Below, one piece after another: positions 1-64,000 of a DNA stretch of 64,000 nt. Source of the DNA: Lachnospiraceae bacterium (GTDB lineage: Bacteria > Bacillota > Clostridia > Lachnospirales > Lachnospiraceae); assembly GCA_029008875.1 (NCBI GenBank), contig JAQXJP010000035.1, forward strand, positions 1-64,000. Direction: 5' to 3'. Numbering within the stretch: the stretch's first letter is position 1; each line of letters starts with the position of its first letter. The notes under the pieces are model-generated. The model did not search any database, was not told the origin of the DNA, and worked only from the letters and a program-made list of their open reading frames with translations. Position numbers and translations under genes: made by a program.

Positions 1-183
1 CCTTCCTCTGATGCCCTGCTGACTCCCCAAACTGCCTCTTTGACATTAGCTATCGTAGTACGAAGGCCATTGGAAGCATTGCTGAATTCATTGACCAGTT
101 CCTCTGTGGTTGCGGATACTTCTTCAATGTCACTGTTCAAAACTTCAATACTGTCTTTTACTTCTATTCTTGATTGTGCAATA
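1..183 (-). pseudogene. Methyl-accepting chemotaxis protein fragment, cut by the window edge
   Basis: Read on the minus strand this edge encodes a heptad-like helix containing IEEVSATTEELVNEF and SNASNGLRTTIANVKEAV, which resembles the cytoplasmic signalling helix of chemotaxis receptors. The reading frame opens after a stop codon and has no start codon or ribosome binding site nearby, so the 5' part of a receptor gene seems to be missing here. The rest would lie outside the window. It is probably a truncated remnant, but a recent disruption by rearrangement is also possible. Confidence 0.4.
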
Positions 184-244
184 AAATAGACTATTCCTTT
201 AACCCTTCACACGTTAATACAACAGGTTCTCTATTAACAATACA

Positions 245-273
245 AAAAACCGAAACTCCATCCAGAGTTTCGG
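245..273 (-). terminator. Intrinsic terminator of the tRNA-Leu(CAG) gene
   Basis: Stem CCGAAACTC / GAGTTTCGG followed on the minus strand by a run of T residues, placed directly after the tRNA 3' end. Confidence 0.75.
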
Positions 274-277
274 CTCA

Positions 278-361
278 TGCAGGAAAAGGGACTTGAACCC
301 TCACGATATTGCTACCACAGGCACCTGAAGCCTGCGCGTCTGCCAATTCCGCCATTCCTGC
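278..361 (-). tRNA. tRNA-Leu, anticodon CAG
   Basis: Class II tRNA of 84 bases without an encoded CCA. The acceptor stem GCAGGAA pairs with TTCCTGC, the anticodon loop is TTCAGGT with anticodon CAG, and there is a long variable arm and a GTTCAA T-loop. It is the first of three tRNA-Leu(CAG) genes in the window. It differs from the other two (11686-11769 and 28196-28279) in compensating changes of the acceptor and T stems. Confidence 0.95.
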
Positions 362-465
362 TCAAAACTGACAAATGTTATTTTAACGTGTTTCTTACTA
401 AATGTCAAGGAGAAATTTGAATTTTTGTAACAATAAAAAAAATTTAAAAAACTTGAAAAATATCA

Positions 466-494
466 TTGACAAGGAAAGCCCAATTTGTTATTAT
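466..494 (+). promoter_or_regulatory. Sigma-A promoter of tRNA-Leu(AAG)
   Basis: -35 TTGACA at 466-471, a 17-base spacer and -10 TATTAT at 489-494, about 38 bases before the tRNA. The same three elements with the same spacing lie before the second tRNA-Leu(AAG) at 40564-40592. Confidence 0.75.
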
Positions 495-531
495 ACATAA
501 GTCGCATGTGAGGCGACATCATATAAGACAT

Positions 532-616
532 GCGGAAGTGTCGGAACTGGCAGACGAGCAAGACTAAGGATCTTGTGGCTATTGCAGTCGTGTGGGTTCA
601 AGTCCCATCTTCCGCA
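532..616 (+). tRNA. tRNA-Leu, anticodon AAG
   Basis: Class II tRNA of 85 bases. The acceptor stem GCGGAAG pairs with CTTCCGC, the anticodon stem CAAGA/TCTTG encloses loop CTAAGGA with anticodon AAG, and there is a long variable arm. A near copy lies at 40458-40542 on the minus strand. Confidence 0.95.
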
Positions 617-630
617 TTAACCTTTTAAGA

Positions 631-659
631 AAAAGCCTTGAATTTTCAAGGCTTTTTTC
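631..659 (+). terminator. Intrinsic terminator after tRNA-Leu(AAG)
   Basis: Stem AAAGCCTTG / CAAGGCTTT with a trailing T tract. The next ~210 bases (660-870) are AT-rich and hold no gene that I can support. Confidence 0.85.
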
Positions 660-878
660 TTTTGTCCTTATGAAATTTTTTTGTTACAGAGAATTCACAG
701 AAAAAATGTAGTTTTATTATTCAAATGAGAAAGAGAAAATAAATGTCTATTAGAGCAGAGTATTTCTGCGCTATCGAAAAACAATTCGTTATGATCCACA
801 ATTAAAGTAGAAAGAGCAGTATAGGAAACCTATCTAAACAGAGATAAGCAATCTGAAAAAAAATTACCCAAAATCCTC

Positions 879-986
879 TTGACATATTGTCGTAGCGGTG
901 GTACATTTATAATAAGTTAAACGGTTAAGCAAACTTGCAAATTGTGCAGTTTGCTTAAAATTTACCATAATGCTTAACCGATTAAC
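879..986 (+). promoter_or_regulatory. Promoter and paired LacI-type operators of the starch-binding-like lipoprotein gene
   Basis: A TTGACA -35 (879-884) is followed by TACATT at 17 bases or TATAAT at 908-913. Two near-identical sites, GTTAAACGGTTAAGC (916-930) and GCTTAACCGATTAAC (972-986), are reverse complements of each other at 14 of 15 positions and each is close to the TTAACCGGTTAA-like half-site symmetry of LacI/MalR operators. Between them is a hairpin with arms AGCAAACT and AGTTTGCT. The likely regulator is the LacI-family protein at 2173-2970. Assignment of this regulator is inference. Confidence 0.65.
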
Positions 987-1036
987 TAGAAGAATTAGAA
1001 AACAGTCAAAATGAAAAAGAAAGGTAGCGGAGAAGG

Positions 1037-2170
1037 ATGAAAAGAAAAAGATTAATGATTGTTTTAGCAGCATTGGTACTTTCCATAGGGACTGTGGGAT
1101 GTGGTAACAATGAAACAAACACAGGAAGCAACACGCAGGAAGAGGTAAAGGAAGATACCTGTAAGGTAACGTTTTATGATTCTGACGGAAAAACAGAGTT
1201 AAAGACCCTGGAAGTAAAGAACGGAGAATGTGCAGAAGAGTATGTACCGGAAAAGGAAGGATTTGTAGGATGGTTTGCAACACCTCAGATGTCACATCGA
1301 TTTGACTTTTCTACACCAATTACAGAGGATACACAAGTTTTCGGTGGATTTGTGACTTATGTGGAAGACACCAGAGAATATTCTGTGGTAGGAAGTGGAA
1401 CAAGTCCGGTATTGATGGAATCTAACTGGGGAAAAGTATTAGGTGATGCTCAGAAGATGACCAAGGAAGACAATGACGAGGCAAATGTTTATACCATTAC
1501 GTTAGATTTAAATGAAGGTGATGAATTCCAGTTTGCGACCAATTCCAGTTGGCACAACCAGAGAGGATATGGTTATTTAGAGAGTATTTCTAAGGATGGA
1601 AAAGAATATTTTGCGAATGCCGGTGGATTAGGCGATGTAAGTACCAAGCGTTCCAATATCAAATGTGCGGTAGCAGGAAATTATACCTTTACTCTGACTA
1701 CATATCCGGGTGAAGATACCTATGAAACTGATAATTCCAGTTATACAGAAGAAAATAAAGAGGCATTTAACATTAACGCTTATGATGTGATTACATGGAC
1801 TTATAATGGTGAAAGTACAGCTGACAACGGAGACACAAAGACCGATTATTATATCAAGGGCGCTAAGATTACCGGATGGGAAGATGTTTATACCGACGAA
1901 ACAAGGTTTACAGAGGAAAATGGAATCTATACACTGACCGTAGACTTAGAAGAAGGAGATGAATTCATCTTCACTTCAATGGTAACTGTTGGAGAGACCA
2001 GTGGAGTAGGAACAGAATATATTCGTTATAGCAACATTGCAGCAGATGATTTGAAAAGCCAGTCCTTTGTAACTGGTACAGATAGTGCTAATCTTGTAGC
2101 AAGTCAGGCAGGAACATATACATTTACTTATGATGCATCTACAAAGGTATTGACTGTAAATTGTCAGTAA
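1037..2170 (+). CDS. Lipoprotein with InlB-type repeat and two SusE/F-like beta-sandwich modules, probable starch-binding protein
   Basis: A 377-residue exported lipoprotein. Residues 1-22 form a signal peptide with lipobox TVGC, giving Cys22 as lipidation site. Residues ~40-105 look like a Listeria/Bacteroides InlB B-repeat (VTFYDSDGKTE, GFVGWFATP). Two related modules follow (~110-235 and ~265-377), each with a YTITLDLNEGDEFQF or YTLTVDLEEGDEFIF signature and a terminal AGxYTFTxxxxT strand, as in SusE/SusF-type carbohydrate-binding modules. It sits beside a maltodextrin transport and hydrolysis locus and has its own LacI-type operators, so binding of starch or maltodextrin at the cell surface is the likely role. 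Binding itself is inferred. The start is set by AGCGGAGAAGG shortly upstream. Confidence 0.7.
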   Translation: MKRKRLMIVLAALVLSIGTVGCGNNETNTGSNTQEEVKEDTCKVTFYDSDGKTELKTLEVKNGECAEEYVPEKEGFVGWFATPQMSHRFDFSTPITEDTQVFGGFVTYVEDTREYSVVGSGTSPVLMESNWGKVLGDAQKMTKEDNDEANVYTITLDLNEGDEFQFATNSSWHNQRGYGYLESISKDGKEYFANAGGLGDVSTKRSNIKCAVAGNYTFTLTTYPGEDTYETDNSSYTEENKEAFNINAYDVITWTYNGESTADNGDTKTDYYIKGAKITGWEDVYTDETRFTEENGIYTLTVDLEEGDEFIFTSMVTVGETSGVGTEYIRYSNIAADDLKSQSFVTGTDSANLVASQAGTYTFTYDASTKVLTVNCQ

Positions 2171-2172
2171 GA

Positions 2173-2970
2173 CTATACCAGAATATTGTGTTCCTTAATA
2201 GGAATACGTTTGATGGCATTTTCCATACAGGAAAATAAAACCTCAGCTTTCTCGGTGGTAAGCGTTGGAAGATAGCAGACCTTCGTATGGTCTTTGAAAC
2301 AATCATACAGGGTCTGTTCTACCACCAGAAAGTTCTGATTTGGAAGAGCGGAAATATCTGCAAAATCCTTTACATAAACGATGTTCTGAAAAAGAGGTTT
2401 CAGATATTCTTTCCGTTCCAGATTAGGTGTTTCCAGCAGTAAAAGAGCGTAATCCTCTGAATGAAAATATGCACAAGCCTGTTGAGCCATTTTTTTATAA
2501 TCCGAATTAACCTGGAAAAACAATGGGTCATTAATCATACAGTCCAGAGCAATCAGGGGAGCAAAGTTATTGTCACCAATTTGGAGGAAGTATTCTAAAG
2601 AAACATCATAACATAGAATCGCATCTGCATGGTCGAATTTTTCCGTGTAGGTGTCACTTAAATAAATTAAGTCATAGTTCTTTTTATGAAGAAAAGAGGA
2701 TAAAAAATTGATAAAATGCAGTTGTTCTGCATTTTTCAAGGTTGAAAAATCAGGAGTTACATAAAGCGCAACCATACCACTTCTGTTGGTGGCAAGAGCT
2801 TTCGCAGATTGGTTTGGGGTGTAGCCTAACAGGTTGATAACCTGTAGTACTTTTTTGCGGGTTTTGTCGCTGATTCGTTTGTCATTTCTTTCGTTGATGA
2901 CATAGGAAACAGTGGCAACAGAAACCCCCGCTTCTCTGGCTACGTCTTTTATAGTGATGTTATTTTTCAT
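2173..2970 (-). CDS. LacI/MalR-family transcriptional regulator
   Basis: A 265-residue regulator. Residues 5-50 are a classic LacI helix-turn-helix (ITIKDVAREAGVSVATVSYVI) followed by the hinge helix GYTPNQSAKALATNRS. The remaining ~200 residues should be a periplasmic-binding-protein-like sensor, but the whole protein is shorter than the usual ~330 residues, so the effector domain is reduced or diverged. It converges tail to tail with the lipoprotein gene (2 bases apart) and is divergent from the GH13/ABC operon, a position typical for a local maltodextrin repressor. Its best candidate sites are the operators at 916-986. A GGAGCG box precedes the ATG. Confidence 0.85.
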   Translation of the reverse strand: MKNNITIKDVAREAGVSVATVSYVINERNDKRISDKTRKKVLQVINLLGYTPNQSAKALATNRSGMVALYVTPDFSTLKNAEQLHFINFLSSFLHKKNYDLIYLSDTYTEKFDHADAILCYDVSLEYFLQIGDNNFAPLIALDCMINDPLFFQVNSDYKKMAQQACAYFHSEDYALLLLETPNLERKEYLKPLFQNIVYVKDFADISALPNQNFLVVEQTLYDCFKDHTKVCYLPTLTTEKAEVLFSCMENAIKRIPIKEHNILV

Positions 2971-3007
2971 TTCAATACGCTCCTTTTACTCCTGAGTTAG
3001 TAATTTT

Positions 3008-3036
3008 GTTATATAGAATTTTGGAAAATTTGTCAA
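3008..3036 (-). promoter_or_regulatory. Sigma-A promoter of the LacI-family regulator
   Basis: On the minus strand -35 TTGACA (3031-3036), 17-base spacer, -10 TATAAC (3008-3013), 38 bases before the regulator start. The 93-base divergent region also has to hold the promoter of the GH13 gene, for which I see only a weak TATATA. Confidence 0.7.
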
Positions 3037-3063
3037 CTAGAAAGTACAGGAAAGGAAAAAGAC

Positions 3064-4746
3064 ATGAATGAATGTGCAATGTTGCATATCCCGGATTCCC
3101 GTTATTGTTTTGCAACCGGAGAAAAGGAGTTAGTGCTTCGACTTCGGATGGCGCGAGAAGATGAAAAAGCAAAGGTTTTTCTGATATATGCGCAGAAATA
3201 TGATTTTACCTTCTGTCGGAAAAAATTGCCGATGGAAATCAAATACAGTGATAGACTTTATAATTATTACGAAATCAAAATGAGGCTTGAAGATGTAAGA
3301 TTTGCCTACATTTTTCAAATAGAAGAGGATGGAAATACATGGTACTTCAGTGAGGATGGCGTCACAAAAGAGTATAAATTTGAAGAAGCGTTTTACAATT
3401 TCTTCCAGATGCCCTATATTAATAAAAACGATGTCATGGACACAGTAGACTGGATGAGAAGTGCTGTGTTCTATCAGATATTCGTAGAACGTTTCCGTCA
3501 GGGAAATGAAAAAAAGGACACAAGCTATATCAACATGAAGTGGGATGAAAAGCCAACTCCTAAGAGTTTTGCAGGAGGAGATTTGGCAGGAATCATCGAA
3601 AAAATGGACTATTTAAAGGAGCTTGGAATCAGTGCTTTGTATCTGACACCGGTATTTCGTTCCATTTCCAACCACAAATATGATATCATTGATTATTTTA
3701 CGGTGGACCCACAGTTTGGAACAAAGGAAGAATTAAGACAGCTGGTAAAACTGGCACATGAAAATGGAATTCGCGTAGTACTGGATGCGGTATTCAACCA
3801 TTGCAGTATGGAAATGCAGCAGTTTCAGGATGTGTTGGAAAAGGGAAGAGAATCCAGATTTTATGATTGGTTTATCATTGACGGAGATTTCCCGGAACCG
3901 GAAAAAATGAATTATGAGTGCTTTGCAGCATGTAACTATATGCCGAAGTTGAACACAGCAAATGAAGAAGTACAGGATTTCCTTTTGGAGATTGCAATAT
4001 ACTGGATTCGGGAAGCTGATATTGATGGATGGCGTTTGGATGTATCAGATGAGGTTTCTCATGGTTTCTGGAGAAGATTCCGTAAGGCAGTAAAAAAAGA
4101 AAAACCGGACAGTGTCATTATCGGGGAAAATTGGCATGATGCCTATGCTTATCTTATGGGCGACCAGTACGACAGTATTATGAATTATGCATTTACCAAA
4201 GCATGTCTGGATTATTTTGCAAAAGGAGTATTTTCTGCAAAGGATATGGCAGATAAGTTAAATTCAAATCTGATGCGAAATACAGAGCAGGTGAACCGTA
4301 TGATGTTGAATCTACTGGATTCTCACGATACCCATCGTTTTTTTACGGAAGTAAACAAAGATAAAGACAAGATGCTGGCAGCCATTGCATTGGAAATGGT
4401 GTTTGAAGGAGCGCCATGTCTTTATTATGGAACAGAACTCTGCATGGAGGGTGGCTATGATCCGGATTCCAGACGAGGATTCCCATGGGATACCAAGTCC
4501 TGGGATATGGATTTCCTAGAGAAAGTAAAGGAATTAATCCGCATTCGAAAACAGCCGGCAGTTCAGTATGGCGAAATCAAAATTGAGGAAGAGCAGGAAA
4601 TGCTTCATGTAGAACGCATGTGGGAGAACAGCAAAATTATTTTAAGAATTAACATGACAGAGGAAGAAAAGAAAATTCCAAAGCAACCGGAGGAAACGGT
4701 ACTTTGTGAAGATAATAGGTTTTTAATAACCATAACAGAGGCTTGA
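3064..4746 (+). CDS. GH13 neopullulanase/cyclomaltodextrinase-type glycoside hydrolase
   Basis: A 560-residue alpha-amylase family enzyme without signal peptide, so cytoplasmic. Residues ~1-115 look like the CBM34-type N-terminal domain of the neopullulanase/maltogenic amylase group. The barrel follows with region I VVLDAVFNH, region II DGWRLDVSDEVS (nucleophile Asp), region III IIGENWHDA (acid/base Glu) and region IV NLLDSHDTHRF. A short C-terminal beta domain closes it. It should cut imported maltodextrins or cyclodextrins to maltose and glucose. It is first in an operon with the binding protein and permeases. Exact substrate preference cannot be read from sequence alone. Confidence 0.9.
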   Translation: MNECAMLHIPDSRYCFATGEKELVLRLRMAREDEKAKVFLIYAQKYDFTFCRKKLPMEIKYSDRLYNYYEIKMRLEDVRFAYIFQIEEDGNTWYFSEDGVTKEYKFEEAFYNFFQMPYINKNDVMDTVDWMRSAVFYQIFVERFRQGNEKKDTSYINMKWDEKPTPKSFAGGDLAGIIEKMDYLKELGISALYLTPVFRSISNHKYDIIDYFTVDPQFGTKEELRQLVKLAHENGIRVVLDAVFNHCSMEMQQFQDVLEKGRESRFYDWFIIDGDFPEPEKMNYECFAACNYMPKLNTANEEVQDFLLEIAIYWIREADIDGWRLDVSDEVSHGFWRRFRKAVKKEKPDSVIIGENWHDAYAYLMGDQYDSIMNYAFTKACLDYFAKGVFSAKDMADKLNSNLMRNTEQVNRMMLNLLDSHDTHRFFTEVNKDKDKMLAAIALEMVFEGAPCLYYGTELCMEGGYDPDSRRGFPWDTKSWDMDFLEKVKELIRIRKQPAVQYGEIKIEEEQEMLHVERMWENSKIILRINMTEEEKKIPKQPEETVLCEDNRFLITITEA

Positions 4747-4768
4747 GAGGGAAAGGATTGGTGTAAAG

Positions 4769-6229
4769 ATGAAAAGAAAGAGTGCGTTGTTTATGGCAGT
4801 CATTATGGGAATCTCCGTACTGACAGGTTGCGGAGGTGATTCCGGTGAAAAAAAGGATACGTCGAATACCGGACAGTCAGCAAACAGTGTGTTTACCGGG
4901 GAGTTGGAGGAGAATGTAACCATAAGAGTGTTGGAAAATGATACGGCAATTTCCAAGGGATACTTTGACGAGCTTATCAATGCCTTTAATGAAGAGTATA
5001 AAGACAAGGGAATTACTGCGGTAGATGCAAACATGGATCAATATTTGGATCTTGCAAATGACGGACCTTATGGCTATGGACCAGATGTATTATATCAGGC
5101 AAATGATATCATTATGCAGTATGCGGACGGAAAACATATTTATCCGCTTCCGGTAGAATCTATGGAATGTTATGAACAGATACCTGAAACTGCGTGGGAT
5201 GCCTATAAGACAGAGGTAGATGGCAATACATATTACTGCGGTGTTCCGGTAAATGTACAGGCACCAATGCTTTATTATCGTACAGACCTTTTGCCGGCAG
5301 ATTGGGAAACCACTTGGGATGATGATGGTAACAAAGTGCCGGATATGATTGAAAACTGGAATGATATGTATGCATTTTCTGTTGCAAGACATGGGGAAGA
5401 TTCCTCTAAGTATGGTTATATGAAGTCACTGTATGATGTATATTTTTCCGGTGGATTCCTGTTTTCTTATGGTGGCTATGTGTTTGGAGATAACAATACC
5501 AATCCGAAAGATATCGGATTTTCCAAGGGAGAGGCAGAGAAGGGCGCATGGGTGTTATCTCAGCTTGCGTCTACCATGAATGAAGAGTGTATTGATGATA
5601 CGATTACCACCAATGTATATAGTAAATTAGCAGATGGAACTTATTTTGCAACTATTTCTACACCGGATGTTTATTCCACATTTTTAGATGAGTTGACGAT
5701 GGAATATGAAAAAGAAGGATTAACCACAGAAGAGGCAAAAGCAAAGGCACAGGAAAATCTGGTAATGACTACGTTGCCACAACTTCCAGAAAGTGGTGAT
5801 TTAACAGAAGAAAATCCGACACTGATTGATACTAAGAGCATGGGTGGAGTAAATGGTTATGCGGTCAGTGCGTATACGAAAGCACCAAATGCCAGTCTTG
5901 CCTTTGTAGAATTTGCAGCTGACTATGAGATGCAGGTAAAACGAAGTGAGATGCTTGGAGTTGCACCGGCAAGAGAAGATGCGGCAGAAGAAGTAGGAGG
6001 AGTATCAGAATTACTGTATCAGAATATGGAAAAAGGAACCATCGTGTTGATGCCATCGATTCAGGAAGTGTCACAGATTTGGACTCCGGCACAGACTTTT
6101 TTCACTGATTTAGCAAAAGACGCTTTCCGCAGTGAGAGCGAGAAAAAGTATCCGGATATGGCATCCATGAAAGCTGGATTGGAGGATGTGGACGCTCAGA
6201 TTTACGATGCAATCTTTACCTTGAAGTAA
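4769..6229 (+). CDS. Maltodextrin ABC transporter, substrate-binding lipoprotein
   Basis: A 486-residue extracellular binding protein. The signal peptide ends in lipobox LTGC, followed by a Gly/Ser-rich linker and a family 1 solute-binding fold (VTIRVLEND near the start; ADWETTWDDDGNKVPDMIEN in the middle; NGYAVSAYTKAPNASLAFVEF near the end as in MalE-like proteins). It lies 22 bases after the GH13 gene and 12 bases before the MalF-like permease. Together they form the importer that feeds the cytoplasmic GH13 enzyme. Confidence 0.88.
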   Translation: MKRKSALFMAVIMGISVLTGCGGDSGEKKDTSNTGQSANSVFTGELEENVTIRVLENDTAISKGYFDELINAFNEEYKDKGITAVDANMDQYLDLANDGPYGYGPDVLYQANDIIMQYADGKHIYPLPVESMECYEQIPETAWDAYKTEVDGNTYYCGVPVNVQAPMLYYRTDLLPADWETTWDDDGNKVPDMIENWNDMYAFSVARHGEDSSKYGYMKSLYDVYFSGGFLFSYGGYVFGDNNTNPKDIGFSKGEAEKGAWVLSQLASTMNEECIDDTITTNVYSKLADGTYFATISTPDVYSTFLDELTMEYEKEGLTTEEAKAKAQENLVMTTLPQLPESGDLTEENPTLIDTKSMGGVNGYAVSAYTKAPNASLAFVEFAADYEMQVKRSEMLGVAPAREDAAEEVGGVSELLYQNMEKGTIVLMPSIQEVSQIWTPAQTFFTDLAKDAFRSESEKKYPDMASMKAGLEDVDAQIYDAIFTLK

Positions 6230-6241
6230 GGAGAAGAAGAA

Positions 6242-7540
6242 ATGAAAGAAATAATAAAAAACAGCAACGGAAAGACAAAGCTGTCTATGATTATTATGGG
6301 AGCAGGACAGCTTGCCTATGGCAGAATCGGAAAAGGTCTGCTGTTCCTGCTGTCGGAAGTCAGTATATTATATTACTTTATCAGTCGGGGAATTGAAGAC
6401 CTAAAAGGGTTCTTTACCTTAGGGGAGCAAAAGGGGGATGCCTGGCTGGGAATTCAGGGAGATAATTCTGTTATCATGCTTTTGATGGGAATTTTTGCAT
6501 GGATTGTGATAGCCGCTTTGGTGTGTCTATATCGTTGTAATGTTAAAGATGCTTATCATATGCAGAAACTCGCACAGCAGGGAAGACCTCTGCCAACATT
6601 TCGGCAGGAACTCTCTAGTTTGTTAGATAAAAAGTTTTATGCGACAGTATTAGTACTTCCTGTGGTTGGGGTATGTATTTTTAATATACTTCCCATCGTC
6701 TTTATGATTTTAATTGCTTTTACCAACTACGGCGGAGATATCGTTCCCCCTGAACTGGTGGACTGGGTAGGAGTTCAGAACTTTTCAAAACTGCTGACAT
6801 TGTCACAATTTGCACCGACATTTTTCAAGATTCTGGGTTGGAATTTACTGTGGGCAGTATTGTCTACAACGCTAAACTATTTTGCTGGATTAGGATTGGC
6901 GTTGTTATTGGATAAAAAATGTGTGAAAGGAAAAGCTTTCTGGCGGGCATTTCCGGTGCTTGCTTATGCGATTCCGGGATTTATTACCTTGCTTGCATTT
7001 AAGTTTATGTTCTCTTATGGAGGTCCAATCAATCAGTTGATTACAGCAAGCGGAGGAACAGCGATTGGTTTCTTGGATTTGGATGCAAAATGGTCCGCAA
7101 GAATTATCGGACTTCTGGTGAACTGCTGGATTAGCGTTCCGTCCATTATGCTTCTTACAACGGGAATTTTGTCGAATCGTGATGAATCGTTATATGAGGC
7201 GGCAAGAATTGACGGAGCAAGCAGATGGAAACAATTTCAGAAGCTGACACTTCCTTTTGTATTGTTTTCCACTATGCCGGTATTAATCGGTCAGTTTACC
7301 GGAAATTTCAATAACTTTGGAATTTTCTATTTCTTAAGAGGTGGATTGTATCTGGATGGATATTTCCTTGCCAGTGACACGGATTTGTTGATTAACTGGT
7401 TGTATAACTTGTCCATTGATAATAATTATTATTGTATCGGTGCGGCAATTAGTTTAGTGATTTTCATTATTACATCCATAATTTCATTAATTGTTTATGT
7501 GAAATCACCATCCTATCGAGAGGAGGATACTTTCCAATGA
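6242..7540 (+). CDS. Maltodextrin ABC transporter permease, MalF type
   Basis: A 432-residue membrane protein. An N-terminal extension with two hydrophobic segments (~20-45 and ~80-100) precedes the permease core of about six segments. The EAA loop that docks the ATPase is YEAARIDGASRWKQF (~318-332). A GGAGAAGAAG box lies just before the ATG. Its 3' end overlaps the MalG-like gene by 4 bases, indicating translational coupling. Confidence 0.9.
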   Translation: MKEIIKNSNGKTKLSMIIMGAGQLAYGRIGKGLLFLLSEVSILYYFISRGIEDLKGFFTLGEQKGDAWLGIQGDNSVIMLLMGIFAWIVIAALVCLYRCNVKDAYHMQKLAQQGRPLPTFRQELSSLLDKKFYATVLVLPVVGVCIFNILPIVFMILIAFTNYGGDIVPPELVDWVGVQNFSKLLTLSQFAPTFFKILGWNLLWAVLSTTLNYFAGLGLALLLDKKCVKGKAFWRAFPVLAYAIPGFITLLAFKFMFSYGGPINQLITASGGTAIGFLDLDAKWSARIIGLLVNCWISVPSIMLLTTGILSNRDESLYEAARIDGASRWKQFQKLTLPFVLFSTMPVLIGQFTGNFNNFGIFYFLRGGLYLDGYFLASDTDLLINWLYNLSIDNNYYCIGAAISLVIFIITSIISLIVYVKSPSYREEDTFQ

Positions 7541-8376
7541 GAAAAAAAAGAAGTGCCGGAAAAGTGGTGGACACTACCATTACCTATATATTGTTAATCG
7601 TAGTGGCATTTATATTCTTTTTTCCTTGCCTGTGGCTGATATTGGCATCCTTTTCAAAGTCAGGAACCATTTATTCCTTTGAAGGATTTTTTCCAAAGGA
7701 ATACAGTTTGGCAAGCTTTCAAAAATTATTTACAGATACATCAATGTATAATTATCCGAAGTGGTTTTTCAATACATTGTTTGTTGCAGCCGGAAGCTGT
7801 ATTTTAGGAACGTTTTTAACTATCTTGACAGCTTATACCATGTCAAGATTTGAGTTTAGAGCAAGAAAGCCTATCATGAAAACAACCATGGTGCTTGGCA
7901 TGTTTCCATCCTTTATGGGAATGATTGCAGTTTATCTTCTGATGACACAGTTTAATCTGATCAATCATCTTTGGGGATTGATTCTAATCTATAGTGCAGG
8001 AGCACCGATGGGATATCTGACACAGAAAGGATTTTTTGATACGATTCCAAAAGCCGTAGATGAGGCAGCAAGGATTGATGGAGCTACGAATTTTCAAGTG
8101 TTTACCAAAATCAATTTGCCGTTGTCAAAGCCGATTATTGTATATACAGCATTGACTTCCTTTACATGGCCATGGAGTGACTTTATCTTGCCAAAACTGT
8201 TATTAAAAGAGAAGAATCTCTATACGGTAGCGGTAGGACTGATGAGTCTGGATGAGACAGAATTTGCAAGATTTGCAGCAGGAAGTGTCTTTATTGCAGT
8301 ACCGATTGTATTGTTGTATTTCTGTCTGGTGAAAAACATGGTGAACGGAATGGCTGCCGGAGCTGTGAAAGGATAA
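7537..8376 (+). CDS. Maltodextrin ABC transporter permease, MalG type
   Basis: A 279-residue inner-membrane permease with six predicted hydrophobic segments and the EAA motif DEAARIDGATNFQVF (~178-192). It ends in the MAAGAVKG tail typical of MalG proteins. No ATPase gene follows. As in many Firmicutes the ATPase is presumably a shared MsmX/MalK-type protein encoded elsewhere (established for related sugar importers, inferred here). It is the last gene of the operon. Confidence 0.9.
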   Translation: MRKKRSAGKVVDTTITYILLIVVAFIFFFPCLWLILASFSKSGTIYSFEGFFPKEYSLASFQKLFTDTSMYNYPKWFFNTLFVAAGSCILGTFLTILTAYTMSRFEFRARKPIMKTTMVLGMFPSFMGMIAVYLLMTQFNLINHLWGLILIYSAGAPMGYLTQKGFFDTIPKAVDEAARIDGATNFQVFTKINLPLSKPIIVYTALTSFTWPWSDFILPKLLLKEKNLYTVAVGLMSLDETEFARFAAGSVFIAVPIVLLYFCLVKNMVNGMAAGAVKG

Positions 8377-8446
8377 TATTTATATAGGAAAAAGATGCGC
8401 ACATCGCGGAGATAAAGTTAGTCGTAAACGATACCGCTTGGGCGCG

Positions 8447-8475
8447 AAAGAGTCCGGTGACGGACTCTTTTTTTA
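8447..8475 (+). terminator. Intrinsic terminator of the maltodextrin operon
   Basis: Stem AAAGAGTCCG / CGGACTCTTT with loop GTGA and a T tract, about 70 bases after the MalG stop. The 70 bases between stop and stem are unexplained and GC-richer than the surroundings. Confidence 0.85.
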
Positions 8476-8532
8476 ATAGTTCTAAAATTATATATTAACT
8501 TACAGATAAATAGTAGCGAGAGGAGGAGTGGG

Positions 8533-9095
8533 ATGACGATTTATCAATTGATCAAAGTGCAATCAAAACTGTGATAGGAAATGGTATTTTCCATATTCTC
8601 CTTTTTACCATGGCAGTATTTGTCTTAGGCTATATGGGTGGAGAAAAGCTACAGCTTCTGACTCCGATTTTTTGTATTTTACCAGCGGTATTTTTATTAA
8701 CTGCGAAAAAGTATAAAACTGCAATTGGATATATACTGATATATTCAGCTTCCTTTTTGGCGTTTGTGTTTTGGGGCGACAAAACCAGTGGTATCATAAA
8801 TTTTCTGCTTCTCGGAATATGTGGCATCCTTGCCAGATTCCTGCCCTGTATGATGATGGGAGCCTATATGATTTCCACAACAACCGTCAGTGAATTTACA
8901 GCGGCGATGCAGAGGATGCATCTTAGCGATAAGATTATTATTCCTCTTTCCGTTATGTTTCGTTTCTTCCCCACGGTAATTGATGAATTTGTTTCTATCA
9001 ACGCTGCAATGAAGATGAGAGATATTCGTATTGGCGGAAGAAATTTCTCCAAAATGTTTGAATATAGAATTGTACCGTTAATGACATTGGGCTAA
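8533..9095 (+). pseudogene. Remnant of an ECF transporter transmembrane component (EcfT)
   Basis: The frame from ~8536 to 9095 encodes a membrane protein with the EcfT signature (FRFFPTVIDEF, AAMKMRDIRI). The upstream ribosome site and ATG (8533) lie in a different frame and stop after 13 codons, so the N-terminus is out of frame. The frame stops at 9093-9095 after VPLMTLG, where a full EcfT would continue with further residues that carry more ATPase contacts and a last membrane helix. Immediately after comes the tail of an ATPase domain, so a deletion has removed the EcfT end and the first ATPase. Confidence 0.65.
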
Positions 9096-9799
9096 CAGAG
9101 CTTTGTGACAGAGTTATTTATATGAAAGCAGGAAAGATTGTCCTTGATATTTCCATGGATGAGTTTAAGAATTATTCAGAAAAAACACTTTCTAACATGG
9201 GACTTCGTACTCTGCGTATGAATCTTCATAGAGATGTAAAATCGGCACCCGGCAATGTGGAGAAAATGATACTTCGAGATTTTTCTTTTTCATATGAAAA
9301 AGAAGATGCAATAATTATTCCTGAGATTTCGTTGCAGGAGGGTGCAGTGATTGCCGTAATAGGTAAAAACGGAGCCGGAAAATCTACTTTTTCGCGTTGC
9401 CTGTGCGGATTGGAAAAGAAATTTAAAGGGAAGATGATAGTTGGTGATAAGATTTTACAGCGTAAGCAATTGCTGAAACAGTGTTATATGGTTATGCAGG
9501 ATGTCAATCATCAGTTATTTTGTGAGTCTGTTAAGGAAGAAGTACAGCTTGCAAAAAGAAGTACAGCAAAGCTGAAAACGATTCGATGGATTCTCATTTC
9601 ATTGTGTGCGGCTATAGTGATAATATTTATCGCACTTGCATTTATGAATAGTTCTTATCTGGATTGGAATTACAAAGACCATGAATTGGCAATGGCAGGA
9701 ACAATAATGCATGGGTTTGAATTTTTATTTGTAAGAATTGCACCGATTGTTTTTTTGATTTCTGTGGCTGGAATTGTAGTAACATATAAGAAAAGATAG
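9088..9799 (+). pseudogene. Remnant of a two-domain ECF ATPase, fused by deletion to an unrelated membrane tail
   Basis: A frame beginning at about 9090 reads LTELCDRVIYMKAGKIVLD, the usual end of an ABC ATPase domain. From residue ~45 after the ATG (9122) a second ATPase domain starts (FSFSYEKEDAI, Walker A GKNGAGKST, Q-loop MQDVNHQLF). It breaks off after FCESVKEEVQL, before the signature motif and Walker B, and the frame continues into ~80 residues with two hydrophobic segments that have nothing to do with an ATPase. It cannot hydrolyse ATP. The 225-residue frame is therefore a deletion fusion. Confidence 0.7.
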
Positions 9800-9870
9800 A
9801 TTTCAGTTTCCAGAACCGAGAACTAAGGCATAGTGTCTTATGGCGAAAATGTATTTCATTACTCAAAAAG

Positions 9871-9901
9871 TGTAAAAAGGGAACAGACTTCTTGTAAAAA
9901 G
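9871..9901 (+). promoter_or_regulatory. Direct repeat, candidate LytTR binding site
   Basis: TGTAAAAAG occurs at 9871-9879 and again at 9893-9901, spaced 22 bases start to start, i.e. two helical turns. LytTR regulators typically bind pairs of direct repeats spaced about two turns in front of their own operon. The LytTR gene starts 55 bases downstream. Function is inferred. Confidence 0.5.
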
Positions 9902-9955
9902 TAAAATGTTTGTCTATTCTTAATTCATGGATCCAAATATCATATGGAGGTAAAG

Positions 9956-10396
9956 ATGAAATTAAGAATTTTTGAAAAGAATACAATAGACGAAACAGAA
10001 GTGGTGGTTAATTGTAAACAAAAAAATCATGAGATTGAAAAGCTGGCAAAGCACATTCTTTTATATGATGGAAGTATTCGCTGCAGGAAAGATGATAGAG
10101 AATACAACATAAAGATAAATGATATTTTTTATATTGAAACTGTTGATAAGAATTGCTTCGCAGCGACAGAAAGCGAAGTTTATGAATTGAGGAAGAGTCT
10201 TTTGAAAATTGAGGCAGATCTTAAAAATACTTCATTTACAAGAATAAGTAAATCGATGCTTTTAAATATTAATGTTTTAAAATCAGTTGCACCGCTCTCA
10301 AATCATAGAATGGATGGTGAACTTATTAATGGTGAGCATGTAGTTATTTCCAGAAACTATATATCATCAATAAAGGACAAAATAAGGGGGATGTAG
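9956..10396 (+). CDS. LytTR-family DNA-binding regulator
   Basis: A 146-residue protein. Residues ~45-146 are a LytTR domain (IKINDIFYIETVDKN, FTRISKSMLLNINVL, VISRNYISSIKDKI). The short N-terminal part has no receiver domain, so it is a stand-alone LytTR protein and not a phosphorelay regulator. A GGAGG at 9946-9950 sets the start at 9956. It is followed 2 bases later by a DUF3021-type membrane protein, which in related systems holds the LytTR protein inactive at the membrane (established for LytTR regulatory systems in streptococci, inferred here). Confidence 0.85.
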   Translation: MKLRIFEKNTIDETEVVVNCKQKNHEIEKLAKHILLYDGSIRCRKDDREYNIKINDIFYIETVDKNCFAATESEVYELRKSLLKIEADLKNTSFTRISKSMLLNINVLKSVAPLSNHRMDGELINGEHVVISRNYISSIKDKIRGM

Positions 10397-10398
10397 AT

Positions 10399-10800
10399 AT
10401 GAAAACAATAATAAAAAATTTTGAATATGTAGCAATTGATTTTACACTGGTTTTACTGATTTATAGTATTATTAATATTAAATTTTATACGGGAAATGTA
10501 TATATTCTGGAATTATTTGGTGTAGTGGCAGCAGCAGTCTGTATCTGGAATATTATAGGTAAAATTAATTTTAAAAGTTATATTGGATTTTTCAGCATAG
10601 AGTATCTGGCAATGTATGCAGTAACAATAGGCGGTGTGTTTGCATTAAAATGGTATGATTTTACAATGAGCAATGTTATAATTCTTTCTATAGAGTTCAT
10701 TGTCACAATCGCAGTGATAACGTATGTTCTTGTAAAAAAGGAAAGAATAGAATGTGATGAAATAAATGAACTCATAAATGAACGTATGAAAATAAAATAG
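10399..10800 (+). CDS. DUF3021-type membrane protein, probable partner of the LytTR regulator
   Basis: A 133-residue protein with four hydrophobic segments (~12-30, ~38-55, ~65-85, ~95-115) and a charged C-terminal helix, the layout of DUF3021 proteins that pair with LytTR regulators. It is coupled to the regulator gene. After its TAG stop the same frame stays open for another 40 codons (10801-10923). Confidence 0.75.
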   Translation: MKTIIKNFEYVAIDFTLVLLIYSIINIKFYTGNVYILELFGVVAAAVCIWNIIGKINFKSYIGFFSIEYLAMYAVTIGGVFALKWYDFTMSNVIILSIEFIVTIAVITYVLVKKERIECDEINELINERMKIK

Positions 10801-10923
10801 TATAGGAATGTTTCAATAGAGCAGGCAGAAAAACTGACATCACTTTTGTCTGAATACAAAAAGGATTATGAATATATATCATTTGAATCGGACGTACATG
10901 CCGACTTAAGGCAGAGGATATGA
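10801..10923 (+). pseudogene. Open in-frame tail after the DUF3021 stop codon, gene remnant
   Basis: Directly after the TAG at 10798-10800 the frame reads YRNVSIEQAEKLTSLLSEYK and ends in DVHADLRQRI before TGA. It has no start codon, looks like protein-coding sequence in composition, and is not part of known DUF3021 proteins as far as I can tell. It is probably the 3' end of a lost gene. Stop-codon readthrough would be an alternative but there is no specific evidence for it. Confidence 0.35.
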
Positions 10924-10953
10924 TAAAAACTAAAAAATGGCTCTGGAATAAAT

Positions 10954-10985
10954 AAAGTGTGCGCCGGGCGCACACTTTGTTTTAT
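10954..10985. terminator. Bidirectional intrinsic terminator
   Basis: Perfect stem AAAGTGTGCGCC / GGCGCACACTTT (sharing G in the loop) with A-rich sequence on one side and T-rich on the other. It ends the LytTR operon on the plus strand and the ECF S-component gene on the minus strand. Confidence 0.85.
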
Positions 10986-11008
10986 TGGCTTTGCATTTTT
11001 TATGAATA

Positions 11009-11542
11009 CTAACGATTAATCTGCCTGTCAATTATTTTGATTATTATAAATGCGTAAATGCCGCCGATAACAGCAGTTATCAGCTGTGTGAGGGAAAACT
11101 GCATCTGGAGAACTTTTATCATCGGTTTCATTTTTACCGGAAGCATCATAGGTAAAATTACAAGAGAAATAACTATTCCCATAAATGCAGCCTTTAATAT
11201 CGCACCAATGCCCATTGAAAGCGGAAGAGAAACTTTTCCACCGAACTTATCCTTTAAAAGGGCAATACATAATACGAGGATGATATTGCCAAGCATTATG
11301 CATGGAAACATCGCAGGGATTGCAGCCATAACAGGACTTCCGGTGATAAAGAAAGAAGTTATGGGTGTAATGATGCTTAAAATTATTCCGCAGGCGAGTC
11401 CTGCATATACGACAGTTAAAATAAGAGCAGCATTTATTATCGGACCGGTAATATATACGCTTAAATTTTTGAGAAACTGGCTTACAATACATATTGCGAG
11501 CATGATAGCTGTGAGTGTTATCTGTTTTGTCTTTATTTTCAT
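11009..11542 (-). CDS. ECF transporter substrate-binding (S) component
   Basis: A 177-residue membrane protein with about six hydrophobic segments and the N-terminal pattern of ECF S components (KQITLTAIMLAICIVSQF). The conserved small-residue helix PVMAAIPAMFPCIMLGNI follows. S components bind a vitamin or metabolite and share an EcfAAT energizing module. The neighbouring EcfT/EcfA genes (8533-9799) are dead, so this one would need another module or be an orphan. I see no riboswitch upstream, so the substrate is unknown. An AAGGAGGCGC box precedes the ATG. Confidence 0.8.
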   Translation of the reverse strand: MKIKTKQITLTAIMLAICIVSQFLKNLSVYITGPIINAALILTVVYAGLACGIILSIITPITSFFITGSPVMAAIPAMFPCIMLGNIILVLCIALLKDKFGGKVSLPLSMGIGAILKAAFMGIVISLVILPMMLPVKMKPMIKVLQMQFSLTQLITAVIGGIYAFIIIKIIDRQINR

Positions 11543-11645
11543 AAAGCGCCTCCTTATATTTTACGTTTATTTACAATTTAATTGCAAACAGTTACATAAT
11601 ACTACTGTTGCCTGAAAAAATCAAAAAAATATTTTGATTTTACTA

Positions 11646-11674
11646 TTGCAATCTAAACAGGTTTTTGATAGAAT
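11646..11674 (+). promoter_or_regulatory. Promoter of tRNA-Leu(CAG), left housekeeping block
   Basis: TTGCAA (11646-11651), 17-base spacer, TAGAAT (11669-11674). The tRNA in the right block has almost the same promoter (TTGCAT, 17, TAGAAT). Confidence 0.7.
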
Positions 11675-11685
11675 ATAGTCTGTTC

Positions 11686-11769
11686 GCAGGAGTGGCGGAA
11701 TTGGCAGACGCGCAGGCTTCAGGTGCCTGTGGTAGCAATATCGTGTGGGTTCAAGTCCCATCTCCTGCA
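11686..11769 (+). tRNA. tRNA-Leu, anticodon CAG (left housekeeping block)
   Basis: 84 bases, acceptor GCAGGAG / CTCCTGC, anticodon loop TTCAGGT. It differs from the copy at 28196-28279 at only two positions that I can see and opens the left copy of the mirrored block. Confidence 0.95.
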
Positions 11770-11828
11770 TTAGCTGAGGGAGCCGGAAATAAAGGCTTCC
11801 TTTTTGAGTTATATGGGAAGACATTACT

Positions 11829-13307
11829 ATGAAAAAACTAAATTTGATTCTAAAAGATGCGAGTGCATCCCCGGAACATCTGGTTATTTCCATAATTTTT
11901 TCGTTGTATGTTATGGAGTTTGTAAACCTTTTTATTGGAAGCATGGGAGGAATCCCGGCATTTATGGGTTCACTGGCAGTTTATTATATCCTTGCACTGG
12001 CAGTAAAAACAGAAAGTGAGACTCAAAAAGGTAAGGCGGCAGACAAAACGCAGATAAAGAATTTTCTTATAAATTATGTCCTGTTTTATGTAATTGTCTG
12101 GATAGCAATGGAGGTCATACTGTTTATTTCCAGATTTTCTGGCTGGGGAAATGTTAAAAAGCTTAATGTAAAACAGTACTTTAAAGGTATATATGGGGCA
12201 TCAGTGTCAGATAGCTGGATATATATTTTTGCTGCTTTTCTTGTGTTTGCGTTTATTGTATCACTGTTTCCACTTATTTTTGTCAGAACGAGAAAATACT
12301 GGATAGAATATATTATGACAGATAGCGTTATACATGCGCTTATCTGTGTCATGATAGTAGCTGTAGGTCGTATTTTTATATCTGGATCAGGCAGAAAGAA
12401 AGCAATGTGCGTGTTTGATGAATTGCTTTTATGTAAAAATATGGAAATATGGCAGATCATGCTGTTTTTGGCAGCGGCAGTTATCTTAACTGTGGCAGAA
12501 GTATATGCTGCATATAGGACTGCTCTTAAGATATGTATGATGCATCAGAAAGAAGTAAAGAAAAAAAGTGTCAGGATATCAACGGTTACAGTGGTACTTT
12601 TATTTGGATTGTGTGTGGCCGGAGCAGGAACGGTAGTGTTTTTTATGTCACCTGCAGATGATGAGGAGGCTGAGTACACAAGGGTTGCAAGGTGCCTTAC
12701 AGACGATTCGAAGATGGGACCTATGGTATACAGATCGCAGGTGTATGTGCCGATAAAAATAGAACTGGATTACGATGAAAATGGAAAAGCACTCGGTTAC
12801 ATAGGATACAAAGGTCAGGATTGTGAGAGCCGTTTCTATAAGATGGCTGTTGCAAATGTATTATATTCAGACAAAAAGGATGATCAGACATATATGCAGA
12901 TGTCAGGTGCGGACAGGTTATCCTACAAAAAAATGTCGGTCATGGAAAAAGTGGATTCATGGAAAAGGGACAATGTTTTTCTACTCTGGGATGAGGACTG
13001 GAGCAGTGAATCTGCGTACAGCAAGGAAGTTACAGGCTATACCGAATGTGAGAAGCAGTTTGTTGAAAGTCTCGAGAATACATTTGGAGAGGTGAAGATA
13101 GATCCGCAGGATTTCAAAAAGTACGATGCGTACTTTACTATAGAAAGCTATCCGGCAATGAAGGATGCCGTTGAGGGGGACAATCAGATAGGAACATGGG
13201 TTGGCTGTATTCTTGTAAAGGATAATAAATTTTACTATGGAAACTATGAAAATCAGATAACCGGGGTTCAGCTTCAAAAGCTTCTTGATGTGCTTGGAGG
13301 AAATTAG
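11829..13307 (+). CDS. Unknown membrane protein with large extracytoplasmic C-terminal domain
   Basis: A 492-residue protein I do not recognise. About six hydrophobic segments occupy residues ~15-70, ~80-110, ~135-165, ~175-200, ~215-235 and ~255-275. The last ~210 residues are hydrophilic and probably outside the membrane (YVPIKIELDYDENGKALGYIGYKG, YDAYFTIESYPAMKDAVEG). It lies between tRNA-Leu(CAG) and dgt only in the left copy of the block. A weak GGGAAGACATT precedes the ATG. No function is proposed. Confidence 0.7.
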   Translation: MKKLNLILKDASASPEHLVISIIFSLYVMEFVNLFIGSMGGIPAFMGSLAVYYILALAVKTESETQKGKAADKTQIKNFLINYVLFYVIVWIAMEVILFISRFSGWGNVKKLNVKQYFKGIYGASVSDSWIYIFAAFLVFAFIVSLFPLIFVRTRKYWIEYIMTDSVIHALICVMIVAVGRIFISGSGRKKAMCVFDELLLCKNMEIWQIMLFLAAAVILTVAEVYAAYRTALKICMMHQKEVKKKSVRISTVTVVLLFGLCVAGAGTVVFFMSPADDEEAEYTRVARCLTDDSKMGPMVYRSQVYVPIKIELDYDENGKALGYIGYKGQDCESRFYKMAVANVLYSDKKDDQTYMQMSGADRLSYKKMSVMEKVDSWKRDNVFLLWDEDWSSESAYSKEVTGYTECEKQFVESLENTFGEVKIDPQDFKKYDAYFTIESYPAMKDAVEGDNQIGTWVGCILVKDNKFYYGNYENQITGVQLQKLLDVLGGN

Positions 13308-13427
13308 TACATAAATTTTTTGAAATAAAATTCAAAAAAATAAAGGAAAAGCAAAAAATACATAGAATTATAAAAATGTAGGCATGAAAGTTGTTATTAC
13401 GCCAGTCACAAGGAGGCATGGGCATAT

Positions 13428-14441
13428 ATGACGATCAGGCAGCAGATAGAAGAGCGTGAAGAGGAAATTTTAAGTCCTTTTGCGTGTCTAAGCATAAATT
13501 CAAAAGGTCGTGACAAGGATGAGCCGCAGTGTGATATAAGACCTGTTTTTCAAAGAGACAGGGATCGGATATTACATAGCAAATCATTCCGGCGCCTAAA
13601 AAACAAAACACAGGTGTTCCTGACTCCGAAAGGGGATCATTACAGGACGAGAATGTCTCATACACTTGAGGTATCGCAGAATGCAAGGACGATAGCCAAG
13701 GCTCTGCGGTTAAATGAGGATCTGGTTGAGGCGATAGCGTTAGGACATGATCTTGGCCACACACCATTTGGACATGCAGGAGAGAATATTTTAAATGAGA
13801 TATATGAGGGCGGCTTTAAACACAATGAGCAGAGTGTGAGAATTGTTGAAAAGCTTGAAAAAGATGGTGCAGGGCTTAATCTTACATGGGAGGTAAGGGA
13901 TGGCATACTAAACCATCAGACGAGTCTTATGCCGCACACGCTTGAAGGTAAAATAGTGCGTCTATCAGATAAGATAGCATATATCAATTCTGATTTTGAT
14001 GATGCGATAAGAGCGCAGCTATTATGCGAGGATGATATTCCTCTTGAAATAAGAAAGACGCTTGGTTTTGACACAAAAAGCCGGCTTAATCATATGATAC
14101 ACAATATAATCACAAACAGCATGGATAAGGATGACATAATGATGTCGGAGGAATCAGCACAGGCAATGAAAGAACTCCGCAGATTTATGTTTGAGAACCT
14201 ATATAAAAATCCCGTTGCTAAGAGTGAAGAAGTAAAGGCGAAAGCCATGTTAGAGCAGCTGTATCATTACTATATGGATCACATAGATGAACTTCCAGAC
14301 AAGCTTCTTGTTATGCTGGATAACGGAGAAGACAGGGGGCGTATAGTCTGCGATTACATATCGGGAATGACAGATCAGTATGCTATAACAAAATTCCATG
14401 AATATTTTGTGCCGGTGGCATGGGAAATAGATGGATATTAA
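13428..14441 (+). CDS. dgt: Deoxyguanosinetriphosphate triphosphohydrolase-like protein (left copy)
   Basis: A 337-residue HD-domain phosphohydrolase that cuts dNTPs to nucleoside and triphosphate. Metal-binding residues are in RTRMSHTLEVSQNARTIA (His), IALGHDLGHTPFGHAGE (HD) and a later Asp in LSDKIAYINSDFDD. AAGGAGG at 13410-13416 sets the start. It is the first gene of the dgt-dnaG-rpoD-trmK-kinase cluster. The protein at 26996-28009 is an intact close homologue. Confidence 0.93.
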   Translation: MTIRQQIEEREEEILSPFACLSINSKGRDKDEPQCDIRPVFQRDRDRILHSKSFRRLKNKTQVFLTPKGDHYRTRMSHTLEVSQNARTIAKALRLNEDLVEAIALGHDLGHTPFGHAGENILNEIYEGGFKHNEQSVRIVEKLEKDGAGLNLTWEVRDGILNHQTSLMPHTLEGKIVRLSDKIAYINSDFDDAIRAQLLCEDDIPLEIRKTLGFDTKSRLNHMIHNIITNSMDKDDIMMSEESAQAMKELRRFMFENLYKNPVAKSEEVKAKAMLEQLYHYYMDHIDELPDKLLVMLDNGEDRGRIVCDYISGMTDQYAITKFHEYFVPVAWEIDGY

Positions 14442-14506
14442 ATGGATAAATATAAAATTTATTATAGATTTATTATTAGATCATAGATAGAGAGGAACAA
14501 TAAATA

Positions 14507-16288
14507 ATGCCGTACTATTCTGATGAACTTATTGAGGAAGTACGTTCCAGAAATGACATAGTGGATGTCATCGGAGGATATGTACATCTTCAAAAAAAGG
14601 GGAGTACATATTTTGGCTTATGTCCGTTCCACAATGAAAAAACAGGTTCGTTTTCTGTATCACCGAATAAACAGATGTATTACTGTTTTGGATGCGGAGC
14701 GGGTGGAAATGTTTTTACATTTCTTATGCAATATGAAAATTTTACATTTACAGAGGCTATGCAGGAGCTTGCAGATCGTGTAGGGATAGAGCTTCCTAAG
14801 CAGGAGATGACTGCAGCGCAGAAGCGGGAGGCGGATAAAAGGACACGTCTTTTGGAAATAAATAAAGAAGCAGCAAAATATTTTTACACTCTTTTAAGGA
14901 GTGAAAGAGGAAAGCGGGCTCATGATTATTTTAAGAAAAGAGAACTTTCGGATGAAACGATGCAGAAATTCGGTCTTGGATACTCTGATCAGTATAGCGA
15001 TGATCTATACAGATATTTAAGAAGCCGTGGATATGATGATGAGATCCTAAAAGAATCAGGACTTGTGACTATAGATGAAATGCGTGGAGGACACGACAAA
15101 TTCTGGAATCGTGCAATGTTTCCGATAATGGATGTCCATAACCGCGTTATAGGTTTTGGTGGACGTGTTATGGGGGATGGCGAACCGAAATATTTAAATT
15201 CCCCGGAGACAAAGATCTTTGACAAGAGCCGTAATCTTTACGGACTTAATATAGCAAGGACAACAAGGAAAAACCAGCTTTTATTGTGCGAGGGATATAT
15301 GGATGTTATAGCATTACATCAGGCCGGATTTGACAATGCTGTGGCATCGCTTGGAACCGCTCTTACGAGTGGACATGCATCATTGCTAAAACGCTACACA
15401 AAAGAAGTATATCTGACATATGACAGTGATGGCGCCGGGGTAAAGGCTGCACTGCGTGCGATCCCGATATTAAAAGAGGTCGGGATCACAACCAAAATCA
15501 TCAATATGCGGCCGTACAAGGATCCGGATGAATTTATAAAGGCACTCGGAGCCGGGGCATATCAGGAAAGAATTGACAATGCAGAAAACAGTTTTATGTT
15601 TCAGATTCGCATAATGCAGGAAAGCTACGATATGAAAGATCCTGAGTCAAAGACAGCTTTCTATAACGAGATGGCGAAGAAACTTTTAGATTTTCCGGAA
15701 GAGCTTGAAAGAAATAACTATATACAGGCGGTTGCGGAAACTTACAATATAGGTTTTGAAGAGCTGCGCCGTCTTGTAAATTCGCTTGCGGTAAAGGGCG
15801 GAATAGTTAAAGAGAGGACACCTCTTAAGAGTGGTATCAATGAGAAAAACAAAAAAGAAGACGGAATGAAGCAGTCACAGAAGCTACTCCTTACATGGCT
15901 CATAGAAGATACCGGTCTTTTTAAAAAAATAAATGGATATATATCTGAGAATGATTTCACAGAGGATTTATATCACAGGGTGGCTGTGATGGTGTTTACA
16001 CAGTTTAAGACTGACGGAGCCGTAAATCCGGCAAAAATAGTCAGCATGTTTCCGGATGAAGAGGAACAGCGTCAGGTTGCAGGTCTTTTTAATGCTACTA
16101 TCCACAAAGTTGAGGGAAAAAATGATAAAGAAACAGCCCTTAAGGAGACTATTATAAGAGTAAAGGAAAACAGCATTAATTACAGATCAGCCCATCTTTC
16201 ACCGACCGATATGGAAGGAATGATGAAGATAATAGACGATAAAAGATCACTGGAAGAATTAGAAAAATTGCATATTTCTATCGATTAG
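14507..16288 (+). CDS. dnaG: DNA primase (left copy)
   Basis: A 593-residue primase that makes RNA primers for replication. N-terminal zinc finger [15 protein letters not shown]...[11 protein letters not shown] (~40-68), TOPRIM catalytic core with [18 protein letters not shown] (~305-320) and a diverged C-terminal helicase-binding domain (~440-593). Normal length. An AGAGAGGAAC box precedes the ATG. An intact homologue of essentially the same length lies at 25185-26969, which is remarkable because dnaG is normally single copy. Confidence 0.96.
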
Positions 16289-16322
16289 GGAAAAAATACT
16301 AGAACAAAGAGGAAAAATTATA

Positions 16323-17582
16323 ATGGCTAAGAAAAAAGAACAGGCAGAAGTAGTAGAAACAGCAGAAATGAAAGCAAAGTTCCAGCAGAAGCTTATTGAA
16401 TTGCTGGCACTTGGCAAGAAAAAGAAAAATATTTTGGAATATCAGGAAATCAGTGATTTCTTCAAAGATATGAATCTTGATCCTGAAAAACTCGAGCTTG
16501 TGCTTGATTATCTTGAGCACAATGGCATTGACGTGCTTAAGATCAGTGATGATGATGACGATGTAGATGATGATATTCTGCTTGATGAGGAAGACGAGGT
16601 AGAGGTAGACAAGATCGATCTTTCTGTTCCTGATGGAGTAAGCGTTGAGGATCCTGTAAGAATGTACTTAAAAGAGATAGGAAAAGTTCCGCTTCTTAGT
16701 GCTGATGAAGAGATTGAGCTTGCGCAGAAGATGGAGGATGGTGCAGTTGCAGCAGAAAAGATATCTATCTTAAAGGGCAGAATGGATAATGCAACAGACG
16801 AAGAGAAAGCAGACTTAAAGGACGAGATAAAGAAGCTCCAGAAGGAGGTTGATTTTGGCGCTGATGCAAAAAAACGCCTTGCTGAAGCAAACTTACGTCT
16901 TGTTGTAAGTATCGCAAAAAGATATGTGGGACGAGGAATGCTCTTCCTTGATCTTATTCAGGAGGGAAATCTTGGCCTTATAAAAGCTGTAGAAAAATTT
17001 GACTATAAAAAAGGATACAAGTTCTCGACATATGCTACATGGTGGATACGTCAGGCAATAACCAGAGCAATTGCAGATCAGGCAAGAACGATCCGTATTC
17101 CTGTGCATATGGTAGAGACGATAAATAAATTAATAAGAGTCTCACGACAGCTCTTACAGGAACTTGGAAGAGAGCCGTCTCCGGAAGAAATCGCAGCAGA
17201 GATGAATATGCCTGTAGAAAGAGTACGTGAGATATTAAAGATATCACAGGAACCGGTTTCGCTTGAGACACCTATCGGAGAAGAGGAAGACTCACATCTT
17301 GGTGACTTTATAAAGGATGATAATGTCCCTGTACCGGCAGATGCGGCTGCATTTACACTACTTAAAGAGCAGCTTGAGGAAGTACTTGGAACACTTACAG
17401 AAAGAGAACAGAAAGTTCTTACACTTCGTTTTGGCTTAGAGGATGGAAGAGCCCGCACTCTTGAGGAAGTAGGTAAGGAGTTTAATGTAACACGAGAAAG
17501 AATCAGACAGATCGAGGCAAAAGCTCTCAGAAAACTTCGTCATCCTAGCCGTAGCAGAAAGCTGAAGGATTATCTGGAGTAA
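16323..17582 (+). CDS. rpoD: RNA polymerase primary sigma factor, sigma-A (left copy)
   Basis: 419 residues. Region 1.1 (~20-80) is followed by acidic DDDDDVDDD, then regions 1.2 ([18 protein letters not shown]), 2 ([28 protein letters not shown], the -10 reading part), 3 and 4 ([28 protein letters not shown], the -35 reading helix-turn-helix). The C-terminal ~235 residues are almost identical to the second sigma-A at 23885-25150, while the acidic N-terminal part differs. It is 1 base before trmK. Confidence 0.97.
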
Positions 17583-17583
17583 A

Positions 17584-18327
17584 ATGATTAAATTATCTAA
17601 ACGAATGAAGGCAGTTGCATCTATGGTTACGCAGGGATACAAGCTTTGTGATGTTGGAACAGACCATGGATATGTACCGATCTCACTTGTTGCGGATGGG
17701 ACTATACCGGAAGCTATTGCAGTTGATATTAATAAGGGACCGCTTGAACGTGCAAATCTCCATATACGTTCATGCGGACTTGAGGATAAGATAACTACAA
17801 GACTTTCAGATGGATTGTCTGCAGTAAAAGAGGGAGAGGCCGAGTCCATCATCATTGCGGGAATGGGTGGTGAACTCGTAATACATATTCTGACAGAGGG
17901 AGATGCTGTCTGCAAAAAAGCAAAAGAACTTATACTACAGCCACAGTCGGATATCCACAAAGTCCGGTACTACGTGAGAAATGCCGGGTATAAGATAGTC
18001 GATGAAGACATGGTTTTAGAAGACGGAAAATATTATCCGATCATGCGTGTCGTAAATGATACAAACAATTATGCGTGGGATAACATGGATGATATTTCGG
18101 TCGCTGTGTGCGATCTATATGGACCGTTTCTCATTAAAAACGGTAATCCGGTGCTTAGAAAATTTCTTGTAAAAGAACACCATAAGCTTGCGGACATAAT
18201 GCGTCAGCTCAAGAAACAGGAATCTTCTGATGCAATATTAAATAGAATAGAACAGGTAAATAAGCAGATAGAGTATAATGAGGCTGCTTATTCAACTATG
18301 GGGGCGATTCGTAATGCAGGAATATAA
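17584..18327 (+). CDS. trmK: tRNA (adenine(22)-N1)-methyltransferase, TrmK family (left copy)
   Basis: A 247-residue SAM-dependent methyltransferase that modifies A22 in tRNAs. SAM-binding motif KLCDVGTDHGYVPISLV (~20-36), then AVDINKGPLERA and IIAGMGGELVIHIL, and catalytic-region LQPQSDIHKVR. It follows rpoD by 1 base and overlaps the kinase gene by 14 bases, so the last three genes are translationally coupled in this copy. Confidence 0.92.
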   Translation: MIKLSKRMKAVASMVTQGYKLCDVGTDHGYVPISLVADGTIPEAIAVDINKGPLERANLHIRSCGLEDKITTRLSDGLSAVKEGEAESIIIAGMGGELVIHILTEGDAVCKKAKELILQPQSDIHKVRYYVRNAGYKIVDEDMVLEDGKYYPIMRVVNDTNNYAWDNMDDISVAVCDLYGPFLIKNGNPVLRKFLVKEHHKLADIMRQLKKQESSDAILNRIEQVNKQIEYNEAAYSTMGAIRNAGI

Positions 18328-19993
18328 AATAGACATAGTTCTTCCTGATGGAAATATTGAAAATGCAAATGTAGAAGAAAATACAAAAATCGAGGAACTT
18401 GCAAAAAAATATAATCCATTTTTTAAAAATCCGGTTATATTGTCTATATATAATGGAAAATTAAGAGAACTTTGTAAAAAGATCGACCGTGACGGTAAGA
18501 TCGAATTTCTGACTATAGCAGACAGGGATGGAAGAAGAACATACAGGAGAAGTGTAATACTTCTTCTGCAGAGAGCAGTTCAGAAATTATATGGAGATGA
18601 AGTAGAACTTAAAGTGCTGCATTCTCTGGGAGAGGGATACTATTGTGAGATAATAAACCTAAACAAAAGTGTACTTAAGCTTCATGAAGATGATATTTCA
18701 TCCATAAAAAAGACCATGGATCAGCTTGTGCAGCAGAATATCCCTATCACAAAGAGCAGCGAGAAAACACAGACCGCAGAGGAAATGTTTGCAGGTCTTG
18801 GAATGAAGGATAAAGAAAGACTGCTGCATTACAGGCGCAGCTCACGCGTCAATATATATGAATTAGATGGTATAAAAGACTATTTCTACGGCTATATGGC
18901 ACCATCTACCGGAGTCCTGAGATATTATGACGTTGTTTCATATGAGGATGGATTTGTTATTGTTTTTCCTTCAAAGGGTTCAAACAAAGTTGAGCCTCTT
19001 AATACTTCAAACAAATTATTTCATACGCTTGATGAGTCACGGGACTGGAGCCGCATGCTTGGAATAGGCACAGTAGGGGCATTAAACGATGCTATCTCAG
19101 CTGGAAAAGGACAGCAGATAATGCTTTTGCAGGAAGCCTTAATGGAAGAGAAGATAGGAAGGCTTGCAGCTGTTATTGCAGGAGACAATAAAAAGAAATT
19201 TGTGATGATAGCAGGACCGTCATCATCGGGAAAGACTTCGTTTGCAAACAGGCTGTCAATACAGCTTACAGCAAAGGGATTGAAGCCACATCCGGTAAGT
19301 CTGGACGATTACTATGCCGACAGGGAATTTTGTCCGAGAAATCCGGACGGAAGCTTTGATTTTGAATGTCTCGAAGCGTTGGATGTCGATCAGTTTAATA
19401 AAGACATGATGGATCTTTTAAACGGAATGGAAGTTAAGATGCCATCGTTTAATTTTAAGACGGGTAAACGTGAATACAGAGGTGATACCCTTAAGCTGGG
19501 AGATGGTGATATCCTTGTCATAGAGGGGATACACGGATTGAATGATAAGCTGTCATACATGCTTCCCTCAGAGTGTAAATTCAAGATCTATATTTCTGCG
19601 CTCACACAGCTTAATATTGATGAGCATAATCCGCTTCCGACTACAGATTCCCGCCTGATAAGAAGAATAGTAAGGGATGCACGTACAAGAGGAACAAATG
19701 CTAAGGAAACTATAGCTATGTGGCCATCAGTAAGAAATGGTGAGGAAAAAAATATTTTCCCTTATCAGGATAGTGCTGATGTGATGTTTAATTCTGCGCT
19801 CATATATGAGCTCCCTGTTTTAAAAGTGTATGCTGAACCGCTTCTTTTTGGAATCGGAAAGGACTGCCCGGAATACCTCGAGGCAAAAAGACTTCTTAAG
19901 TTTTTAGATTATTTTCTGCCACTTCCGGCGGAGGGAATACCGAACAATTCACTTGTGAGGGAGTTTGTCGGTGGCAGCTGCTTTAACGTTTGA
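18314..19993 (+). CDS. TGS-domain nucleoside (uridine-type) kinase (left copy)
   Basis: 559 residues from the ATG at 18314, which aligns with the start of the right copy (MQEYKIDIVLPDG versus MQEYELIVNLPND). An N-terminal TGS domain (~1-65) and a threonyl-tRNA-synthetase-like second domain (~70-200; LLQRAVQKLYG, GEGYYCEI) precede a P-loop kinase domain (~270-559) with Walker A GPSSSGKTSFANRL, substrate lid PVSLDDYYADRE and VIEGIHGLND. This fusion is common in Clostridia and annotated as nucleoside or uridine kinase. The true substrate is not settled by sequence. It ends SLVREFVGGSCFNV like its mirror copy. Confidence 0.85.
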   Translation: MQEYKIDIVLPDGNIENANVEENTKIEELAKKYNPFFKNPVILSIYNGKLRELCKKIDRDGKIEFLTIADRDGRRTYRRSVILLLQRAVQKLYGDEVELKVLHSLGEGYYCEIINLNKSVLKLHEDDISSIKKTMDQLVQQNIPITKSSEKTQTAEEMFAGLGMKDKERLLHYRRSSRVNIYELDGIKDYFYGYMAPSTGVLRYYDVVSYEDGFVIVFPSKGSNKVEPLNTSNKLFHTLDESRDWSRMLGIGTVGALNDAISAGKGQQIMLLQEALMEEKIGRLAAVIAGDNKKKFVMIAGPSSSGKTSFANRLSIQLTAKGLKPHPVSLDDYYADREFCPRNPDGSFDFECLEALDVDQFNKDMMDLLNGMEVKMPSFNFKTGKREYRGDTLKLGDGDILVIEGIHGLNDKLSYMLPSECKFKIYISALTQLNIDEHNPLPTTDSRLIRRIVRDARTRGTNAKETIAMWPSVRNGEEKNIFPYQDSADVMFNSALIYELPVLKVYAEPLLFGIGKDCPEYLEAKRLLKFLDYFLPLPAEGIPNNSLVREFVGGSCFNV

Positions 19994-20010
19994 TAATTAA
20001 TGATAAAAAT

Positions 20011-20089
20011 AAAAAATGCCGGCTGATCTTGATATGTACCGATTTTACCGGATAACGGTAAAAGGACATATCAAATCAGCCGGCATTTT
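20011..20089. terminator. Long bidirectional hairpin between convergent genes
   Basis: Arms AATGCCGGCTGATCTTGATATGT and ACATATCAAATCAGCCGGCATT flank an inner hairpin (TTTTACCG / CGGTAAAA). A-rich and T-rich edges fit termination from both sides. It overlaps the 3' end of the hydrolase gene. Confidence 0.8.
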
Positions 20090-20834
20090 CAGATTCTATA
20101 AAATCAATAGTTGCCTGAATCTGCTCATCCATTGTTATATCCGGATCTCCGTCACCTTTCTGGAGCCCATAGTTTCCAAAATATGAATGGCAGCCGCCAT
20201 CTATAACAAATTCATGCAGATCTTTTGGCAGATTTTTTTTGTATTTGTTGTAATTTTTTATGTTTAAAACTTTATCATTTGAGCCATAAACACTGTATAC
20301 AGACAGCCCGCTGTCTGACAGATCGGATGTTGAGTAGGCAGCGAAAAGAAAAAGACCATCTATTTTATCGGTGTTTTTTGCAGCGTATGATGCAGCCATG
20401 GCGCCGCCGGATGAATGACCACCGACATACCATTGTTTTACAGTTTTATATTTTTCTTTTAATGGATCGATATATTTATCGGCAGCATTTTTATCAAGTA
20501 TTGCCAGGTTATATGGCATATGGATCACCATACAGACGTATCCGTTTCTGGCAAATTCGTGTAAAAGAGGGGCGTAAGCGGTGTATTCAACTTTTGTGCC
20601 CGGATAAAAAATAAGTCCTTTTGTGGGATTTTCGGGAGAAAAAGTAATCGTCTTTTCATGCCGCTTTGATACCTTATCGACTGTTACGATATCGTCAGAT
20701 AAAAGTGCATCGGCAGATGTGGCTCCTGCGTGATAATAGTTTTTTGCATACGCTCCGAAACCATACTCTATAAGAGCTATTATAAGAACTGAAGCGATAA
20801 GAAGTTTGTAATATTTACAGATAAATTTTTTCAT
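20076..20834 (-). CDS. Membrane-anchored alpha/beta hydrolase (left copy)
   Basis: A 252-residue protein with an N-terminal membrane anchor (~5-25) and an exported alpha/beta hydrolase domain. Nucleophile elbow GGHSSGGAMAASYA, acid region SVYGSNDKVLN and catalytic His in VIDGGCHSYFGNYG. GLIFYPGTKVEYTAYAPLLHE marks the oxyanion strand. Substrate unknown; an ester or carboxylic hydrolase outside the cell is likely. Its 5' end faces the 3' end of rnpB in the same direction. A clear homologue lies at 45189-45959. Confidence 0.85.
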   Translation of the reverse strand: MKKFICKYYKLLIASVLIIALIEYGFGAYAKNYYHAGATSADALLSDDIVTVDKVSKRHEKTITFSPENPTKGLIFYPGTKVEYTAYAPLLHEFARNGYVCMVIHMPYNLAILDKNAADKYIDPLKEKYKTVKQWYVGGHSSGGAMAASYAAKNTDKIDGLFLFAAYSTSDLSDSGLSVYSVYGSNDKVLNIKNYNKYKKNLPKDLHEFVIDGGCHSYFGNYGLQKGDGDPDITMDEQIQATIDFIESENAG

Positions 20835-20852
20835 ATGTGATTCCTTTAATGT

Positions 20853-21197
20853 TATAAGCAGGACGATAAGCCGGGTTATGTCGTTGAGTGATCATCTATC
20901 TAGAACGCCTGTTGCCAGACGCTTCAAGCGACCTACCTAAAGCTGGCGGGCCACGTCAATGCTTTGTTTCGGTCTTGCTTCGGATGGGGTTTACATGTGC
21001 CCTTTCTGTTACCAGAAAGGCGGTAGTCTCTTACACTGCCATTCCACCCTTACCACAAAAGTGGCGGTATATTTCTGTTGCACTATCCTTAGAGTTTCCT
21101 CCACCGGCCGTTAACCGGCATCCTGCCCTATGAAGCCCGGACTTTCCTCACCTGCGGTCTTTCGACACTTGCAGCCGCGAGCGCCTGTTCTGCACAT
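20853..21197 (-). ncRNA. rnpB: RNase P RNA, bacterial class A
   Basis: On the minus strand the conserved class A blocks appear in order: GAGGAAAGTCCGGGCT, ACAGAAA, GGTAAGGGTGGAA, AGAGACTACCGC, GTAAACCCC, TAGATAGATGA and near the 3' end CATAACCCGGCTTATCG. This catalytic RNA cleaves the 5' leader of tRNA precursors. It has its own promoter (21204-21232). The two ends pair poorly: the only good terminal match I find is GCAG (21190-21193) with CTGC (20858-20861), where class A RNAs normally have a long P1 helix. It lies exactly at the centre of the mirrored housekeeping blocks. Ends are approximate. Confidence 0.93.
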
Positions 21198-21203
21198 TTA
21201 CCT

Positions 21204-21232
21204 AATATAGCAACTGACACGGAAAAAAGCAA
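21204..21232 (-). promoter_or_regulatory. Promoter of rnpB
   Basis: -35 TTGCTT (21227-21232), 17-base spacer, -10 TATATT (21204-21209) on the minus strand, just after the right-hand kinase gene. Confidence 0.8.
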
Positions 21233-21252
21233 GCGATTTCTACCTTCCTCCG

Positions 21253-22983
21253 CTACACGTTAAAACAGCTTCCACCCACAAACTCGCGCACCAGAGAATT
21301 CTTGTGAATTCCCTCCGTCGGCATGGGCAGAAAATAATCCAAAAACTTTAACAAACGTTTTGCTTCCAGGTACTCCGGGCAATCTCTTGGGATTGCAAAA
21401 AGCAAGGGCTCCGCATACACCTTGATAACTGCAAGTTCATATACCAGCGCGGAATTGAACATGATGTCGGCGCTGTCCTGGAATGGGAAAATATTCTGTT
21501 CCTCGCCCCGGCGAACCGACGGCCACATGGCAATTGTCTCCCTGGCGTTGGTTCCTCTGGTTCTGGCATCCCGCACAATTCTGCGAAGCAATCTTCCGTC
21601 CGTTGTAGGAAGCGGATTGTGTTCATCAATGTTGAGCTGTGTCAGCGCGGAAATATAAATCTTGAACTTGGACTCCGCCGGAAGCATGTAGGACAATTTG
21701 TCATTGAGCCCGTGAATTCCCTCGATAACCAGAATATCATCCTTGCCCAACTGCAAAACCCTTCCCCGATACTCCCGCTTTCCGGTCTTGAAGTTGAAGG
21801 AGGGCATATCCACCGCCTCGCCTGCCAAAAGCCTTGCCATATCCTGATTAAACTGTTCCACATCCAGGGCTTCCAGACATTCGAAGTCAAAGCTGCCGTC
21901 CGGATTCCTCGGACAGGTCTCCCGGTCCCCGTAATAGTCATCCAAACTCACCGGATGGGGGTTCAATCCCTTCGCCATCAGCTGGATGGACAGACGGTTG
22001 GCAAAGGACGTCTTGCCGGAGGAGGACGGCCCCGCAATCATGACAAACTTTTTCTGGCGATCCGCAGCAATCTGCGTCGCCAAATCGCCGATGCGATCCT
22101 CCATCAAAGCCTCCTGCAGAAGCATCAGCTCCTGCCCCCTTCCCTGGGCAATTGCCTCATTCAGGGCGCCGATGGTTCCAACCCCAAGCATCTTGCTCCA
22201 TTCCCGGGATTCCTTGAGGGTGTGGAACAATTTGTTGGAAGTCTTAAGCGGCTCTACCTTCTTGGAATCGGTACTTGGAAAAAGGATTACGAACCCTTCC
22301 TCATACTGCTCCAGGTCAAAAACCCCGAGCATTCCGGTATTCGGGGCCATATATCCGTAAAAATAATCCTCCACTCCGTCCAGTTTGTAGAGATTCACAT
22401 GGGAGCTTCTGCGGTAATGAAACAGCTTGGCCTTATCCTGCATCCCTTTTTTTGCGAACATCTCCTCCGCATCCAGCGTCTTCATGCTGTGCTTTACAAT
22501 CGGGAGATTCTGTTCGCACAATTCTTCCATACAAGTGCGAATCCGCTCAATTTCTCCGGCATCAATCCTCATCTTGGCAATTGCGGAATCCTCTCGGGAC
22601 TCCCCCTCCGCTTCCCCGGCGTTTTCCCGGGCCTTTAGCATGTGGATCTCGCAATAGTATCCCTCGCCGAGAGAATAGAGCACCCTGAGGTAAGCCTCGC
22701 TTCCATACACCTTCTGCACCGCCTTCTGGAGCAATAGTGTCACACTTCTGCGATACGTCTTCTTGCCGTCCCGATCCAACACCGTCACAAAGGAGAGTTC
22801 CCCGGACTTCTCCACGGGTTTCGACAGTTCCTTCAACTTTCCGTTGACCATGGCCAGAATAATACCGTCCGAATACCTTTCCTGATATCGGTTGGCCAAA
22901 GTTTCCAGCGTGGTCCCCTCGGATACGGTAATCTTCTCCGACACATCATTCGGTAAATTTACAATAAGTTCATATTCTTGCAT
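21253..22983 (-). CDS. TGS-domain nucleoside (uridine-type) kinase (right copy)
   Basis: 576 residues from the ATG at 22983, which has a GGGGGG box 8 bases before it; an ATG 15 bases upstream is less likely. Same order as the left copy: TGS (~1-65), synthetase-like domain (~70-210, with an insertion ARENAGEAEGESREDS absent from the left copy) and P-loop kinase with GPSSSGKTSFANRL, DDYYGDRETCPRNP and VIEGIHGLND. GC-rich codons throughout. Ends in the same SLVREFVGGSCFNV. Confidence 0.86.
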   Translation of the reverse strand: MQEYELIVNLPNDVSEKITVSEGTTLETLANRYQERYSDGIILAMVNGKLKELSKPVEKSGELSFVTVLDRDGKKTYRRSVTLLLQKAVQKVYGSEAYLRVLYSLGEGYYCEIHMLKARENAGEAEGESREDSAIAKMRIDAGEIERIRTCMEELCEQNLPIVKHSMKTLDAEEMFAKKGMQDKAKLFHYRRSSHVNLYKLDGVEDYFYGYMAPNTGMLGVFDLEQYEEGFVILFPSTDSKKVEPLKTSNKLFHTLKESREWSKMLGVGTIGALNEAIAQGRGQELMLLQEALMEDRIGDLATQIAADRQKKFVMIAGPSSSGKTSFANRLSIQLMAKGLNPHPVSLDDYYGDRETCPRNPDGSFDFECLEALDVEQFNQDMARLLAGEAVDMPSFNFKTGKREYRGRVLQLGKDDILVIEGIHGLNDKLSYMLPAESKFKIYISALTQLNIDEHNPLPTTDGRLLRRIVRDARTRGTNARETIAMWPSVRRGEEQNIFPFQDSADIMFNSALVYELAVIKVYAEPLLFAIPRDCPEYLEAKRLLKFLDYFLPMPTEGIHKNSLVREFVGGSCFNV

Positions 22984-23022
22984 TATTTTTCCCCCCATTT
23001 TCCTGATTATTATTCCTTCACC

Positions 23023-23739
23023 CTACACAAAGCGCATCTGCGCCAAACGATTGCATTCTATTTTATGCTCCAGCTGCCCAATTCTTACCTCAAGCTTTTC
23101 GGAGGCCGGCTGTCCCTTGAGATTCGCCAGTATCTCCCCAAAATGCCGCTCCTCCTTCTGCAAAAATGCAAAGAGCACCGGATTCCTCTCCCTGAGAAGA
23201 ATCGGTCCGTACAATGCCTCAATCTCGGACAATTCTTCGGCGGGCTCCGGAATCACCCGCATCATGGGATAATACTTCCCGTCGTCCAGCACCATATCCT
23301 CCTGCCGGATGCGGTATCCTTTCTCCGCCAGATACCTTCGCACCTCCGCCAGCTCCGACTGGGGTTGCAGAATCAATTCCTTTGCGCTCCTGCAAACCGC
23401 TTCCCCGTCGCTTAGGATATGCATCACCAGCTCGCCGCCCATTCCGGCTACCACGATGGAATCCGCCTCCCCGGGCGTCAGCGCTGCCACTCCATCCGAC
23501 AATCTGGTCTCAATCCAATCCTCCAGCCCGTATTCTGCGATATGCTTTTTCGCCCGGTCCAAGGGCCCGACCCGCAGATCCATGGCAATCGCTTTCTTTA
23601 CTTTTTTCCGCTGCACCATCGCAATGGGGATGTACCCGTGGTCCGTGCCCACGTCCGCCAAAACTCCGCTTGCGGAAATCAGCCCGGCCACCGCCTCCAT
23701 CCTCACCGACAGTGCGATTAATTTCTCTCTGCCACTCAT
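23023..23739 (-). CDS. trmK: tRNA (adenine(22)-N1)-methyltransferase, TrmK family (right copy)
   Basis: 238 residues from MSGREKLIALSVRMEAV. SAM site VLADVGTDHGYIPIAMV, then VVAGMGGELVMHIL and LQPQSELAEVR, matching the left copy. The frame is open further upstream to 23880, but that part runs through a terminator and does not match the left protein, so the start is put at 23739, although no strong ribosome site is visible there. It is separated from rpoD by a terminator, unlike the left copy. Confidence 0.88.
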   Translation of the reverse strand: MSGREKLIALSVRMEAVAGLISASGVLADVGTDHGYIPIAMVQRKKVKKAIAMDLRVGPLDRAKKHIAEYGLEDWIETRLSDGVAALTPGEADSIVVAGMGGELVMHILSDGEAVCRSAKELILQPQSELAEVRRYLAEKGYRIRQEDMVLDDGKYYPMMRVIPEPAEELSEIEALYGPILLRERNPVLFAFLQKEERHFGEILANLKGQPASEKLEVRIGQLEHKIECNRLAQMRFV

Positions 23740-23773
23740 ATTCCATATTATAACTTTTCTTGCCGATTTAAGC

Positions 23774-23825
23774 AAGAAAACAGCCCCATCAACACACTTC
23801 AACAAGGGATGTGTGCCGATGGGGC
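23774..23825 (-). terminator. Intrinsic terminator between rpoD and trmK (right copy)
   Basis: On the minus strand stem GCCCCATC...GATGGGGC with an inner ACAC/GTGT pairing and a TGTTTT tail. No counterpart exists in the left copy where rpoD and trmK are 1 base apart. Confidence 0.7.
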
Positions 23826-23884
23826 ATGTAGAAAAATCATCGTATAGCACGAAACACAAAATTCCATGCAACCACTTCATGCAA

Positions 23885-25150
23885 CTACTCCAGGTAATCC
23901 TTCAGCTTACGGCTGCGGCTCGGATGGCGAAGCTTGCGAAGAGCCTTTGCCTCGATCTGGCGGATACGCTCACGGGTTACGTTGAATTCCTTGCCCACTT
24001 CCTCCAGGGTGCGGGCACGTCCATCCTCAAGGCCGAAACGAAGGGTAAGAACCTTTTGCTCACGCTCTGTCAAGGTGCCGAGGACCTCCTCCAGCTGCTC
24101 CTTCAGCAGGGTAAATGCCGCTGCGTCTGCCGGAACCGGGACATTCTCATCGCGAATGAAATCACCCAGATGGGAATCCTCCTCCTCACCGATTGGAGTC
24201 TCCAGAGACACCGGCTCCTGAGAGATTTTGAGAATCTCACGGACACGCTCCACCGGCATACTCATCTCCTCTGCGATTTCTTCCGGGCTGGGCTCACGTC
24301 CCAGCTCCTGGAGAAGCTGTCTGGACACACGGATCAACTTGTTGATGGTCTCAACCATATGAACCGGAATACGGATGGTTCTCGCCTGATCCGCAATGGC
24401 TCTGGTGATTGCCTGGCGAATCCACCATGTAGCGTAGGTGGAGAACTTGTATCCCTTGCGGTAATCAAATTTTTCCACCGCCTTGATCAGACCAAGATTT
24501 CCCTCCTGAATCAGGTCGAGGAACAGCATGCCACGTCCCACGTAGCGCTTTGCAATGCTGACAACCAGACGAAGATTGGCCTCCGCCAGCCGCTTTTTCG
24601 CATCGCTTCCTGCGTCAACTTCCTTCTGGAACTCCTTGATGTCAGCGCGAATCTCCTCCTGCTCTTCCTCGCTTGCGGTTTCGAGACGCTTCTTCAGGAT
24701 ATTGATCTTCTCGGAAGCCACGTTTCCGGCCTCCATCTTCTTAGCCAGCTCGATCTCCTCCTCCGCGGTCAGAAGGGGAACCTTACCAATCTCCTTGAGG
24801 TACATGCGCACCGGATCCTCCACGCTGACGCCGTCCGGAACGGAGAGGTCGATATCAACCTCCTCCACTTCCTCCGCATCCTCATCCGCCAGCTCGATTT
24901 CGATCTCATCATCGTCATCCATGCTGATCTTGAGCACATCGATGCCGTTTTGTTCCAGGGTATCAAACACCTGCTCCATCTTCTCGGCATCCAGAGGCAT
25001 ATCCTTGAAAAAGTCATTGATTTCGGCATCTTCCAAAATATTTTTCTTTTTCTTGCCCATTTCCAGGAGTTCTTTCATTTTCTCCTGAAATTTCACTTCC
25101 AACTCGTCGGTACTTACTGCTTCTAAATTCTCTTCTTTCTTTTTTGCCAT
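23885..25150 (-). CDS. rpoD: RNA polymerase primary sigma factor, sigma-A (right copy)
   Basis: 421 residues with the same region layout as the left copy: acidic [14 protein letters not shown] in region 1, [54 protein letters not shown] and the C-terminal [18 protein letters not shown] helix-turn-helix. Regions 2-4 differ from the left copy by a handful of conservative changes, yet synonymous codons differ widely. Both would read the same promoters. GAGGATG lies before the ATG. Confidence 0.97.
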
Positions 25151-25184
25151 TTTTATACATCCTCGTTATTTTTGTATTTTGTCC

Positions 25185-26969
25185 CTATTCTATGGAAATA
25201 TGCAAATGTTCCAACTGATCCAGGGCCTTCTTGTCCTGTACTACCTGCATGAGGCCCGCCATATCCTCCGGCGCCAAATTCTTGGAGCGCTCATCGATGC
25301 TGTTTCGTTTCACACGGATGATGGTCTCCTTGATGGCCTTTGCCAAATCGTTTTTCGACTCGACCTCATGTATCGTCGCGTTGAACAACCCCGCGACTTC
25401 ATTTTGCTCTTCCTCATCCTCGAACAGATTGATAATCATCGCCGGATTTACGCTTCCCGTCTCCTCAAACTGTGAAAACACAATCTCTGCCGCCCTGCGG
25501 TACAACGGTTCCGTAAAATCCATCGGTGTAATCCATTCCTTGACTTTTCCGTAGAGGGAAGTGTTCTCAATCAGCCAGGTCAACAGCAGCTTCTGGGATT
25601 GCTTCATGCCGTCCTCTTTCTTTCTGTTCTCATGAACCCCGCTTTTTAGCGGCTCTTGACGTTGTACCACGCCGCCGTTTTTCATAGCCAGATTGTTTAC
25701 CAGCTTCCTCAGGTTGTCAAAATCGATGTGGAATTTTTGTGCCACCGCTTCCATGTAATTGTTCCGCTCCAATTCCTCGGAAAATTCCAGTAGGCGGTTG
25801 GCGATTTCATTATAAAATGCAGTCTTGGATTCCGGATCGTCCATATCATAGCTTTCCTGCAGAATCCGAATCTGAAACAGAAAACTGTTCTCCGCCTCAT
25901 CGATTCGTTTCTGATACTCCTCGGCACCCAGTGCCTTGATGAATTCATCCGGGTCCTTATAGGGCCGCATATTAATGACTTTTGTTACAATACCCACTTC
26001 CTTGAGTATTGGGATAGCCCGAAGGGCAGCTTTCACACCGGCCCCATCGCTATCGTAGGTCAAATAGACCTCCTTGGTATATCTCTTGAGCAAATTGGCG
26101 TGTCCGCTGGTAAGCGCGGTTCCAAGAGATGCCACCGCGTTGTCAAACCCTGCCTGGTGCAGTGCGATGACATCCATATAGCCTTCGCACAGCAGCAATT
26201 GGTTTCTTCTGGTGGTCCTTGCCAGGTGCAATCCGTACAGATTGCGGCTCTTGTCAAAAATCTTGGTCTCCGGCGAATTCAAATACTTTGGCTCACCCTC
26301 GCCCATCACTCTACCGCCAAAACCAATGACACGGTTGTGCACATCCATGATTGGAAACATGGCACGATTCCAGAACTTGTCGTGTCCGCCGCGCACCTCA
26401 TCGATGGTGACCAGCCCGGAATCCTTCAGGATATCGTCATCGTATCCCTTTTTCCGGAGATACCGGTACAGATCATCGCTATACTGGTCCGAATACCCAA
26501 GGCCAAACTTCTGCATGGTCTCGTCGGACAATTCTCTCGTCTTAAAATAGTCATATGCCCTTTTACCCCTCGGGCTTCGCAACAGGGAATAAAAATACTT
26601 GGCGGCTTCCTTGTTAATCTCAAGCAGCCTGGTTCTCCGGTCTGCTTCCTTTTTCTGGGCCGAAGTCATCTCCTGCTGGGGGAGTTCCACCCCCGCACGG
26701 TTCGCCAGCGTCTGCATGGCCTCGCTGAAGGTAAAGTTTTCGTATTTCATCAAAAAGGTGAAAACATTGCCCCCCGCGCCGCATCCGAAGCAGTAAAACA
26801 TCTGCTTGTTCGGCGATACCGAGAAAGATCCTGTTTTCTCATTGTGAAACGGGCACAATCCAAAATAAGTGCTGCCCTTTTTCTGAAGGCGCACATATCC
26901 GCCGATGACATCCACAATGTCATTGCGGGAGCGCACTTCCTCAATCAGCTCATCCGAATAGAACGGCAT
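25185..26969 (-). CDS. dnaG: DNA primase (right copy)
   Basis: 594 residues, zinc finger [15 protein letters not shown]...[36 protein letters not shown]-terminal helicase-binding region from ~440. Residues and length match the left copy closely, with most differences in the C-terminal third. AGAGGAGGGG precedes the ATG. 34 bases before rpoD. Confidence 0.96.
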   Translation of the reverse strand: MPFYSDELIEEVRSRNDIVDVIGGYVRLQKKGSTYFGLCPFHNEKTGSFSVSPNKQMFYCFGCGAGGNVFTFLMKYENFTFSEAMQTLANRAGVELPQQEMTSAQKKEADRRTRLLEINKEAAKYFYSLLRSPRGKRAYDYFKTRELSDETMQKFGLGYSDQYSDDLYRYLRKKGYDDDILKDSGLVTIDEVRGGHDKFWNRAMFPIMDVHNRVIGFGGRVMGEGEPKYLNSPETKIFDKSRNLYGLHLARTTRRNQLLLCEGYMDVIALHQAGFDNAVASLGTALTSGHANLLKRYTKEVYLTYDSDGAGVKAALRAIPILKEVGIVTKVINMRPYKDPDEFIKALGAEEYQKRIDEAENSFLFQIRILQESYDMDDPESKTAFYNEIANRLLEFSEELERNNYMEAVAQKFHIDFDNLRKLVNNLAMKNGGVVQRQEPLKSGVHENRKKEDGMKQSQKLLLTWLIENTSLYGKVKEWITPMDFTEPLYRRAAEIVFSQFEETGSVNPAMIINLFEDEEEQNEVAGLFNATIHEVESKNDLAKAIKETIIRVKRNSIDERSKNLAPEDMAGLMQVVQDKKALDQLEHLHISIE

Positions 26970-26995
26970 GCGCCCCTCCTCTCTAAATCTGTCGA

Positions 26996-28009
26996 TTAAA
27001 ATCCATCAACCTGCCACGCCATCGGAATGTAGAACTCCTCAAATTTTGTGATGGCGTACTGGTCCGTCATGCCGGAGATGTAATCGCACACCACGGTGCT
27101 CTTCTCCTCCCCCGCCTGCAGCATGTGAAGCATTTTATCCGGAAGCAGTTCCACATGCTCCATATAATAATGGAACATTCTCTCAATCATGGCTTCCGCC
27201 TTCACTTCCTCCGACTTTGCAATCGGGTTGGTATATAAGTTGTCAAACATGAACTTGCGCAGTTCCAAAAATGCCTGCCAGGAAGCATCTGACATGACAA
27301 TGTCATCCTTGCCCATGCTGTTGATGATAATGTCATGGATCAAGTGATCCAGGCGGCTCTTCGTGTCAAAGCCCAGTTCCTTGCGCAGTTCTAGAGGAAT
27401 GTCCTCCTCGTTCAGAAGCTGTGCCCGAATTCCGTCATCGAAATCGGCATTCACATAAGCAATCTTGTCGCAGATGCGGACAGCTCGTCCCTCCAGAGTG
27501 GCTGCCTGCAGCTCCATCTCGTGATTCAAGATTCCATCCCGGACTTCCCAGGTCAGATTCAGGCCTTCCCCGTCTTTTTCCAGCTTCTCAACAATGCGCA
27601 CACTCTGCTCGTTATGCTTGAATCGTCCATCCGTCAGTCTGGAGAGAACCCTCTCCCCTGCATGTCCAAATGGGGTATGTCCCAAATCGTGCCCGAGAGC
27701 GATTGCCTCCACCAAATCCTCGTTCAGACGAAGGGCCTTCGCGATGGTTCTGGCATTCTGGGACACCTCCAAGGTGTGGGACATTCTGGTCCGGTAGTGA
27801 TCCCCCTTGGGCGTCAGGAAAACTTGGGTCTTATTCTTCAGTCGCCGAAAAGACTTGCTATGTAAGATACGGTCACGATCTCGCTGAAAGACCGGTCTGA
27901 TATCACATTGCGGCTCGTCCACATCCCTGCCCCTGGAATTCACACTAAGGCACGCAAACGGACTCAATGTATCTCTTTCCATCTGTTCAATTTGCTCACG
28001 AATCGTCAT
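26996..28009 (-). CDS. dgt: Deoxyguanosinetriphosphate triphosphohydrolase-like protein (right copy)
   Basis: 337 residues from the ATG at 28009, chosen because GGAGGT lies 7 bases before it and the protein then begins MTIREQIEQ like the left copy (MTIRQQIEE); an ATG 33 bases upstream is less likely. HD motifs IALGHDLGHTPFGHAGE and RTRMSHTLEVSQN are intact. 26 bases before dnaG. Confidence 0.93.
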   Translation of the reverse strand: MTIREQIEQMERDTLSPFACLSVNSRGRDVDEPQCDIRPVFQRDRDRILHSKSFRRLKNKTQVFLTPKGDHYRTRMSHTLEVSQNARTIAKALRLNEDLVEAIALGHDLGHTPFGHAGERVLSRLTDGRFKHNEQSVRIVEKLEKDGEGLNLTWEVRDGILNHEMELQAATLEGRAVRICDKIAYVNADFDDGIRAQLLNEEDIPLELRKELGFDTKSRLDHLIHDIIINSMGKDDIVMSDASWQAFLELRKFMFDNLYTNPIAKSEEVKAEAMIERMFHYYMEHVELLPDKMLHMLQAGEEKSTVVCDYISGMTDQYAITKFEEFYIPMAWQVDGF

Positions 28010-28152
28010 ACGGTGTACCTCCACATTTTCATATTTCGACATGCCTTGCCCAATTCCTTTTTTTATTTTTAATTTTTTTTAAAAAGTTGATTGTATGACT
28101 AAATTCTGACAGGTGTGCCAAAATAGCACCCGAAGAGAAAACAAATGAATAT

Positions 28153-28184
28153 AAAAAAGAGAAGCCTTGATAATCAAGACTTCC
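28153..28184 (-). terminator. Intrinsic terminator after tRNA-Leu(CAG), right block
   Basis: On the minus strand AAGTCTTG / CAAGGCTT stem with CTCTTTTTT tail, shortly after the tRNA and before dgt. Confidence 0.7.
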
Positions 28185-28195
28185 CTCAATTTGAA

Positions 28196-28279
28196 TGCAG
28201 GAGATGGGACTTGAACCCACACGGTATTGCTACCACAGGCACCTGAAGCCTGCGCGTCTGCCAATTCCACCACTCCTGC
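28196..28279 (-). tRNA. tRNA-Leu, anticodon CAG (right housekeeping block)
   Basis: 84 bases, acceptor GCAGGAG / CTCCTGC, anticodon loop TTCAGGT, long variable arm. Mirror partner of 11686-11769. Confidence 0.95.
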
Positions 28280-28290
28280 GAACAAATGCT

Positions 28291-28319
28291 ATTCTAACAG
28301 ATTGACTTACAGAATGCAA
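28291..28319 (-). promoter_or_regulatory. Promoter of tRNA-Leu(CAG), right block
   Basis: TTGCAT (28314-28319), 17-base spacer, TAGAAT (28291-28296) on the minus strand. Confidence 0.7.
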
Positions 28320-28354
28320 GAGGAAATTTTGGGCACGTTCCTTTTGTCACGTCA

Positions 28355-28492
28355 CTACTTACATTGCACTGTCTTATAGTCATGAAAAACCGCATTCAGC
28401 ACATCCCCTCCTCTTCCGGTGCAAAGGAAAGTCGGGTGCTCCAATCTGCCCGACAAATCCTCGGGCCTCCCGTCACACAACGAATACTGCAT
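28355..28492 (-). CDS. Possible small protein, 45 residues, unknown
   Basis: ATG at 28492 with AAAGGAGAG about 9 bases before it, inside the end of the acetyltransferase gene upstream. The product is rich in Gly, Asp and Cys (MQYSLCDGRPEDLSG to DYKTVQCK) and I do not recognise it. It may be a real small gene coupled to the acetyltransferase or a chance frame. Apart from this, the ~220 bases between tRNA and acetyltransferase hold only the tRNA promoter. Confidence 0.3.
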   Translation of the reverse strand: MQYSLCDGRPEDLSGRLEHPTFLCTGRGGDVLNAVFHDYKTVQCK

Positions 28493-28498
28493 GTTGCT

Positions 28499-29425
28499 CT
28501 ACTCTCCTTTACCGCAAAACGCCGCCATCTCCCGCTCCAGCAGCCGGAACACATTGGCAACCAAAAAGCCGTCGGCTATGGCGTGATTCAGACGCACACT
28601 TACCGGCATCATAAGTTTCCCGTTTTCCTCCCGATACCTTCCCCAGTTGATTATGGGTGCAAAAAACAGATACCCGTCCGGAAGTTCAATATTCAAAGAA
28701 TCGTAGGACAGCCAGGATATGTAGGAGGCATCAAACCAGTTCGGATGGTGCTCCATGTCCAATCCATAATCGGAGGTCTTCTTTGCCTCCTCAAGGTCTG
28801 CCAGCGCGCACCGGTAAAACCTGTCATAATCTTCATAGTAGGTGGAATACACGGGCGTGCAGGTTTCGGTATCCTCATGAAACACATACTGTGTGGGATT
28901 CACCCGGTCATAGCAGATTAACTCCTCGGACTCCCATAAATATCCCATTTTATAGTCATCCCTGGAATTGAGGACCTTGGATAGCAGATACAAAAAATTA
29001 ATGTAAAACTTGGTCTTTGTCTGTCTCGAATATTCTACCAATTCCGTCACGTCGATTCTGGCCGTCATGGACGTGGAGCATTTACAGTCCTCTGTGAAAT
29101 GTCGGTACACCCCTGCGCGGTAATAGGTTGTTTTGTCGATTACCCTATAAGAAGGAACGCTCGAAATGACATTGGGGAAAAAAACTACCACCTTCCCAGG
29201 CAGCTCCTGGATTGTCGGATTGGAAAGCTCCAAATCCGCATCGTCAAACCGATTCTCATCAAGGAACGCTGTCAGTTCCATCAGCATCTCCATATAAGAG
29301 TTTTCCTCCGGGACGGATATTCCAATCCCACGTGCATCTTCTTGGGTCAAACTGCCATCATCCGATATATACTCATATTCCTCATGTTCCTCGCAAAATT
29401 TTTCAAGCAATTCTTTCAGTTTCAT
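28499..29425 (-). CDS. Chloramphenicol acetyltransferase-family protein with N-terminal extension
   Basis: 308 residues from the ATG at 29425 (GAGGAG 8 bases upstream). Residues ~100-308 follow the CAT fold, starting TTYYRAGVYRHF and ending with the catalytic-His segment SVRLNHAIADGFLVANVF, where CAT enzymes have HHxxCDG. Residues 1-~95 are an extra acidic region not found in the classical ~215-residue enzymes. The family transfers acetyl from acetyl-CoA to hydroxyls; the substrate is not evident and the altered active-site context makes chloramphenicol resistance uncertain. It is 16 bases downstream of the NUDIX gene. Confidence 0.8.
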   Translation of the reverse strand: MKLKELLEKFCEEHEEYEYISDDGSLTQEDARGIGISVPEENSYMEMLMELTAFLDENRFDDADLELSNPTIQELPGKVVVFFPNVISSVPSYRVIDKTTYYRAGVYRHFTEDCKCSTSMTARIDVTELVEYSRQTKTKFYINFLYLLSKVLNSRDDYKMGYLWESEELICYDRVNPTQYVFHEDTETCTPVYSTYYEDYDRFYRCALADLEEAKKTSDYGLDMEHHPNWFDASYISWLSYDSLNIELPDGYLFFAPIINWGRYREENGKLMMPVSVRLNHAIADGFLVANVFRLLEREMAAFCGKGE

Positions 29426-29441
29426 TCCAACACTCCTCACC

Positions 29442-29927
29442 CTATCTTCGCTCATCGGTCACAATGTGTTCCACCCCATGATGTTTTTTGCCAAGATATT
29501 CTTTCATAAAGCTTGGAAATGCCTTGTACTTGTCCAACTCCTCAATTGGAATCCAATGCATCTCCTCCTTCACTCCATGGGTGTAGCTGTCGCTTTGCAG
29601 TTCCTTAGTTCCTCTGGGTTTCATGAGAAAGTATAGGCAGACTTCATGACAATCCATTCCCTGCAAAACGCCGCTGTTTTCGTTGAAAAAATTCTCATGG
29701 ATGATTGCCAGATGATCAATTTCGTAATGCACTCCGGTCTCCTCGAACACTTCCCGCAATACGGCATCCTCCGCCGTCTCCCCCATGTGAACCCCGCCGC
29801 CGACGGAGTACAGATAGTCCTCATTCTCATTCGTTGCAAACAGAACGCATCCATCCTCCACGATAATGGCTGCGGCGCGATATCGAAACCAATGATTTTC
29901 TCTTGTAAATCCACAATCGAACGACAT
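29442..29927 (-). CDS. NUDIX hydrolase
   Basis: 161 residues from MSFDCGF at 29927, which has AAAGGGG 8 bases before it. The Nudix box is intact: GGVHMGETAEDAVLREVFEETGV (G-x5-E-x7-REVFEETG). Such enzymes hydrolyse nucleoside diphosphates linked to another group; which one cannot be told. Lies just upstream of the CAT-like gene. Confidence 0.88.
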   Translation of the reverse strand: MSFDCGFTRENHWFRYRAAAIIVEDGCVLFATNENEDYLYSVGGGVHMGETAEDAVLREVFEETGVHYEIDHLAIIHENFFNENSGVLQGMDCHEVCLYFLMKPRGTKELQSDSYTHGVKEEMHWIPIEELDKYKAFPSFMKEYLGKKHHGVEHIVTDERR

Positions 29928-29969
29928 GTGAAATACCCCTTTCATAACGATTTGTTTAAAAAATGCCCC

Positions 29970-30623
29970 CTACCGATTCTTGCGCTGTTCCCGGAGTTTC
30001 TCCCGCTCTTTTTTTGCGGTTGAATCCAGCGCCGCCCCTACGCACAACCCGAAGCTAATTCCCAAAGCAATTCCGATTCCCACGCTTCCAAAAGTCGAAC
30101 CCAGAGCGGTTCCGATGCTTAAGCCAAACAGCATATAGATTGTCATCCAGTTCGTCAACGGATTTTCCAGGACATAGCGCGGGCCTTCTTTGCCCTCTCC
30201 ATCCGGAACGAACCCGCATTTTTCCAAAATGCGCTGAGACGCCTTATTGTCCGGATCGGTTTCCGCCTCCACAAACACAACGCCACTATTGAACGCCCAC
30301 TGAATCAATGCCTGGACAGCTTCTGTCATATAGCCTTTTCCTTCGTACGCCGGCAAAAGCCCATAACCGATCTCGACGGTGCTCTCACGGGCCGGCCCTT
30401 TAAAGCCCAAGTCTCCAATATATGTAGCATCCGTTTTCAGCTCCATCTTCCATGGCGCATACCAGATCCTGTTGGCCGGGTCGCTCTTACATCCGGACAA
30501 CATCTCGCCGTAAGCCTGACGAAGTTCCTCCGAATCGCAGGTTTCCATCAGAGTTTCAATTTCCGAGTCCGACATGGGCTGAATCAGCAGTCTCTTTGTT
30601 TTGATGATTGGTTCCTTTTTCAT
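29970..30623 (-). CDS. GNAT acetyltransferase (RimJ/RimL type) with C-terminal membrane segments
   Basis: 217 residues. Residues 1-~155 form a RimJ/RimL-like N-acetyltransferase (IIKTKRLLIQPMSDSEIE; acetyl-CoA loop LLPAYEGKGYMTEAVQALI; ASQRILEKCGF). Residues ~160-205 form a Gly-rich hydrophobic stretch of likely two helices (GTALGSTFGSVGIGIALG) and the protein ends in a basic tail. The membrane tail is unusual for this family and would place the enzyme at the inner face of the membrane. Frame is continuous, so it is not a sequencing fusion by obvious signs. Confidence 0.8.
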   Translation of the reverse strand: MKKEPIIKTKRLLIQPMSDSEIETLMETCDSEELRQAYGEMLSGCKSDPANRIWYAPWKMELKTDATYIGDLGFKGPARESTVEIGYGLLPAYEGKGYMTEAVQALIQWAFNSGVVFVEAETDPDNKASQRILEKCGFVPDGEGKEGPRYVLENPLTNWMTIYMLFGLSIGTALGSTFGSVGIGIALGISFGLCVGAALDSTAKKEREKLREQRKNR

Positions 30624-30686
30624 ATCTTTTTCCTCTCGTATAAATCGTCAACAAATATCTTTTCTCATTATATCGCAAATCGGAAC

Positions 30687-31430
30687 TTATAGGAAAACAG
30701 AAAGAACTAAAAATATCTCCACCGCAAAAATCACAAGGCAAAAAAAATTGACAATATCATCTGTGAGCAAGTCACTGTCAATCCCGTGGGTTTTAAGGCA
30801 TCGCCAAATAAAAGGGCGCAAAAGGAATCTGGTTATGACGCACGCGGCAGGAAAAGCAAAAATAAGTCTTTTATCTGCAAATGAATTCGCTGTGCCCCCG
30901 CTCCACTGGACGGGAATTTCCGCAGGCAAATTCCGGAAAGAAAGCCCTGCTACCAGCAGACATGCGATTGTGATGATTCCCCATACGATATTCCGCCCCC
31001 ACATATACAAGAAGCTTACAACATCCAATCGGAATATCCCGCCATTAAGCTTCCAGTACTCCTTGGGATTTGTAACATACTTCTCAATATCCAAATCGTC
31101 ATAAGTAATTTTTTCCTTGGAGGAGACCATTCGCTCACACATCGCTTTGGCATTTTCCAAATCCGATATTTCCCGCTCCAAAGTTCTTATTTGATTTTCC
31201 ACCACATCATATAAGTCTACTTCTCGGTTTAATATCTTCTGAATCTCCTCTATGGAAATGCCAAGCGTTCTCAAATATGCAATTTTCTTAATATTTTCCG
31301 CATCCTCTTTGGTATATTCGCGATACCCGTTGCTCTCATTTCTGGTGGGAGTGATGAGCTTTTCTTTTTCATAAAACCGAATATTCGACCGCTTCAAACC
31401 GGTAAGTTGTTCCATTTCCTTTATTGTCAT
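30687..31430 (-). CDS. MerR-family regulator with C-terminal membrane domain
   Basis: 247 residues. Residues 1-70 are a MerR winged helix (TIKEMEQLTGLKRSNIRFYEKEKLI, SNGYREYTKEDAENI), 75-115 a coiled-coil dimer helix, and ~145-247 contain three to four hydrophobic segments with a DUF1648/SdpI-like motif (LPAEIPVQWSGGTANSFADK). A membrane-tethered regulator that may sense envelope stress is the natural inference. GGAGGG is 8 bases before the ATG. Confidence 0.82.
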   Translation of the reverse strand: MTIKEMEQLTGLKRSNIRFYEKEKLITPTRNESNGYREYTKEDAENIKKIAYLRTLGISIEEIQKILNREVDLYDVVENQIRTLEREISDLENAKAMCERMVSSKEKITYDDLDIEKYVTNPKEYWKLNGGIFRLDVVSFLYMWGRNIVWGIITIACLLVAGLSFRNLPAEIPVQWSGGTANSFADKRLIFAFPAACVITRFLLRPFIWRCLKTHGIDSDLLTDDIVNFFCLVIFAVEIFLVLSVFL

Positions 31431-31499
31431 TTAAAAATCCCTCCATATAGCAAACTCTGTATGACAAAATATAAAGTGTGAACAAGGTTTACAGTCAAG

Positions 31500-31821
31500 C
31501 ATAAATTGGGGGTTCCACGATTCGAGTCCACAAACCCCATCGTGTATGCAATGATTTTATTTTCCTTGCGAACAAACCAGGATAATGTCTCAAATCCACC
31601 TGAGTTGCCAAGTAGATTTTTTACGACCTCGGCCCATCCTCTGTCTCCTCCTTTATCTCGAGATTTTCCAAGTAGAAATCAAAGTCATGGAAATCATTGC
31701 GAAAAATTGCCCACGGCGAATGATTCGTATGGTTTTCTTCGATATCCTTCTTCCATTCCGTCAGCATGTCAAAGAGCTGATCTTTGTATTCTCCGGTTAA
31801 TTTCACTAATTCAATGTTCAT
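31500..31821 (-). pseudogene. Decayed GNAT acetyltransferase
   Basis: From the ATG at 31821 the frame reads MNIELVKLTGEYKDQLFDML and NHSPWAIFRNDFHDFDFYLE, the usual N-terminus of a GNAT subfamily, but stops after 66 codons (EETEDGPRS). Another frame downstream still carries acetyltransferase-like sequence (SGGFETLSWFVRKENKIIAY). The acetyl-CoA binding loop is gone. It looks like a deletion/frameshift relic. Confidence 0.6.
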
Positions 31822-31894
31822 TGCTATCTCTCTTTCTAAAAACTGGTATACAGCATAGAATGATAAGTAACACCTTATCCCTCGTTTATGGCAC

Positions 31895-32280
31895 TGGCCA
31901 TGCGGGGTATATACGGCAACTTTTGGGCTCCTTACCCCGCTTGTTTTTCTTCCAGGGGTATGCGTAATGACTTATTGGCCCCTGTACCCCGCCTATTTCT
32001 TTTTCTGGGGTATATGTGGCAACTTTGGAGCTCCTGTACCCCGCTTATTTCTTTTTCCCGGGGTATACATTGCCATTTGCTGCCCTCTGTACCCCGCTCT
32101 CTTCTCTTCCCGGGGTATACACAGACACCTGCCGTCCTCTATACCCCGCTCTCTTCTTTTCCCAGGGTATACACAGACACCTGCCGTCCTCTATACCCCA
32201 CTCTCTTCTTTTCCCGGGGTATACACAGACACTTGCTGCCCTCTGTACCCCGCGCGCTTCTTTTCCCTGGCCATGCACGG
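31895..32280 (-). repeat. Tandem array of seven ~52-base units with hairpin arms
   Basis: Units start with GGGGTAT (or AGGGTAT) at 31904, 31955, 32007, 32060, 32112, 32164 and 32216, giving periods of 51-53 bases. Each unit holds GGGGTATA, a variable ~20-base middle, TACCCCG and a pyrimidine-rich link of ~14 bases. Each arm can pair with the arm before or after it. Units 5 and 6 are nearly identical; outer units diverge. TGGCCATGC flanks the array on both sides. It starts directly after the stop of the acetyltransferase gene at 32301 and would be in its 3' UTR. All three plus-strand frames are open across it, an effect of the repeat. Confidence 0.85.
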
Positions 32281-32300
32281 AGAAAAAATCCCAATTCGCT

Positions 32301-32753
32301 TCACAGTTTATACTGCATGAAATTGCCGTTATGAACAAAGCCATAGGAGGTGTACAGCTTCACTCCCATATCAGAAGCGGTAATCTGTACGGTTCCGCAT
32401 CCATATTTCCTCGCTTCCTCCACAACTCTGTGCAAAAGTTCCCTTGCAATCCCCATTCTTCGGTAATCGGGATCGGTAAACATACTCGACAAGAGCCCTA
32501 TCCGTCCGCTTGGGCAGCCAAAATACGGTGGTTTCTCTACAAATGACATTCCGCTGGTGCCGACGATTCTTCCTTCGGCCACAGCCAGCCATGACACAAA
32601 GGTGCCGTCGGCCATATGACGATGATAATAGTCTTCCAGAGCAGGTCTCAAATCAAAATCCTCCTCTGCCCCTTCTTCCCTCAATTGATTGATTCGCATT
32701 TCAATGAAGGTATCCAGTTCCTTCTCCGTTAATCTTCTATACTCTACGGTCAT
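32301..32753 (-). CDS. GNAT-family N-acetyltransferase
   Basis: 150 residues, complete GNAT fold: TVEYRRLTEKELDTFIEMR at the start, SSMFTDPDYRRMGIARELLHRVV with the acetyl-CoA binding loop (RRMGIA), and KLYTSYGFVHNGNFMQYKL at the end. Substrate unknown. The 52-base repeat array follows directly. Confidence 0.85.
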   Translation of the reverse strand: MTVEYRRLTEKELDTFIEMRINQLREEGAEEDFDLRPALEDYYHRHMADGTFVSWLAVAEGRIVGTSGMSFVEKPPYFGCPSGRIGLLSSMFTDPDYRRMGIARELLHRVVEEARKYGCGTVQITASDMGVKLYTSYGFVHNGNFMQYKL

Positions 32754-32824
32754 TCCTAATCACCTCTCTCTACTGCCATTTCCCATCGCCTCGCTCGATT
32801 GCCGTTTCTCATCGCCTCGCGAAC

Positions 32825-33226
32825 TTACAGTTTCTCAACCACCTCGAATTCCTCGAAAATCACCGGCATGTCCTCTGAAAATTCATATCCCAGTTCTTCC
32901 CCTTCTTCCCGGAAAAAATCCTCGTGCTTCTTTCTCCATGATTCAAGGGAATCATCTTCCCCCTCCAGCTTTGCTATCTCATATGTAATATCCTTATACG
33001 GAATAATTCTTACCCTTGTGGTTTTGACAACGCAGCCGGGGTTTCCGTCCCAATCCGTGATGACACTGAAATTGCCTTCCTGCGGAATCGGTTCCCCCTC
33101 GATTTCATATCCCCACACGCTACTTGACGTGGCTCTTTTCTGCCCTTTTAGCACAAGGTCCAACAGGTAATTACATGCGCCCTCCGTCAATTCAAAGTGC
33201 CACTTTTCCAACTTTTCTATATCCAT
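32825..33226 (-). CDS. ASCH-domain protein
   Basis: 133 residues covering one ASCH domain (KGQKRATSSSVWGYEIEGEPIP; GNPGCVVKTTRVRIIPYKDI; SWRKKHEDFF). ASCH proteins are PUA-like and bind RNA or modified nucleosides. Function here unknown. It follows the nitrilase-like gene by 15 bases. Confidence 0.85.
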   Translation of the reverse strand: MDIEKLEKWHFELTEGACNYLLDLVLKGQKRATSSSVWGYEIEGEPIPQEGNFSVITDWDGNPGCVVKTTRVRIIPYKDITYEIAKLEGEDDSLESWRKKHEDFFREEGEELGYEFSEDMPVIFEEFEVVEKL

Positions 33227-33241
33227 TCCCTTTCCTCCAAG

Positions 33242-34117
33242 CTAATGCTTCTTATCCGCCCGAATGAACGGTTCCTCCACGTGATCTTCCACCAGAATCC
33301 CATATTTTTCCGGATGTCGGTATGCGTTACCATGGACTTCCTGTTGTCTGTATCTTCTAAGCATGTCCATATCCAGTTCCGCGATATATACATCCTCTTC
33401 TCCGGCGGTTTCCAGCAGACAGGTATCCCTGGAGGAAGGTAATTCCGGCATATATGCCACTCCGTCAAATACGGAGGAGTGACCATTGCAATCCGGCTTT
33501 CCCCCCGGATAATTGCATGTGGCGATCGCCAACATATTTTCATAAGCCCTGCCCCGCAGTTGGGATAACCGATTGATTTCCATCGGGCATGCATTGGGGA
33601 CAAGGATTAGCTCTGCACCTTTGAGCATGAGAATTCTGGCGCTCTCCGGAAATTCTCTGTCGTAGCAAATCATGGATCCCACTTTGACTTTTCCGAATCT
33701 TGTGTCCAAATCCACCACAAAAAACTCATCCCCCGCATCGAGTCTGATCTCCTCGCCAAAGTCGCAGGTGTGAATCTTGGCATAGGTATACTGCCGCTCT
33801 CCGTGTCGGTCAAACAGAATCACCGTGTTTCTGGGAAGAGGTTCATGCTGTTCCAGGATTGTTACGGCAATTGCCATATCCAGCTCCGCCGCCAGTTCCC
33901 CAAAGGCTTTTACGAAATCCCCATCGGCCGGAACTGCCATCTCCTTCAGTTCATTCACATCCTCCGGAATCTCGTATCCGCTGCTCCACATCTCCGGAAA
34001 AAGCGCAATATCTGCCCCCATCTCCTTCGCCTTCCTGCAACAGGAGATGCCCTTCTTTAAATTTTCTTCCAGCGTTCCCGCCGGCATAATTTGTAATAAA
34101 GCAATTTTTAATGTCAT
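33242..34117 (-). CDS. Carbon-nitrogen hydrolase (nitrilase superfamily)
   Basis: 291 residues from the ATG at 34117 (GAGGGGGACA upstream; a longer in-frame extension to 34231 lacks a ribosome site). The Glu-Lys-Cys triad is present: LFPEMWSSGYEIP (Glu), YAKIHTCDFGEE (Lys) and GSMICYDREFPESAR (Cys). Members cut amides or nitriles, e.g. N-carbamoyl compounds or omega-amides; the class cannot be fixed by reading alone. Confidence 0.88.
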   Translation of the reverse strand: MTLKIALLQIMPAGTLEENLKKGISCCRKAKEMGADIALFPEMWSSGYEIPEDVNELKEMAVPADGDFVKAFGELAAELDMAIAVTILEQHEPLPRNTVILFDRHGERQYTYAKIHTCDFGEEIRLDAGDEFFVVDLDTRFGKVKVGSMICYDREFPESARILMLKGAELILVPNACPMEINRLSQLRGRAYENMLAIATCNYPGGKPDCNGHSSVFDGVAYMPELPSSRDTCLLETAGEEDVYIAELDMDMLRRYRQQEVHGNAYRHPEKYGILVEDHVEEPFIRADKKH

Positions 34118-34257
34118 GGCTTGTCCCCCTCTCTGCGCCCTCATGATGTTCATTTTTCCATGATTTATTTTAGAAATGTTAATTCTTTCATAGCAAAAAT
34201 GCAACATCCGTTTTATTTGAACATGAACCATCAGTTATGATTTTTTGAAATTTTTCC

Positions 34258-34971
34258 TTACGAAATATTCGTAACGATTCCCACAGAGACATAGTTATCG
34301 AAAATAGCCTTAAGGTCTGTCCCCTCCGTGGCCTCGTAGTTTCGAATTCCATTCACCATATATGAAATCCGTCCCGGTGCAACGACAGTCTCCTGATATC
34401 TGTCACGATAAAAAACTTCCCCGGAAACTTTCCGGTCGCGGAGGATTCCCTTACACGCCTCAACACCACATCCGGGGAAATTGACATTCCATATCTGCCC
34501 CGGCTGAAGCGGCTGCTCCAACAGTTCCACCATGATTCCCCTCAAATACTTGTCAGTTACCTCATGGTTTTCGCAGGCTTCCTCTGAAAAAGCAATGGCA
34601 TGAATCCCCTGAAAGGCAGCTTCAAATGCCGCCCCCGCAGTGGCGGAATACTGCAAATCCGTGGCCGCATTATACCCGTAATTGATTCCCGAAAAAACAT
34701 GATCCGTTTTCCCAGGCACGATATTTAAAACGCCGATTCTTACGCAATCCGCCGGTTTTCCGTCGCAGGCATAGGCATGAACCCCGGTCACAGGAAACTC
34801 ACATTCCCACGCCTCCACGCTGTGCCTTAATGTAATGCTGTGGGACATGGCGCTTCTCTCGCTGTCCGGTGCAACCACCCACACCTCGCCAAACGTTGTC
34901 GCCGCTTCTGCAAGACGGATAATCCCATCCGAAGTGATACCGTCGTCATTTGTAATCAATATTTTTTTCAA
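34258..34971 (-). CDS. surE: 5'/3'-nucleotidase SurE
   Basis: 237 residues. Starts KKILITNDDGITSDGI with the metal-binding Asp pair, followed by VVAPDSERSAMSHSITL and the SGINYGYNAATDLQYSATAGAA region of the SurE active site. It dephosphorylates nucleoside monophosphates and may act in stationary-phase survival. A small membrane ORF lies 24 bases upstream and may share its transcript. Confidence 0.93.
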   Translation of the reverse strand: MKKILITNDDGITSDGIIRLAEAATTFGEVWVVAPDSERSAMSHSITLRHSVEAWECEFPVTGVHAYACDGKPADCVRIGVLNIVPGKTDHVFSGINYGYNAATDLQYSATAGAAFEAAFQGIHAIAFSEEACENHEVTDKYLRGIMVELLEQPLQPGQIWNVNFPGCGVEACKGILRDRKVSGEVFYRDRYQETVVAPGRISYMVNGIRNYEATEGTDLKAIFDNYVSVGIVTNIS

Positions 34972-34995
34972 AGTTGTTCCCCTTTCGCGCTTTCC

Positions 34996-35085
34996 CTACA
35001 CTCTCATCCACAAAACAACAAACGCAGAATACACTGTAGCAATACATAATAATGTGCTGATAATCAGCTTTAGAGCAAATTTCAT
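34996..35085 (-). CDS. Small membrane protein, 29 residues, unknown
   Basis: ATG at 35085 with GGAGGT 10 bases upstream. The product is one hydrophobic helix (KFALKLIISTLLCIATVYSA) ending WMRV. The good ribosome site and the spacing to surE favour a real gene, but no homology can be claimed. Confidence 0.45.
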   Translation of the reverse strand: MKFALKLIISTLLCIATVYSAFVVLWMRV

Positions 35086-35230
35086 AATGTCCCTTACCTC
35101 CGGGCCCTTTCGTTTTTCATATAATATATGCAGTTTTCCCCACAAATACATCCAAATGCGACGCCTACCTATAAGGCAACTGTTTTCTCTCCATTCGTAG
35201 GTAACCGCAAGCTGAAAATACATAATATCA

Positions 35231-35266
35231 CAAAACGGCCTTGACTTTGTAGCCAAGGCCGTCTTT
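35231..35266 (-). terminator. Intrinsic terminator after the first SH3 lipoprotein gene
   Basis: On the minus strand GACGGCCTTGG / TCAAGGCCGTTTTGT. The remaining ~145 bases up to the small membrane ORF hold no gene I can support. Confidence 0.8.
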
Positions 35267-35281
35267 GTTTTGCTGTTTGAT

Positions 35282-36172
35282 TTACCAACTATAATACTTA
35301 ATAATAATGTCGCCGTCTTCTGTTTTCCATTTTGTATTGTGTGTACCAATAATACCATTAAGACTATCAGGATAATTGATTCCATCTGTGCTGTGGTGGT
35401 CTCTATTATATCTCATACTTTCATCGTATATAGCCTGTGGGTAATCAAAGAAAGTTGCTTTTAATGGCTTATAGTAATACTTTAAATCCAATGATTCATC
35501 ATAGTAAACCACATATAACTGATAAGGAAACTCACTTGAAGCACTTGCTGTTGAACCACCATCGTTATTTGCAGGTGCTTCAGCAGACTGTGTTTCAACC
35601 TTGTTGTCTACGAGGTAGCTATCACTCACATAAGCAACACCATCCGAATACTCGATTCTATACCAACCGGTCTCTATACACTTACCTGTGACTTTTACCT
35701 CATCATTCTGAGATAAACCGCCAAGCTTTTCCCCATCCGAATCAGGAAGCGAACGAACATTCACCGTAGATTTCGCGTACTTGGTCGCTTCCATATCTTC
35801 AAATGTATATGTAAGCATAGAACCCTCTGCCACCCTCGTATCTGTTTCGCCACATACCGAACATGTTCCGGTTTCCGTTCCATCGGCCTCATAGGTTGCA
35901 TCTTCGTTTGATACATAGTTCTCAAACGTGTGACCGATAGCTTCAATGATTTCCGTCTTTGTCTCCCCACATTCGCAGGTCAAAGTCTTCTCCCCTGCCT
36001 CAAGACAGGTAGCCTCCTTTGTAATTTCTTCCCTAAAGGAATGTTCGTGAGAAGCTTCTGCTCCATCCTCGGTCTTTTCCGTTGTGTTCACAGCCTCGGT
36101 GCTGCCACAGCCTACAAGCATTGCCATTGTGAGTACGCTGGCCAAGATAATTGAGACGGTTTTCTTTTTCAT
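35282..36172 (-). CDS. SH3-domain lipoprotein with Cys-rich repeats, paralogue 1
   Basis: 296 residues. Signal peptide with lipobox MLVGC. Residues ~40-115 hold two related Cys repeats (KEATCLEAGEKTLTCECGET and TGTCSVCGETDTRVAEGS), then a bacterial SH3 domain (~135-190; STVNVRSLPDSDGEKLGGLS, GWYRIEYSDGVAYVSDSYL), a Ser/Asn-rich linker and a ~75-residue C-terminal domain. SH3 domains of this kind usually bind cell-wall peptides. Its first ~205 residues are closely related to the protein at 38279-39169, while the C-terminal domains are different. Confidence 0.75.
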   Translation of the reverse strand: MKKKTVSIILASVLTMAMLVGCGSTEAVNTTEKTEDGAEASHEHSFREEITKEATCLEAGEKTLTCECGETKTEIIEAIGHTFENYVSNEDATYEADGTETGTCSVCGETDTRVAEGSMLTYTFEDMEATKYAKSTVNVRSLPDSDGEKLGGLSQNDEVKVTGKCIETGWYRIEYSDGVAYVSDSYLVDNKVETQSAEAPANNDGGSTASASSEFPYQLYVVYYDESLDLKYYYKPLKATFFDYPQAIYDESMRYNRDHHSTDGINYPDSLNGIIGTHNTKWKTEDGDIIIKYYSW

Positions 36173-36377
36173 TTGTATTCTTGCATCCTTTCATTCTTTT
36201 ATTCATTCTAACACGTTATCCATCCGCCCCGCAATATTTTTTCCTCTTCACGCCTCTTCGTTTTCCTCTTCACGCCTCTTCGTTGACTGGTCCTCGTAAC
36301 AAAAGAAGCGTCCCTACTCGTCAAACAGGAAATCTTACGATATAATGATAGATATCAAGAAGAAATGGAGTCATCCT

Positions 36378-36854
36378 ATGCTAATACGTCCAATTGAACA
36401 AAAAGATAACCTCATCGTTGCATCCATCATTCGCGAATGCCTTATCGAATATGGCGGGGATCACCGCGAAGATACCGCATGGGCAGATCCATATCTCGAG
36501 CATTTTTATGAGTTCTACACCTTATCCAACAATGCATATTGGGTAGCCGAAAACGATGAGGGTGAAGTTGTCGCCGGTGTCGGCATCGGCCCAATGGAGG
36601 GTGTGGACGGAATCTGTGAGCTCCAGAAAATGTACTGTCTTAAACCATATCGCGGCACAGGCATTGCAAACGCACTCATTACAACCGCTTTGGATTTCGC
36701 CAAATTGCATTACGAGAAATGCTATCTCGAAACGATGGACAATATGGACCGTGCAAAACACTTCTATGAAAAGCATGGCTTTGCTCACACCTGCGAAACC
36801 ATCGGAAACACAGGACATTGCGGCTGCAATTCCCACTATATTCGGACACTTTAA
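36378..36854 (+). CDS. GNAT-family N-acetyltransferase
   Basis: 158 residues from MLIRPIEQKD at 36378 (TGGAG 8 bases upstream; an in-frame ATG at 36345 lacks a ribosome site). Acetyl-CoA loop LKPYRGTGIANALITTAL and RAKHFYEKHGF are intact. The protein resembles the small YjgM/YedL-like acetyltransferases. Substrate unknown. Confidence 0.85.
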   Translation: MLIRPIEQKDNLIVASIIRECLIEYGGDHREDTAWADPYLEHFYEFYTLSNNAYWVAENDEGEVVAGVGIGPMEGVDGICELQKMYCLKPYRGTGIANALITTALDFAKLHYEKCYLETMDNMDRAKHFYEKHGFAHTCETIGNTGHCGCNSHYIRTL

Positions 36855-36889
36855 AGTCCTTCGGATCGACCAAAAAGGCACCACTCCAA

Positions 36890-37390
36890 CTATGCAAACC
36901 GTTCAAGCACTTCTGTTGTATGCATTGCAAACATACCCGCACCAAATGCTTCCATTACCTCTGTGTAACTATCATCAATGAATAAAATTTCATCCATCTT
37001 GTAGCCATCTCTTTCAGCAATCATCTTCATAATCATAATTTTCTTGTGACGGGAATCGGTGGAAATCAAATCTCCATGGTGTTCAAAAATTCCAGGGTAA
37101 CATTCCACAAGTCTATGGAACTTTGAATTGTACTCGAAGGAGTTGGAGCACTCCGTCAAACCATAAACCTTTGCCCCATTCTCCCGGTGAAGCGCCTCGA
37201 TTAAATTCTTCATGCCTCTCGGCGCAACGCACTTAATATATGCATTATAATTAATGTTGTATTTGAGCCAGTCATTGGCATCCTCAAAGCCTACGATTCT
37301 CTTTCCGTCATCGTCATACATTTTAAGACACAATAAAGTGTTGTCCACATCTCCGAATACGACCTTCACTTTTTTCAACTTGTCCTGCAT
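36890..37390 (-). CDS. HAD-superfamily phosphatase-like protein
   Basis: 166 residues from MQDKLKKVKVV at 37390 (GAGGGGAT before it). HAD motif I is VFGDVDNTLL (DxDxT-type), motif II lies near VYGLTECSNS and motif III/IV DEILFIDDSYTEVMEAFGAG. Probably a soluble phosphatase of unknown substrate. Confidence 0.8.
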   Translation of the reverse strand: MQDKLKKVKVVFGDVDNTLLCLKMYDDDGKRIVGFEDANDWLKYNINYNAYIKCVAPRGMKNLIEALHRENGAKVYGLTECSNSFEYNSKFHRLVECYPGIFEHHGDLISTDSRHKKIMIMKMIAERDGYKMDEILFIDDSYTEVMEAFGAGMFAMHTTEVLERFA

Positions 37391-37509
37391 AAATATCCCC
37401 TCCTGTAATCGCATTAATTCTTCTGCCTATCAAACTATTACGATTTATTATACCACTTTCTGTATCACTTTCATCTATTCCATCTTGTTTTTCCATTTGG
37501 AAAATGGTA

Positions 37510-38197
37510 CGTTTATTCTACATTTGATAGTGCACATGTCAAAAAGTTCTACTTGGTCATTTCGATTAGCAATTCACAATTCGCTTTTTTCCAAGTATGA
37601 TTACAACTTCATATTCACTATTTGATAAAGGTATATCTTACTACCTCGAAAGGAGTCCCTATTCCAAATTTTTCTAATTCTACAGGCCCTTTGGACATTC
37701 AACAATATAGTGACAAACTCCGCCTCTCCGTGTTAGACTTAACTCGAATAGATTTGGCAACAAACGAAGATAAAGCCTACGGAATTGACCACTGGGCTTC
37801 CCTCTTCAAGTCTCAAACATGGGAGGAACTCAAGATGTTGGCACAGAATGATGATGTAATGACAGATGCAGTATCCACTATCTACGATATCACACAGGAC
37901 TCCATTCTCAAGCAGCAAATTCGCACGCGCGAGGAATGGATTGCCGTAGAGCGCCGCTTCATAGAGGAGAAGGAGGCGGCCGAGGCAAAGTCTGCGCAAA
38001 TTGAGGAGGAGATGGCGCGCTCGCGCTTGGAGTGGGATGCCGCTGAGCGACGGCTCACCGACGAGAAAACTGCTGCTGAAGCAAAATCCGCTGAACTCGC
38101 TGAGGCAATAGATGCCGCCCACGTCACCATCGACTCCCAGCAACAGCAGATTGCTGAACTTCAAGAACTAGTCCAACAACTACAGTCACAATCATAG
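37510..38197 (+). pseudogene. N-terminally truncated Rpn-family (PD-(D/E)XK) nuclease/transposase
   Basis: The frame 37622-38197 (191 codons) lacks the N-terminal nuclease core. It starts near SVLDLTRIDLATNEDKAYGI and goes on with HWASLFKSQTWEELKMLAQN, matching the C-terminal half of Rpn/PDDEXK_2 proteins, followed by EEWIAVERRFIEEKEAAEAK and a long charged coiled coil (DAAERRLTDEKTAAEAKSA). Upstream to ~37510 weak fragments of the missing part seem to persist in other frames. The catalytic part is gone, so it is not active. Confidence 0.65.
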
Positions 38198-38228
38198 GAA
38201 GATGTTTGTAGTCCCTCCCCGAAAATTT

Positions 38229-38258
38229 CAAAACGGCTCCCGAAGGAGCCGTTTGTCT
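38229..38258. terminator. Bidirectional intrinsic terminator
   Basis: Stem AACGGCTCC / GGAGCCGTT with loop CGAA between the Rpn remnant and the second SH3 lipoprotein gene, which converge here. Confidence 0.8.
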
Positions 38259-38278
38259 TCTTAATTCAATCGCGTATG

Positions 38279-39169
38279 TTAAAAACCATATTGTTTCCAA
38301 ACAACATTTCCATTAACACGCCATTGTGTTTCAACATTGTACCATGATGCGCCGTCAGCAGCTAAAGCTGCGTCAAATTCAGGGCACTTACCGTCTACAA
38401 CAGTATATCTTGCTCGATTGTATGCCCACGCTTCATTGTATGCATTCCAAAAAGTATCGCTATATCCAGCGCTACCATCAGAATAAAACCATGCCAATGA
38501 ATCATTGTAATATACCTTATACAATTCATAAGGAAACTCACTTGATGCACTCGCTGTTGAACCACTATTACTTGTTGTCTCAACAGGCTTTGTCTCAACC
38601 TTGTTGTCTACCAAATAGCTATCACTTACATAAGCTACGTTTCCAGAATACTCAATTCTATACCAGCCGGTTTCGTTACACTTACCGGTTACCTTAACCT
38701 CGTCATTTTGACTAAGTCCACCGAGTTTATCACCATCAGCTATAGGAAGTGAGCGAACATTTACAGTTGACTTTGCATACTTAGTTACTTCCATATCTTC
38801 GAATGTGTAGGTAAGCATAGAACCCTTGGCAACTCTTGTATCTGTTTCTCCACATACAGAACAGGTTGCTGTCTCTGTTCCGTCAGCTTCGTAAGTTGCA
38901 TCTTCGTTTGATACATATTCTGTAAAGTCATGGTCTGTTACAGGGATTGCTTCTGTGTAGGTATTTCCACATTCACAGGTGAAGGTCTTCTCGCCTTCTT
39001 CAAAACAAGTAGCTTCCTTGGTTATTTCCTCTGTGTAGGTATGTTCGTGGGTTGTTTCGGCAGCCTCGTTCTCTACACTCTTAATTTCAGACTTGCCACA
39101 TCCAGCAAGCGTTGCCATAGCGAGCACGCTCACAAGCACGATTGTTAAAATTCTCTTTTTCATTTGCAC
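38279..39169 (-). CDS. SH3-domain lipoprotein with Cys-rich repeats, paralogue 2
   Basis: 296 residues, lipobox TLAGC. Same order as paralogue 1: Cys repeats (KEATCFEEGEKTFTCECGNT, TATCSVCGETDTRVAKGS), SH3 domain (STVNVRSLPIADGDKLGGLS, GWYRIEYSGNVAYVSDSYL), linker and C-terminal domain. The C-terminal domain here contains WNAYNEAWAYNRARYTVVDG and is unlike that of paralogue 1 except for its first residues (FPYELYKVYYNDSL). The two copies are 2.1 kb apart, with the dead Rpn gene between them. Confidence 0.75.
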   Translation of the reverse strand: MQMKKRILTIVLVSVLAMATLAGCGKSEIKSVENEAAETTHEHTYTEEITKEATCFEEGEKTFTCECGNTYTEAIPVTDHDFTEYVSNEDATYEADGTETATCSVCGETDTRVAKGSMLTYTFEDMEVTKYAKSTVNVRSLPIADGDKLGGLSQNDEVKVTGKCNETGWYRIEYSGNVAYVSDSYLVDNKVETKPVETTSNSGSTASASSEFPYELYKVYYNDSLAWFYSDGSAGYSDTFWNAYNEAWAYNRARYTVVDGKCPEFDAALAADGASWYNVETQWRVNGNVVWKQYGF

Positions 39170-39325
39170 TATTACACCCTTTCATTCATTTGATTTTCTT
39201 AACATAAACCAAGCTTAACATTCAATACTTATTTTACCATGCCATGAATATGTCCACAATGTTTAAAATACGGATTTCTCAATACTTCTGGCCTCTCGAC
39301 TCTACTGTGGGAGATGGAATCTCTT

Positions 39326-39610
39326 CCCGTTTTCCCGAGGTTCTGTCCGTCCTTTTTCGCTACTTCGCCTATTTTAGACGGACGGTTTTCCTTCTTTTGG
39401 CCGTTTTCCCGAGATTTCGTCCGTCCTTTTTCGCCACTTCTCCTGTTTTAGACGGACGGTTTTCCTTCTTTTGGCCGTTTTCCCGAAGTTTCGTCCGTCC
39501 TTTTTCGCTACTCCTCCAGTTTTAGACGGACGGTTTTCCTTCTTTTGGCTGTTTTCCCAAGGGTTCGTCCGTCCTTTTTCGCCACTTCCCCTATTTTAGA
39601 CGGACAGGTT
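39326..39610 (-). repeat. Tandem array of 74-base units with GTCCGTC/GACGGAC arms
   Basis: Units begin with GTCCGTCC at 39345, 39419, 39493 and 39567, exactly 74 bases apart; the first is preceded and the last followed by partial units. Each unit has GTCCGTC, a ~25-base segment, GACGGAC and then GGTTTTCCTTCTTTTGGC. It lies directly downstream of the ICMT-like gene (stop 39667) and so would be in its 3' UTR on the minus strand. The sequence is unrelated to the 52-base array. Confidence 0.85.
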
Positions 39611-39666
39611 CTTCGGAATCCGGCTTCGCTCCTTCCGATTTGCTCGATTTGTCCGACTCATTCGTT

Positions 39667-40272
39667 TTATCCTTTGCGACGTCCCAGATAACGGAAAACC
39701 CGATGGCGGTATGTCAGATACTCTGCGCCGAATGTATCGATCAAATAGCGTTCCTCCTGCAGAATCTGTAAATGTAGCATGGTGACGGCAAAGACAGTAA
39801 ATGCCGCAGTCAGCAAATTGCAAAACATCAATAACACGCCAACATACTGCAAGTCAAATGCCAGAAACGCCGGATTGCGGCTAAACGCGTATATCCCGTC
39901 TGTCACAAGTTCCGTTTTGTCTTTGTCCGGAATACCGGCCCTCCAATTATCCTTCATACAGATTACGGAAATCAAAAAAATTAAATTGCCGATCATACCA
40001 ACACAAAATCCCGTAAAGCGGGCGTTTGCAGGCATGTGGCTCCAGCCAAATCCGATGGACAACAACTGGGCAGGGATAATTCCCACGGTAGCAATTCCCA
40101 TCAATGTTTCTACCATATGGGTCTGCGCATTCTTTCCACGTCCGATTTGCATGGTCCGAATCCCCCGGCTTTTCTGCCGCCACTGTTTTACAAGATATAT
40201 CCCGTAAAATACCGCCAGCACCAACAGTGCAGGTATTCGATAGCGTATGCATTCTTCCAGTATAGTCTTCAT
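39667..40272 (-). CDS. Isoprenylcysteine carboxyl methyltransferase-family membrane protein
   Basis: 201 residues from MKTILEECIRYRIP at 40272 (GAGGAGGAT 7 bases before it). Five hydrophobic segments; the SAM-binding C-terminal motif is present as AFSRNPAFLAFDLQYVG and EERYLIDTFGAEYLTYRHRV. The family methylates small membrane-bound substrates; in bacteria the substrate is usually unknown. The 74-base array follows directly. Confidence 0.85.
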   Translation of the reverse strand: MKTILEECIRYRIPALLVLAVFYGIYLVKQWRQKSRGIRTMQIGRGKNAQTHMVETLMGIATVGIIPAQLLSIGFGWSHMPANARFTGFCVGMIGNLIFLISVICMKDNWRAGIPDKDKTELVTDGIYAFSRNPAFLAFDLQYVGVLLMFCNLLTAAFTVFAVTMLHLQILQEERYLIDTFGAEYLTYRHRVFRYLGRRKG

Positions 40273-40308
40273 CGTTTTATCCTCCTCGCCTTTCTTCATG
40301 TTTTCTAG

Positions 40309-40323
40309 ATGCGGAAGATGGGG
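40309..40323. repeat. Extra copy of the tRNA-Leu(AAG) 3' end
   Basis: ATGCGGAAGATGGG at 40309-40323 repeats the 3' terminus of the tRNA gene (40457-40470) 148 bases away, in the same orientation. The segment between them is GC-rich with nested hairpins (GAGGTCC/GGACCTC) and the phrase CCTTGAACCC that resembles a T-arm. It could be an integration scar or a degenerate tRNA duplicate. Confidence 0.45.
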
Positions 40324-40410
40324 CGCACGAGGTCCGGTGGACCTCGGCTTTGCGCCGACGGTCGCGAAGCGGAGACCTTGAACCCTGGGTTCACGGGACG
40401 CTTCGGTCTT

Positions 40411-40455
40411 ACATCAAAAAAGGGCTAAGCCTTTCGGCTTAACCCTTTTTGATGT
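40411..40455 (-). terminator. Intrinsic terminator of tRNA-Leu(AAG)
   Basis: ACATCAAAAAAGGGCTAAGCC / GGCTTAACCCTTTTTGATGT stem directly after the tRNA 3' end on the minus strand. Confidence 0.85.
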
Positions 40456-40457
40456 AA

Positions 40458-40542
40458 TGCGGAAGATGGGACTTGAACCCACACGAGCGCAATGCTCACA
40501 AGATCCTTAGTCTTGCTCGTCTGCCAGTTCCGACACTTCCGC
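40458..40542 (-). tRNA. tRNA-Leu, anticodon AAG (right part)
   Basis: 85 bases, acceptor GCGGAAG / CTTCCGC, anticodon loop CTAAGGA, long variable arm. Counterpart of 532-616. Confidence 0.95.
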
Positions 40543-40563
40543 ATGTCTTTCGACGACTTGATT

Positions 40564-40592
40564 ATAATATCAAAAGGGCCACAGAATGTCAA
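40564..40592 (-). promoter_or_regulatory. Promoter of the right tRNA-Leu(AAG)
   Basis: TTGACA (40587-40592), 17-base spacer, TATTAT (40564-40569) on the minus strand; identical in both hexamers and spacing to the promoter at 466-494. Confidence 0.75.
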
Positions 40593-40619
40593 CACGTATT
40601 TTAGAAAATTTTCTCTTTT

Positions 40620-40889
40620 TTATATCCAGTTGAAGTCGCCGCCGGTGATGGCGAGACTCAGCAGAGAATCCATTTTTTCCACTTCTTCTCTCCCTCTCAC
40701 CACGGAGATCAGCTTGGCGGTCTCCGTCTCGGTGGGCATCTCCTCATCCGGTCCGATTTCCATGTCCACCGCCTTCCCGCAGGACGGGCACACCAGCGTA
40801 GGCCCGATTTGCAGGGAGAGGAATCGATACCCGCACTCTCCACATTCGTAGTATCCGCACATTTCTGTTTCATCCGGTACAAAGTACAT
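40620..40889 (-). CDS. Small zinc-ribbon protein
   Basis: 89 residues. One zinc ribbon: CGECGYRF and CPSCGKAV (two CxxC pairs), then an acidic segment and a C-terminal helix. Starts 20 bases inside the end of the acyltransferase gene, so the two are coupled. Function unknown. Confidence 0.7.
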   Translation of the reverse strand: MYFVPDETEMCGYYECGECGYRFLSLQIGPTLVCPSCGKAVDMEIGPDEEMPTETETAKLISVVRGREEVEKMDSLLSLAITGGDFNWI

Positions 40890-42168
40890 CTCTTTTTGCT
40901 CCTTTTTGTTCTTTTACCAATTTGTATAGTTCCTCCGTAGCCAGTCTGGTCTTGGCCACAATATCTCCGCAATTTTTGGGGAAGCAATAATACAGCACCC
41001 GATGATCCCCGATGCAGATCACATCCCCGATTTCATACCAGAAGTAATCCGCATACAGGCTGTAGGAGCTCTGCGGTGCCTGAGAAAAATCAATTTTTCC
41101 ATCACATCCTTGCAGATGGAATCCCCCGATGCCGTGTTCCAGGATTCCGGTTCCCACCTTATATAGGCATTTCATGTTCACCATCATGCAGATGTCCACC
41201 TCTGCCTTCATGTGGTAGATTTTCTCCTTCAATTCCCTGCGCACGCACTCCCTTTGCCACGCATACCATTGCGGGATATGCTCGAATCTGGCTTTTCCCT
41301 CCAGGGCGCGCAATTTCCCGATTTCGGTCAACTCATATTTTTTCCCACAGGCGGTGCAGGTGAGATAGATTCCCTTTCCCACCATCTTGCCCTCCGTCAG
41401 GCAATCCGGGCATTTGTACAGCACGCGGTTGAGGTAATCCGCCCGGAAGTCCTCGTCCACCACCACCTGATTCTCCTCCTGCCACCGGAAATGGTCGAAG
41501 GAAAACTTCTCGTCCATGATGGCCTTGATTTCCTCCGGTGTCTTGGCCGCAATCTCCTCCGGCGACAGCACATATTCCACGTCCGCCGACACCTTCACAT
41601 CCCGAACCTGCAGGTTGTTGTACAGCGGATCCCTCTGAAAGGCTCCGTAGGTCCGCACCATAATCACCGGCACCTTCAAGAGTTTGATGCATTTTCCGAT
41701 ATTGTCCGGCAGGGGCGTTGCGGTTCCGTCAAAGCTGTAGCTTGCCTCCGGGTACATGAGGATGGAATCCTTCAAATCCTTAACAGCATACACCATACTT
41801 TTTACCAGGGCCACATCGGTGATGAACTTGTTGGTGGGAATACATCCGATGTGCTGCATCAACAGGCTTTTTCCCACAAAACCGTCCGCGGTGCACACAA
41901 TGTTGAAGGGGCGATCCGCAAAAATCACAGACGCAATCTTCAAATCAATGAAACTGGAATGGTTCATCAGAATCAAGCAGGGCTCATCCCTGCGCAATCG
42001 CTCCATTCCCAGCATCTCATAGGTGAAATTCACCCGTTTCAGTTCGCCCTTTGACGCCGCCCCGATCAGCCACCGCAGCGCCGGATTCGGCCGTTTGGGC
42101 CGGATTCTGTGCTCCACTATCCGGGTAATCACCTTCTCATAACTCAACTCTTTTGTTTTAATTTTCAT
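40870..42168 (-). CDS. PlsC-like acyltransferase with internal zinc ribbon
   Basis: 432 residues from MKIKTKELSYEKV at 42168 (AAAGGGG before it). Residues ~60-230 are a 1-acylglycerol-3-phosphate acyltransferase-type domain: MNHSSFIDLK (HxxxxD catalytic motif) and MYPEASYSFDGT. A zinc ribbon (CPDCLTEGK, CTACGKKY) at ~268-290 and a ~140-residue C-terminal domain are unusual additions compared with the ~240-residue PlsC. Probably acylates a lipid or lipid-linked precursor. Confidence 0.82.
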   Translation of the reverse strand: MKIKTKELSYEKVITRIVEHRIRPKRPNPALRWLIGAASKGELKRVNFTYEMLGMERLRRDEPCLILMNHSSFIDLKIASVIFADRPFNIVCTADGFVGKSLLMQHIGCIPTNKFITDVALVKSMVYAVKDLKDSILMYPEASYSFDGTATPLPDNIGKCIKLLKVPVIMVRTYGAFQRDPLYNNLQVRDVKVSADVEYVLSPEEIAAKTPEEIKAIMDEKFSFDHFRWQEENQVVVDEDFRADYLNRVLYKCPDCLTEGKMVGKGIYLTCTACGKKYELTEIGKLRALEGKARFEHIPQWYAWQRECVRRELKEKIYHMKAEVDICMMVNMKCLYKVGTGILEHGIGGFHLQGCDGKIDFSQAPQSSYSLYADYFWYEIGDVICIGDHRVLYYCFPKNCGDIVAKTRLATEELYKLVKEQKGAKRDVLCTG

Positions 42169-42281
42169 AATAACCCCTTTTATCTGTCGTATCACACATG
42201 TCGCTCATCCCCCGGAACGATCACTTTATTATACCATATATGTGTGGCATGGGAAAAATATTCTCTTCCTAAATTTCCCTC

Positions 42282-42310
42282 TTTACTTTATCGAACATAC
42301 GTTCTATAAT
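42282..42310 (+). promoter_or_regulatory. LexA-controlled promoter (SOS box)
   Basis: -35 TTTACT (42282-42287), 17-base spacer, -10 TATAAT (42305-42310). The spacer contains CGAACATACGTTCT (42292-42305), a perfect match to the Gram-positive LexA box GAAC-N4-GTTC. LexA binding here would block RNA polymerase. Regulation is inferred from this match. Confidence 0.8.
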
Positions 42311-42343
42311 AGGTTCACAAACTTATGGAAAGGAGGAATCCCC

Positions 42344-42643
42344 GTGCCTTCATATTCACAATTTCAAAAGCCCGTGGACGTCATCTGCCAGCACACGGCC
42401 GACGCATCCATCATCCCGCTAAAAGTGCGCATCCAGGACGAGGACGGGGAACTTCAGATCTATGCCATCCGCTCCTACAAGGTGCTGTCCCGCCCCGGCA
42501 GCTACCACCTGCCCAGCGGTATTCCCGCCTCCGCCCACAACTGGTACTTCGAGTGCAAGATTCTGTGCTTCGGCACGGAAAAGCGCATCCGGCTGTTCTA
42601 CAACTCCAATGACAATCTGTGGAAGCTGGACCTGTCCCATTGA
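42344..42643 (+). CDS. Probable SOS-induced small protein, unknown function
   Basis: 99 residues starting with GTG at 42344, with AAGGAGGA 7 bases before it. The sequence (FQKPVDVICQHTADASIIP, HNWYFECKILCFGTEKRIRL, YNSNDNLWKLDLSH) has no domain I recognise; it looks like a compact beta-rich protein with several Cys and aromatic residues. It is a single-gene unit with a LexA box in its promoter and a terminator right after the stop. Small SOS proteins often act with error-prone polymerases or as division inhibitors, but nothing in the sequence decides this. Confidence 0.7.
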   Translation: MPSYSQFQKPVDVICQHTADASIIPLKVRIQDEDGELQIYAIRSYKVLSRPGSYHLPSGIPASAHNWYFECKILCFGTEKRIRLFYNSNDNLWKLDLSH

Positions 42644-42669
42644 AAAAGGCGGGAGTTACTCCCGCCTTA
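42644..42669. terminator. Bidirectional intrinsic terminator
   Basis: Stem AAGGCGGGAG / CTCCCGCCTT around TTA, between convergent genes. Confidence 0.9.
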
Positions 42670-43452
42670 TCACCAATCGCTGTCCCAGTCGCTGCCGCTA
42701 TCCCAATCGCTGCCGCTGTCCCAGTCCGAATCCCAATCGGAGTCCCAACTGTCATCACTGTCCCAGCTGCTGTCACTGTCCCAGCTGTTGTCACTGTCCC
42801 AGCTGCTCCAACTGTCGTCATCGTCATCATCGTCGTCATACCAACTGCCGGTGCCGGAATCGTTGTCCCAGTTGGTGCCGGAATCATAGGAACTGCTGCT
42901 TCCATAATCGTCAAACAGACGAAGGAAACTCCAGTGCCGAAAGCCGCTGAACAGCATCATCAACGCCGCACAGATAATGATGATCAGCGCAATGCTGCGA
43001 ATCGCATTCTGATTCCGGGTCCCGCTTGTGTTCTGCGGAGTGCCAAATTGCGGTGGCGGCGCCGTTTGCATCTGCTTGGGCTGCCGCTCCATCTGTTTGA
43101 GCGCCTCCTCCTTGATCTTCATGTACAGTTCGTTGACGGCGTAGGCTTCATCCTTGCCCTCGTAGCGGATGACCCGGCTTCCGTCCGACTTATTCTTGTA
43201 CACGATAAAATTGCCGGTCTCTTCGTCCTTGTAGATACCGAACGCCCTTGGTTCCTGATAGTTGACTCCGATGAAAAAACGCATGCTCTCCAGCGGGTAG
43301 TGCTTATCCTGGCACCATTGCAACAATTCCACAATGGTCTTGGGAATTCCCTCCGCGCTGCGCTTGAGCAATGCATTTTCAGCACCGCAAAAACTGCAGA
43401 CTTTATCCGTATCGCTAATAAATTGTCCGCAGTATGCACACTTAACCTGCAT
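42670..43452 (-). CDS. Zinc-ribbon membrane protein with Trp-Asp-Ser-rich tail
   Basis: 260 residues. Residues 1-25 are a zinc ribbon (CAYCGQFI, CSFCGAEN). Residues ~35-120 form a conserved globular domain of unknown function (KTIVELLQWCQDKHYPL, RFFIGVNYQEPRAFGIY), ~150-168 a membrane helix, and ~172-260 a low-complexity tail made of a DDDDDDDD run and about a dozen SWDSD/SDWDS units. The tail faces outward if the ribbon is cytoplasmic. The region is GC-rich and the repeat units vary at DNA level. Confidence 0.7.
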   Translation of the reverse strand: MQVKCAYCGQFISDTDKVCSFCGAENALLKRSAEGIPKTIVELLQWCQDKHYPLESMRFFIGVNYQEPRAFGIYKDEETGNFIVYKNKSDGSRVIRYEGKDEAYAVNELYMKIKEEALKQMERQPKQMQTAPPPQFGTPQNTSGTRNQNAIRSIALIIIICAALMMLFSGFRHWSFLRLFDDYGSSSSYDSGTNWDNDSGTGSWYDDDDDDDDSWSSWDSDNSWDSDSSWDSDDSWDSDWDSDWDSGSDWDSGSDWDSDW

Positions 43453-43640
43453 AACTTTTCTCCTTTGCCCTTTTTACATAACACAAGTATATCATTGTCC
43501 CGTTGCTTTTCAAACGGTTTTTCTATAACCCGGTGTATATTTGCATCTGACCATACATTTTGTTAATATTTTGACTATTTTCATTAGTCCAATTGTGGTA
43601 TAATCTCTAGACATGTTAGACGAATTCCATGAGGCAAAAT

Positions 43641-44471
43641 ATGACAGATCACAATCATCAGAAAAAAATTGCATTGATCAATGATATGACCGGTTTTGGA
43701 CGTTGCTCCATCGCGGTGCAGCTTCCCATCATCTCCATGCTCAAGGTCCAGTGTTGTGCGATTCCCACATCCATTTTCAGCAATCACACCGGATATGAGC
43801 ATTACCATTACACAGACTATACCGACCATCTGGCGGAATATATGGATTGCTGGGAGAAGCTGAACCTGAAATTTGAGGGCATCTGCACCGGATTTCTGGG
43901 TTCTGCCGTCCAGATTGAATTGGTGAGCAACTTCATCCGCCGGTTTCGTTCCAAGATCACCACAGTGGTCATCGATCCGGTTATGGGGGATTACGGGAAA
44001 GCGTACCCCACCTACACCGATGAGATGTGCGACAACATGGTGCATCTGGTCCGGCACGCGGATATTGTGACCCCCAATGTGACGGAGGCTTGCATCCTCA
44101 CGGGTACGCCCTACAAGGAACGCTTTACCACCGGGGAACTCCTTGACATGGCGGAGCAAATCACGGAACTTGGTCCGGGGAAGGTGGTAATCACCGGCAT
44201 TCCCCAGAAGACCTACGTCTCCAATCTATGCTATGAAGAAAACGGGGCATACGCCATGATCAAGACCCACAAGATTGGCAATTCACGCTCCGGAACCGGG
44301 GATATCTTTTCCGCGATCATTGCTGCGGATGCGGTGAACGGCGTGGATTTTGCAACTTCCGTGAAAAAGGCATCCCATTTTATCAAGCGTTGCATTGTCA
44401 AATCCATGGAGATGGATATTCCGCTGACGGACGGAGTCTGCTTCGAGGAAGTGCTCTATACCCTGAAGTAG
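43641..44471 (+). CDS. Pyridoxamine/pyridoxal kinase
   Basis: 276 residues from MTDHNHQKK at 43641 (ATGAGGC before it; an ATG at 43629 has no ribosome site). Ribokinase-like fold: DMTGFGRCSI near the start, VVIDPVMGDYGKAY in the middle, TPNVTEACILTG and the anion-hole motif SRSGTGDIFSAII near the end. It phosphorylates B6 vitamers for PLP salvage. Downstream genes are in the same direction but 80 or more bases apart. Confidence 0.86.
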   Translation: MTDHNHQKKIALINDMTGFGRCSIAVQLPIISMLKVQCCAIPTSIFSNHTGYEHYHYTDYTDHLAEYMDCWEKLNLKFEGICTGFLGSAVQIELVSNFIRRFRSKITTVVIDPVMGDYGKAYPTYTDEMCDNMVHLVRHADIVTPNVTEACILTGTPYKERFTTGELLDMAEQITELGPGKVVITGIPQKTYVSNLCYEENGAYAMIKTHKIGNSRSGTGDIFSAIIAADAVNGVDFATSVKKASHFIKRCIVKSMEMDIPLTDGVCFEEVLYTLK

Positions 44472-44551
44472 AGGCCTCCACCTCCTGCCCATGCGTATAA
44501 TCCTGTAAGATATATATCCGGTGCAACATATTAAGAAACGAGGACGTTATC

Positions 44552-45169
44552 ATGAGAAAAGCTATGACTATTTTGTATGAAGTGTACGATAATTTGTATG
44601 TAAACCTGACCAACCGCTGTCCCTGCAATTGTACCTTCTGTCTTCGCCAGACCAGAGATTCCATGGATGCTAAGCAACATTCCCTGTGGTTGGAGCATGA
44701 GCCCACCGTGGATGAGGTCAAGGACGAGTTTCGGAAGTTTGACATGAGCAAATACAAGGAATTGGTATTCTGCGGATTTGGTGAACCCACCGAGCGGCTG
44801 GATGCCCTGTTGGAGCTTGCAGCCTTTGTCAAGCAAAATTATGGGAAGCCAATCCGTGTCAACACCAACGGGCTGGCCAATCTGATCTGGGAGAGGGATG
44901 TCACTCCGGAGTTTGCCGGGCTTGTGGACACCGTCTCCATCAGCCTGAACACTCCCAATGCCGAAAAATATCATTCCCTGGTGCGCAGCAAGTTCGGCGA
45001 CATTTCCTTCGATGCCATGCTCACCTTTGCCCGGGACGTTCGCCGGTTTGTGCCCAATGTGGTCCTGTCCACCGTTGCAACCACTCTGACCGAAGAGGAA
45101 GAGCAGGAATGCCAAAGCATCTGCGACGATTTGGGGGTAACCTACCGCATTCGCCCTTGGGAAGACTAA
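44552..45169 (+). CDS. TatD family-associated radical SAM protein
   Basis: 205 residues, short radical SAM enzyme. The 4Fe-4S motif is CPCNCTFC (CxxxCxxC, ~23-30), GFGEPTERLD is the GGE-like SAM strand and VNTNGLANLIW follows. This family is normally encoded next to TatD nucleases; no TatD is seen here. Reaction unknown. Confidence 0.82.
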   Translation: MRKAMTILYEVYDNLYVNLTNRCPCNCTFCLRQTRDSMDAKQHSLWLEHEPTVDEVKDEFRKFDMSKYKELVFCGFGEPTERLDALLELAAFVKQNYGKPIRVNTNGLANLIWERDVTPEFAGLVDTVSISLNTPNAEKYHSLVRSKFGDISFDAMLTFARDVRRFVPNVVLSTVATTLTEEEEQECQSICDDLGVTYRIRPWED

Positions 45170-45188
45170 ATGAATGTGAGGTTTTAAG

Positions 45189-45959
45189 ATGAACCATTTG
45201 CAAGATAAAACCGAGAAGCCGCGGAAGAAAAAGCATCTGACTTCCCTGCTCATCACACTGGTTTTGGTGGCGATCATTCTCTGCTACGCCACGGAAGCCT
45301 ACCTGAGGCACTATTATCACGCCCTGGATACGGCGGTGGCTGCCACTGCAAGTGATGAGACGGTGACCGTGACAAACCCTGACGGCGATACCTACTACTT
45401 TATCCCATCCGACATAAGGGCCGGGCTAATCTTCTACTCCGGCGGAAAGGTGGAGTACACCGCCTATGCACCTCTTATGCATAAGCTGGCAGAAAACGGA
45501 ATTCTGTGTGTTCTCCCCCACCTCACCGGCAATTTGGCAATCCTGGACGGGAATGCTGCGGATGGCTACATGGAAGAATACCCGGAAGTGGAAAACTGGT
45601 ACGTGGGTGGCCACTCCCTGGGCGGTGTTGCCGCAAGCCGTTACGCCGACAAACATTCCGATTCCCTGTCCGGTCTGATTCTGCTGGCCTCCTATTCCAC
45701 CCGGGACTTATCCGACAGCGGGCTGAATGTAATCTCCGTCTACGGTTCCGAGGATTGCATTCTGGACATGGACCAATATGAGAAGGCAAGGCAAAATCTC
45801 CCCCCGGATTTCCGGGAATATGTCATAGATGGAGGTATCCATGCATACTTTGGCAACTACGGGGAACAGAAAGGGGACAAAACCCCTTCCATCTCACGGG
45901 AGGAACAGCAGGACACCACGGTGGACTACATCCTGTACTCCATGAATCCGGAGGAATGA
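45189..45959 (+). CDS. Membrane-anchored alpha/beta hydrolase (right counterpart)
   Basis: 256 residues with an N-terminal anchor (~18-36) and the same catalytic layout as 20076-20834: GLIFYSGGKVEYTAYAPLMH, nucleophile VGGHSLGGVAASRY, SVYGSEDCILD and VIDGGIHAYFGNYGEQKGD. The two proteins are obvious homologues with different codon use. 19 bases after the radical SAM gene. Confidence 0.86.
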   Translation: MNHLQDKTEKPRKKKHLTSLLITLVLVAIILCYATEAYLRHYYHALDTAVAATASDETVTVTNPDGDTYYFIPSDIRAGLIFYSGGKVEYTAYAPLMHKLAENGILCVLPHLTGNLAILDGNAADGYMEEYPEVENWYVGGHSLGGVAASRYADKHSDSLSGLILLASYSTRDLSDSGLNVISVYGSEDCILDMDQYEKARQNLPPDFREYVIDGGIHAYFGNYGEQKGDKTPSISREEQQDTTVDYILYSMNPEE

Positions 45960-45991
45960 GATGTCGTGACATACCATGTCAATCCATACAC

Positions 45992-46042
45992 AAAAACGGG
46001 GCCCCCGCTGTGAACAATCACATCAGGGCGCCCCGCTTTTTT
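45992..46042. terminator. Bidirectional intrinsic terminator
   Basis: AAAAACGGGGCGCCC-like arms (ACGGGGCCCCCG... and GGGCGCCCCGCTTTTTT) between the convergent hydrolase and GGDEF-EAL genes. Confidence 0.75.
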
Positions 46043-46071
46043 GCGTTTCGGTCTGTTTTCCTTGATTTCCC

Positions 46072-48717
46072 TTACAGATACTTCGCCTCGAAATCCTCAA
46101 GCTTCATGGGCTTGCTAAAATAGTAGCCCTGTATCATCTCAATATTCATCGCTTTGATCAAACGATACTGTGCCGTGTCTTCCACGCCTTCCGTGCAGAT
46201 GGACAGACCCAGGGTTCTGGCCAACTCCGCAACCATCTTCACAAATGCGTCGGAGAAATCGTCCTCCGCGATATGCTCGATGAAACAACGGTCAATCTTG
46301 ATAATATCGATGGGCATCTCCCGAATATGATTGAGGGAGGAATAGCCCGTGCCAAAATCATCCAACGCCACGCGAACCCCCAGGGATTTGAGTCGGCTCA
46401 AAATCTTCTTCATCCGATCCATATCGTTGATTGCCAGACTCTCCGTCACCTCCAAGGTCAAATTGCGGGGATTGATTCTGGTCTCATCCAATACCTTTTG
46501 CACCTTCTTGACAATATCGTTCTGAAGGAGCTGCACCACGGACAAATTGACGTTGACCTTGTACTCCGGGTGTCCCATCTCGTTCCAATAGCGGCACCTC
46601 TTGGCGGCCTCATACAACACGAAATCTCCGATTGGATTGATCAATCCCAGATACTCTGCCAGCGGGATGAAATCCTCCGGGGAGATGAAGCCCATCTCCG
46701 TGGAATTCCACCGAATCAAAGCCTCCGCGCCGCAACACGGATCTCCCTCCTTGGTGATATCCACAATCGGCTGATAGTACACCTCGAACTCCCGGCAGGC
46801 ATCCAGAGTTGCCTTACGCATATTCTTCTCCAGATCGAGACGCTTGTGCGCCAGGTTTTCGTCCTTGCCATTGTAATATTCGACCCTGTTTTTGCCTTCC
46901 TTCTTCGCGGAAAAAAGCGCCATATCCGCCTTGCGAATCAGGTCATCCACGGAATTTCCGTCGTTGGGGAAACACACAACGCCCATACTCATGGTGCAAT
47001 AATAGTCCTCCCCCTTGAGGAACCATGGTTTTGTAAATATGCTCTGTATCTCCTTGCAGATGTTCTCCAGCACGAACTTTTTCGTATCCGGGACAATGAC
47101 GATAAACTCATCGCCGCCCATGCGGTAACAACTGCTCTCAATACCATCAATCCGCTGCAGGCTGTGGGAGATTGCCTTCAGCAACACATCCCCATACTGA
47201 TGTCCCAAACCATCATTGATGTGTTTGAAATCATCCAGGTCGATGTACAAGAGCGCCCCTTCACCTCCGCCGGCCTCCACCTGGCGAATGTAGTTCTCCA
47301 AATCCTGTTCGCACTTCATGCGATTGTAAAGTCCGGTTAGGAAATCATTGTTGGCCTGGCTCTCAATCTTTTTCTGATAGACCTTCTTGTCGGTGATATC
47401 ATAGCTGGTGCACAGAAGCACCTTGCGCCCATCCACCCAGCTGATCATAATCTTGTGAATGTCCATCCAGCGGTCTTCCTCCGCGGAGTATACCTCCTCG
47501 AACACATTCACATTGCGAAGCTCACGCTCGGAAAAAAGCAACTCGTTCATCTTGCCGGAACTGATGGTATTTGCAAACAATTCCTTGAACTTTTGGTTGG
47601 TGTACAGCAGGCTCTTGTGCTCCGGATCCAGCACGTAAATTCCGCATCCCACATTCTCCAGAATGGCTTCCAGGGATGCGTAAGAGCTTGCCAGGGAATT
47701 CTTGGCAATTCGCTTGGAGAGGATGCCCTGCACGATTCGCTTCACGTCATTGATAAACTCGATATCGCGCACATCCCACACCCTTTCCAGCCCAATCATG
47801 TAAAAGCACAGATACATCAACGAATTGTTGTTGACTTCTATTGGCTGGAAGACTGCTGCCGTGGTGTAGTTTTCAGCAAAATACTCGGAAAACGAAAGGG
47901 TCAAATGGGAATCCGAGGACAACAGATAAGGCTTTCCGGTGAAGAAAGGAAGCGTGGATTTGCTGCGCTGCTGAAACTCGGCGATGCGATACCAGTCCTT
48001 GTTCTGTGCATATTCACAGATCATGTCCACCGTCTCGTGGTCCGCGTTCTCTCTGAGCAGACAAGCCCCGGAGATATTCAGACAATTGCAGGTCAATTTG
48101 AGAATGTCATCCACGATTTTGCCGAATCCGTTTTCCGATTCCAACATGGTCAAAATCTGGGTCATGGTCTGGGAACGAGCCAGCTGAACCTCCATATCCT
48201 GCTTGGAAGCCACGCTCTTTTGCATTGCCTCCTCTGCAATCAGCTCATCCAGTTTCACCGCGAACAGCATCTTGGAGAAGTACTCCAGAAACTCCAGCGA
48301 GCGGTAAAAGCCCTCCTCGGTGGTGGTCATCATGTAGTCCGGAATCTCATCCTCCTCCGTGACCGCATCCTGAATGATTGCGGTGGCACACCAGATAATC
48401 TGCGTTCTGCCTCCCACATTGGTGGAAACCCCGCACATCTTGAGAAACTTATCCGGGAACATCTCCTCCTGGATATGCTCCACCGAATTGGACGACAGAC
48501 GCACGAGAAGCGACATGTACGCATTCTCCCCCACGTATTTGCGCAGGAAATTGCGCTCCTCCTCACTTCCGTAGTGATCCGTCAACACCCCATCGTCCAG
48601 ACCGATACATACGAGATATATTCTGTTAGCTTTACAGAACTGCCCCTGAAATCGTTGCAAAATATCTACATCAATCAATCCTGATGCAATATTGTCCTGT
48701 TTGTCCGCAGTTGTCAT
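46072..48717 (-). CDS. GGDEF-EAL cyclic-di-GMP protein with sensory N-terminus
   Basis: 881 residues, no clear membrane segment. An N-terminal region (~10-170) resembles a sensory domain, ~190-345 looks GAF-like, ~355-450 is a PAS domain (CGIYVLDPEHKSLLYTNQKF), ~455-620 the GGDEF cyclase domain with an intact YRMGGDEFIVIV, and ~640-881 the EAL phosphodiesterase domain with EALIRWN, DDFGTGYSSL and KIDRCFI. Both catalytic motifs are intact, so it may make and break cyclic di-GMP depending on signal. 3 bases after the methyltransferase gene. Confidence 0.88.
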   Translation of the reverse strand: MTTADKQDNIASGLIDVDILQRFQGQFCKANRIYLVCIGLDDGVLTDHYGSEEERNFLRKYVGENAYMSLLVRLSSNSVEHIQEEMFPDKFLKMCGVSTNVGGRTQIIWCATAIIQDAVTEEDEIPDYMMTTTEEGFYRSLEFLEYFSKMLFAVKLDELIAEEAMQKSVASKQDMEVQLARSQTMTQILTMLESENGFGKIVDDILKLTCNCLNISGACLLRENADHETVDMICEYAQNKDWYRIAEFQQRSKSTLPFFTGKPYLLSSDSHLTLSFSEYFAENYTTAAVFQPIEVNNNSLMYLCFYMIGLERVWDVRDIEFINDVKRIVQGILSKRIAKNSLASSYASLEAILENVGCGIYVLDPEHKSLLYTNQKFKELFANTISSGKMNELLFSERELRNVNVFEEVYSAEEDRWMDIHKIMISWVDGRKVLLCTSYDITDKKVYQKKIESQANNDFLTGLYNRMKCEQDLENYIRQVEAGGGEGALLYIDLDDFKHINDGLGHQYGDVLLKAISHSLQRIDGIESSCYRMGGDEFIVIVPDTKKFVLENICKEIQSIFTKPWFLKGEDYYCTMSMGVVCFPNDGNSVDDLIRKADMALFSAKKEGKNRVEYYNGKDENLAHKRLDLEKNMRKATLDACREFEVYYQPIVDITKEGDPCCGAEALIRWNSTEMGFISPEDFIPLAEYLGLINPIGDFVLYEAAKRCRYWNEMGHPEYKVNVNLSVVQLLQNDIVKKVQKVLDETRINPRNLTLEVTESLAINDMDRMKKILSRLKSLGVRVALDDFGTGYSSLNHIREMPIDIIKIDRCFIEHIAEDDFSDAFVKMVAELARTLGLSICTEGVEDTAQYRLIKAMNIEMIQGYYFSKPMKLEDFEAKYL

Positions 48718-48720
48718 CTC

Positions 48721-50199
48721 TTATCCCTTCACTCCCAAAATCATTAAATAAAATTGCCCCTTACTCTGCATCAGGGTCTCCTGAAGCAAAGTAAATTCTT
48801 TATGAAAACGCAATTGTTTTTTTACAAACCCAATTTCGTTTGTGTACATAATTACTACCCCATTGTCTTTCAAAAGCTCTGGCGCCTTCCGGAAGAAATC
48901 GGAATACAACGCCTCCATCTCTTCCTTCGTCTTTTTGCCCCGCACGGGCATATTGGTAATCATCTCATCAAAGAGATAATCATGGGTGAAATCAAAAAAA
49001 TCCCTGTGAATAAAATTGATGGCAACGCCGGCCAAAGCCGCGTTCTCTCTCCCCATCTCAATGGCATCCCCAAAGATGTCCGTAGCGTACATATCCCCCG
49101 CCTGCACTGCCCTGGTGCGCTCGATCAGCATGGTGCCGACCCCACAGAACGGGTCCATGACCTGAGCATTTTCCCTCAGGTACGGGCGGGCCAATTCCAT
49201 AATCAAGGCCGCCGTCGCCGGGTGGATGGATGTCGAGATGGCATTCCTTCGGTATGTGAATCGCCGATCCTTAAGTGTAAAGCACTTCACACAGGGAAAC
49301 AGCTTTCCCTCCTTGTTGGCAACCAACCGGATCTCAATCTCATAGTCCGTGGTGGAGTTGACCAGCGCTCCCCCAGAGCTACGCTCCAGCCACGCCGCAA
49401 ACTTCTTGCAAAAAGCACTGCGCTCAGAAAGTGTCATATCGCTCCTGCATTCCACACGGAAATAATATGCCCCATCCCCCTCGTGCAGTTCACGCAACAA
49501 ATCCAAAAGTCCGGCCTCAAGGACGCTCTCCGCTGCCTCCCGCGGATCCGGCTCCACAAACGCCTGTCCCTCCAGCGGGAACAGTATCTCCCGGTAAGTC
49601 CGAAGCTTCTCCAATTGCTCCATGGAATCACAGATTGCGCTGACACCCAACGGATGAATCCGCGTCTCCATATCCGGGATTCCTCTCCTCACCACCTCCC
49701 GGTGAATGCGGTTGGTGACCAGTATCACCTCCCGCTTTCCCTTCATGGAAAAGGTATGGCGGGATATGCCCTCGTAGCGAATGATAATCTTGCGGAGTGC
49801 CCGAAGTTCCTCCTCCACATGCTTGCGATTCTCCTCGCTCACGGGCGTCTGTTCCAGCTCTTTGACCCGGGCCCAAAACTGTGGCAGTTTATCCTCCACG
49901 TCGAGTTTTCCCAGCGCTTCCAGATAGGAACTCTTCACGAACAAGGTCTGCTCCCTGTTGTACCCATCCCAGAGTGCCTCCGCTGCAGGCTGATATGAGA
50001 TATCCCCCAGTAACAGGGCGATATTTTTCCTTGTCTTGGCATCCTCATTCCCCAGGAAGCCAATCCACATAGCGTCGTCCGCCTCCACAATCTGCGCCAA
50101 TTTCCTGCAGGACTTCTCGTCCTTAATCAACTGCCTCAAATTGCTGAGATTCACCCGGATATTCTGTTGTTTTTGGAGTTCTTCGACTATTTTTTCCAT
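48721..50199 (-). CDS. THUMP/UPF0020-type RNA methyltransferase with helical N-terminal region
   Basis: 492 residues. Residues ~1-130 are alpha-helical with HEAT-like repeats (NIALLLGDISYQPAAEALWDG), ~150-290 a THUMP-like RNA-binding region and ~300-492 a class I methyltransferase with SAM site VMDPFCGVGTMLIE. The catalytic NPPY motif is replaced by ITNMPVRGKK, as in some Trm14/RlmL relatives. Likely modifies guanine N2 in tRNA or rRNA; exact base unknown. Confidence 0.78.
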   Translation of the reverse strand: MEKIVEELQKQQNIRVNLSNLRQLIKDEKSCRKLAQIVEADDAMWIGFLGNEDAKTRKNIALLLGDISYQPAAEALWDGYNREQTLFVKSSYLEALGKLDVEDKLPQFWARVKELEQTPVSEENRKHVEEELRALRKIIIRYEGISRHTFSMKGKREVILVTNRIHREVVRRGIPDMETRIHPLGVSAICDSMEQLEKLRTYREILFPLEGQAFVEPDPREAAESVLEAGLLDLLRELHEGDGAYYFRVECRSDMTLSERSAFCKKFAAWLERSSGGALVNSTTDYEIEIRLVANKEGKLFPCVKCFTLKDRRFTYRRNAISTSIHPATAALIMELARPYLRENAQVMDPFCGVGTMLIERTRAVQAGDMYATDIFGDAIEMGRENAALAGVAINFIHRDFFDFTHDYLFDEMITNMPVRGKKTKEEMEALYSDFFRKAPELLKDNGVVIMYTNEIGFVKKQLRFHKEFTLLQETLMQSKGQFYLMILGVKG

Positions 50200-50312
50200 A
50201 TAGCCCTATTGTAAAGGTTTTACGTCTCTTTTTCAATGCCATTTTCGTCGATATCTGTCAACAATCGGCCCCCACAACAGTCCGCAGTTCATCCGGCTCG
50301 CCGGCCCGCAAA

Positions 50313-50346
50313 CAAAAACAGAGGCTCCGTTTCCGAAGCCTCTGTG
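50313..50346 (-). terminator. Intrinsic terminator after ilvE
   Basis: Minus-strand stem ACAGAGGCT / AGCCTCTGT with TTTTTG tail. Confidence 0.85.
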
Positions 50347-50374
50347 AGAAAATTAATGAAATTTGCTTTTTTCG

Positions 50375-51400
50375 TTACAGAATTTCGTGAACCCAGCCTT
50401 CCGGTCCCTCGATGGTGCCCATCTGAATACCGGTCAAGGTGTCATACAACTTCTTGGTGTAAGGTCCCATCTCTTCCATTCCGCTGGGGAAACAGATCTC
50501 CTCGCCGTGGTCGTACACCTTACCCACCGGTGAGATTACTGCTGCGGTTCCGCAAAGTCCGCACTCTGCGAAATCCTTCAGTTCCTCGAAGCGAACCGGT
50601 CTGTGCTCCACGGTCATACCACAGTACTTCTCCGCAACAACCATGAGGGAGCGGCGAGTGATGGAAGGCAGAATACTGTCGGACTTGGGAGTTACGAATT
50701 TTCCGTCCTTGGTCACGAACAGGAAGTTTGCCCCGCCGGTCTCTTCCACGTAGGTTCTGCTGGCCGGATCCAGGTACATATTCTCGTCGAATCCCTTCTC
50801 ATGGGCATCCACAATTGCGTGGAGACTCATGGCATAATTCAAGCCGGCCTTGATATGTCCGGTTCCGTGAGGCGCTGCACGGTCAAAGTCCGATACGCGG
50901 ATGGTAAGCGGCTTGGCTCCGCCCTTGAAGTACGGTCCCACCGGAGTTACAAAGATACGGAACTGGTACTCTGTCGCCGGCTTCACACCGATAACCGGGT
51001 TTGTGGCGATCATGTATGGGCGGATGTAAAGGGTTGCACCGGAACCGAAGGGCGGCACCCATGCGGCGTTTGCCTTCACAACCTCCTCCACTGCTTTTAC
51101 GAAACGGTCCTCCGGAAATACCGGCATCTCCAGTCTCTCACAGGAATGCTTCATGCGCTCTGCATTCAAATCCGGGCGGAAGCATACAATCTTTCCGTCC
51201 TCTGTTGTGTATGCTTTCAATCCCTCGAAGCAGGACTGGGAATACTGGAATACGCCCGCGCACTCATTCAATGTGATGTTGGCATCCGTGGTAATCTCGC
51301 CGTCATCCCATTTCCCGTCCTTGTAATTAGACACATAGCGGTAATCAGCAACCATATAGCTGAAACCCAGGTTCGCCCAATCAAGGTTCTTCTTCTCCAT
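50375..51400 (-). CDS. ilvE: Branched-chain amino acid aminotransferase
   Basis: 341 residues from MEKKNLDWANLGFSYM at 51400 (GGAGGAG 9 bases before it). PLP Lys region HGTGHIKAGLNYAMSL, substrate part YVEETGGANFLFVTKDG, and LCGTAAVISPVG. Class IV aminotransferase that makes or breaks Leu, Ile and Val. Single-gene unit. An ATAAC-N5-GTTAT palindrome lies 40 bases upstream (51441-51455). Confidence 0.93.
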   Translation of the reverse strand: MEKKNLDWANLGFSYMVADYRYVSNYKDGKWDDGEITTDANITLNECAGVFQYSQSCFEGLKAYTTEDGKIVCFRPDLNAERMKHSCERLEMPVFPEDRFVKAVEEVVKANAAWVPPFGSGATLYIRPYMIATNPVIGVKPATEYQFRIFVTPVGPYFKGGAKPLTIRVSDFDRAAPHGTGHIKAGLNYAMSLHAIVDAHEKGFDENMYLDPASRTYVEETGGANFLFVTKDGKFVTPKSDSILPSITRRSLMVVAEKYCGMTVEHRPVRFEELKDFAECGLCGTAAVISPVGKVYDHGEEICFPSGMEEMGPYTKKLYDTLTGIQMGTIEGPEGWVHEIL

Positions 51401-51576
51401 AATGTTCTCCTCCATCTATTCTCGCCAGTCATTTTATTGTATAACCCACTGTTATAGAAAACTGGTTTTATTATTTGATGTAATTCTAGTACAATCCTTT
51501 TCGTTTGTCTACATCTGCAATCTATTTTTACTATTGCAAAAAATTATAATGTCTATAACTTTTGCGATAGGACAGA

Positions 51577-53685
51577 TCAGATCATAACCCCGGATTTTTC
51601 TTTGCTGTGCTCAATCATCTCATTCAGTTTTGCAAAGGGCTTGCGCAGGAAGATTCCAATCAGGATAAACGCAATCCCATAGATTGCAAGGATCCCCATA
51701 TCTACCCAGTACTCTGCCCCGTACATTCCGCCCACGCAGGCTTTCAGAGCATCCATGCTGTACACGAAGGGGAGGAATTTGTAGATAGCCTGGTATACTG
51801 CCGGAAGCACCTCAATGGGGAACGTACATCCTGCACCTGCCACCTGGATGACCATGATGATAACGGCGATTGCCTCCCCCACATTGCCAAAGGCATAGGT
51901 CAGGGCGTACATAATCATGGTGAACACAAAGCTGATAACGGATGCCGCCAGCCAGAACAGGAACGGATGCACACACTGGATCCGGACAAAAAACAGATTT
52001 CCCAGCACGGCAATCAGCGCCTGGGCCTGTCCCACCAGATAAAAAGTGAGATACCTGCCGAAAAACTCATGCCACGGTTTCACCTGTTCCAGCCCCGGTT
52101 CCCTGATTACCTTGACATGTATCAGAGCCACCAGAATCAGGGCTCCCACCCAAAGTGCCAAAACGGTATAGAAGGGAGCCATGGCAGAACCATAGCTGGA
52201 AATCTCGTACATGGTGACCGTCTCCATCACAACCGGGGATGCCGCAAACTCTGCCACCGCCGCCGGGTCTGCCTGAAGTATGGAGGCTATTTCCTGATAA
52301 TCCGGGTCCTCAGCCAATGTCTGCAATCCGTCCATCACCTGACGTAGCCCGGTCTGCAGGCTTGCCACATAGTCCCTGGTCTCTGTCACGGCGGAGGTAG
52401 CACCCTCCAGCGTGTCCTCATAGGACTGCAGAGCCAGCGCTACATTGAAAAACTGATCGTCCATGCTTCCAAGCAAAATCTGTGCCTGAATCAACGCTTT
52501 TTCCACCTCGTAGACGCTGCTATCCAACGTGGGAGCCGTCTGGGAGTGAAAGTTCTCCTGTATTGTGGTCAGCTCATTGCCGATGGCTGTAAGCTCGTTA
52601 TTGATGGAGGTTGTGAGCCGATTCAGTTTCTCCTGGGTCAGGTTTGTATCTGTTTTCAGCTGTTCCACATCCCTCTCCAAATCTGATGTATCAATGGTGT
52701 CCCCCGGAGTGGGGACCAGGGAGTTAATCATATCCACGTAAGACAGCAGTGCATCTGCGGCGGAGCTCACATCCTCCACCCTGCCTCCCTCGAGGGACGC
52801 CAGGGTATTCAGTGTCTTCACTTTCTGCTGCAGGTTGTTGAGGCTGTCCCGGGCACTGTCGAGCGCAATATCGGTCATCACTGTGACCGTATCCACAGTC
52901 TGTGCCCCCGCCAGCACCGTCCCCTGCATTCCGGAAAGGGCGACGGAGCCACTGTCAATCACAGTCTCCAAATTTGGAATCAGAGATTGGGAGGAATCCA
53001 CCAGTTCTCCCGTGGATTCCGTGATTAACACGAATCCGTCCAAAATGCTGACGTAGGTGGTCAAATCCCGATCCACTTCCTCCATTCCCGCCAGCAGTGC
53101 AGACACCATGTCCGTCTCCTCCCCTTCCGACATGCCGGAGAAGGCGTTGCCGGTCTGGGAGAGCACCTCCGCCAGCGTGCTGATAAAGGAGGTGTTCACC
53201 TGCTGTTGCACCGTATTTTTCACCTTGGAAGTGATCTTGGTGGCAATCGCATTCTTCTTGCTGTTCTCATAATACAAAATCTTGGGATTCTCAGGATCTC
53301 CGCTCAAAAAGCTGATCATATCCACCGTGAAATCCTCCGGTATGATCAGAGCGGCATAATACTCCCCGCTGTACACTCCCGCCAGAGTCTCATCCCGGCT
53401 TTCCGCGAACACCCACCCGATGGTGGAATTCGCCTCCAGACCTCCGATGACGGAATCCCCAATATTGACTTGTACACTTCCAACAGAAACGCCCTGATCC
53501 TCCGAGTACACGGCAATCTTCATCTGGGAGGTCGCACTCTCCCCGTAGGGATCCCAGTTGGACAAAATGTTGAACCAGGCATAGAGCGCCGGGATGATTG
53601 AGAGTCCCATGATTATGACCAGAGCCACCACATTGGTGGACAATCTCTTTAGATCGGAGAGAAACACTCGAAATATCTGTCTCAT
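51577..53685 (-). CDS. YhgE/Pip-family membrane protein, third gene of operon
   Basis: 702 residues from MRQIFRVFLSDLKRL at 53685 (GGGGGAAGAG before it; the longer start lacks a site). One N-terminal helix (~18-40, ending WFNILSNWDPYG), ~450 residues of extracytoplasmic coiled coil, then five C-terminal helices with the ABC-2 permease look (GSAMAPFYTVLALWVGALILV). Proteins of this kind (YhgE, Pip, EsaA) serve as phage receptors or in type VII-like secretion. Overlaps the preceding small gene by 4 bases. Confidence 0.82.
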   Translation of the reverse strand: MRQIFRVFLSDLKRLSTNVVALVIIMGLSIIPALYAWFNILSNWDPYGESATSQMKIAVYSEDQGVSVGSVQVNIGDSVIGGLEANSTIGWVFAESRDETLAGVYSGEYYAALIIPEDFTVDMISFLSGDPENPKILYYENSKKNAIATKITSKVKNTVQQQVNTSFISTLAEVLSQTGNAFSGMSEGEETDMVSALLAGMEEVDRDLTTYVSILDGFVLITESTGELVDSSQSLIPNLETVIDSGSVALSGMQGTVLAGAQTVDTVTVMTDIALDSARDSLNNLQQKVKTLNTLASLEGGRVEDVSSAADALLSYVDMINSLVPTPGDTIDTSDLERDVEQLKTDTNLTQEKLNRLTTSINNELTAIGNELTTIQENFHSQTAPTLDSSVYEVEKALIQAQILLGSMDDQFFNVALALQSYEDTLEGATSAVTETRDYVASLQTGLRQVMDGLQTLAEDPDYQEIASILQADPAAVAEFAASPVVMETVTMYEISSYGSAMAPFYTVLALWVGALILVALIHVKVIREPGLEQVKPWHEFFGRYLTFYLVGQAQALIAVLGNLFFVRIQCVHPFLFWLAASVISFVFTMIMYALTYAFGNVGEAIAVIIMVIQVAGAGCTFPIEVLPAVYQAIYKFLPFVYSMDALKACVGGMYGAEYWVDMGILAIYGIAFILIGIFLRKPFAKLNEMIEHSKEKSGVMI

Positions 53686-54065
53686 TTCTCTTCCCCCTTT
53701 CGTTCCTTCCATCCGTCGAGGCGCTCTGTTGCCGCTATCACCCGCTCCTCCACATCATCGAAATCCAATAGGGAATCAAATCCATCCCGATTCCCGTTGA
53801 TCTCATTTATTTTTTCCTGCAGATTGTAATCCGCGTACTCAACCATGATCAGATAGACGGCAATCACAAAGAGACTCACAATCCAAAGCACCAGAAAGAT
53901 GGGTTTGGAACTGTCGGTGATAAACAGTAACGCAAGAAAAATCAAAGGGATAATCCACAGAAGGCGAATTCCCACCTTGATTTTTTTCTGGTTGCTTTCA
54001 TGCTGCTGTCTCTCATATTCCATAAGGCGATCATACATTTGCTGAACATCTTTTTTCTGCTTCAT
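53682..54065 (-). CDS. Small membrane protein between two YhgE/Pip genes
   Basis: 127 residues: a basic N-terminal helix (QQMYDRLMEYERQQHESNQKK), two membrane helices (~33-50 and ~58-75) and an acidic C-terminal helical part. Overlaps the next gene by 4 bases (ATGA) and is 11 bases after the previous one, so all three are one operon. I do not recognise the family. Confidence 0.75.
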   Translation of the reverse strand: MKQKKDVQQMYDRLMEYERQQHESNQKKIKVGIRLLWIIPLIFLALLFITDSSKPIFLVLWIVSLFVIAVYLIMVEYADYNLQEKINEINGNRDGFDSLLDFDDVEERVIAATERLDGWKERKGEEK

Positions 54066-54076
54066 TCCGTCTCCTC

Positions 54077-56179
54077 CTACAACATCTTCGTGTCTTCCAT
54101 TCGTTTCTCAATGAAATGATTCACCTTGATGAACGGAATTCGAATCACAAGTCCCACCGCCAGCGCTGCCACGCAGAATAACCCCAACTGTACCAGGCAC
54201 AAACTGAACTTATTCTGGTACATTCCTCCGATACATTCCCTCATGGCGTCGATTGCATACGGGAACGGGAAGAAAATATACACCGCCCGGAAAAATCTCG
54301 GAAGGGCTTCAATGGGGAAGGTTCCTCCGGACCCGGCAATCTGGATTACCATGACCACAACCGCAAGGGCCTTGCCTATATCCCCAAAGGCGATGGTCAG
54401 CGCGTAAATAAGCAGGGAAAAGGTCAGGCTGGTAAACGCAGCCGCCAGCCAGAACAAAAACGGATGCAGACACTGTATCCGAAACAGGAAGAGATTTCCC
54501 AGCACAATCACAAGGGTCTGAATCTGTGATAGCAGGAAAAACAGCAGATATCGTCCGAAGAACAGTTCGTGTGCCCTCACATTCGCCAGACCGGCGGTAT
54601 CCGCGTGAACCTTGATCAGGGAGACCAGAATTGTCATCCCCACCCAGATGGCAAGCGTGGTGTAAAAAGGCGCTACCCCGGAGCCGTAATTGGCGATTTC
54701 ATAGATATAATTCTCCTCCACCTGCACCGGTTCGGAGAAGAAATTGCCGAGGGTTTCCGGGTCTTCTGCCAGCAGATTCAAAATAATCTGCAGCTGTTCC
54801 TCCGCCGATGCATCGTGGAGTTCCTCCAAGACCCGGGACAGTTTTGCGCTGGTATTTTCGATTACCGTCTGCAATTCTCCCAAGGTAATGTTGGCGGCAT
54901 CCAGGGTGGTATCCAGCCCTGTCAGGATATCTCCCACTCCACCCGCCGTGGTGCCAAGCGCATTGAGCATCCGCCCGGTGGCATCCAGAGTGTCCTCCAT
55001 GCTCTCCATTAGGTTGTTGATCTGGGGAACAATCTGATTGTTGTACATATCGTTCACGGAGGCGATGGTCTGCTGATAACCTGCGAGAGAATTCTGCACG
55101 GCTTTTATGCTCTCCGCCGTGGCGGATCTCACCGTCTGGGCATCCACAACAGGCATTGCAGCCAACGCATCTTGAGCCTTTTCGATGGCGTCCACCGTCC
55201 CGGAGGAGAGGGAGGGATTTGCTTTCAAATCCTCCAATTCATCGTCCAGCGCCTTCATATCCTCCTGGATAGTCGCAATATCCGTGGCCAGAGTCTGTGC
55301 GTCCGTCTCCAACTGCGCATCCGCAATTTTCCGGGAAATGTTCCCGATGGAGGTCTCGATGTTGGTGAGAGAAGTGCTCACCTGGGCGCTGAACTGGTTG
55401 AAGGAGAGCTGATTTGCCGCAAGTACCTCCCTGCCGTCATCCACCTTGGATACCCCGTCCGCAATCTTGGCCTGGCCATCCCCGATTTTATCCACGGCAT
55501 CCTCCGTCACCGCTCCCAGATATTCGTTTCCCTCCACAAAGTGGGAAATCATATCATCATATTGCAGGAGATCTTCGTTGACTTTTTCCAGTTTCCCGAT
55601 AAACTCGGCCACCGCGTCCTCGTCCTCCAGCTCCTCGGACAATCCGTTTGCCTCGGTGAAAATCTGCTCGGTGACCACCTTGATAAACTGCCGGTTGATG
55701 CTTCCCTGCACCGTTCCCACGGCGGTATCCGTAATTTTGGTGGCAACCGCATTTTTCTTGCCGTTGACATAATATGTGATGTGGGGATTCTCGATATTCT
55801 CCATCACCCCGTGGTACATGCTGTAGGTGAAGTCCTTCGCAATCACCAGAGCCGCATAATACTGTCCGCTTCTGACGCCTTCTACCGCTTCCTCCTCATC
55901 CACAAACACCCAGCCAATGCTGTCCTTTCCCCGGAGTTCCTCCACCACATCCGCGCCCATGTTGAGTTTCTCGCCCTTTTCATTGGTCCACCCCTCGTCC
56001 ATGTTCGCCACGGCAATATGAATATTCTTTGTGTTACCGTATGGATCCCAGTTAGAATAGATATTGAACCAGGCATAAAGTGCCGGTAATAGACATAGAC
56101 CGATAGCCACAACCAATGCGAAAAAGTTTGTGGCCAGTCCTTTCAAATCACGTTTGAAAATCGTAATGATATTTCTCAT
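54077..56179 (-). CDS. YhgE/Pip-family membrane protein, first of the pair
   Basis: 700 residues, same design as the protein at 51577-53685: N-terminal helix ending WFNIYSNWDPYG, long coiled-coil domain (KIGDGQAKIADGVSKVDDGR), five C-terminal helices with GSGVAPFYTTLAIWVGMTILV. The two are clear paralogues. It lies 26 bases after folC on the same strand. Confidence 0.82.
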   Translation of the reverse strand: MRNIITIFKRDLKGLATNFFALVVAIGLCLLPALYAWFNIYSNWDPYGNTKNIHIAVANMDEGWTNEKGEKLNMGADVVEELRGKDSIGWVFVDEEEAVEGVRSGQYYAALVIAKDFTYSMYHGVMENIENPHITYYVNGKKNAVATKITDTAVGTVQGSINRQFIKVVTEQIFTEANGLSEELEDEDAVAEFIGKLEKVNEDLLQYDDMISHFVEGNEYLGAVTEDAVDKIGDGQAKIADGVSKVDDGREVLAANQLSFNQFSAQVSTSLTNIETSIGNISRKIADAQLETDAQTLATDIATIQEDMKALDDELEDLKANPSLSSGTVDAIEKAQDALAAMPVVDAQTVRSATAESIKAVQNSLAGYQQTIASVNDMYNNQIVPQINNLMESMEDTLDATGRMLNALGTTAGGVGDILTGLDTTLDAANITLGELQTVIENTSAKLSRVLEELHDASAEEQLQIILNLLAEDPETLGNFFSEPVQVEENYIYEIANYGSGVAPFYTTLAIWVGMTILVSLIKVHADTAGLANVRAHELFFGRYLLFFLLSQIQTLVIVLGNLFLFRIQCLHPFLFWLAAAFTSLTFSLLIYALTIAFGDIGKALAVVVMVIQIAGSGGTFPIEALPRFFRAVYIFFPFPYAIDAMRECIGGMYQNKFSLCLVQLGLFCVAALAVGLVIRIPFIKVNHFIEKRMEDTKML

Positions 56180-56205
56180 ATGTATTATACTCCCTTTCGC
56201 TTCAT

Positions 56206-57420
56206 TTATCTATCTTGTTCTTCTCGGAAAATCTCCAAAATCTCCCCCACGAAATAGAGGGAACCGAAAGCCACCGTCCGCTCCCCCCGGGGCAGATGCC
56301 CCAGGAAGTTCCGGGGATTATCGCACGTCTTCGCCTCCACTCCCCGGGTCCGGATAAACGCAGCCAGCTGCTCCCCTTGCAAGGCTCTGCTGCTCTCCGG
56401 GGTATAAGTGGTAAAATCCAACGCCAGAGGAAGGAGTTCTCCGATCATATCCGGATAATCCTTGTCTGCCATCACCGCCATGAAAAAGTGGAATTTTGCT
56501 CCAGGATAAAGTTGTCGGAGACTCCGGGCAAGCGCCGCAACTCCGTGAGCGTTGTGGGCCCCGTCCACCATGAAAAAGGGGTCCTCCTGTATCAGCTCCA
56601 TGCGCCCCATCCATCCGGTTTTTGCGAGAACCGGCAACAATTCCCCGGCATTGGGATAGAGTCTCCGCACAGTAGCCAGGGCACAGGCCGCATTTTCCCA
56701 CTGGTGCACGCCCAGGAGACGCAAGTTGATCCCGGCGATTTCCCGGATTTGTTCGTCGGTGACCACCCAAAAATCCTGTCGGTTCCCGTTCACTTTTTCA
56801 TAGTGGGACCACAGGATTTCAAGGGCCTCTGCCTCCTGCCGCTGTGAGATGACAGGACATCCTCTCTTCATAATTCCGGCCTTTTCCTCTGCGATTTCCT
56901 CCAGGGTCTCCCCCAGAATCGCCGTGTGATCCAAACCAATCTTTGTGATTACTGCCGCGCCGGGAGTTCCGATTGCATTGGTGGAATCCAGTCTGCCGCC
57001 AAGCCCGGTCTCGATTACCATGACACTGCATTGCTGTTCCCGGAAGTAAATCAAGGCCATGGCGAGGCAGTAATCGAACATGGTGGGCGCAATGGGGAAC
57101 TCAGTCTCCAACAATTGGGATCCGATTCTTGTCACGTCCTCCCTGCCGATCATCCTGCGGTTCACCATAATTCTCTCTTCAAAATCGATCAGGTGCGGGG
57201 AAGTAAAGGTGCCCACCTTCTCCCCCAGCGCCATAAGACAATCGGTCAAAAAGGCGCAGGTTGATCCTTTTCCGTTGGTTCCCGCCACATGGATAAAAGG
57301 AATCCCCCGCTCCGGGTGCCCCAGGGTGTCCAGCATTGCCGCGGTCACTTCCACCCCCGGCTGATTGCCGAACCGCCTGGCATTATTTATTTCGTCATAT
57401 ACTTTTTCATAGGAATACAT
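56206..57420 (-). CDS. folC: Bifunctional folylpolyglutamate/dihydrofolate synthase
   Basis: 404 residues from MYSYEKVYDEINN at 57420 (a longer start is possible). P-loop HVAGTNGKGSTCAFL, substrate part IETGLGGRLDSTNAIG and VDGAHNAHGVAALARSL. Adds glutamate to folates or dihydropteroate. Close spacing suggests cotranscription with the YhgE operon. Confidence 0.92.
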   Translation of the reverse strand: MYSYEKVYDEINNARRFGNQPGVEVTAAMLDTLGHPERGIPFIHVAGTNGKGSTCAFLTDCLMALGEKVGTFTSPHLIDFEERIMVNRRMIGREDVTRIGSQLLETEFPIAPTMFDYCLAMALIYFREQQCSVMVIETGLGGRLDSTNAIGTPGAAVITKIGLDHTAILGETLEEIAEEKAGIMKRGCPVISQRQEAEALEILWSHYEKVNGNRQDFWVVTDEQIREIAGINLRLLGVHQWENAACALATVRRLYPNAGELLPVLAKTGWMGRMELIQEDPFFMVDGAHNAHGVAALARSLRQLYPGAKFHFFMAVMADKDYPDMIGELLPLALDFTTYTPESSRALQGEQLAAFIRTRGVEAKTCDNPRNFLGHLPRGERTVAFGSLYFVGEILEIFREEQDR

Positions 57421-57451
57421 CATAGCCGTATTATATCCCTTTTGGGCCAAA

Positions 57452-57489
57452 AGAAAAAGAGCAGTATTTCTACCGCTCCCAAATACTGT
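57452..57489 (-). terminator. Intrinsic terminator after the degV gene
   Basis: Minus-strand stem CAGTATTT / AAATACTG followed by CTCTTTTTCTTTTT. Confidence 0.75.
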
Positions 57490-57534
57490 ATTGTCTTGTC
57501 ATTTGCAGCGGCATATTGCCTGTGTAGCCATAGC

Positions 57535-58377
57535 TTACACTGCGATAATGATGCCGCCGTCGTTGGCGTACATGCTGGAAACCCCGGCAGTGTTCACCAC
57601 CACAATTCTCTTGAAATGCGCCAGCTTCTCGATGGTGTCCTTCACAAATTGTGCCCGCTCCGGGCAATTGCAGTGGGAGATTGCAAGAATCTTGTGCTCG
57701 CAATCCTTGGTCTTTTTCAGCATATCCTCAATCATCTTGGAAAGTGCCTTCTTCATTCCTCTTGCCTGGCCCAACTGCTGAATGGTTCCCTCATCGGTGG
57801 ACCCCATAACCGGCTTGATATTGAGGGTATTGGCCACAAACGCCTTCAGATTACTGAGTCTTCCGGCTTTGCGAAGCGTCTCCAGGGTCTCCAGCACGAA
57901 GAAGGTGTTCATGGACGCGATGTAATCCTCCACTTCGCGTACAACCTCCTCAAAGGATTTGCTCTGTTCCTCCAGTTCCTGTACTTTCATTCCAATCAGC
58001 GTCTCCCCGATGGATGCAGACTTGGAGTTGAACACGTAAATCTGCTTCTTGCTATCCCCGTGCTCCTCCTTGTACAGATTGGCGCCCAGCACGGCACTGT
58101 TGTAGGAACCGCTGAGCTTTCCGGACAGTGTGACCACATACACGTGTTCCGCCTCCCCCTCGTAGGTCTCCATATAGCTCTCCGGGGACGGGCACGCGGA
58201 TTTGGGTCCCTTGAGGCTCTCCTTCACCCTGCGCAAAAAATCCAACTGGTTGAATGTTTCGTCATCCCTGATGTGCACTCCGTCAATCTCAAGCTCCAAA
58301 GGTACACTGCAAAAATGGTCATCCTTCTTCAGATCCTCCGGCAATTCACCGCAGCTGTCAATCACAATTTTGTACAT
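57535..58377 (-). CDS. DegV-family fatty-acid-binding protein
   Basis: 280 residues from MYKIVIDSCGELPED at 58377 (AGAGGAAAA before it). Typical motifs VVTLSGKLSGSYNSAV and SKSASIGETLIGMKV, and the ligand-adjacent FVLETLETLRKAGRLSNLKA. DegV (FakB-like) proteins deliver fatty acids to a FakA kinase. A near-perfect palindrome sits between its promoter and start. Confidence 0.88.
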   Translation of the reverse strand: MYKIVIDSCGELPEDLKKDDHFCSVPLELEIDGVHIRDDETFNQLDFLRRVKESLKGPKSACPSPESYMETYEGEAEHVYVVTLSGKLSGSYNSAVLGANLYKEEHGDSKKQIYVFNSKSASIGETLIGMKVQELEEQSKSFEEVVREVEDYIASMNTFFVLETLETLRKAGRLSNLKAFVANTLNIKPVMGSTDEGTIQQLGQARGMKKALSKMIEDMLKKTKDCEHKILAISHCNCPERAQFVKDTIEKLAHFKRIVVVNTAGVSSMYANDGGIIIAV

Positions 58378-58463
58378 AGATTTTCCTCTTTTCAAAAAAC
58401 AAAGTTTATAAAACTTTCATAAAAGTTTTCTTTTTCTTTAACACAAGTTATCGTTTTCTCTCA

Positions 58464-58486
58464 AATGTAGTTTTAAAAACTACATT
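58464..58486. promoter_or_regulatory. Palindromic operator candidate upstream of degV gene
   Basis: AATGTAGTTTT-A-AAAACTACATT, 11-base arms with one central base, just downstream of a TATAGT -10-like hexamer on the minus strand. Position and symmetry fit a dimeric repressor site; the regulator is not known. Confidence 0.55.
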
Positions 58487-58546
58487 CATGCGTATACTAT
58501 ACCACGATTGTATTCATTTGAAAAGAGTTTTTTCCATTTTTCTTTC

Positions 58547-59842
58547 CTAAATCCGGAAAAAGCTACAGACAGCATCCTTCAGCGCCTGCATATCAGCAGT
58601 TCCCATCAGTTCCCGGGCGGAGTGCATGGCAAGTATAGGCACTCCCAAATCCACGGTCTTGATCGGCATCAACGTGGATGCGATTGCTCCCAGCGTTCCT
58701 CCCCCTCGCACGTCAGAGCGATTCACAAATCTCTGGTAGGGAATGTGGTTAGAATCACAAATCTGGCAGAGGATTGCAATGGCTTCCGCGTCCGTGGCGT
58801 AGGACTGGGAGCAGGCTTCCTTGATGCAGAATCCGCTTCCCATCGCCGGATGATTGGTGATGTCCATCTTGCCCTGCTTGTTGGGATGAAGGGCATGAGC
58901 CACATCCACGGACAGAAGCATGGCATCGTAGAGGGTTCGCTCCACCTGCTCGTCACTTGCCCCCAAATTAGTCAGAATTCTGCGGCACATGTCGTGGAGC
59001 AAAATGGAGGCTGCCCCCTGTTTGCTGCCGCTGCCTACCTCCTCATGGTCAAAAAGAGCAATCAGGTTGATGCCCTTCTCCCGCTCCCCGTCTATAATTG
59101 CGGACAGCAATGCGGAGACTGAGGTCTGATTGTCCAGTCGGGGAGCGGACAGCATGGACTGCCTTACTCCTACCAGGCAGGGCTCCTCAAATACGTAGGT
59201 GTTCAATTCGAAATCCAGGATATCCTCCTTGTTCACTCCCAGTTCTTCCCCCATGAAGTTCAGGAAATAATCTACAGTCTTCTCCTCCTTGGGGAGCGCG
59301 TCCAAGATCGGCATCAAATCGACCTGCTTGTTCACTTCCACCCCGCTGTTCACATCCCGGTTCATGTGGATTGCCAGATTGGGAATGACCATCACCGGGC
59401 GCTTGGAGCAATAAAGTTTACTCTCCGGTAAAAAGGCATCCTTGCCTCTGCAGACTACGCGCCCCGCCACTCCCAGGGGGCGGTCCAGCCATGTGTTCAA
59501 AATCGGGCCACCATACACCTCCAGGTTCACCTGGGCATATTGGTTGGTCTGAAAATCCGGGTTAGGTTTGATGCGCAGGCAGGGGTAATCCGTGTGGGCT
59601 GCCGCCATGCGAAGCATCCCCTCCGCCGCATTTTTCCTGCCCACGGTCCAGGCAAAAAGTGTGGTGCCATGGTGGTTCCACACATATTTCCCCCCGGGTG
59701 TCAGATTCCACGCCTCGTTATACCCCAGGGGAGTAAAACCGGCCTCCTCCAATCTCCTCTGCGCCGCCTCCACGCAGGAGAAGGGGGACTGGCTCTGCTT
59801 TAGCAATTCCAATAAATGCTCTGTCTCTGTCCTGTTCTTCAT
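58547..59842 (-). CDS. M18-family aminopeptidase
   Basis: 431 residues. Metal ligands lie in AAAHTDYPCLRIKP, LIALFDHEEVGSGSKQGA, LSVDVAHALHPN and the terminal PILAMHSARELMGTAD. Family enzymes (ApeB/ApeA) release acidic or neutral N-terminal residues and form large oligomers. Length is normal. Confidence 0.92.
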   Translation of the reverse strand: MKNRTETEHLLELLKQSQSPFSCVEAAQRRLEEAGFTPLGYNEAWNLTPGGKYVWNHHGTTLFAWTVGRKNAAEGMLRMAAAHTDYPCLRIKPNPDFQTNQYAQVNLEVYGGPILNTWLDRPLGVAGRVVCRGKDAFLPESKLYCSKRPVMVIPNLAIHMNRDVNSGVEVNKQVDLMPILDALPKEEKTVDYFLNFMGEELGVNKEDILDFELNTYVFEEPCLVGVRQSMLSAPRLDNQTSVSALLSAIIDGEREKGINLIALFDHEEVGSGSKQGAASILLHDMCRRILTNLGASDEQVERTLYDAMLLSVDVAHALHPNKQGKMDITNHPAMGSGFCIKEACSQSYATDAEAIAILCQICDSNHIPYQRFVNRSDVRGGGTLGAIASTLMPIKTVDLGVPILAMHSARELMGTADMQALKDAVCSFFRI

Positions 59843-59970
59843 AGTTCACGCCTCCATTTTCGTCATATCATTATGTCCGTCACAGCTATACGTTCGCCCT
59901 TTGTTATCTTTGTCCCGGACTTTTTGCCTCGAGTTCTCTTTTATCATTATACCCGAAATGTCAACCTTAC

Positions 59971-59999
59971 TTGACCCCATTCCTCTATATCGGTAAAAT
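59971..59999 (+). promoter_or_regulatory. Promoter of the DUF5721 gene
   Basis: TTGACC (59971-59976), 17-base spacer, TAAAAT (59994-59999), 22 bases before the start codon. Confidence 0.65.
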
Positions 60000-60020
60000 A
60001 TACTTATGGGAGGGCATGAG

Positions 60021-60527
60021 ATGATTGCTTTGGAATTGACAAACGTAAAGGATTTTATGAACACCTTGCTGAAAAGCGACACTTTTGATCATTTTTTGTT
60101 GCAGGAGGCAGTGATTACCGGTGCCGCATCCTATGTGATTGACGGTCATATCACCACAGGCTTCTATTCGGAGGAAGAAATGGAGGAGCAGGGCCTGACT
60201 GGCCTGTCCATGCTGCCCTTCTCCCAGCTTCGGGGAATTTGCTTTGATTTGATCAAAGGCAAAAAAGCCCCTGCTTCCTTCCGCTTCGTATTCCTGTTGT
60301 CCCCGGACAATCTGGCAAAGACTCTGATATCCCTGCAGAGTTCCTACACACCAAATGATCTGTCCGGAGTGTTTATCAACATCAAGTACCAGAATCAGCT
60401 CCTCACCCTGACCACCGGTGTATCCTACCGCATCTTCTCCACGGACAAGACTTTAGACCACGCATGGGATCAATTGGTCCTTCGATTTCTGGATCAGCGG
60501 GACATTCGCTACGAGGAGCTTGGATAG
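60021..60527 (+). CDS. DUF5721-type protein
   Basis: 168 residues from MIALELTNVKDFMN at 60021 (GGGAGGG before it). Pattern of DUF5721 proteins of Lachnospiraceae (FDHFLLQEAVITGAASYVIDG, LPFSQLRGICFDLIKG, GVFINIKYQNQLLTLTTG). Function unknown. The family name is from memory. Confidence 0.65.
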   Translation: MIALELTNVKDFMNTLLKSDTFDHFLLQEAVITGAASYVIDGHITTGFYSEEEMEEQGLTGLSMLPFSQLRGICFDLIKGKKAPASFRFVFLLSPDNLAKTLISLQSSYTPNDLSGVFINIKYQNQLLTLTTGVSYRIFSTDKTLDHAWDQLVLRFLDQRDIRYEELG

Positions 60528-60547
60528 TCTGTGCTGTGCTTTTTTGC

Positions 60548-60576
60548 TTTACATTCCGAAAGTGTTATGCTATCCT
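60548..60576 (+). promoter_or_regulatory. Promoter of the cold-shock gene
   Basis: TTTACA (60548-60553), 17-base spacer, TATCCT (60571-60576). The leader would be about 40 bases, short for a cold-shock gene. Confidence 0.55.
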
Positions 60577-60623
60577 AATTTTAGCTGTTTTAAGTAGCAG
60601 TAATATATTTGGAGGTACTTTCG

Positions 60624-60827
60624 ATGAACAAAGGTACAGTAAAATGGTTCAACAACCAGAAGGGCTACGGATTTATTACCGGAGAGGACGGAAAGGATGT
60701 ATTCGTACATTACTCCGGTCTTGAGATGGAAGGATTCAAGTCCTTGGAGGAAGGCGCTGCTGTTGAGTATGAGATCACAGAGGGCGAAAAGGGACCACAG
60801 GCAACAAATGTAGTCGTTGTGAAATAG
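60624..60827 (+). CDS. Cold-shock protein (CspA/CspB type)
   Basis: 67 residues, one OB-fold with RNP1 KGYGFITG and RNP2 VFVHYSGL. The ATG at 60624 follows GGAGGT. Binds single-stranded RNA or DNA. Confidence 0.95.
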
Positions 60828-60906
60828 TTGACATCGACAGACTAATCAAGTTTCTATGTACCTTTTTCTTTGTTAGAATTAGATATTGGATTCAGGGATT
60901 ACAGGA

Positions 60907-60953
60907 GGGCTGTGAAAAATGAGCTATCATTTTTCGCGGCCCTTTTTGTTGCA
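60907..60953. terminator. Bidirectional intrinsic terminator
   Basis: Long stem GGGCTGTGAAAAATGA / TCATTTTTCGCGGCCC with TTTTTGTT, between the convergent cold-shock and DUF4130 genes. Confidence 0.85.
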
Positions 60954-60957
60954 GCCT

Positions 60958-61743
60958 CTATTTCACAAATTCCAGCATATGCTTACGGTACCATTTGGGA
61001 AGCAGCGTGCTCTGACAGCGTTCGTTCTCTCTGGCCTCAATTCCCATGCTGGCAAAGTACTGCTTCCACAGTTCCTCATACTCGTCCCTGGCTGCGAGGG
61101 AGGTCCACTCCTCCCCGGAGAGCTGTTCCAAAATATTCTCCCCCTCCACAAAAAATGCCCTGCGAAATGCCGGGTGCACCAGGGCGTACTTGTGTCTGGC
61201 ATCGTAAATGATAAAGTTCTCATTGGGATAACGGTCCTCAAAGTGCTCTCTCATGGATTGGATTACATCGCACTTGGGCTCGATCTCTGAAAACAGGAAA
61301 CCGCCCACATCCCGAAAACGCAAAAAGCCCATAAACTTCTCGCTCTCGTTGGACACCTTGCGACTCAATTCCATCACCCGAATCACATAGGGATCCGCCA
61401 GACATTCCCACACTCTGCTCCCCTTGGAGAACGCCCGGACCAGATAGCCCAGCACCACTGTGGCACGGTCCTCGTCATAGTGACAGAGGGCGCCAAATAC
61501 CGTGCGGTAAACCGCAAACCCCAATTTACTTTGGATGGTCTGCACGGTCTTGTTGGCCTTGTCCCCGTCGGTGTCCACCTTCACCTCCCGGGCAAACAGG
61601 AGGTAGTTACCCCCCTCGCCGATGGAGATGGATATGGAATCCGTGTATTCCCCCATCTGCTTCTTGAGTACAAAGGCGTCATAGATTGCGGTGAATATTC
61701 CATCCATACTGTTCTCGCACCGCAAAACAATCTGCTCACTCAT
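60958..61743 (-). CDS. DUF4130 DNA-metabolism protein, partner of the radical SAM repair enzyme
   Basis: 261 residues from MSEQIVLRCENSMDGIFTAIYDA at 61743. Family TIGR03915/DUF4130, found beside the radical SAM protein and in other genomes fused to a uracil-DNA glycosylase-like domain; that extra domain is absent here. Motifs GFLRFRDVGGFLFSEIEP and HFEDRYPNENFIIYDARHKYAL. Its ATG overlaps the radical SAM stop (ATGA), so both are one operon under the LexA promoter at 63353-63381. Confidence 0.85.
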   Translation of the reverse strand: MSEQIVLRCENSMDGIFTAIYDAFVLKKQMGEYTDSISISIGEGGNYLLFAREVKVDTDGDKANKTVQTIQSKLGFAVYRTVFGALCHYDEDRATVVLGYLVRAFSKGSRVWECLADPYVIRVMELSRKVSNESEKFMGFLRFRDVGGFLFSEIEPKCDVIQSMREHFEDRYPNENFIIYDARHKYALVHPAFRRAFFVEGENILEQLSGEEWTSLAARDEYEELWKQYFASMGIEARENERCQSTLLPKWYRKHMLEFVK

Positions 61744-63266
61744 CCCATTCCCTCCTTGCACTGCATATCCCAGATGGTCAGCTGCTCATAGGTCTGTTGA
61801 TTCCCGTCCGACAGCAGCATCTGATGCGGTCTCTCGTTGTAGATCAGATGGTTGGTGATGTAGTTCTCCTCCATCTTGGTATGATACATCATCCTGCCGG
61901 AACATGTGATGAAATACAATGCCCGCTTCATCACCACCCCCATGCGCTTGATATCCGCGAAATCCAGTCTGGCGTGCTTCCTGGCGGCGAGAATCCGCTT
62001 TGCGCTCTTGGTCCCAATCCCCGGGACCCTAAGAAGCGTATAGTAGTCAGCCTTGTTGATCTCCACCGGAAATTCCTCCAGATGGTGCACCGCCCAATTG
62101 CATTTGGGGTCAATCAGTTCATGGAAATTGGGATGCCGCTCCGACAGCAGTTCGTCCGCGGAAAACCCGTAGAACCGCAGCAGAAAATCTGCCTGATACA
62201 GTCGGTGTTCCCGCAACAGCTGCGGCCCCTGAACAGTACTCGGAAGGGCCTCATCCTGATTCACATTGATGAATGCCGAGTAAAACACCCGCTTCATGTC
62301 AAATCGCTGATAGAGAGCCTCTGTCACGGAGATAATCTGGTAATCTGTCTCCGGTGTGGCCCCTATAATCATCTGGGTACTCTGACCCGCGGGCACAAAG
62401 TACCGTGAGGGATTCTGCAGGTGGGTGCCACGGTTGGTCATCTGCCCGCAGTCCTTCCCCGGCGTCAGTTTCCAGCACTCCTCCGCCACTCTGCCGGCGG
62501 CGGAATTCTCCGGGTTCCCAATCCTCGCCTTCTTGCAATCCTCCAACCTCTCCGCACTGGCAGAAATCTCCGCCATCTGCTCATAGTATGTCTTCTCATC
62601 CACACAGACCCTCGCCTGCATGCTGTCCACTCCGTGGTAGGCTCTGCTCTCACGGATGCCCTCCTGAATCTGACGCATGGGCCGAAGAATATTCTTGCGC
62701 GCCTTGTTGGGGGCAATCTGTCTCAGCCCGTCCGCCGTGGGGAGTTCCAGATTCACGCTCATTCGGTCACAGAGATACCCCACCTGCTCAATCACTTCCG
62801 GGGAGGCTCCCGGGATTCCCTTGATGTGAATGTAACCGTTGAAATGGTACTTGGACCGCAGAAGATACAGCACCTCATACATGAGCCCCATAGTAAAATC
62901 CGGGGATTGTACAATCCCGGAGCTCAAGAAAAGCCCCTCGATATAATTGCGGCGATAAAACTGCATGGTCAGGGAGCACACCTCCTCCGGTGTGAAGGCA
63001 GTGCGCACCACATCGTTGGAGCAGCGGTTCACGCAATACTTGCAATCGTAGATACACTCGTTAGTCAGCAAAATCTTGAGCAGGGAGATACAACGCCCAT
63101 CGGAGGTGAAGGCGTGGCAGATTCCGGTCTCATAGGCATTGCCCATATGCACACCGTCCCCCCTGCGCCCCACGCCGCTGGAGGTGCACGCCACATCATA
63201 CTTGGCAGCATCCGACAAAATCTTCAATTTATCCATCATATCCATATCCGTGATAATTGCAGACAT
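61740..63266 (-). CDS. Putative DNA modification/repair radical SAM protein
   Basis: 508 residues. The cluster motif is CIYDCKYC (~70-77), followed by a radical SAM barrel (FLSSGIVQSPDF; GYIHIKGIPGASPEVIEQ) and a C-terminal helix-hairpin-helix LLRVPGIGTKSAKRIL (~412-430) that should bind DNA. Family TIGR03916. A GGGAGGG box precedes the ATG at 63266. Known from family context to be tied to DNA repair; the reaction is unknown. Confidence 0.88.
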   Translation of the reverse strand: MSAIITDMDMMDKLKILSDAAKYDVACTSSGVGRRGDGVHMGNAYETGICHAFTSDGRCISLLKILLTNECIYDCKYCVNRCSNDVVRTAFTPEEVCSLTMQFYRRNYIEGLFLSSGIVQSPDFTMGLMYEVLYLLRSKYHFNGYIHIKGIPGASPEVIEQVGYLCDRMSVNLELPTADGLRQIAPNKARKNILRPMRQIQEGIRESRAYHGVDSMQARVCVDEKTYYEQMAEISASAERLEDCKKARIGNPENSAAGRVAEECWKLTPGKDCGQMTNRGTHLQNPSRYFVPAGQSTQMIIGATPETDYQIISVTEALYQRFDMKRVFYSAFINVNQDEALPSTVQGPQLLREHRLYQADFLLRFYGFSADELLSERHPNFHELIDPKCNWAVHHLEEFPVEINKADYYTLLRVPGIGTKSAKRILAARKHARLDFADIKRMGVVMKRALYFITCSGRMMYHTKMEENYITNHLIYNERPHQMLLSDGNQQTYEQLTIWDMQCKEGMG

Positions 63267-63312
63267 ATTCCCTCCCGGATCCCCACCGGAATCTCTCCGG
63301 TCTCCCGCTTCT

Positions 63313-63352
63313 GCCTCAAAAAAAACGAGGACAGAACGTTTGTTCTATCCTC
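63313..63352 (-). terminator. proS terminator whose stem contains a LexA box
   Basis: On the minus strand GAGGATAGAAC (11 bases), loop AAAC, GTTCTGTCCTC, then GTTTTTTTT. The 11-bp stem has one G-T wobble. The apical part AGAACAAACGTTCT (63333-63346) matches GAAC-N4-GTTC. Its base touches the -10 hexamer of the radical SAM promoter. Confidence 0.85.
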
Positions 63353-63381
63353 ATTATAACATCCGAACATATGTTTGGCAA
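63353..63381 (-). promoter_or_regulatory. LexA-controlled promoter of the radical SAM/DUF4130 operon
   Basis: -35 TTGCCA (63376-63381), 17-base spacer, -10 TATAAT (63353-63358) on the minus strand. A second LexA-like site, CGAACATATGTTTG on the plus strand (63364-63377), lies in the spacer, one base off consensus. Together with the box at 63333-63346 it brackets the -10 element. Confidence 0.8.
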
Positions 63382-63409
63382 TCAAATTTTACAATAAACT
63401 TCCTTGGAA

Positions 63410-64000
63410 TTAAGCCTCTTCCAGCTGACGGTACAATTTTGCCTTCAGCTCACGGATATATTCCAGGGCCTCTGACATGGGCACGCTCTCCTGCACGGAT
63501 TTATCCCTGGTTGTAATCTCCACCACATTCTCCTTCAGGTTTCTCGGGCTGACAACCACACGGATGGGCGCGCCGATCAAATCCGCATCGGAGAACATGG
63601 CACCCGGGCGAACATCTCTGTCATCGTAGATCACATCCTCCCCGGCGCGCTGCAATTTTTCGTACAACTCATCCCCGGCCTTTTTCGCCTCCGGATCATC
63701 CGCACGAATTACACAGAGCTCGATCTCCCACGGTGCGATGGAGATTGGCCAGATTGGGCCGTACTCGTCATGGTGTGCCTCACAGATGGATGCGGCAAGA
63801 CGTCCCACACCGATTCCGTAGCATCCCATGATGGGATACTGCTGCTGACCGTTCTCATCCACATAGGTCATGTTCATGCTCTTGGTATACTTGGTTCCCA
63901 GCTGGAAAATATTGCCAACCTCAATGCCGCGCTTGATGGTGATTGCCTTCTTGCCACAGCATGGGCACACACTTCCCTCCTTAACCTTGGCGATGTCCAC
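63410..64000 (-). CDS. proS: Prolyl-tRNA synthetase, C-terminal part (cut by window edge)
   Basis: 196 residues of the bacterial-type enzyme. CPCCGKKAITIKRGIEVGNIF is the end of the insertion/class II region, QYPIMGCYGIGVGRLAASICE is motif 3, and the anticodon-binding domain (~95-196) has VIYDDRDVRPGAMFSDADLIG. It charges tRNA-Pro. The N-terminal part lies outside the window. Confidence 0.95.
   Translation of the reverse strand: MDIAKVKEGSVCPCCGKKAITIKRGIEVGNIFQLGTKYTKSMNMTYVDENGQQQYPIMGCYGIGVGRLAASICEAHHDEYGPIWPISIAPWEIELCVIRADDPEAKKAGDELYEKLQRAGEDVIYDDRDVRPGAMFSDADLIGAPIRVVVSPRNLKENVVEITTRDKSVQESVPMSEALEYIRELKAKLYRQLEEA

Follow-up and report, generated by a model that had tools for sequence, protein, structure and literature searches.

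Two divergent dnaG-rpoD blocks meeting at rnpB in a Lachnospiraceae contig: a probable assembly chimera

We analysed the first 64,000 nucleotides of contig C35 from a Lachnospiraceae bin, G000 (hereafter the window), in which one housekeeping block occurs twice, in mirror orientation around rnpB. In our assessment, with a probability of about 0.97, the window is a chimeric contig produced by short-read assembly of a mixed community and joined within rnpB, and the double block is almost certainly not a real biological feature. The first-pass annotation had suggested that a shared conserved sequence links orthologous loci from two related species, and this proposal holds up: the two sides fall with different species in a protein tree and share 70-71% DNA identity, the junction lies in a conserved, hybrid rnpB, no other genome of the genus examined has two blocks, and the probable continuation of the right side is found within the bin on a different contig, C10.

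Two copies of the block and their composition

The left segment (1..20850, forward strand; GC 0.385, positive GC skew) is likely a piece of a congeneric species' genome, and is only 21 kb long because the window is the start of the contig. The right segment (21197..64000, reverse strand) is the main genome of the bin, and the contig extends on this side to 401,935 bp. The left block starts with a tRNA-Leu(CAG) detected by ARAGORN (11686..11769), followed on the same forward strand by dgt (13428..14441; NCBIfam NF002327), dnaG (14507..16288; TIGR01391), rpoD (16323..17582; NF006666 and TIGR02393), trmK (17584..18327; Pfam PF04816) and a kinase gene (18278..19993; Pfam PF00485), each matching its profile above the cut-off. 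The same profiles are matched above their cut-offs on the right, where all genes lie on the reverse strand: kinase (21253..22998), trmK (23023..23880), rpoD (23885..25150), dnaG (25185..26969) and dgt (26996..28042), with the tRNA-Leu(CAG) found by ARAGORN at 28196..28279. Between the two kinase genes, a class A rnpB occupies 20851..21196 on the reverse strand (Rfam RF00010). The open reading frames, tRNAs and rnpB bear out the head-to-head arrangement first described, and every pair of reading frames is full length, in line with the claim that the proteins are intact.

In the NCBIfam profile search, the left trmK had no match and the left kinase matched uridine-kinase models below their cut-offs only. 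Both kinases belong to the phosphoribulokinase/uridine kinase family of Pfam (matches above cut-off), and the TGS domain initially attributed to them was detected in neither at E <= 0.001. The left side has two additional genes, one encoding a 492-aa ORF between the tRNA-Leu(CAG) and dgt (11829-13307) and one encoding an alpha/beta-hydrolase between the kinase gene and rnpB (20076..20834, reverse strand; PF12695), the latter having no counterpart between the right kinase gene and rnpB. Homologues of this hydrolase (52-53% identical) adjoin rnpB in genomes G013 and G015, where their orientation with respect to the block is the opposite one. Farther out, a tRNA-Leu(AAG) was observed on both sides (531-617 and 40457-40543) and an additional tRNA-Leu(CAG) on the left side only (278-361).

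Protein identity between the two sides is 77.4% for Dgt, 80.4% for DnaG, 84.7% for RpoD, 50.9% for TrmK and 70.7% for the kinase. DnaG and sigma-A regions 2-4 had been called nearly identical, which is too strong for DnaG at 80% and comes closer for the conserved part of RpoD (about 91% in a translated comparison). DNA identity reaches 71.0% over 4,180 bp from dgt to rpoD and 70.0% over 1,272 bp of the kinase gene, both far above chance.

The reported difference in GC content between the sides is confirmed by a step along the window from 0.385 to 0.475-0.51. GC skew flips sign at rnpB, and between 20 kb and the end of C35 it is negative in all but one of 77 five-kb steps. The suggested comparison of tetranucleotide profiles, which used at most the first 20 kb of each contig, gave a divided answer, since 32 of the 42 other contigs are nearer to the right segment but 10 are nearer to the left one. 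C35 also contains a second low-GC stretch at about 200-305 kb. Given these 10 contigs and this stretch, we rejected composition as sole proof; it fits the chimera reading only in part and is not decisive alone.

Lineages and copy number in the genus

In a tree of the five block proteins, the left side groups with G013 and G015 (support 100) and the right side with G012 (support 95); two of the 20 loci (L175 and L180) were left out for a missing or cut kinase, and of the left segment the tree covered the block, which lies beyond 11.6 kb. This placement, which had been recommended as a check, shows the two sides to be different lineages of one genus. The left species itself was not among the genomes examined, the best DnaG match being 86% identical.

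The tree bears directly on whether the block was duplicated long ago within one genome, in tandem or inverted, and then diverged. Such an origin would account for the mirror-image order and for the tRNA-Leu(AAG) on both sides, and the left kinase is indeed as near to its right counterpart (70.7%) as to that of its nearest relative, G015 (70.5%). However, the two copies stand apart in the tree, each with another species at the supports given above, and GC content and skew differ across the whole segments, so that we regard an old duplication as extremely improbable. Single genes separate the lineages less clearly than the five-protein tree: for the left RpoD, the partial proteins available from G034 and G019 are level with or just above G015 and G013, and for the right RpoD a partial sequence of G034 is level with G012. 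Poor separation was also observed for two genes outside the block, a left alpha-amylase nearest to G019 (67%, versus about 40% for G013 and G015) and a right M18 aminopeptidase (G005 70%, G011 and G012 69%, G013 68%).

Among the other genomes of the genus, one DnaG was found in 57 of 61 and none in the remaining four (E <= 1e-100). Two blocks were absent from all other genomes of the genus examined, including the single-contig genomes G015, G034 and G061, which carry one block each; a closed genome with the same arrangement had been named as evidence against a chimera.

The rnpB at the junction and the end of contig C10

The window rnpB scores 271.9 bits against RF00010 (threshold 100), with broken pairs in its P1/P2 helices as expected of a hybrid. 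We compared it with the distinct rnpB sequences readable by a core-anchored pattern in the fetched loci (n=32, not every rnpB present there). Three of its 14 P1/P2 positions are unpaired, two of seven in P2 and one of seven in inner P1, rather than forming the intact helix of a genuine second block. P1/P2 is unbroken in 29 of the 32 rnpB, L106 and L205 have one broken P1 pair each, and broken P2 pairs occur in the window rnpB only. Its 5' strand pairs without break with the 3' strand of a single rnpB of the 32, that of C10, and its 3' strand does so with nine of the 32 5' strands, including that of G015. In 20851-21073, 37 alignment columns differ among the window, G015 and C10, and of these the window sides with G015 in 26 and C10 in three, matching neither in the other eight. 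The conserved core is identical to G013/G015 over 83 bp (21086-21168) and to C10 over 72 bp (21086-21157), which places the crossover interval at 21086..21168. Judged by pairing and alignment, the window rnpB is a hybrid, whose 3' part derives from the left species and whose 5' end derives from the right species.

This bears on whether the left piece was merely misbinned, as the bin contamination, listed as 1.45, might suggest. Both segments lie on one contig, joined through the hybrid rnpB, and the error is therefore one of assembly and not of binning only; simple misbinning has a negligible probability.

A second rnpB lies at the end of C10, and behind it are the genes for a DUF5685 protein, a DnaJ-domain protein, pyrB and pyrI. 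Since these genes follow the kinase gene and rnpB in most relatives examined, C10 is likely the lost continuation of the right block. We considered whether the rnpB-DUF5685-DnaJ segment had been duplicated in tandem and rejected this, as the DUF5685 gene is single in G000 and the second copy of the DnaJ-domain gene is a terminal fragment only; two other weak matches to the latter gene in the bin cover the first ~100 residues only. An overlap of the C10 end with the right kinase gene as the missing link was likewise rejected, as none was found. The terminal 488 bp of C10 are 98.2% identical to G016 (479/488), and identity then falls to 89% (218/244) and to 49% (33/68). Between G016 and the right block, identity is 76.6% over 4.2 kb. 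By this comparison the C10 end is itself a second misjoin at rnpB, to the species of G016, which explains the lack of overlap with the right kinase gene. The 5' half of the left species' own rnpB was not found elsewhere in the assembly.

The C10 end also weighs on the possibility of a Campbell-type integration, in which homologous recombination within rnpB would have brought a congener's block into a real chromosome and given one bacterium two primases and two primary sigma factors that differ in origin. None of the copies is truncated, a single crossover in rnpB would give a hybrid rnpB at both ends, and a second rnpB does sit at the end of C10. However, the 5' half of that rnpB should then come from the left species and instead matches G016 at 98.2%, its 5' strand leaves two of 14 pairs broken with the left-derived 3' strand of the window, and none of the other genomes of the genus searched has two blocks. 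We therefore consider such an integration highly improbable. The same broken pairs and the match to the G016 species led us to reject a simple reciprocal exchange of left and right sequences between C10 and C35.

Proposed origin and comparison with known systems

According to the chimera reading, the right species would most likely have the order kinase gene, rnpB, a small unnamed gene, DUF5685 gene, DnaJ-domain gene and pyrB, and the left segment would come from a second species of the genus whose own rnpB faces its own block. Both rnpB would run in the same direction through a nearly invariant core. Coming from the right kinase gene, the assembler would have passed into this core and continued into the left species, giving a hybrid rnpB flanked by two mirror-image blocks. 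The remainder of the right rnpB and the downstream genes would have gone to C10, and the end of C10 was in turn misjoined, within this core too, to the species of G016, the third one involved. We infer that the switch arose inside the assembly graph rather than in a living cell. Exact contig-end overlaps of fixed length are left by de Bruijn assemblers, and exactly 141 bp are common to ten pairs of contig ends in this assembly. The exact core shared by the window and C10 (72 bp) is shorter than 141, so the switch would have to stem from an assembly with a smaller k or from a different step.

The MAG G012 likewise breaks within rnpB, with a 141-bp overlap, and rpoD and the DUF5685 gene lie on different contigs in seven of the 20 congeners having both markers. 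With two misjoins at rnpB in G000, rnpB seems to be a point of breakage or misjoining in MAGs of this genus. Looking for the P1/P2 pairs that a hybrid rnpB fails to form is a cheap test for such chimeras and requires no reads. The value of the case lies in caution for MAGs rather than in biology.

Each side taken alone has the gene order usual for the dgt-dnaG-rpoD block in this genus, including an rnpB after the kinase gene, and the difference is that two blocks stand on one contig here only, among the genomes examined. Interspecies chimeric contigs that form where several species share a node in a de Bruijn graph, the 'chimeric node', are the closest known system (PMC8171044). Compared with that description, the node here would be the rnpB core, the bin itself probably contains the displaced partner, and three species seem to come together, those of the left segment, the right segment and G016.

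Two complete blocks and their number in the genus

The assembly (G000; 2,634,885 bases in 43 contigs, completeness 93.11, contamination 1.45) contributes the window as the opening 64 kb of its contig C35, which is 401,935 bp long. The first-pass annotation had described two head-to-head blocks of tRNA-Leu(CAG), dgt, dnaG, rpoD, trmK and a kinase gene around rnpB, and both were found where it had placed them and at full length. The proteins encoded on the left side (LEFT, 1-20850) and on the right side (RIGHT, 21197-64000) share 77.4 (dgt), 80.4 (dnaG), 84.7 (rpoD), 50.9 (trmK) and 70.7 percent (kinase) identity. Adjoining the right tRNA-Leu, a gene at 28499-29455 matches Pfam PF00302 (chloramphenicol acetyltransferase family) with residues 103-303 of 318.

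A search of 59 other genomes with the left RpoD gave exactly one match (E <= 1e-120) in 56 and zero in three. With the right DnaG, 57 of 61 other genus genomes gave exactly one match at E <= 1e-100, two were obtained in G000 only, and none was detected at this threshold in G007, G068, G070 and G083. No second block was present in the gene-order stretches taken from 39 other genomes. The stretch includes rnpB in 31 of these 39, on the strand of the block in 25 and on the opposite strand in six (G005, G013, G015, G016, G017, G032). Side observations on dnaG are that in G023 it is divided between two contig ends, C105 and C140 (L196, L197), which is another break in a conserved gene; that the reading frames at G082:C3:10887-12677 and G031:C41:8-1657 contain one internal TAG each; and that G013 has a TwoAYGGAY RNA (RF01731) between dgt and dnaG (L167 7726-7894).

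A hybrid rnpB at the junction and a second chimera

The rnpB at the junction (20851-21196, minus strand) is a hybrid. It scores 271.9 bits with Rfam, and the alignment flags broken P1 and P2 pairs, three of them inside helices; in the same display, seven other rnpB show P1/P2 flags at the three outermost P1 positions only. We then counted the seven inner pairs of P1 and the seven pairs of P2 in the 32 distinct rnpB readable by a search pattern in the fetched loci. Two P2 pairs and one inner P1 pair are broken in the window rnpB, one P1 pair each in L106 and L205, and none in the other 29. The 5' strand of the window rnpB pairs unbroken with only one of the 32 3' strands, that of C10, another contig of G000, and its 3' strand does so with nine of the 32 5' strands, including that of G015, which belongs to the left lineage. 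Over 20851-21073, a part in which C10 carries RIGHT's own sequence, 37 alignment columns differ; the window sides with G015 in 26 of these and with C10 in 3, and differs from both in 8. The switch point lies in the conserved rnpB core, at 21086-21168.

The second rnpB of G000 (C10:71728-72075) lies 384 bp short of the contig end and is followed by a small gene that matches no Pfam family and then by a DUF5685 and a DnaJ-domain gene, pyrB and pyrI. Of the 31 genomes whose stretch includes rnpB, 26 have the DUF5685 gene there as well; in 21 of the 26, the block, rnpB, the small gene, DUF5685 and DnaJ follow in order on one strand throughout, and in four (G013, G015, G017, G032) rnpB alone is inverted. 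G016 (L195 7559-9958), unlike most genus members examined, carries all four of rnpB, DnaJ, DUF5685 and the small gene on the strand opposite to the block. The common order is spread over two contigs in G012, and in G003, G005, G035 and G060 the stretch stops or is devoid of the small, DUF5685 and DnaJ genes. Both rpoD and the DUF5685 gene are present in 20 of the 23 congeners searched for both, on one contig in 13 and on two in 7. Since the genes behind the C10 rnpB are those that usually follow the block, C10 most likely carries the continuation of the RIGHT block's locus.

Upstream of its rnpB, C10 terminates in an 88-residue DnaJ-domain gene fragment. It is 71 percent identical to the full gene of C10; with the DnaJ-domain gene of G016, which runs into rnpB there, identity is 97.7 percent. 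This end, including the 5' half of rnpB (L186 19513-20000), matches G016 at 479/488 positions (98.2 percent; 375/384 outside rnpB), and onward the agreement is 218/244 (89 percent) in the 3' part of rnpB and then 33/68. As G016 and the RIGHT block are just 76.6 percent identical over 4.2 kb, the C10 end comes from the G016 species or a very near one and not from RIGHT. The C10 end is thus a second chimera at rnpB, and three species seem to meet at this gene in the G000 assembly.

Comparison of 58 contig ends of G000 revealed exact 141-bp overlaps in ten pairs, the kind of overlap left by a de Bruijn assembler with a final k of 141; MEGAHIT has a final k of such a value. In G012, the end of C33 and the start of C11, both in rnpB, also overlap by exactly 141 bp (L170 18102-18242, L189 1-141). 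Because the rnpB core shared at the junction measures 72-83 bp, the join would have been made at a k smaller than 141 or in another step. Chimeric nodes are known to form in de Bruijn graphs where related species have sequence in common (PMC8171044). Altogether, the double block is very likely an artefact, supporting the chimeric contig that the first-pass annotation had preferred, and a real double block in one cell appears extremely improbable.

Composition of the two sides

Composition backs the LEFT/RIGHT split only in part. GC content is 0.385 on the left of rnpB and 0.475-0.51 on its right, and in 5-kb steps along C35 the GC skew is positive throughout the first 20 kb (four steps); of the 77 steps that follow, 76 are negative. 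Tetranucleotide profiles place the majority of the other G000 contigs (32 of 42, each represented by up to its first 20 kb) closer to RIGHT, but 10 of 42 closer to LEFT, so that G000 is uneven or the bin mixed. Separately, a 100-kb stretch of C35 (~200-305 kb, L115-L121) has a GC of 0.32-0.45 within a contig of GC ~0.5, with the same skew sign; it may be an island, natural variation or a further misjoin.

Relatives of LEFT and RIGHT

The sides fall in different groups of a tree built from five proteins of LEFT, RIGHT and 18 relatives (20 taxa; two of 20 fetched loci were omitted), LEFT with G013/G015 (support 100) and RIGHT with G012 (support 95). For single genes, G012 is closest to RIGHT in five of five, equalled for rpoD by the partial G034; for DnaG, G016, which is outside the tree, is closer than G012 (84 vs 82 percent). 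G013/G015 are closest to LEFT for dgt, dnaG and trmK. For the LEFT rpoD, the partial G034 (91.1) and G019 (90.3) come ahead of G013/G015 (90.2), and the LEFT kinase is closest to that of RIGHT (70.7 vs 70.5 for G015). The LEFT species is absent from the genus genomes searched, the top DnaG match being 86 percent. The LEFT placement covers the block proteins; among the genes at 1-11.6 kb, the alpha-amylase (3064-4746) is closest to that of G019 (67 percent; G013/G015 ~40 percent), so this end is not tied to the block's nearest relative.

RIGHT contains, at 45243-45932, a 52% homologue of the hydrolase gene found at 20076-20834. In gene arrangement, LEFT resembles G013/G015 in that rnpB faces the block with the hydrolase gene in between, although in G013/G015, unlike in LEFT, the hydrolase gene is on the strand of the block.
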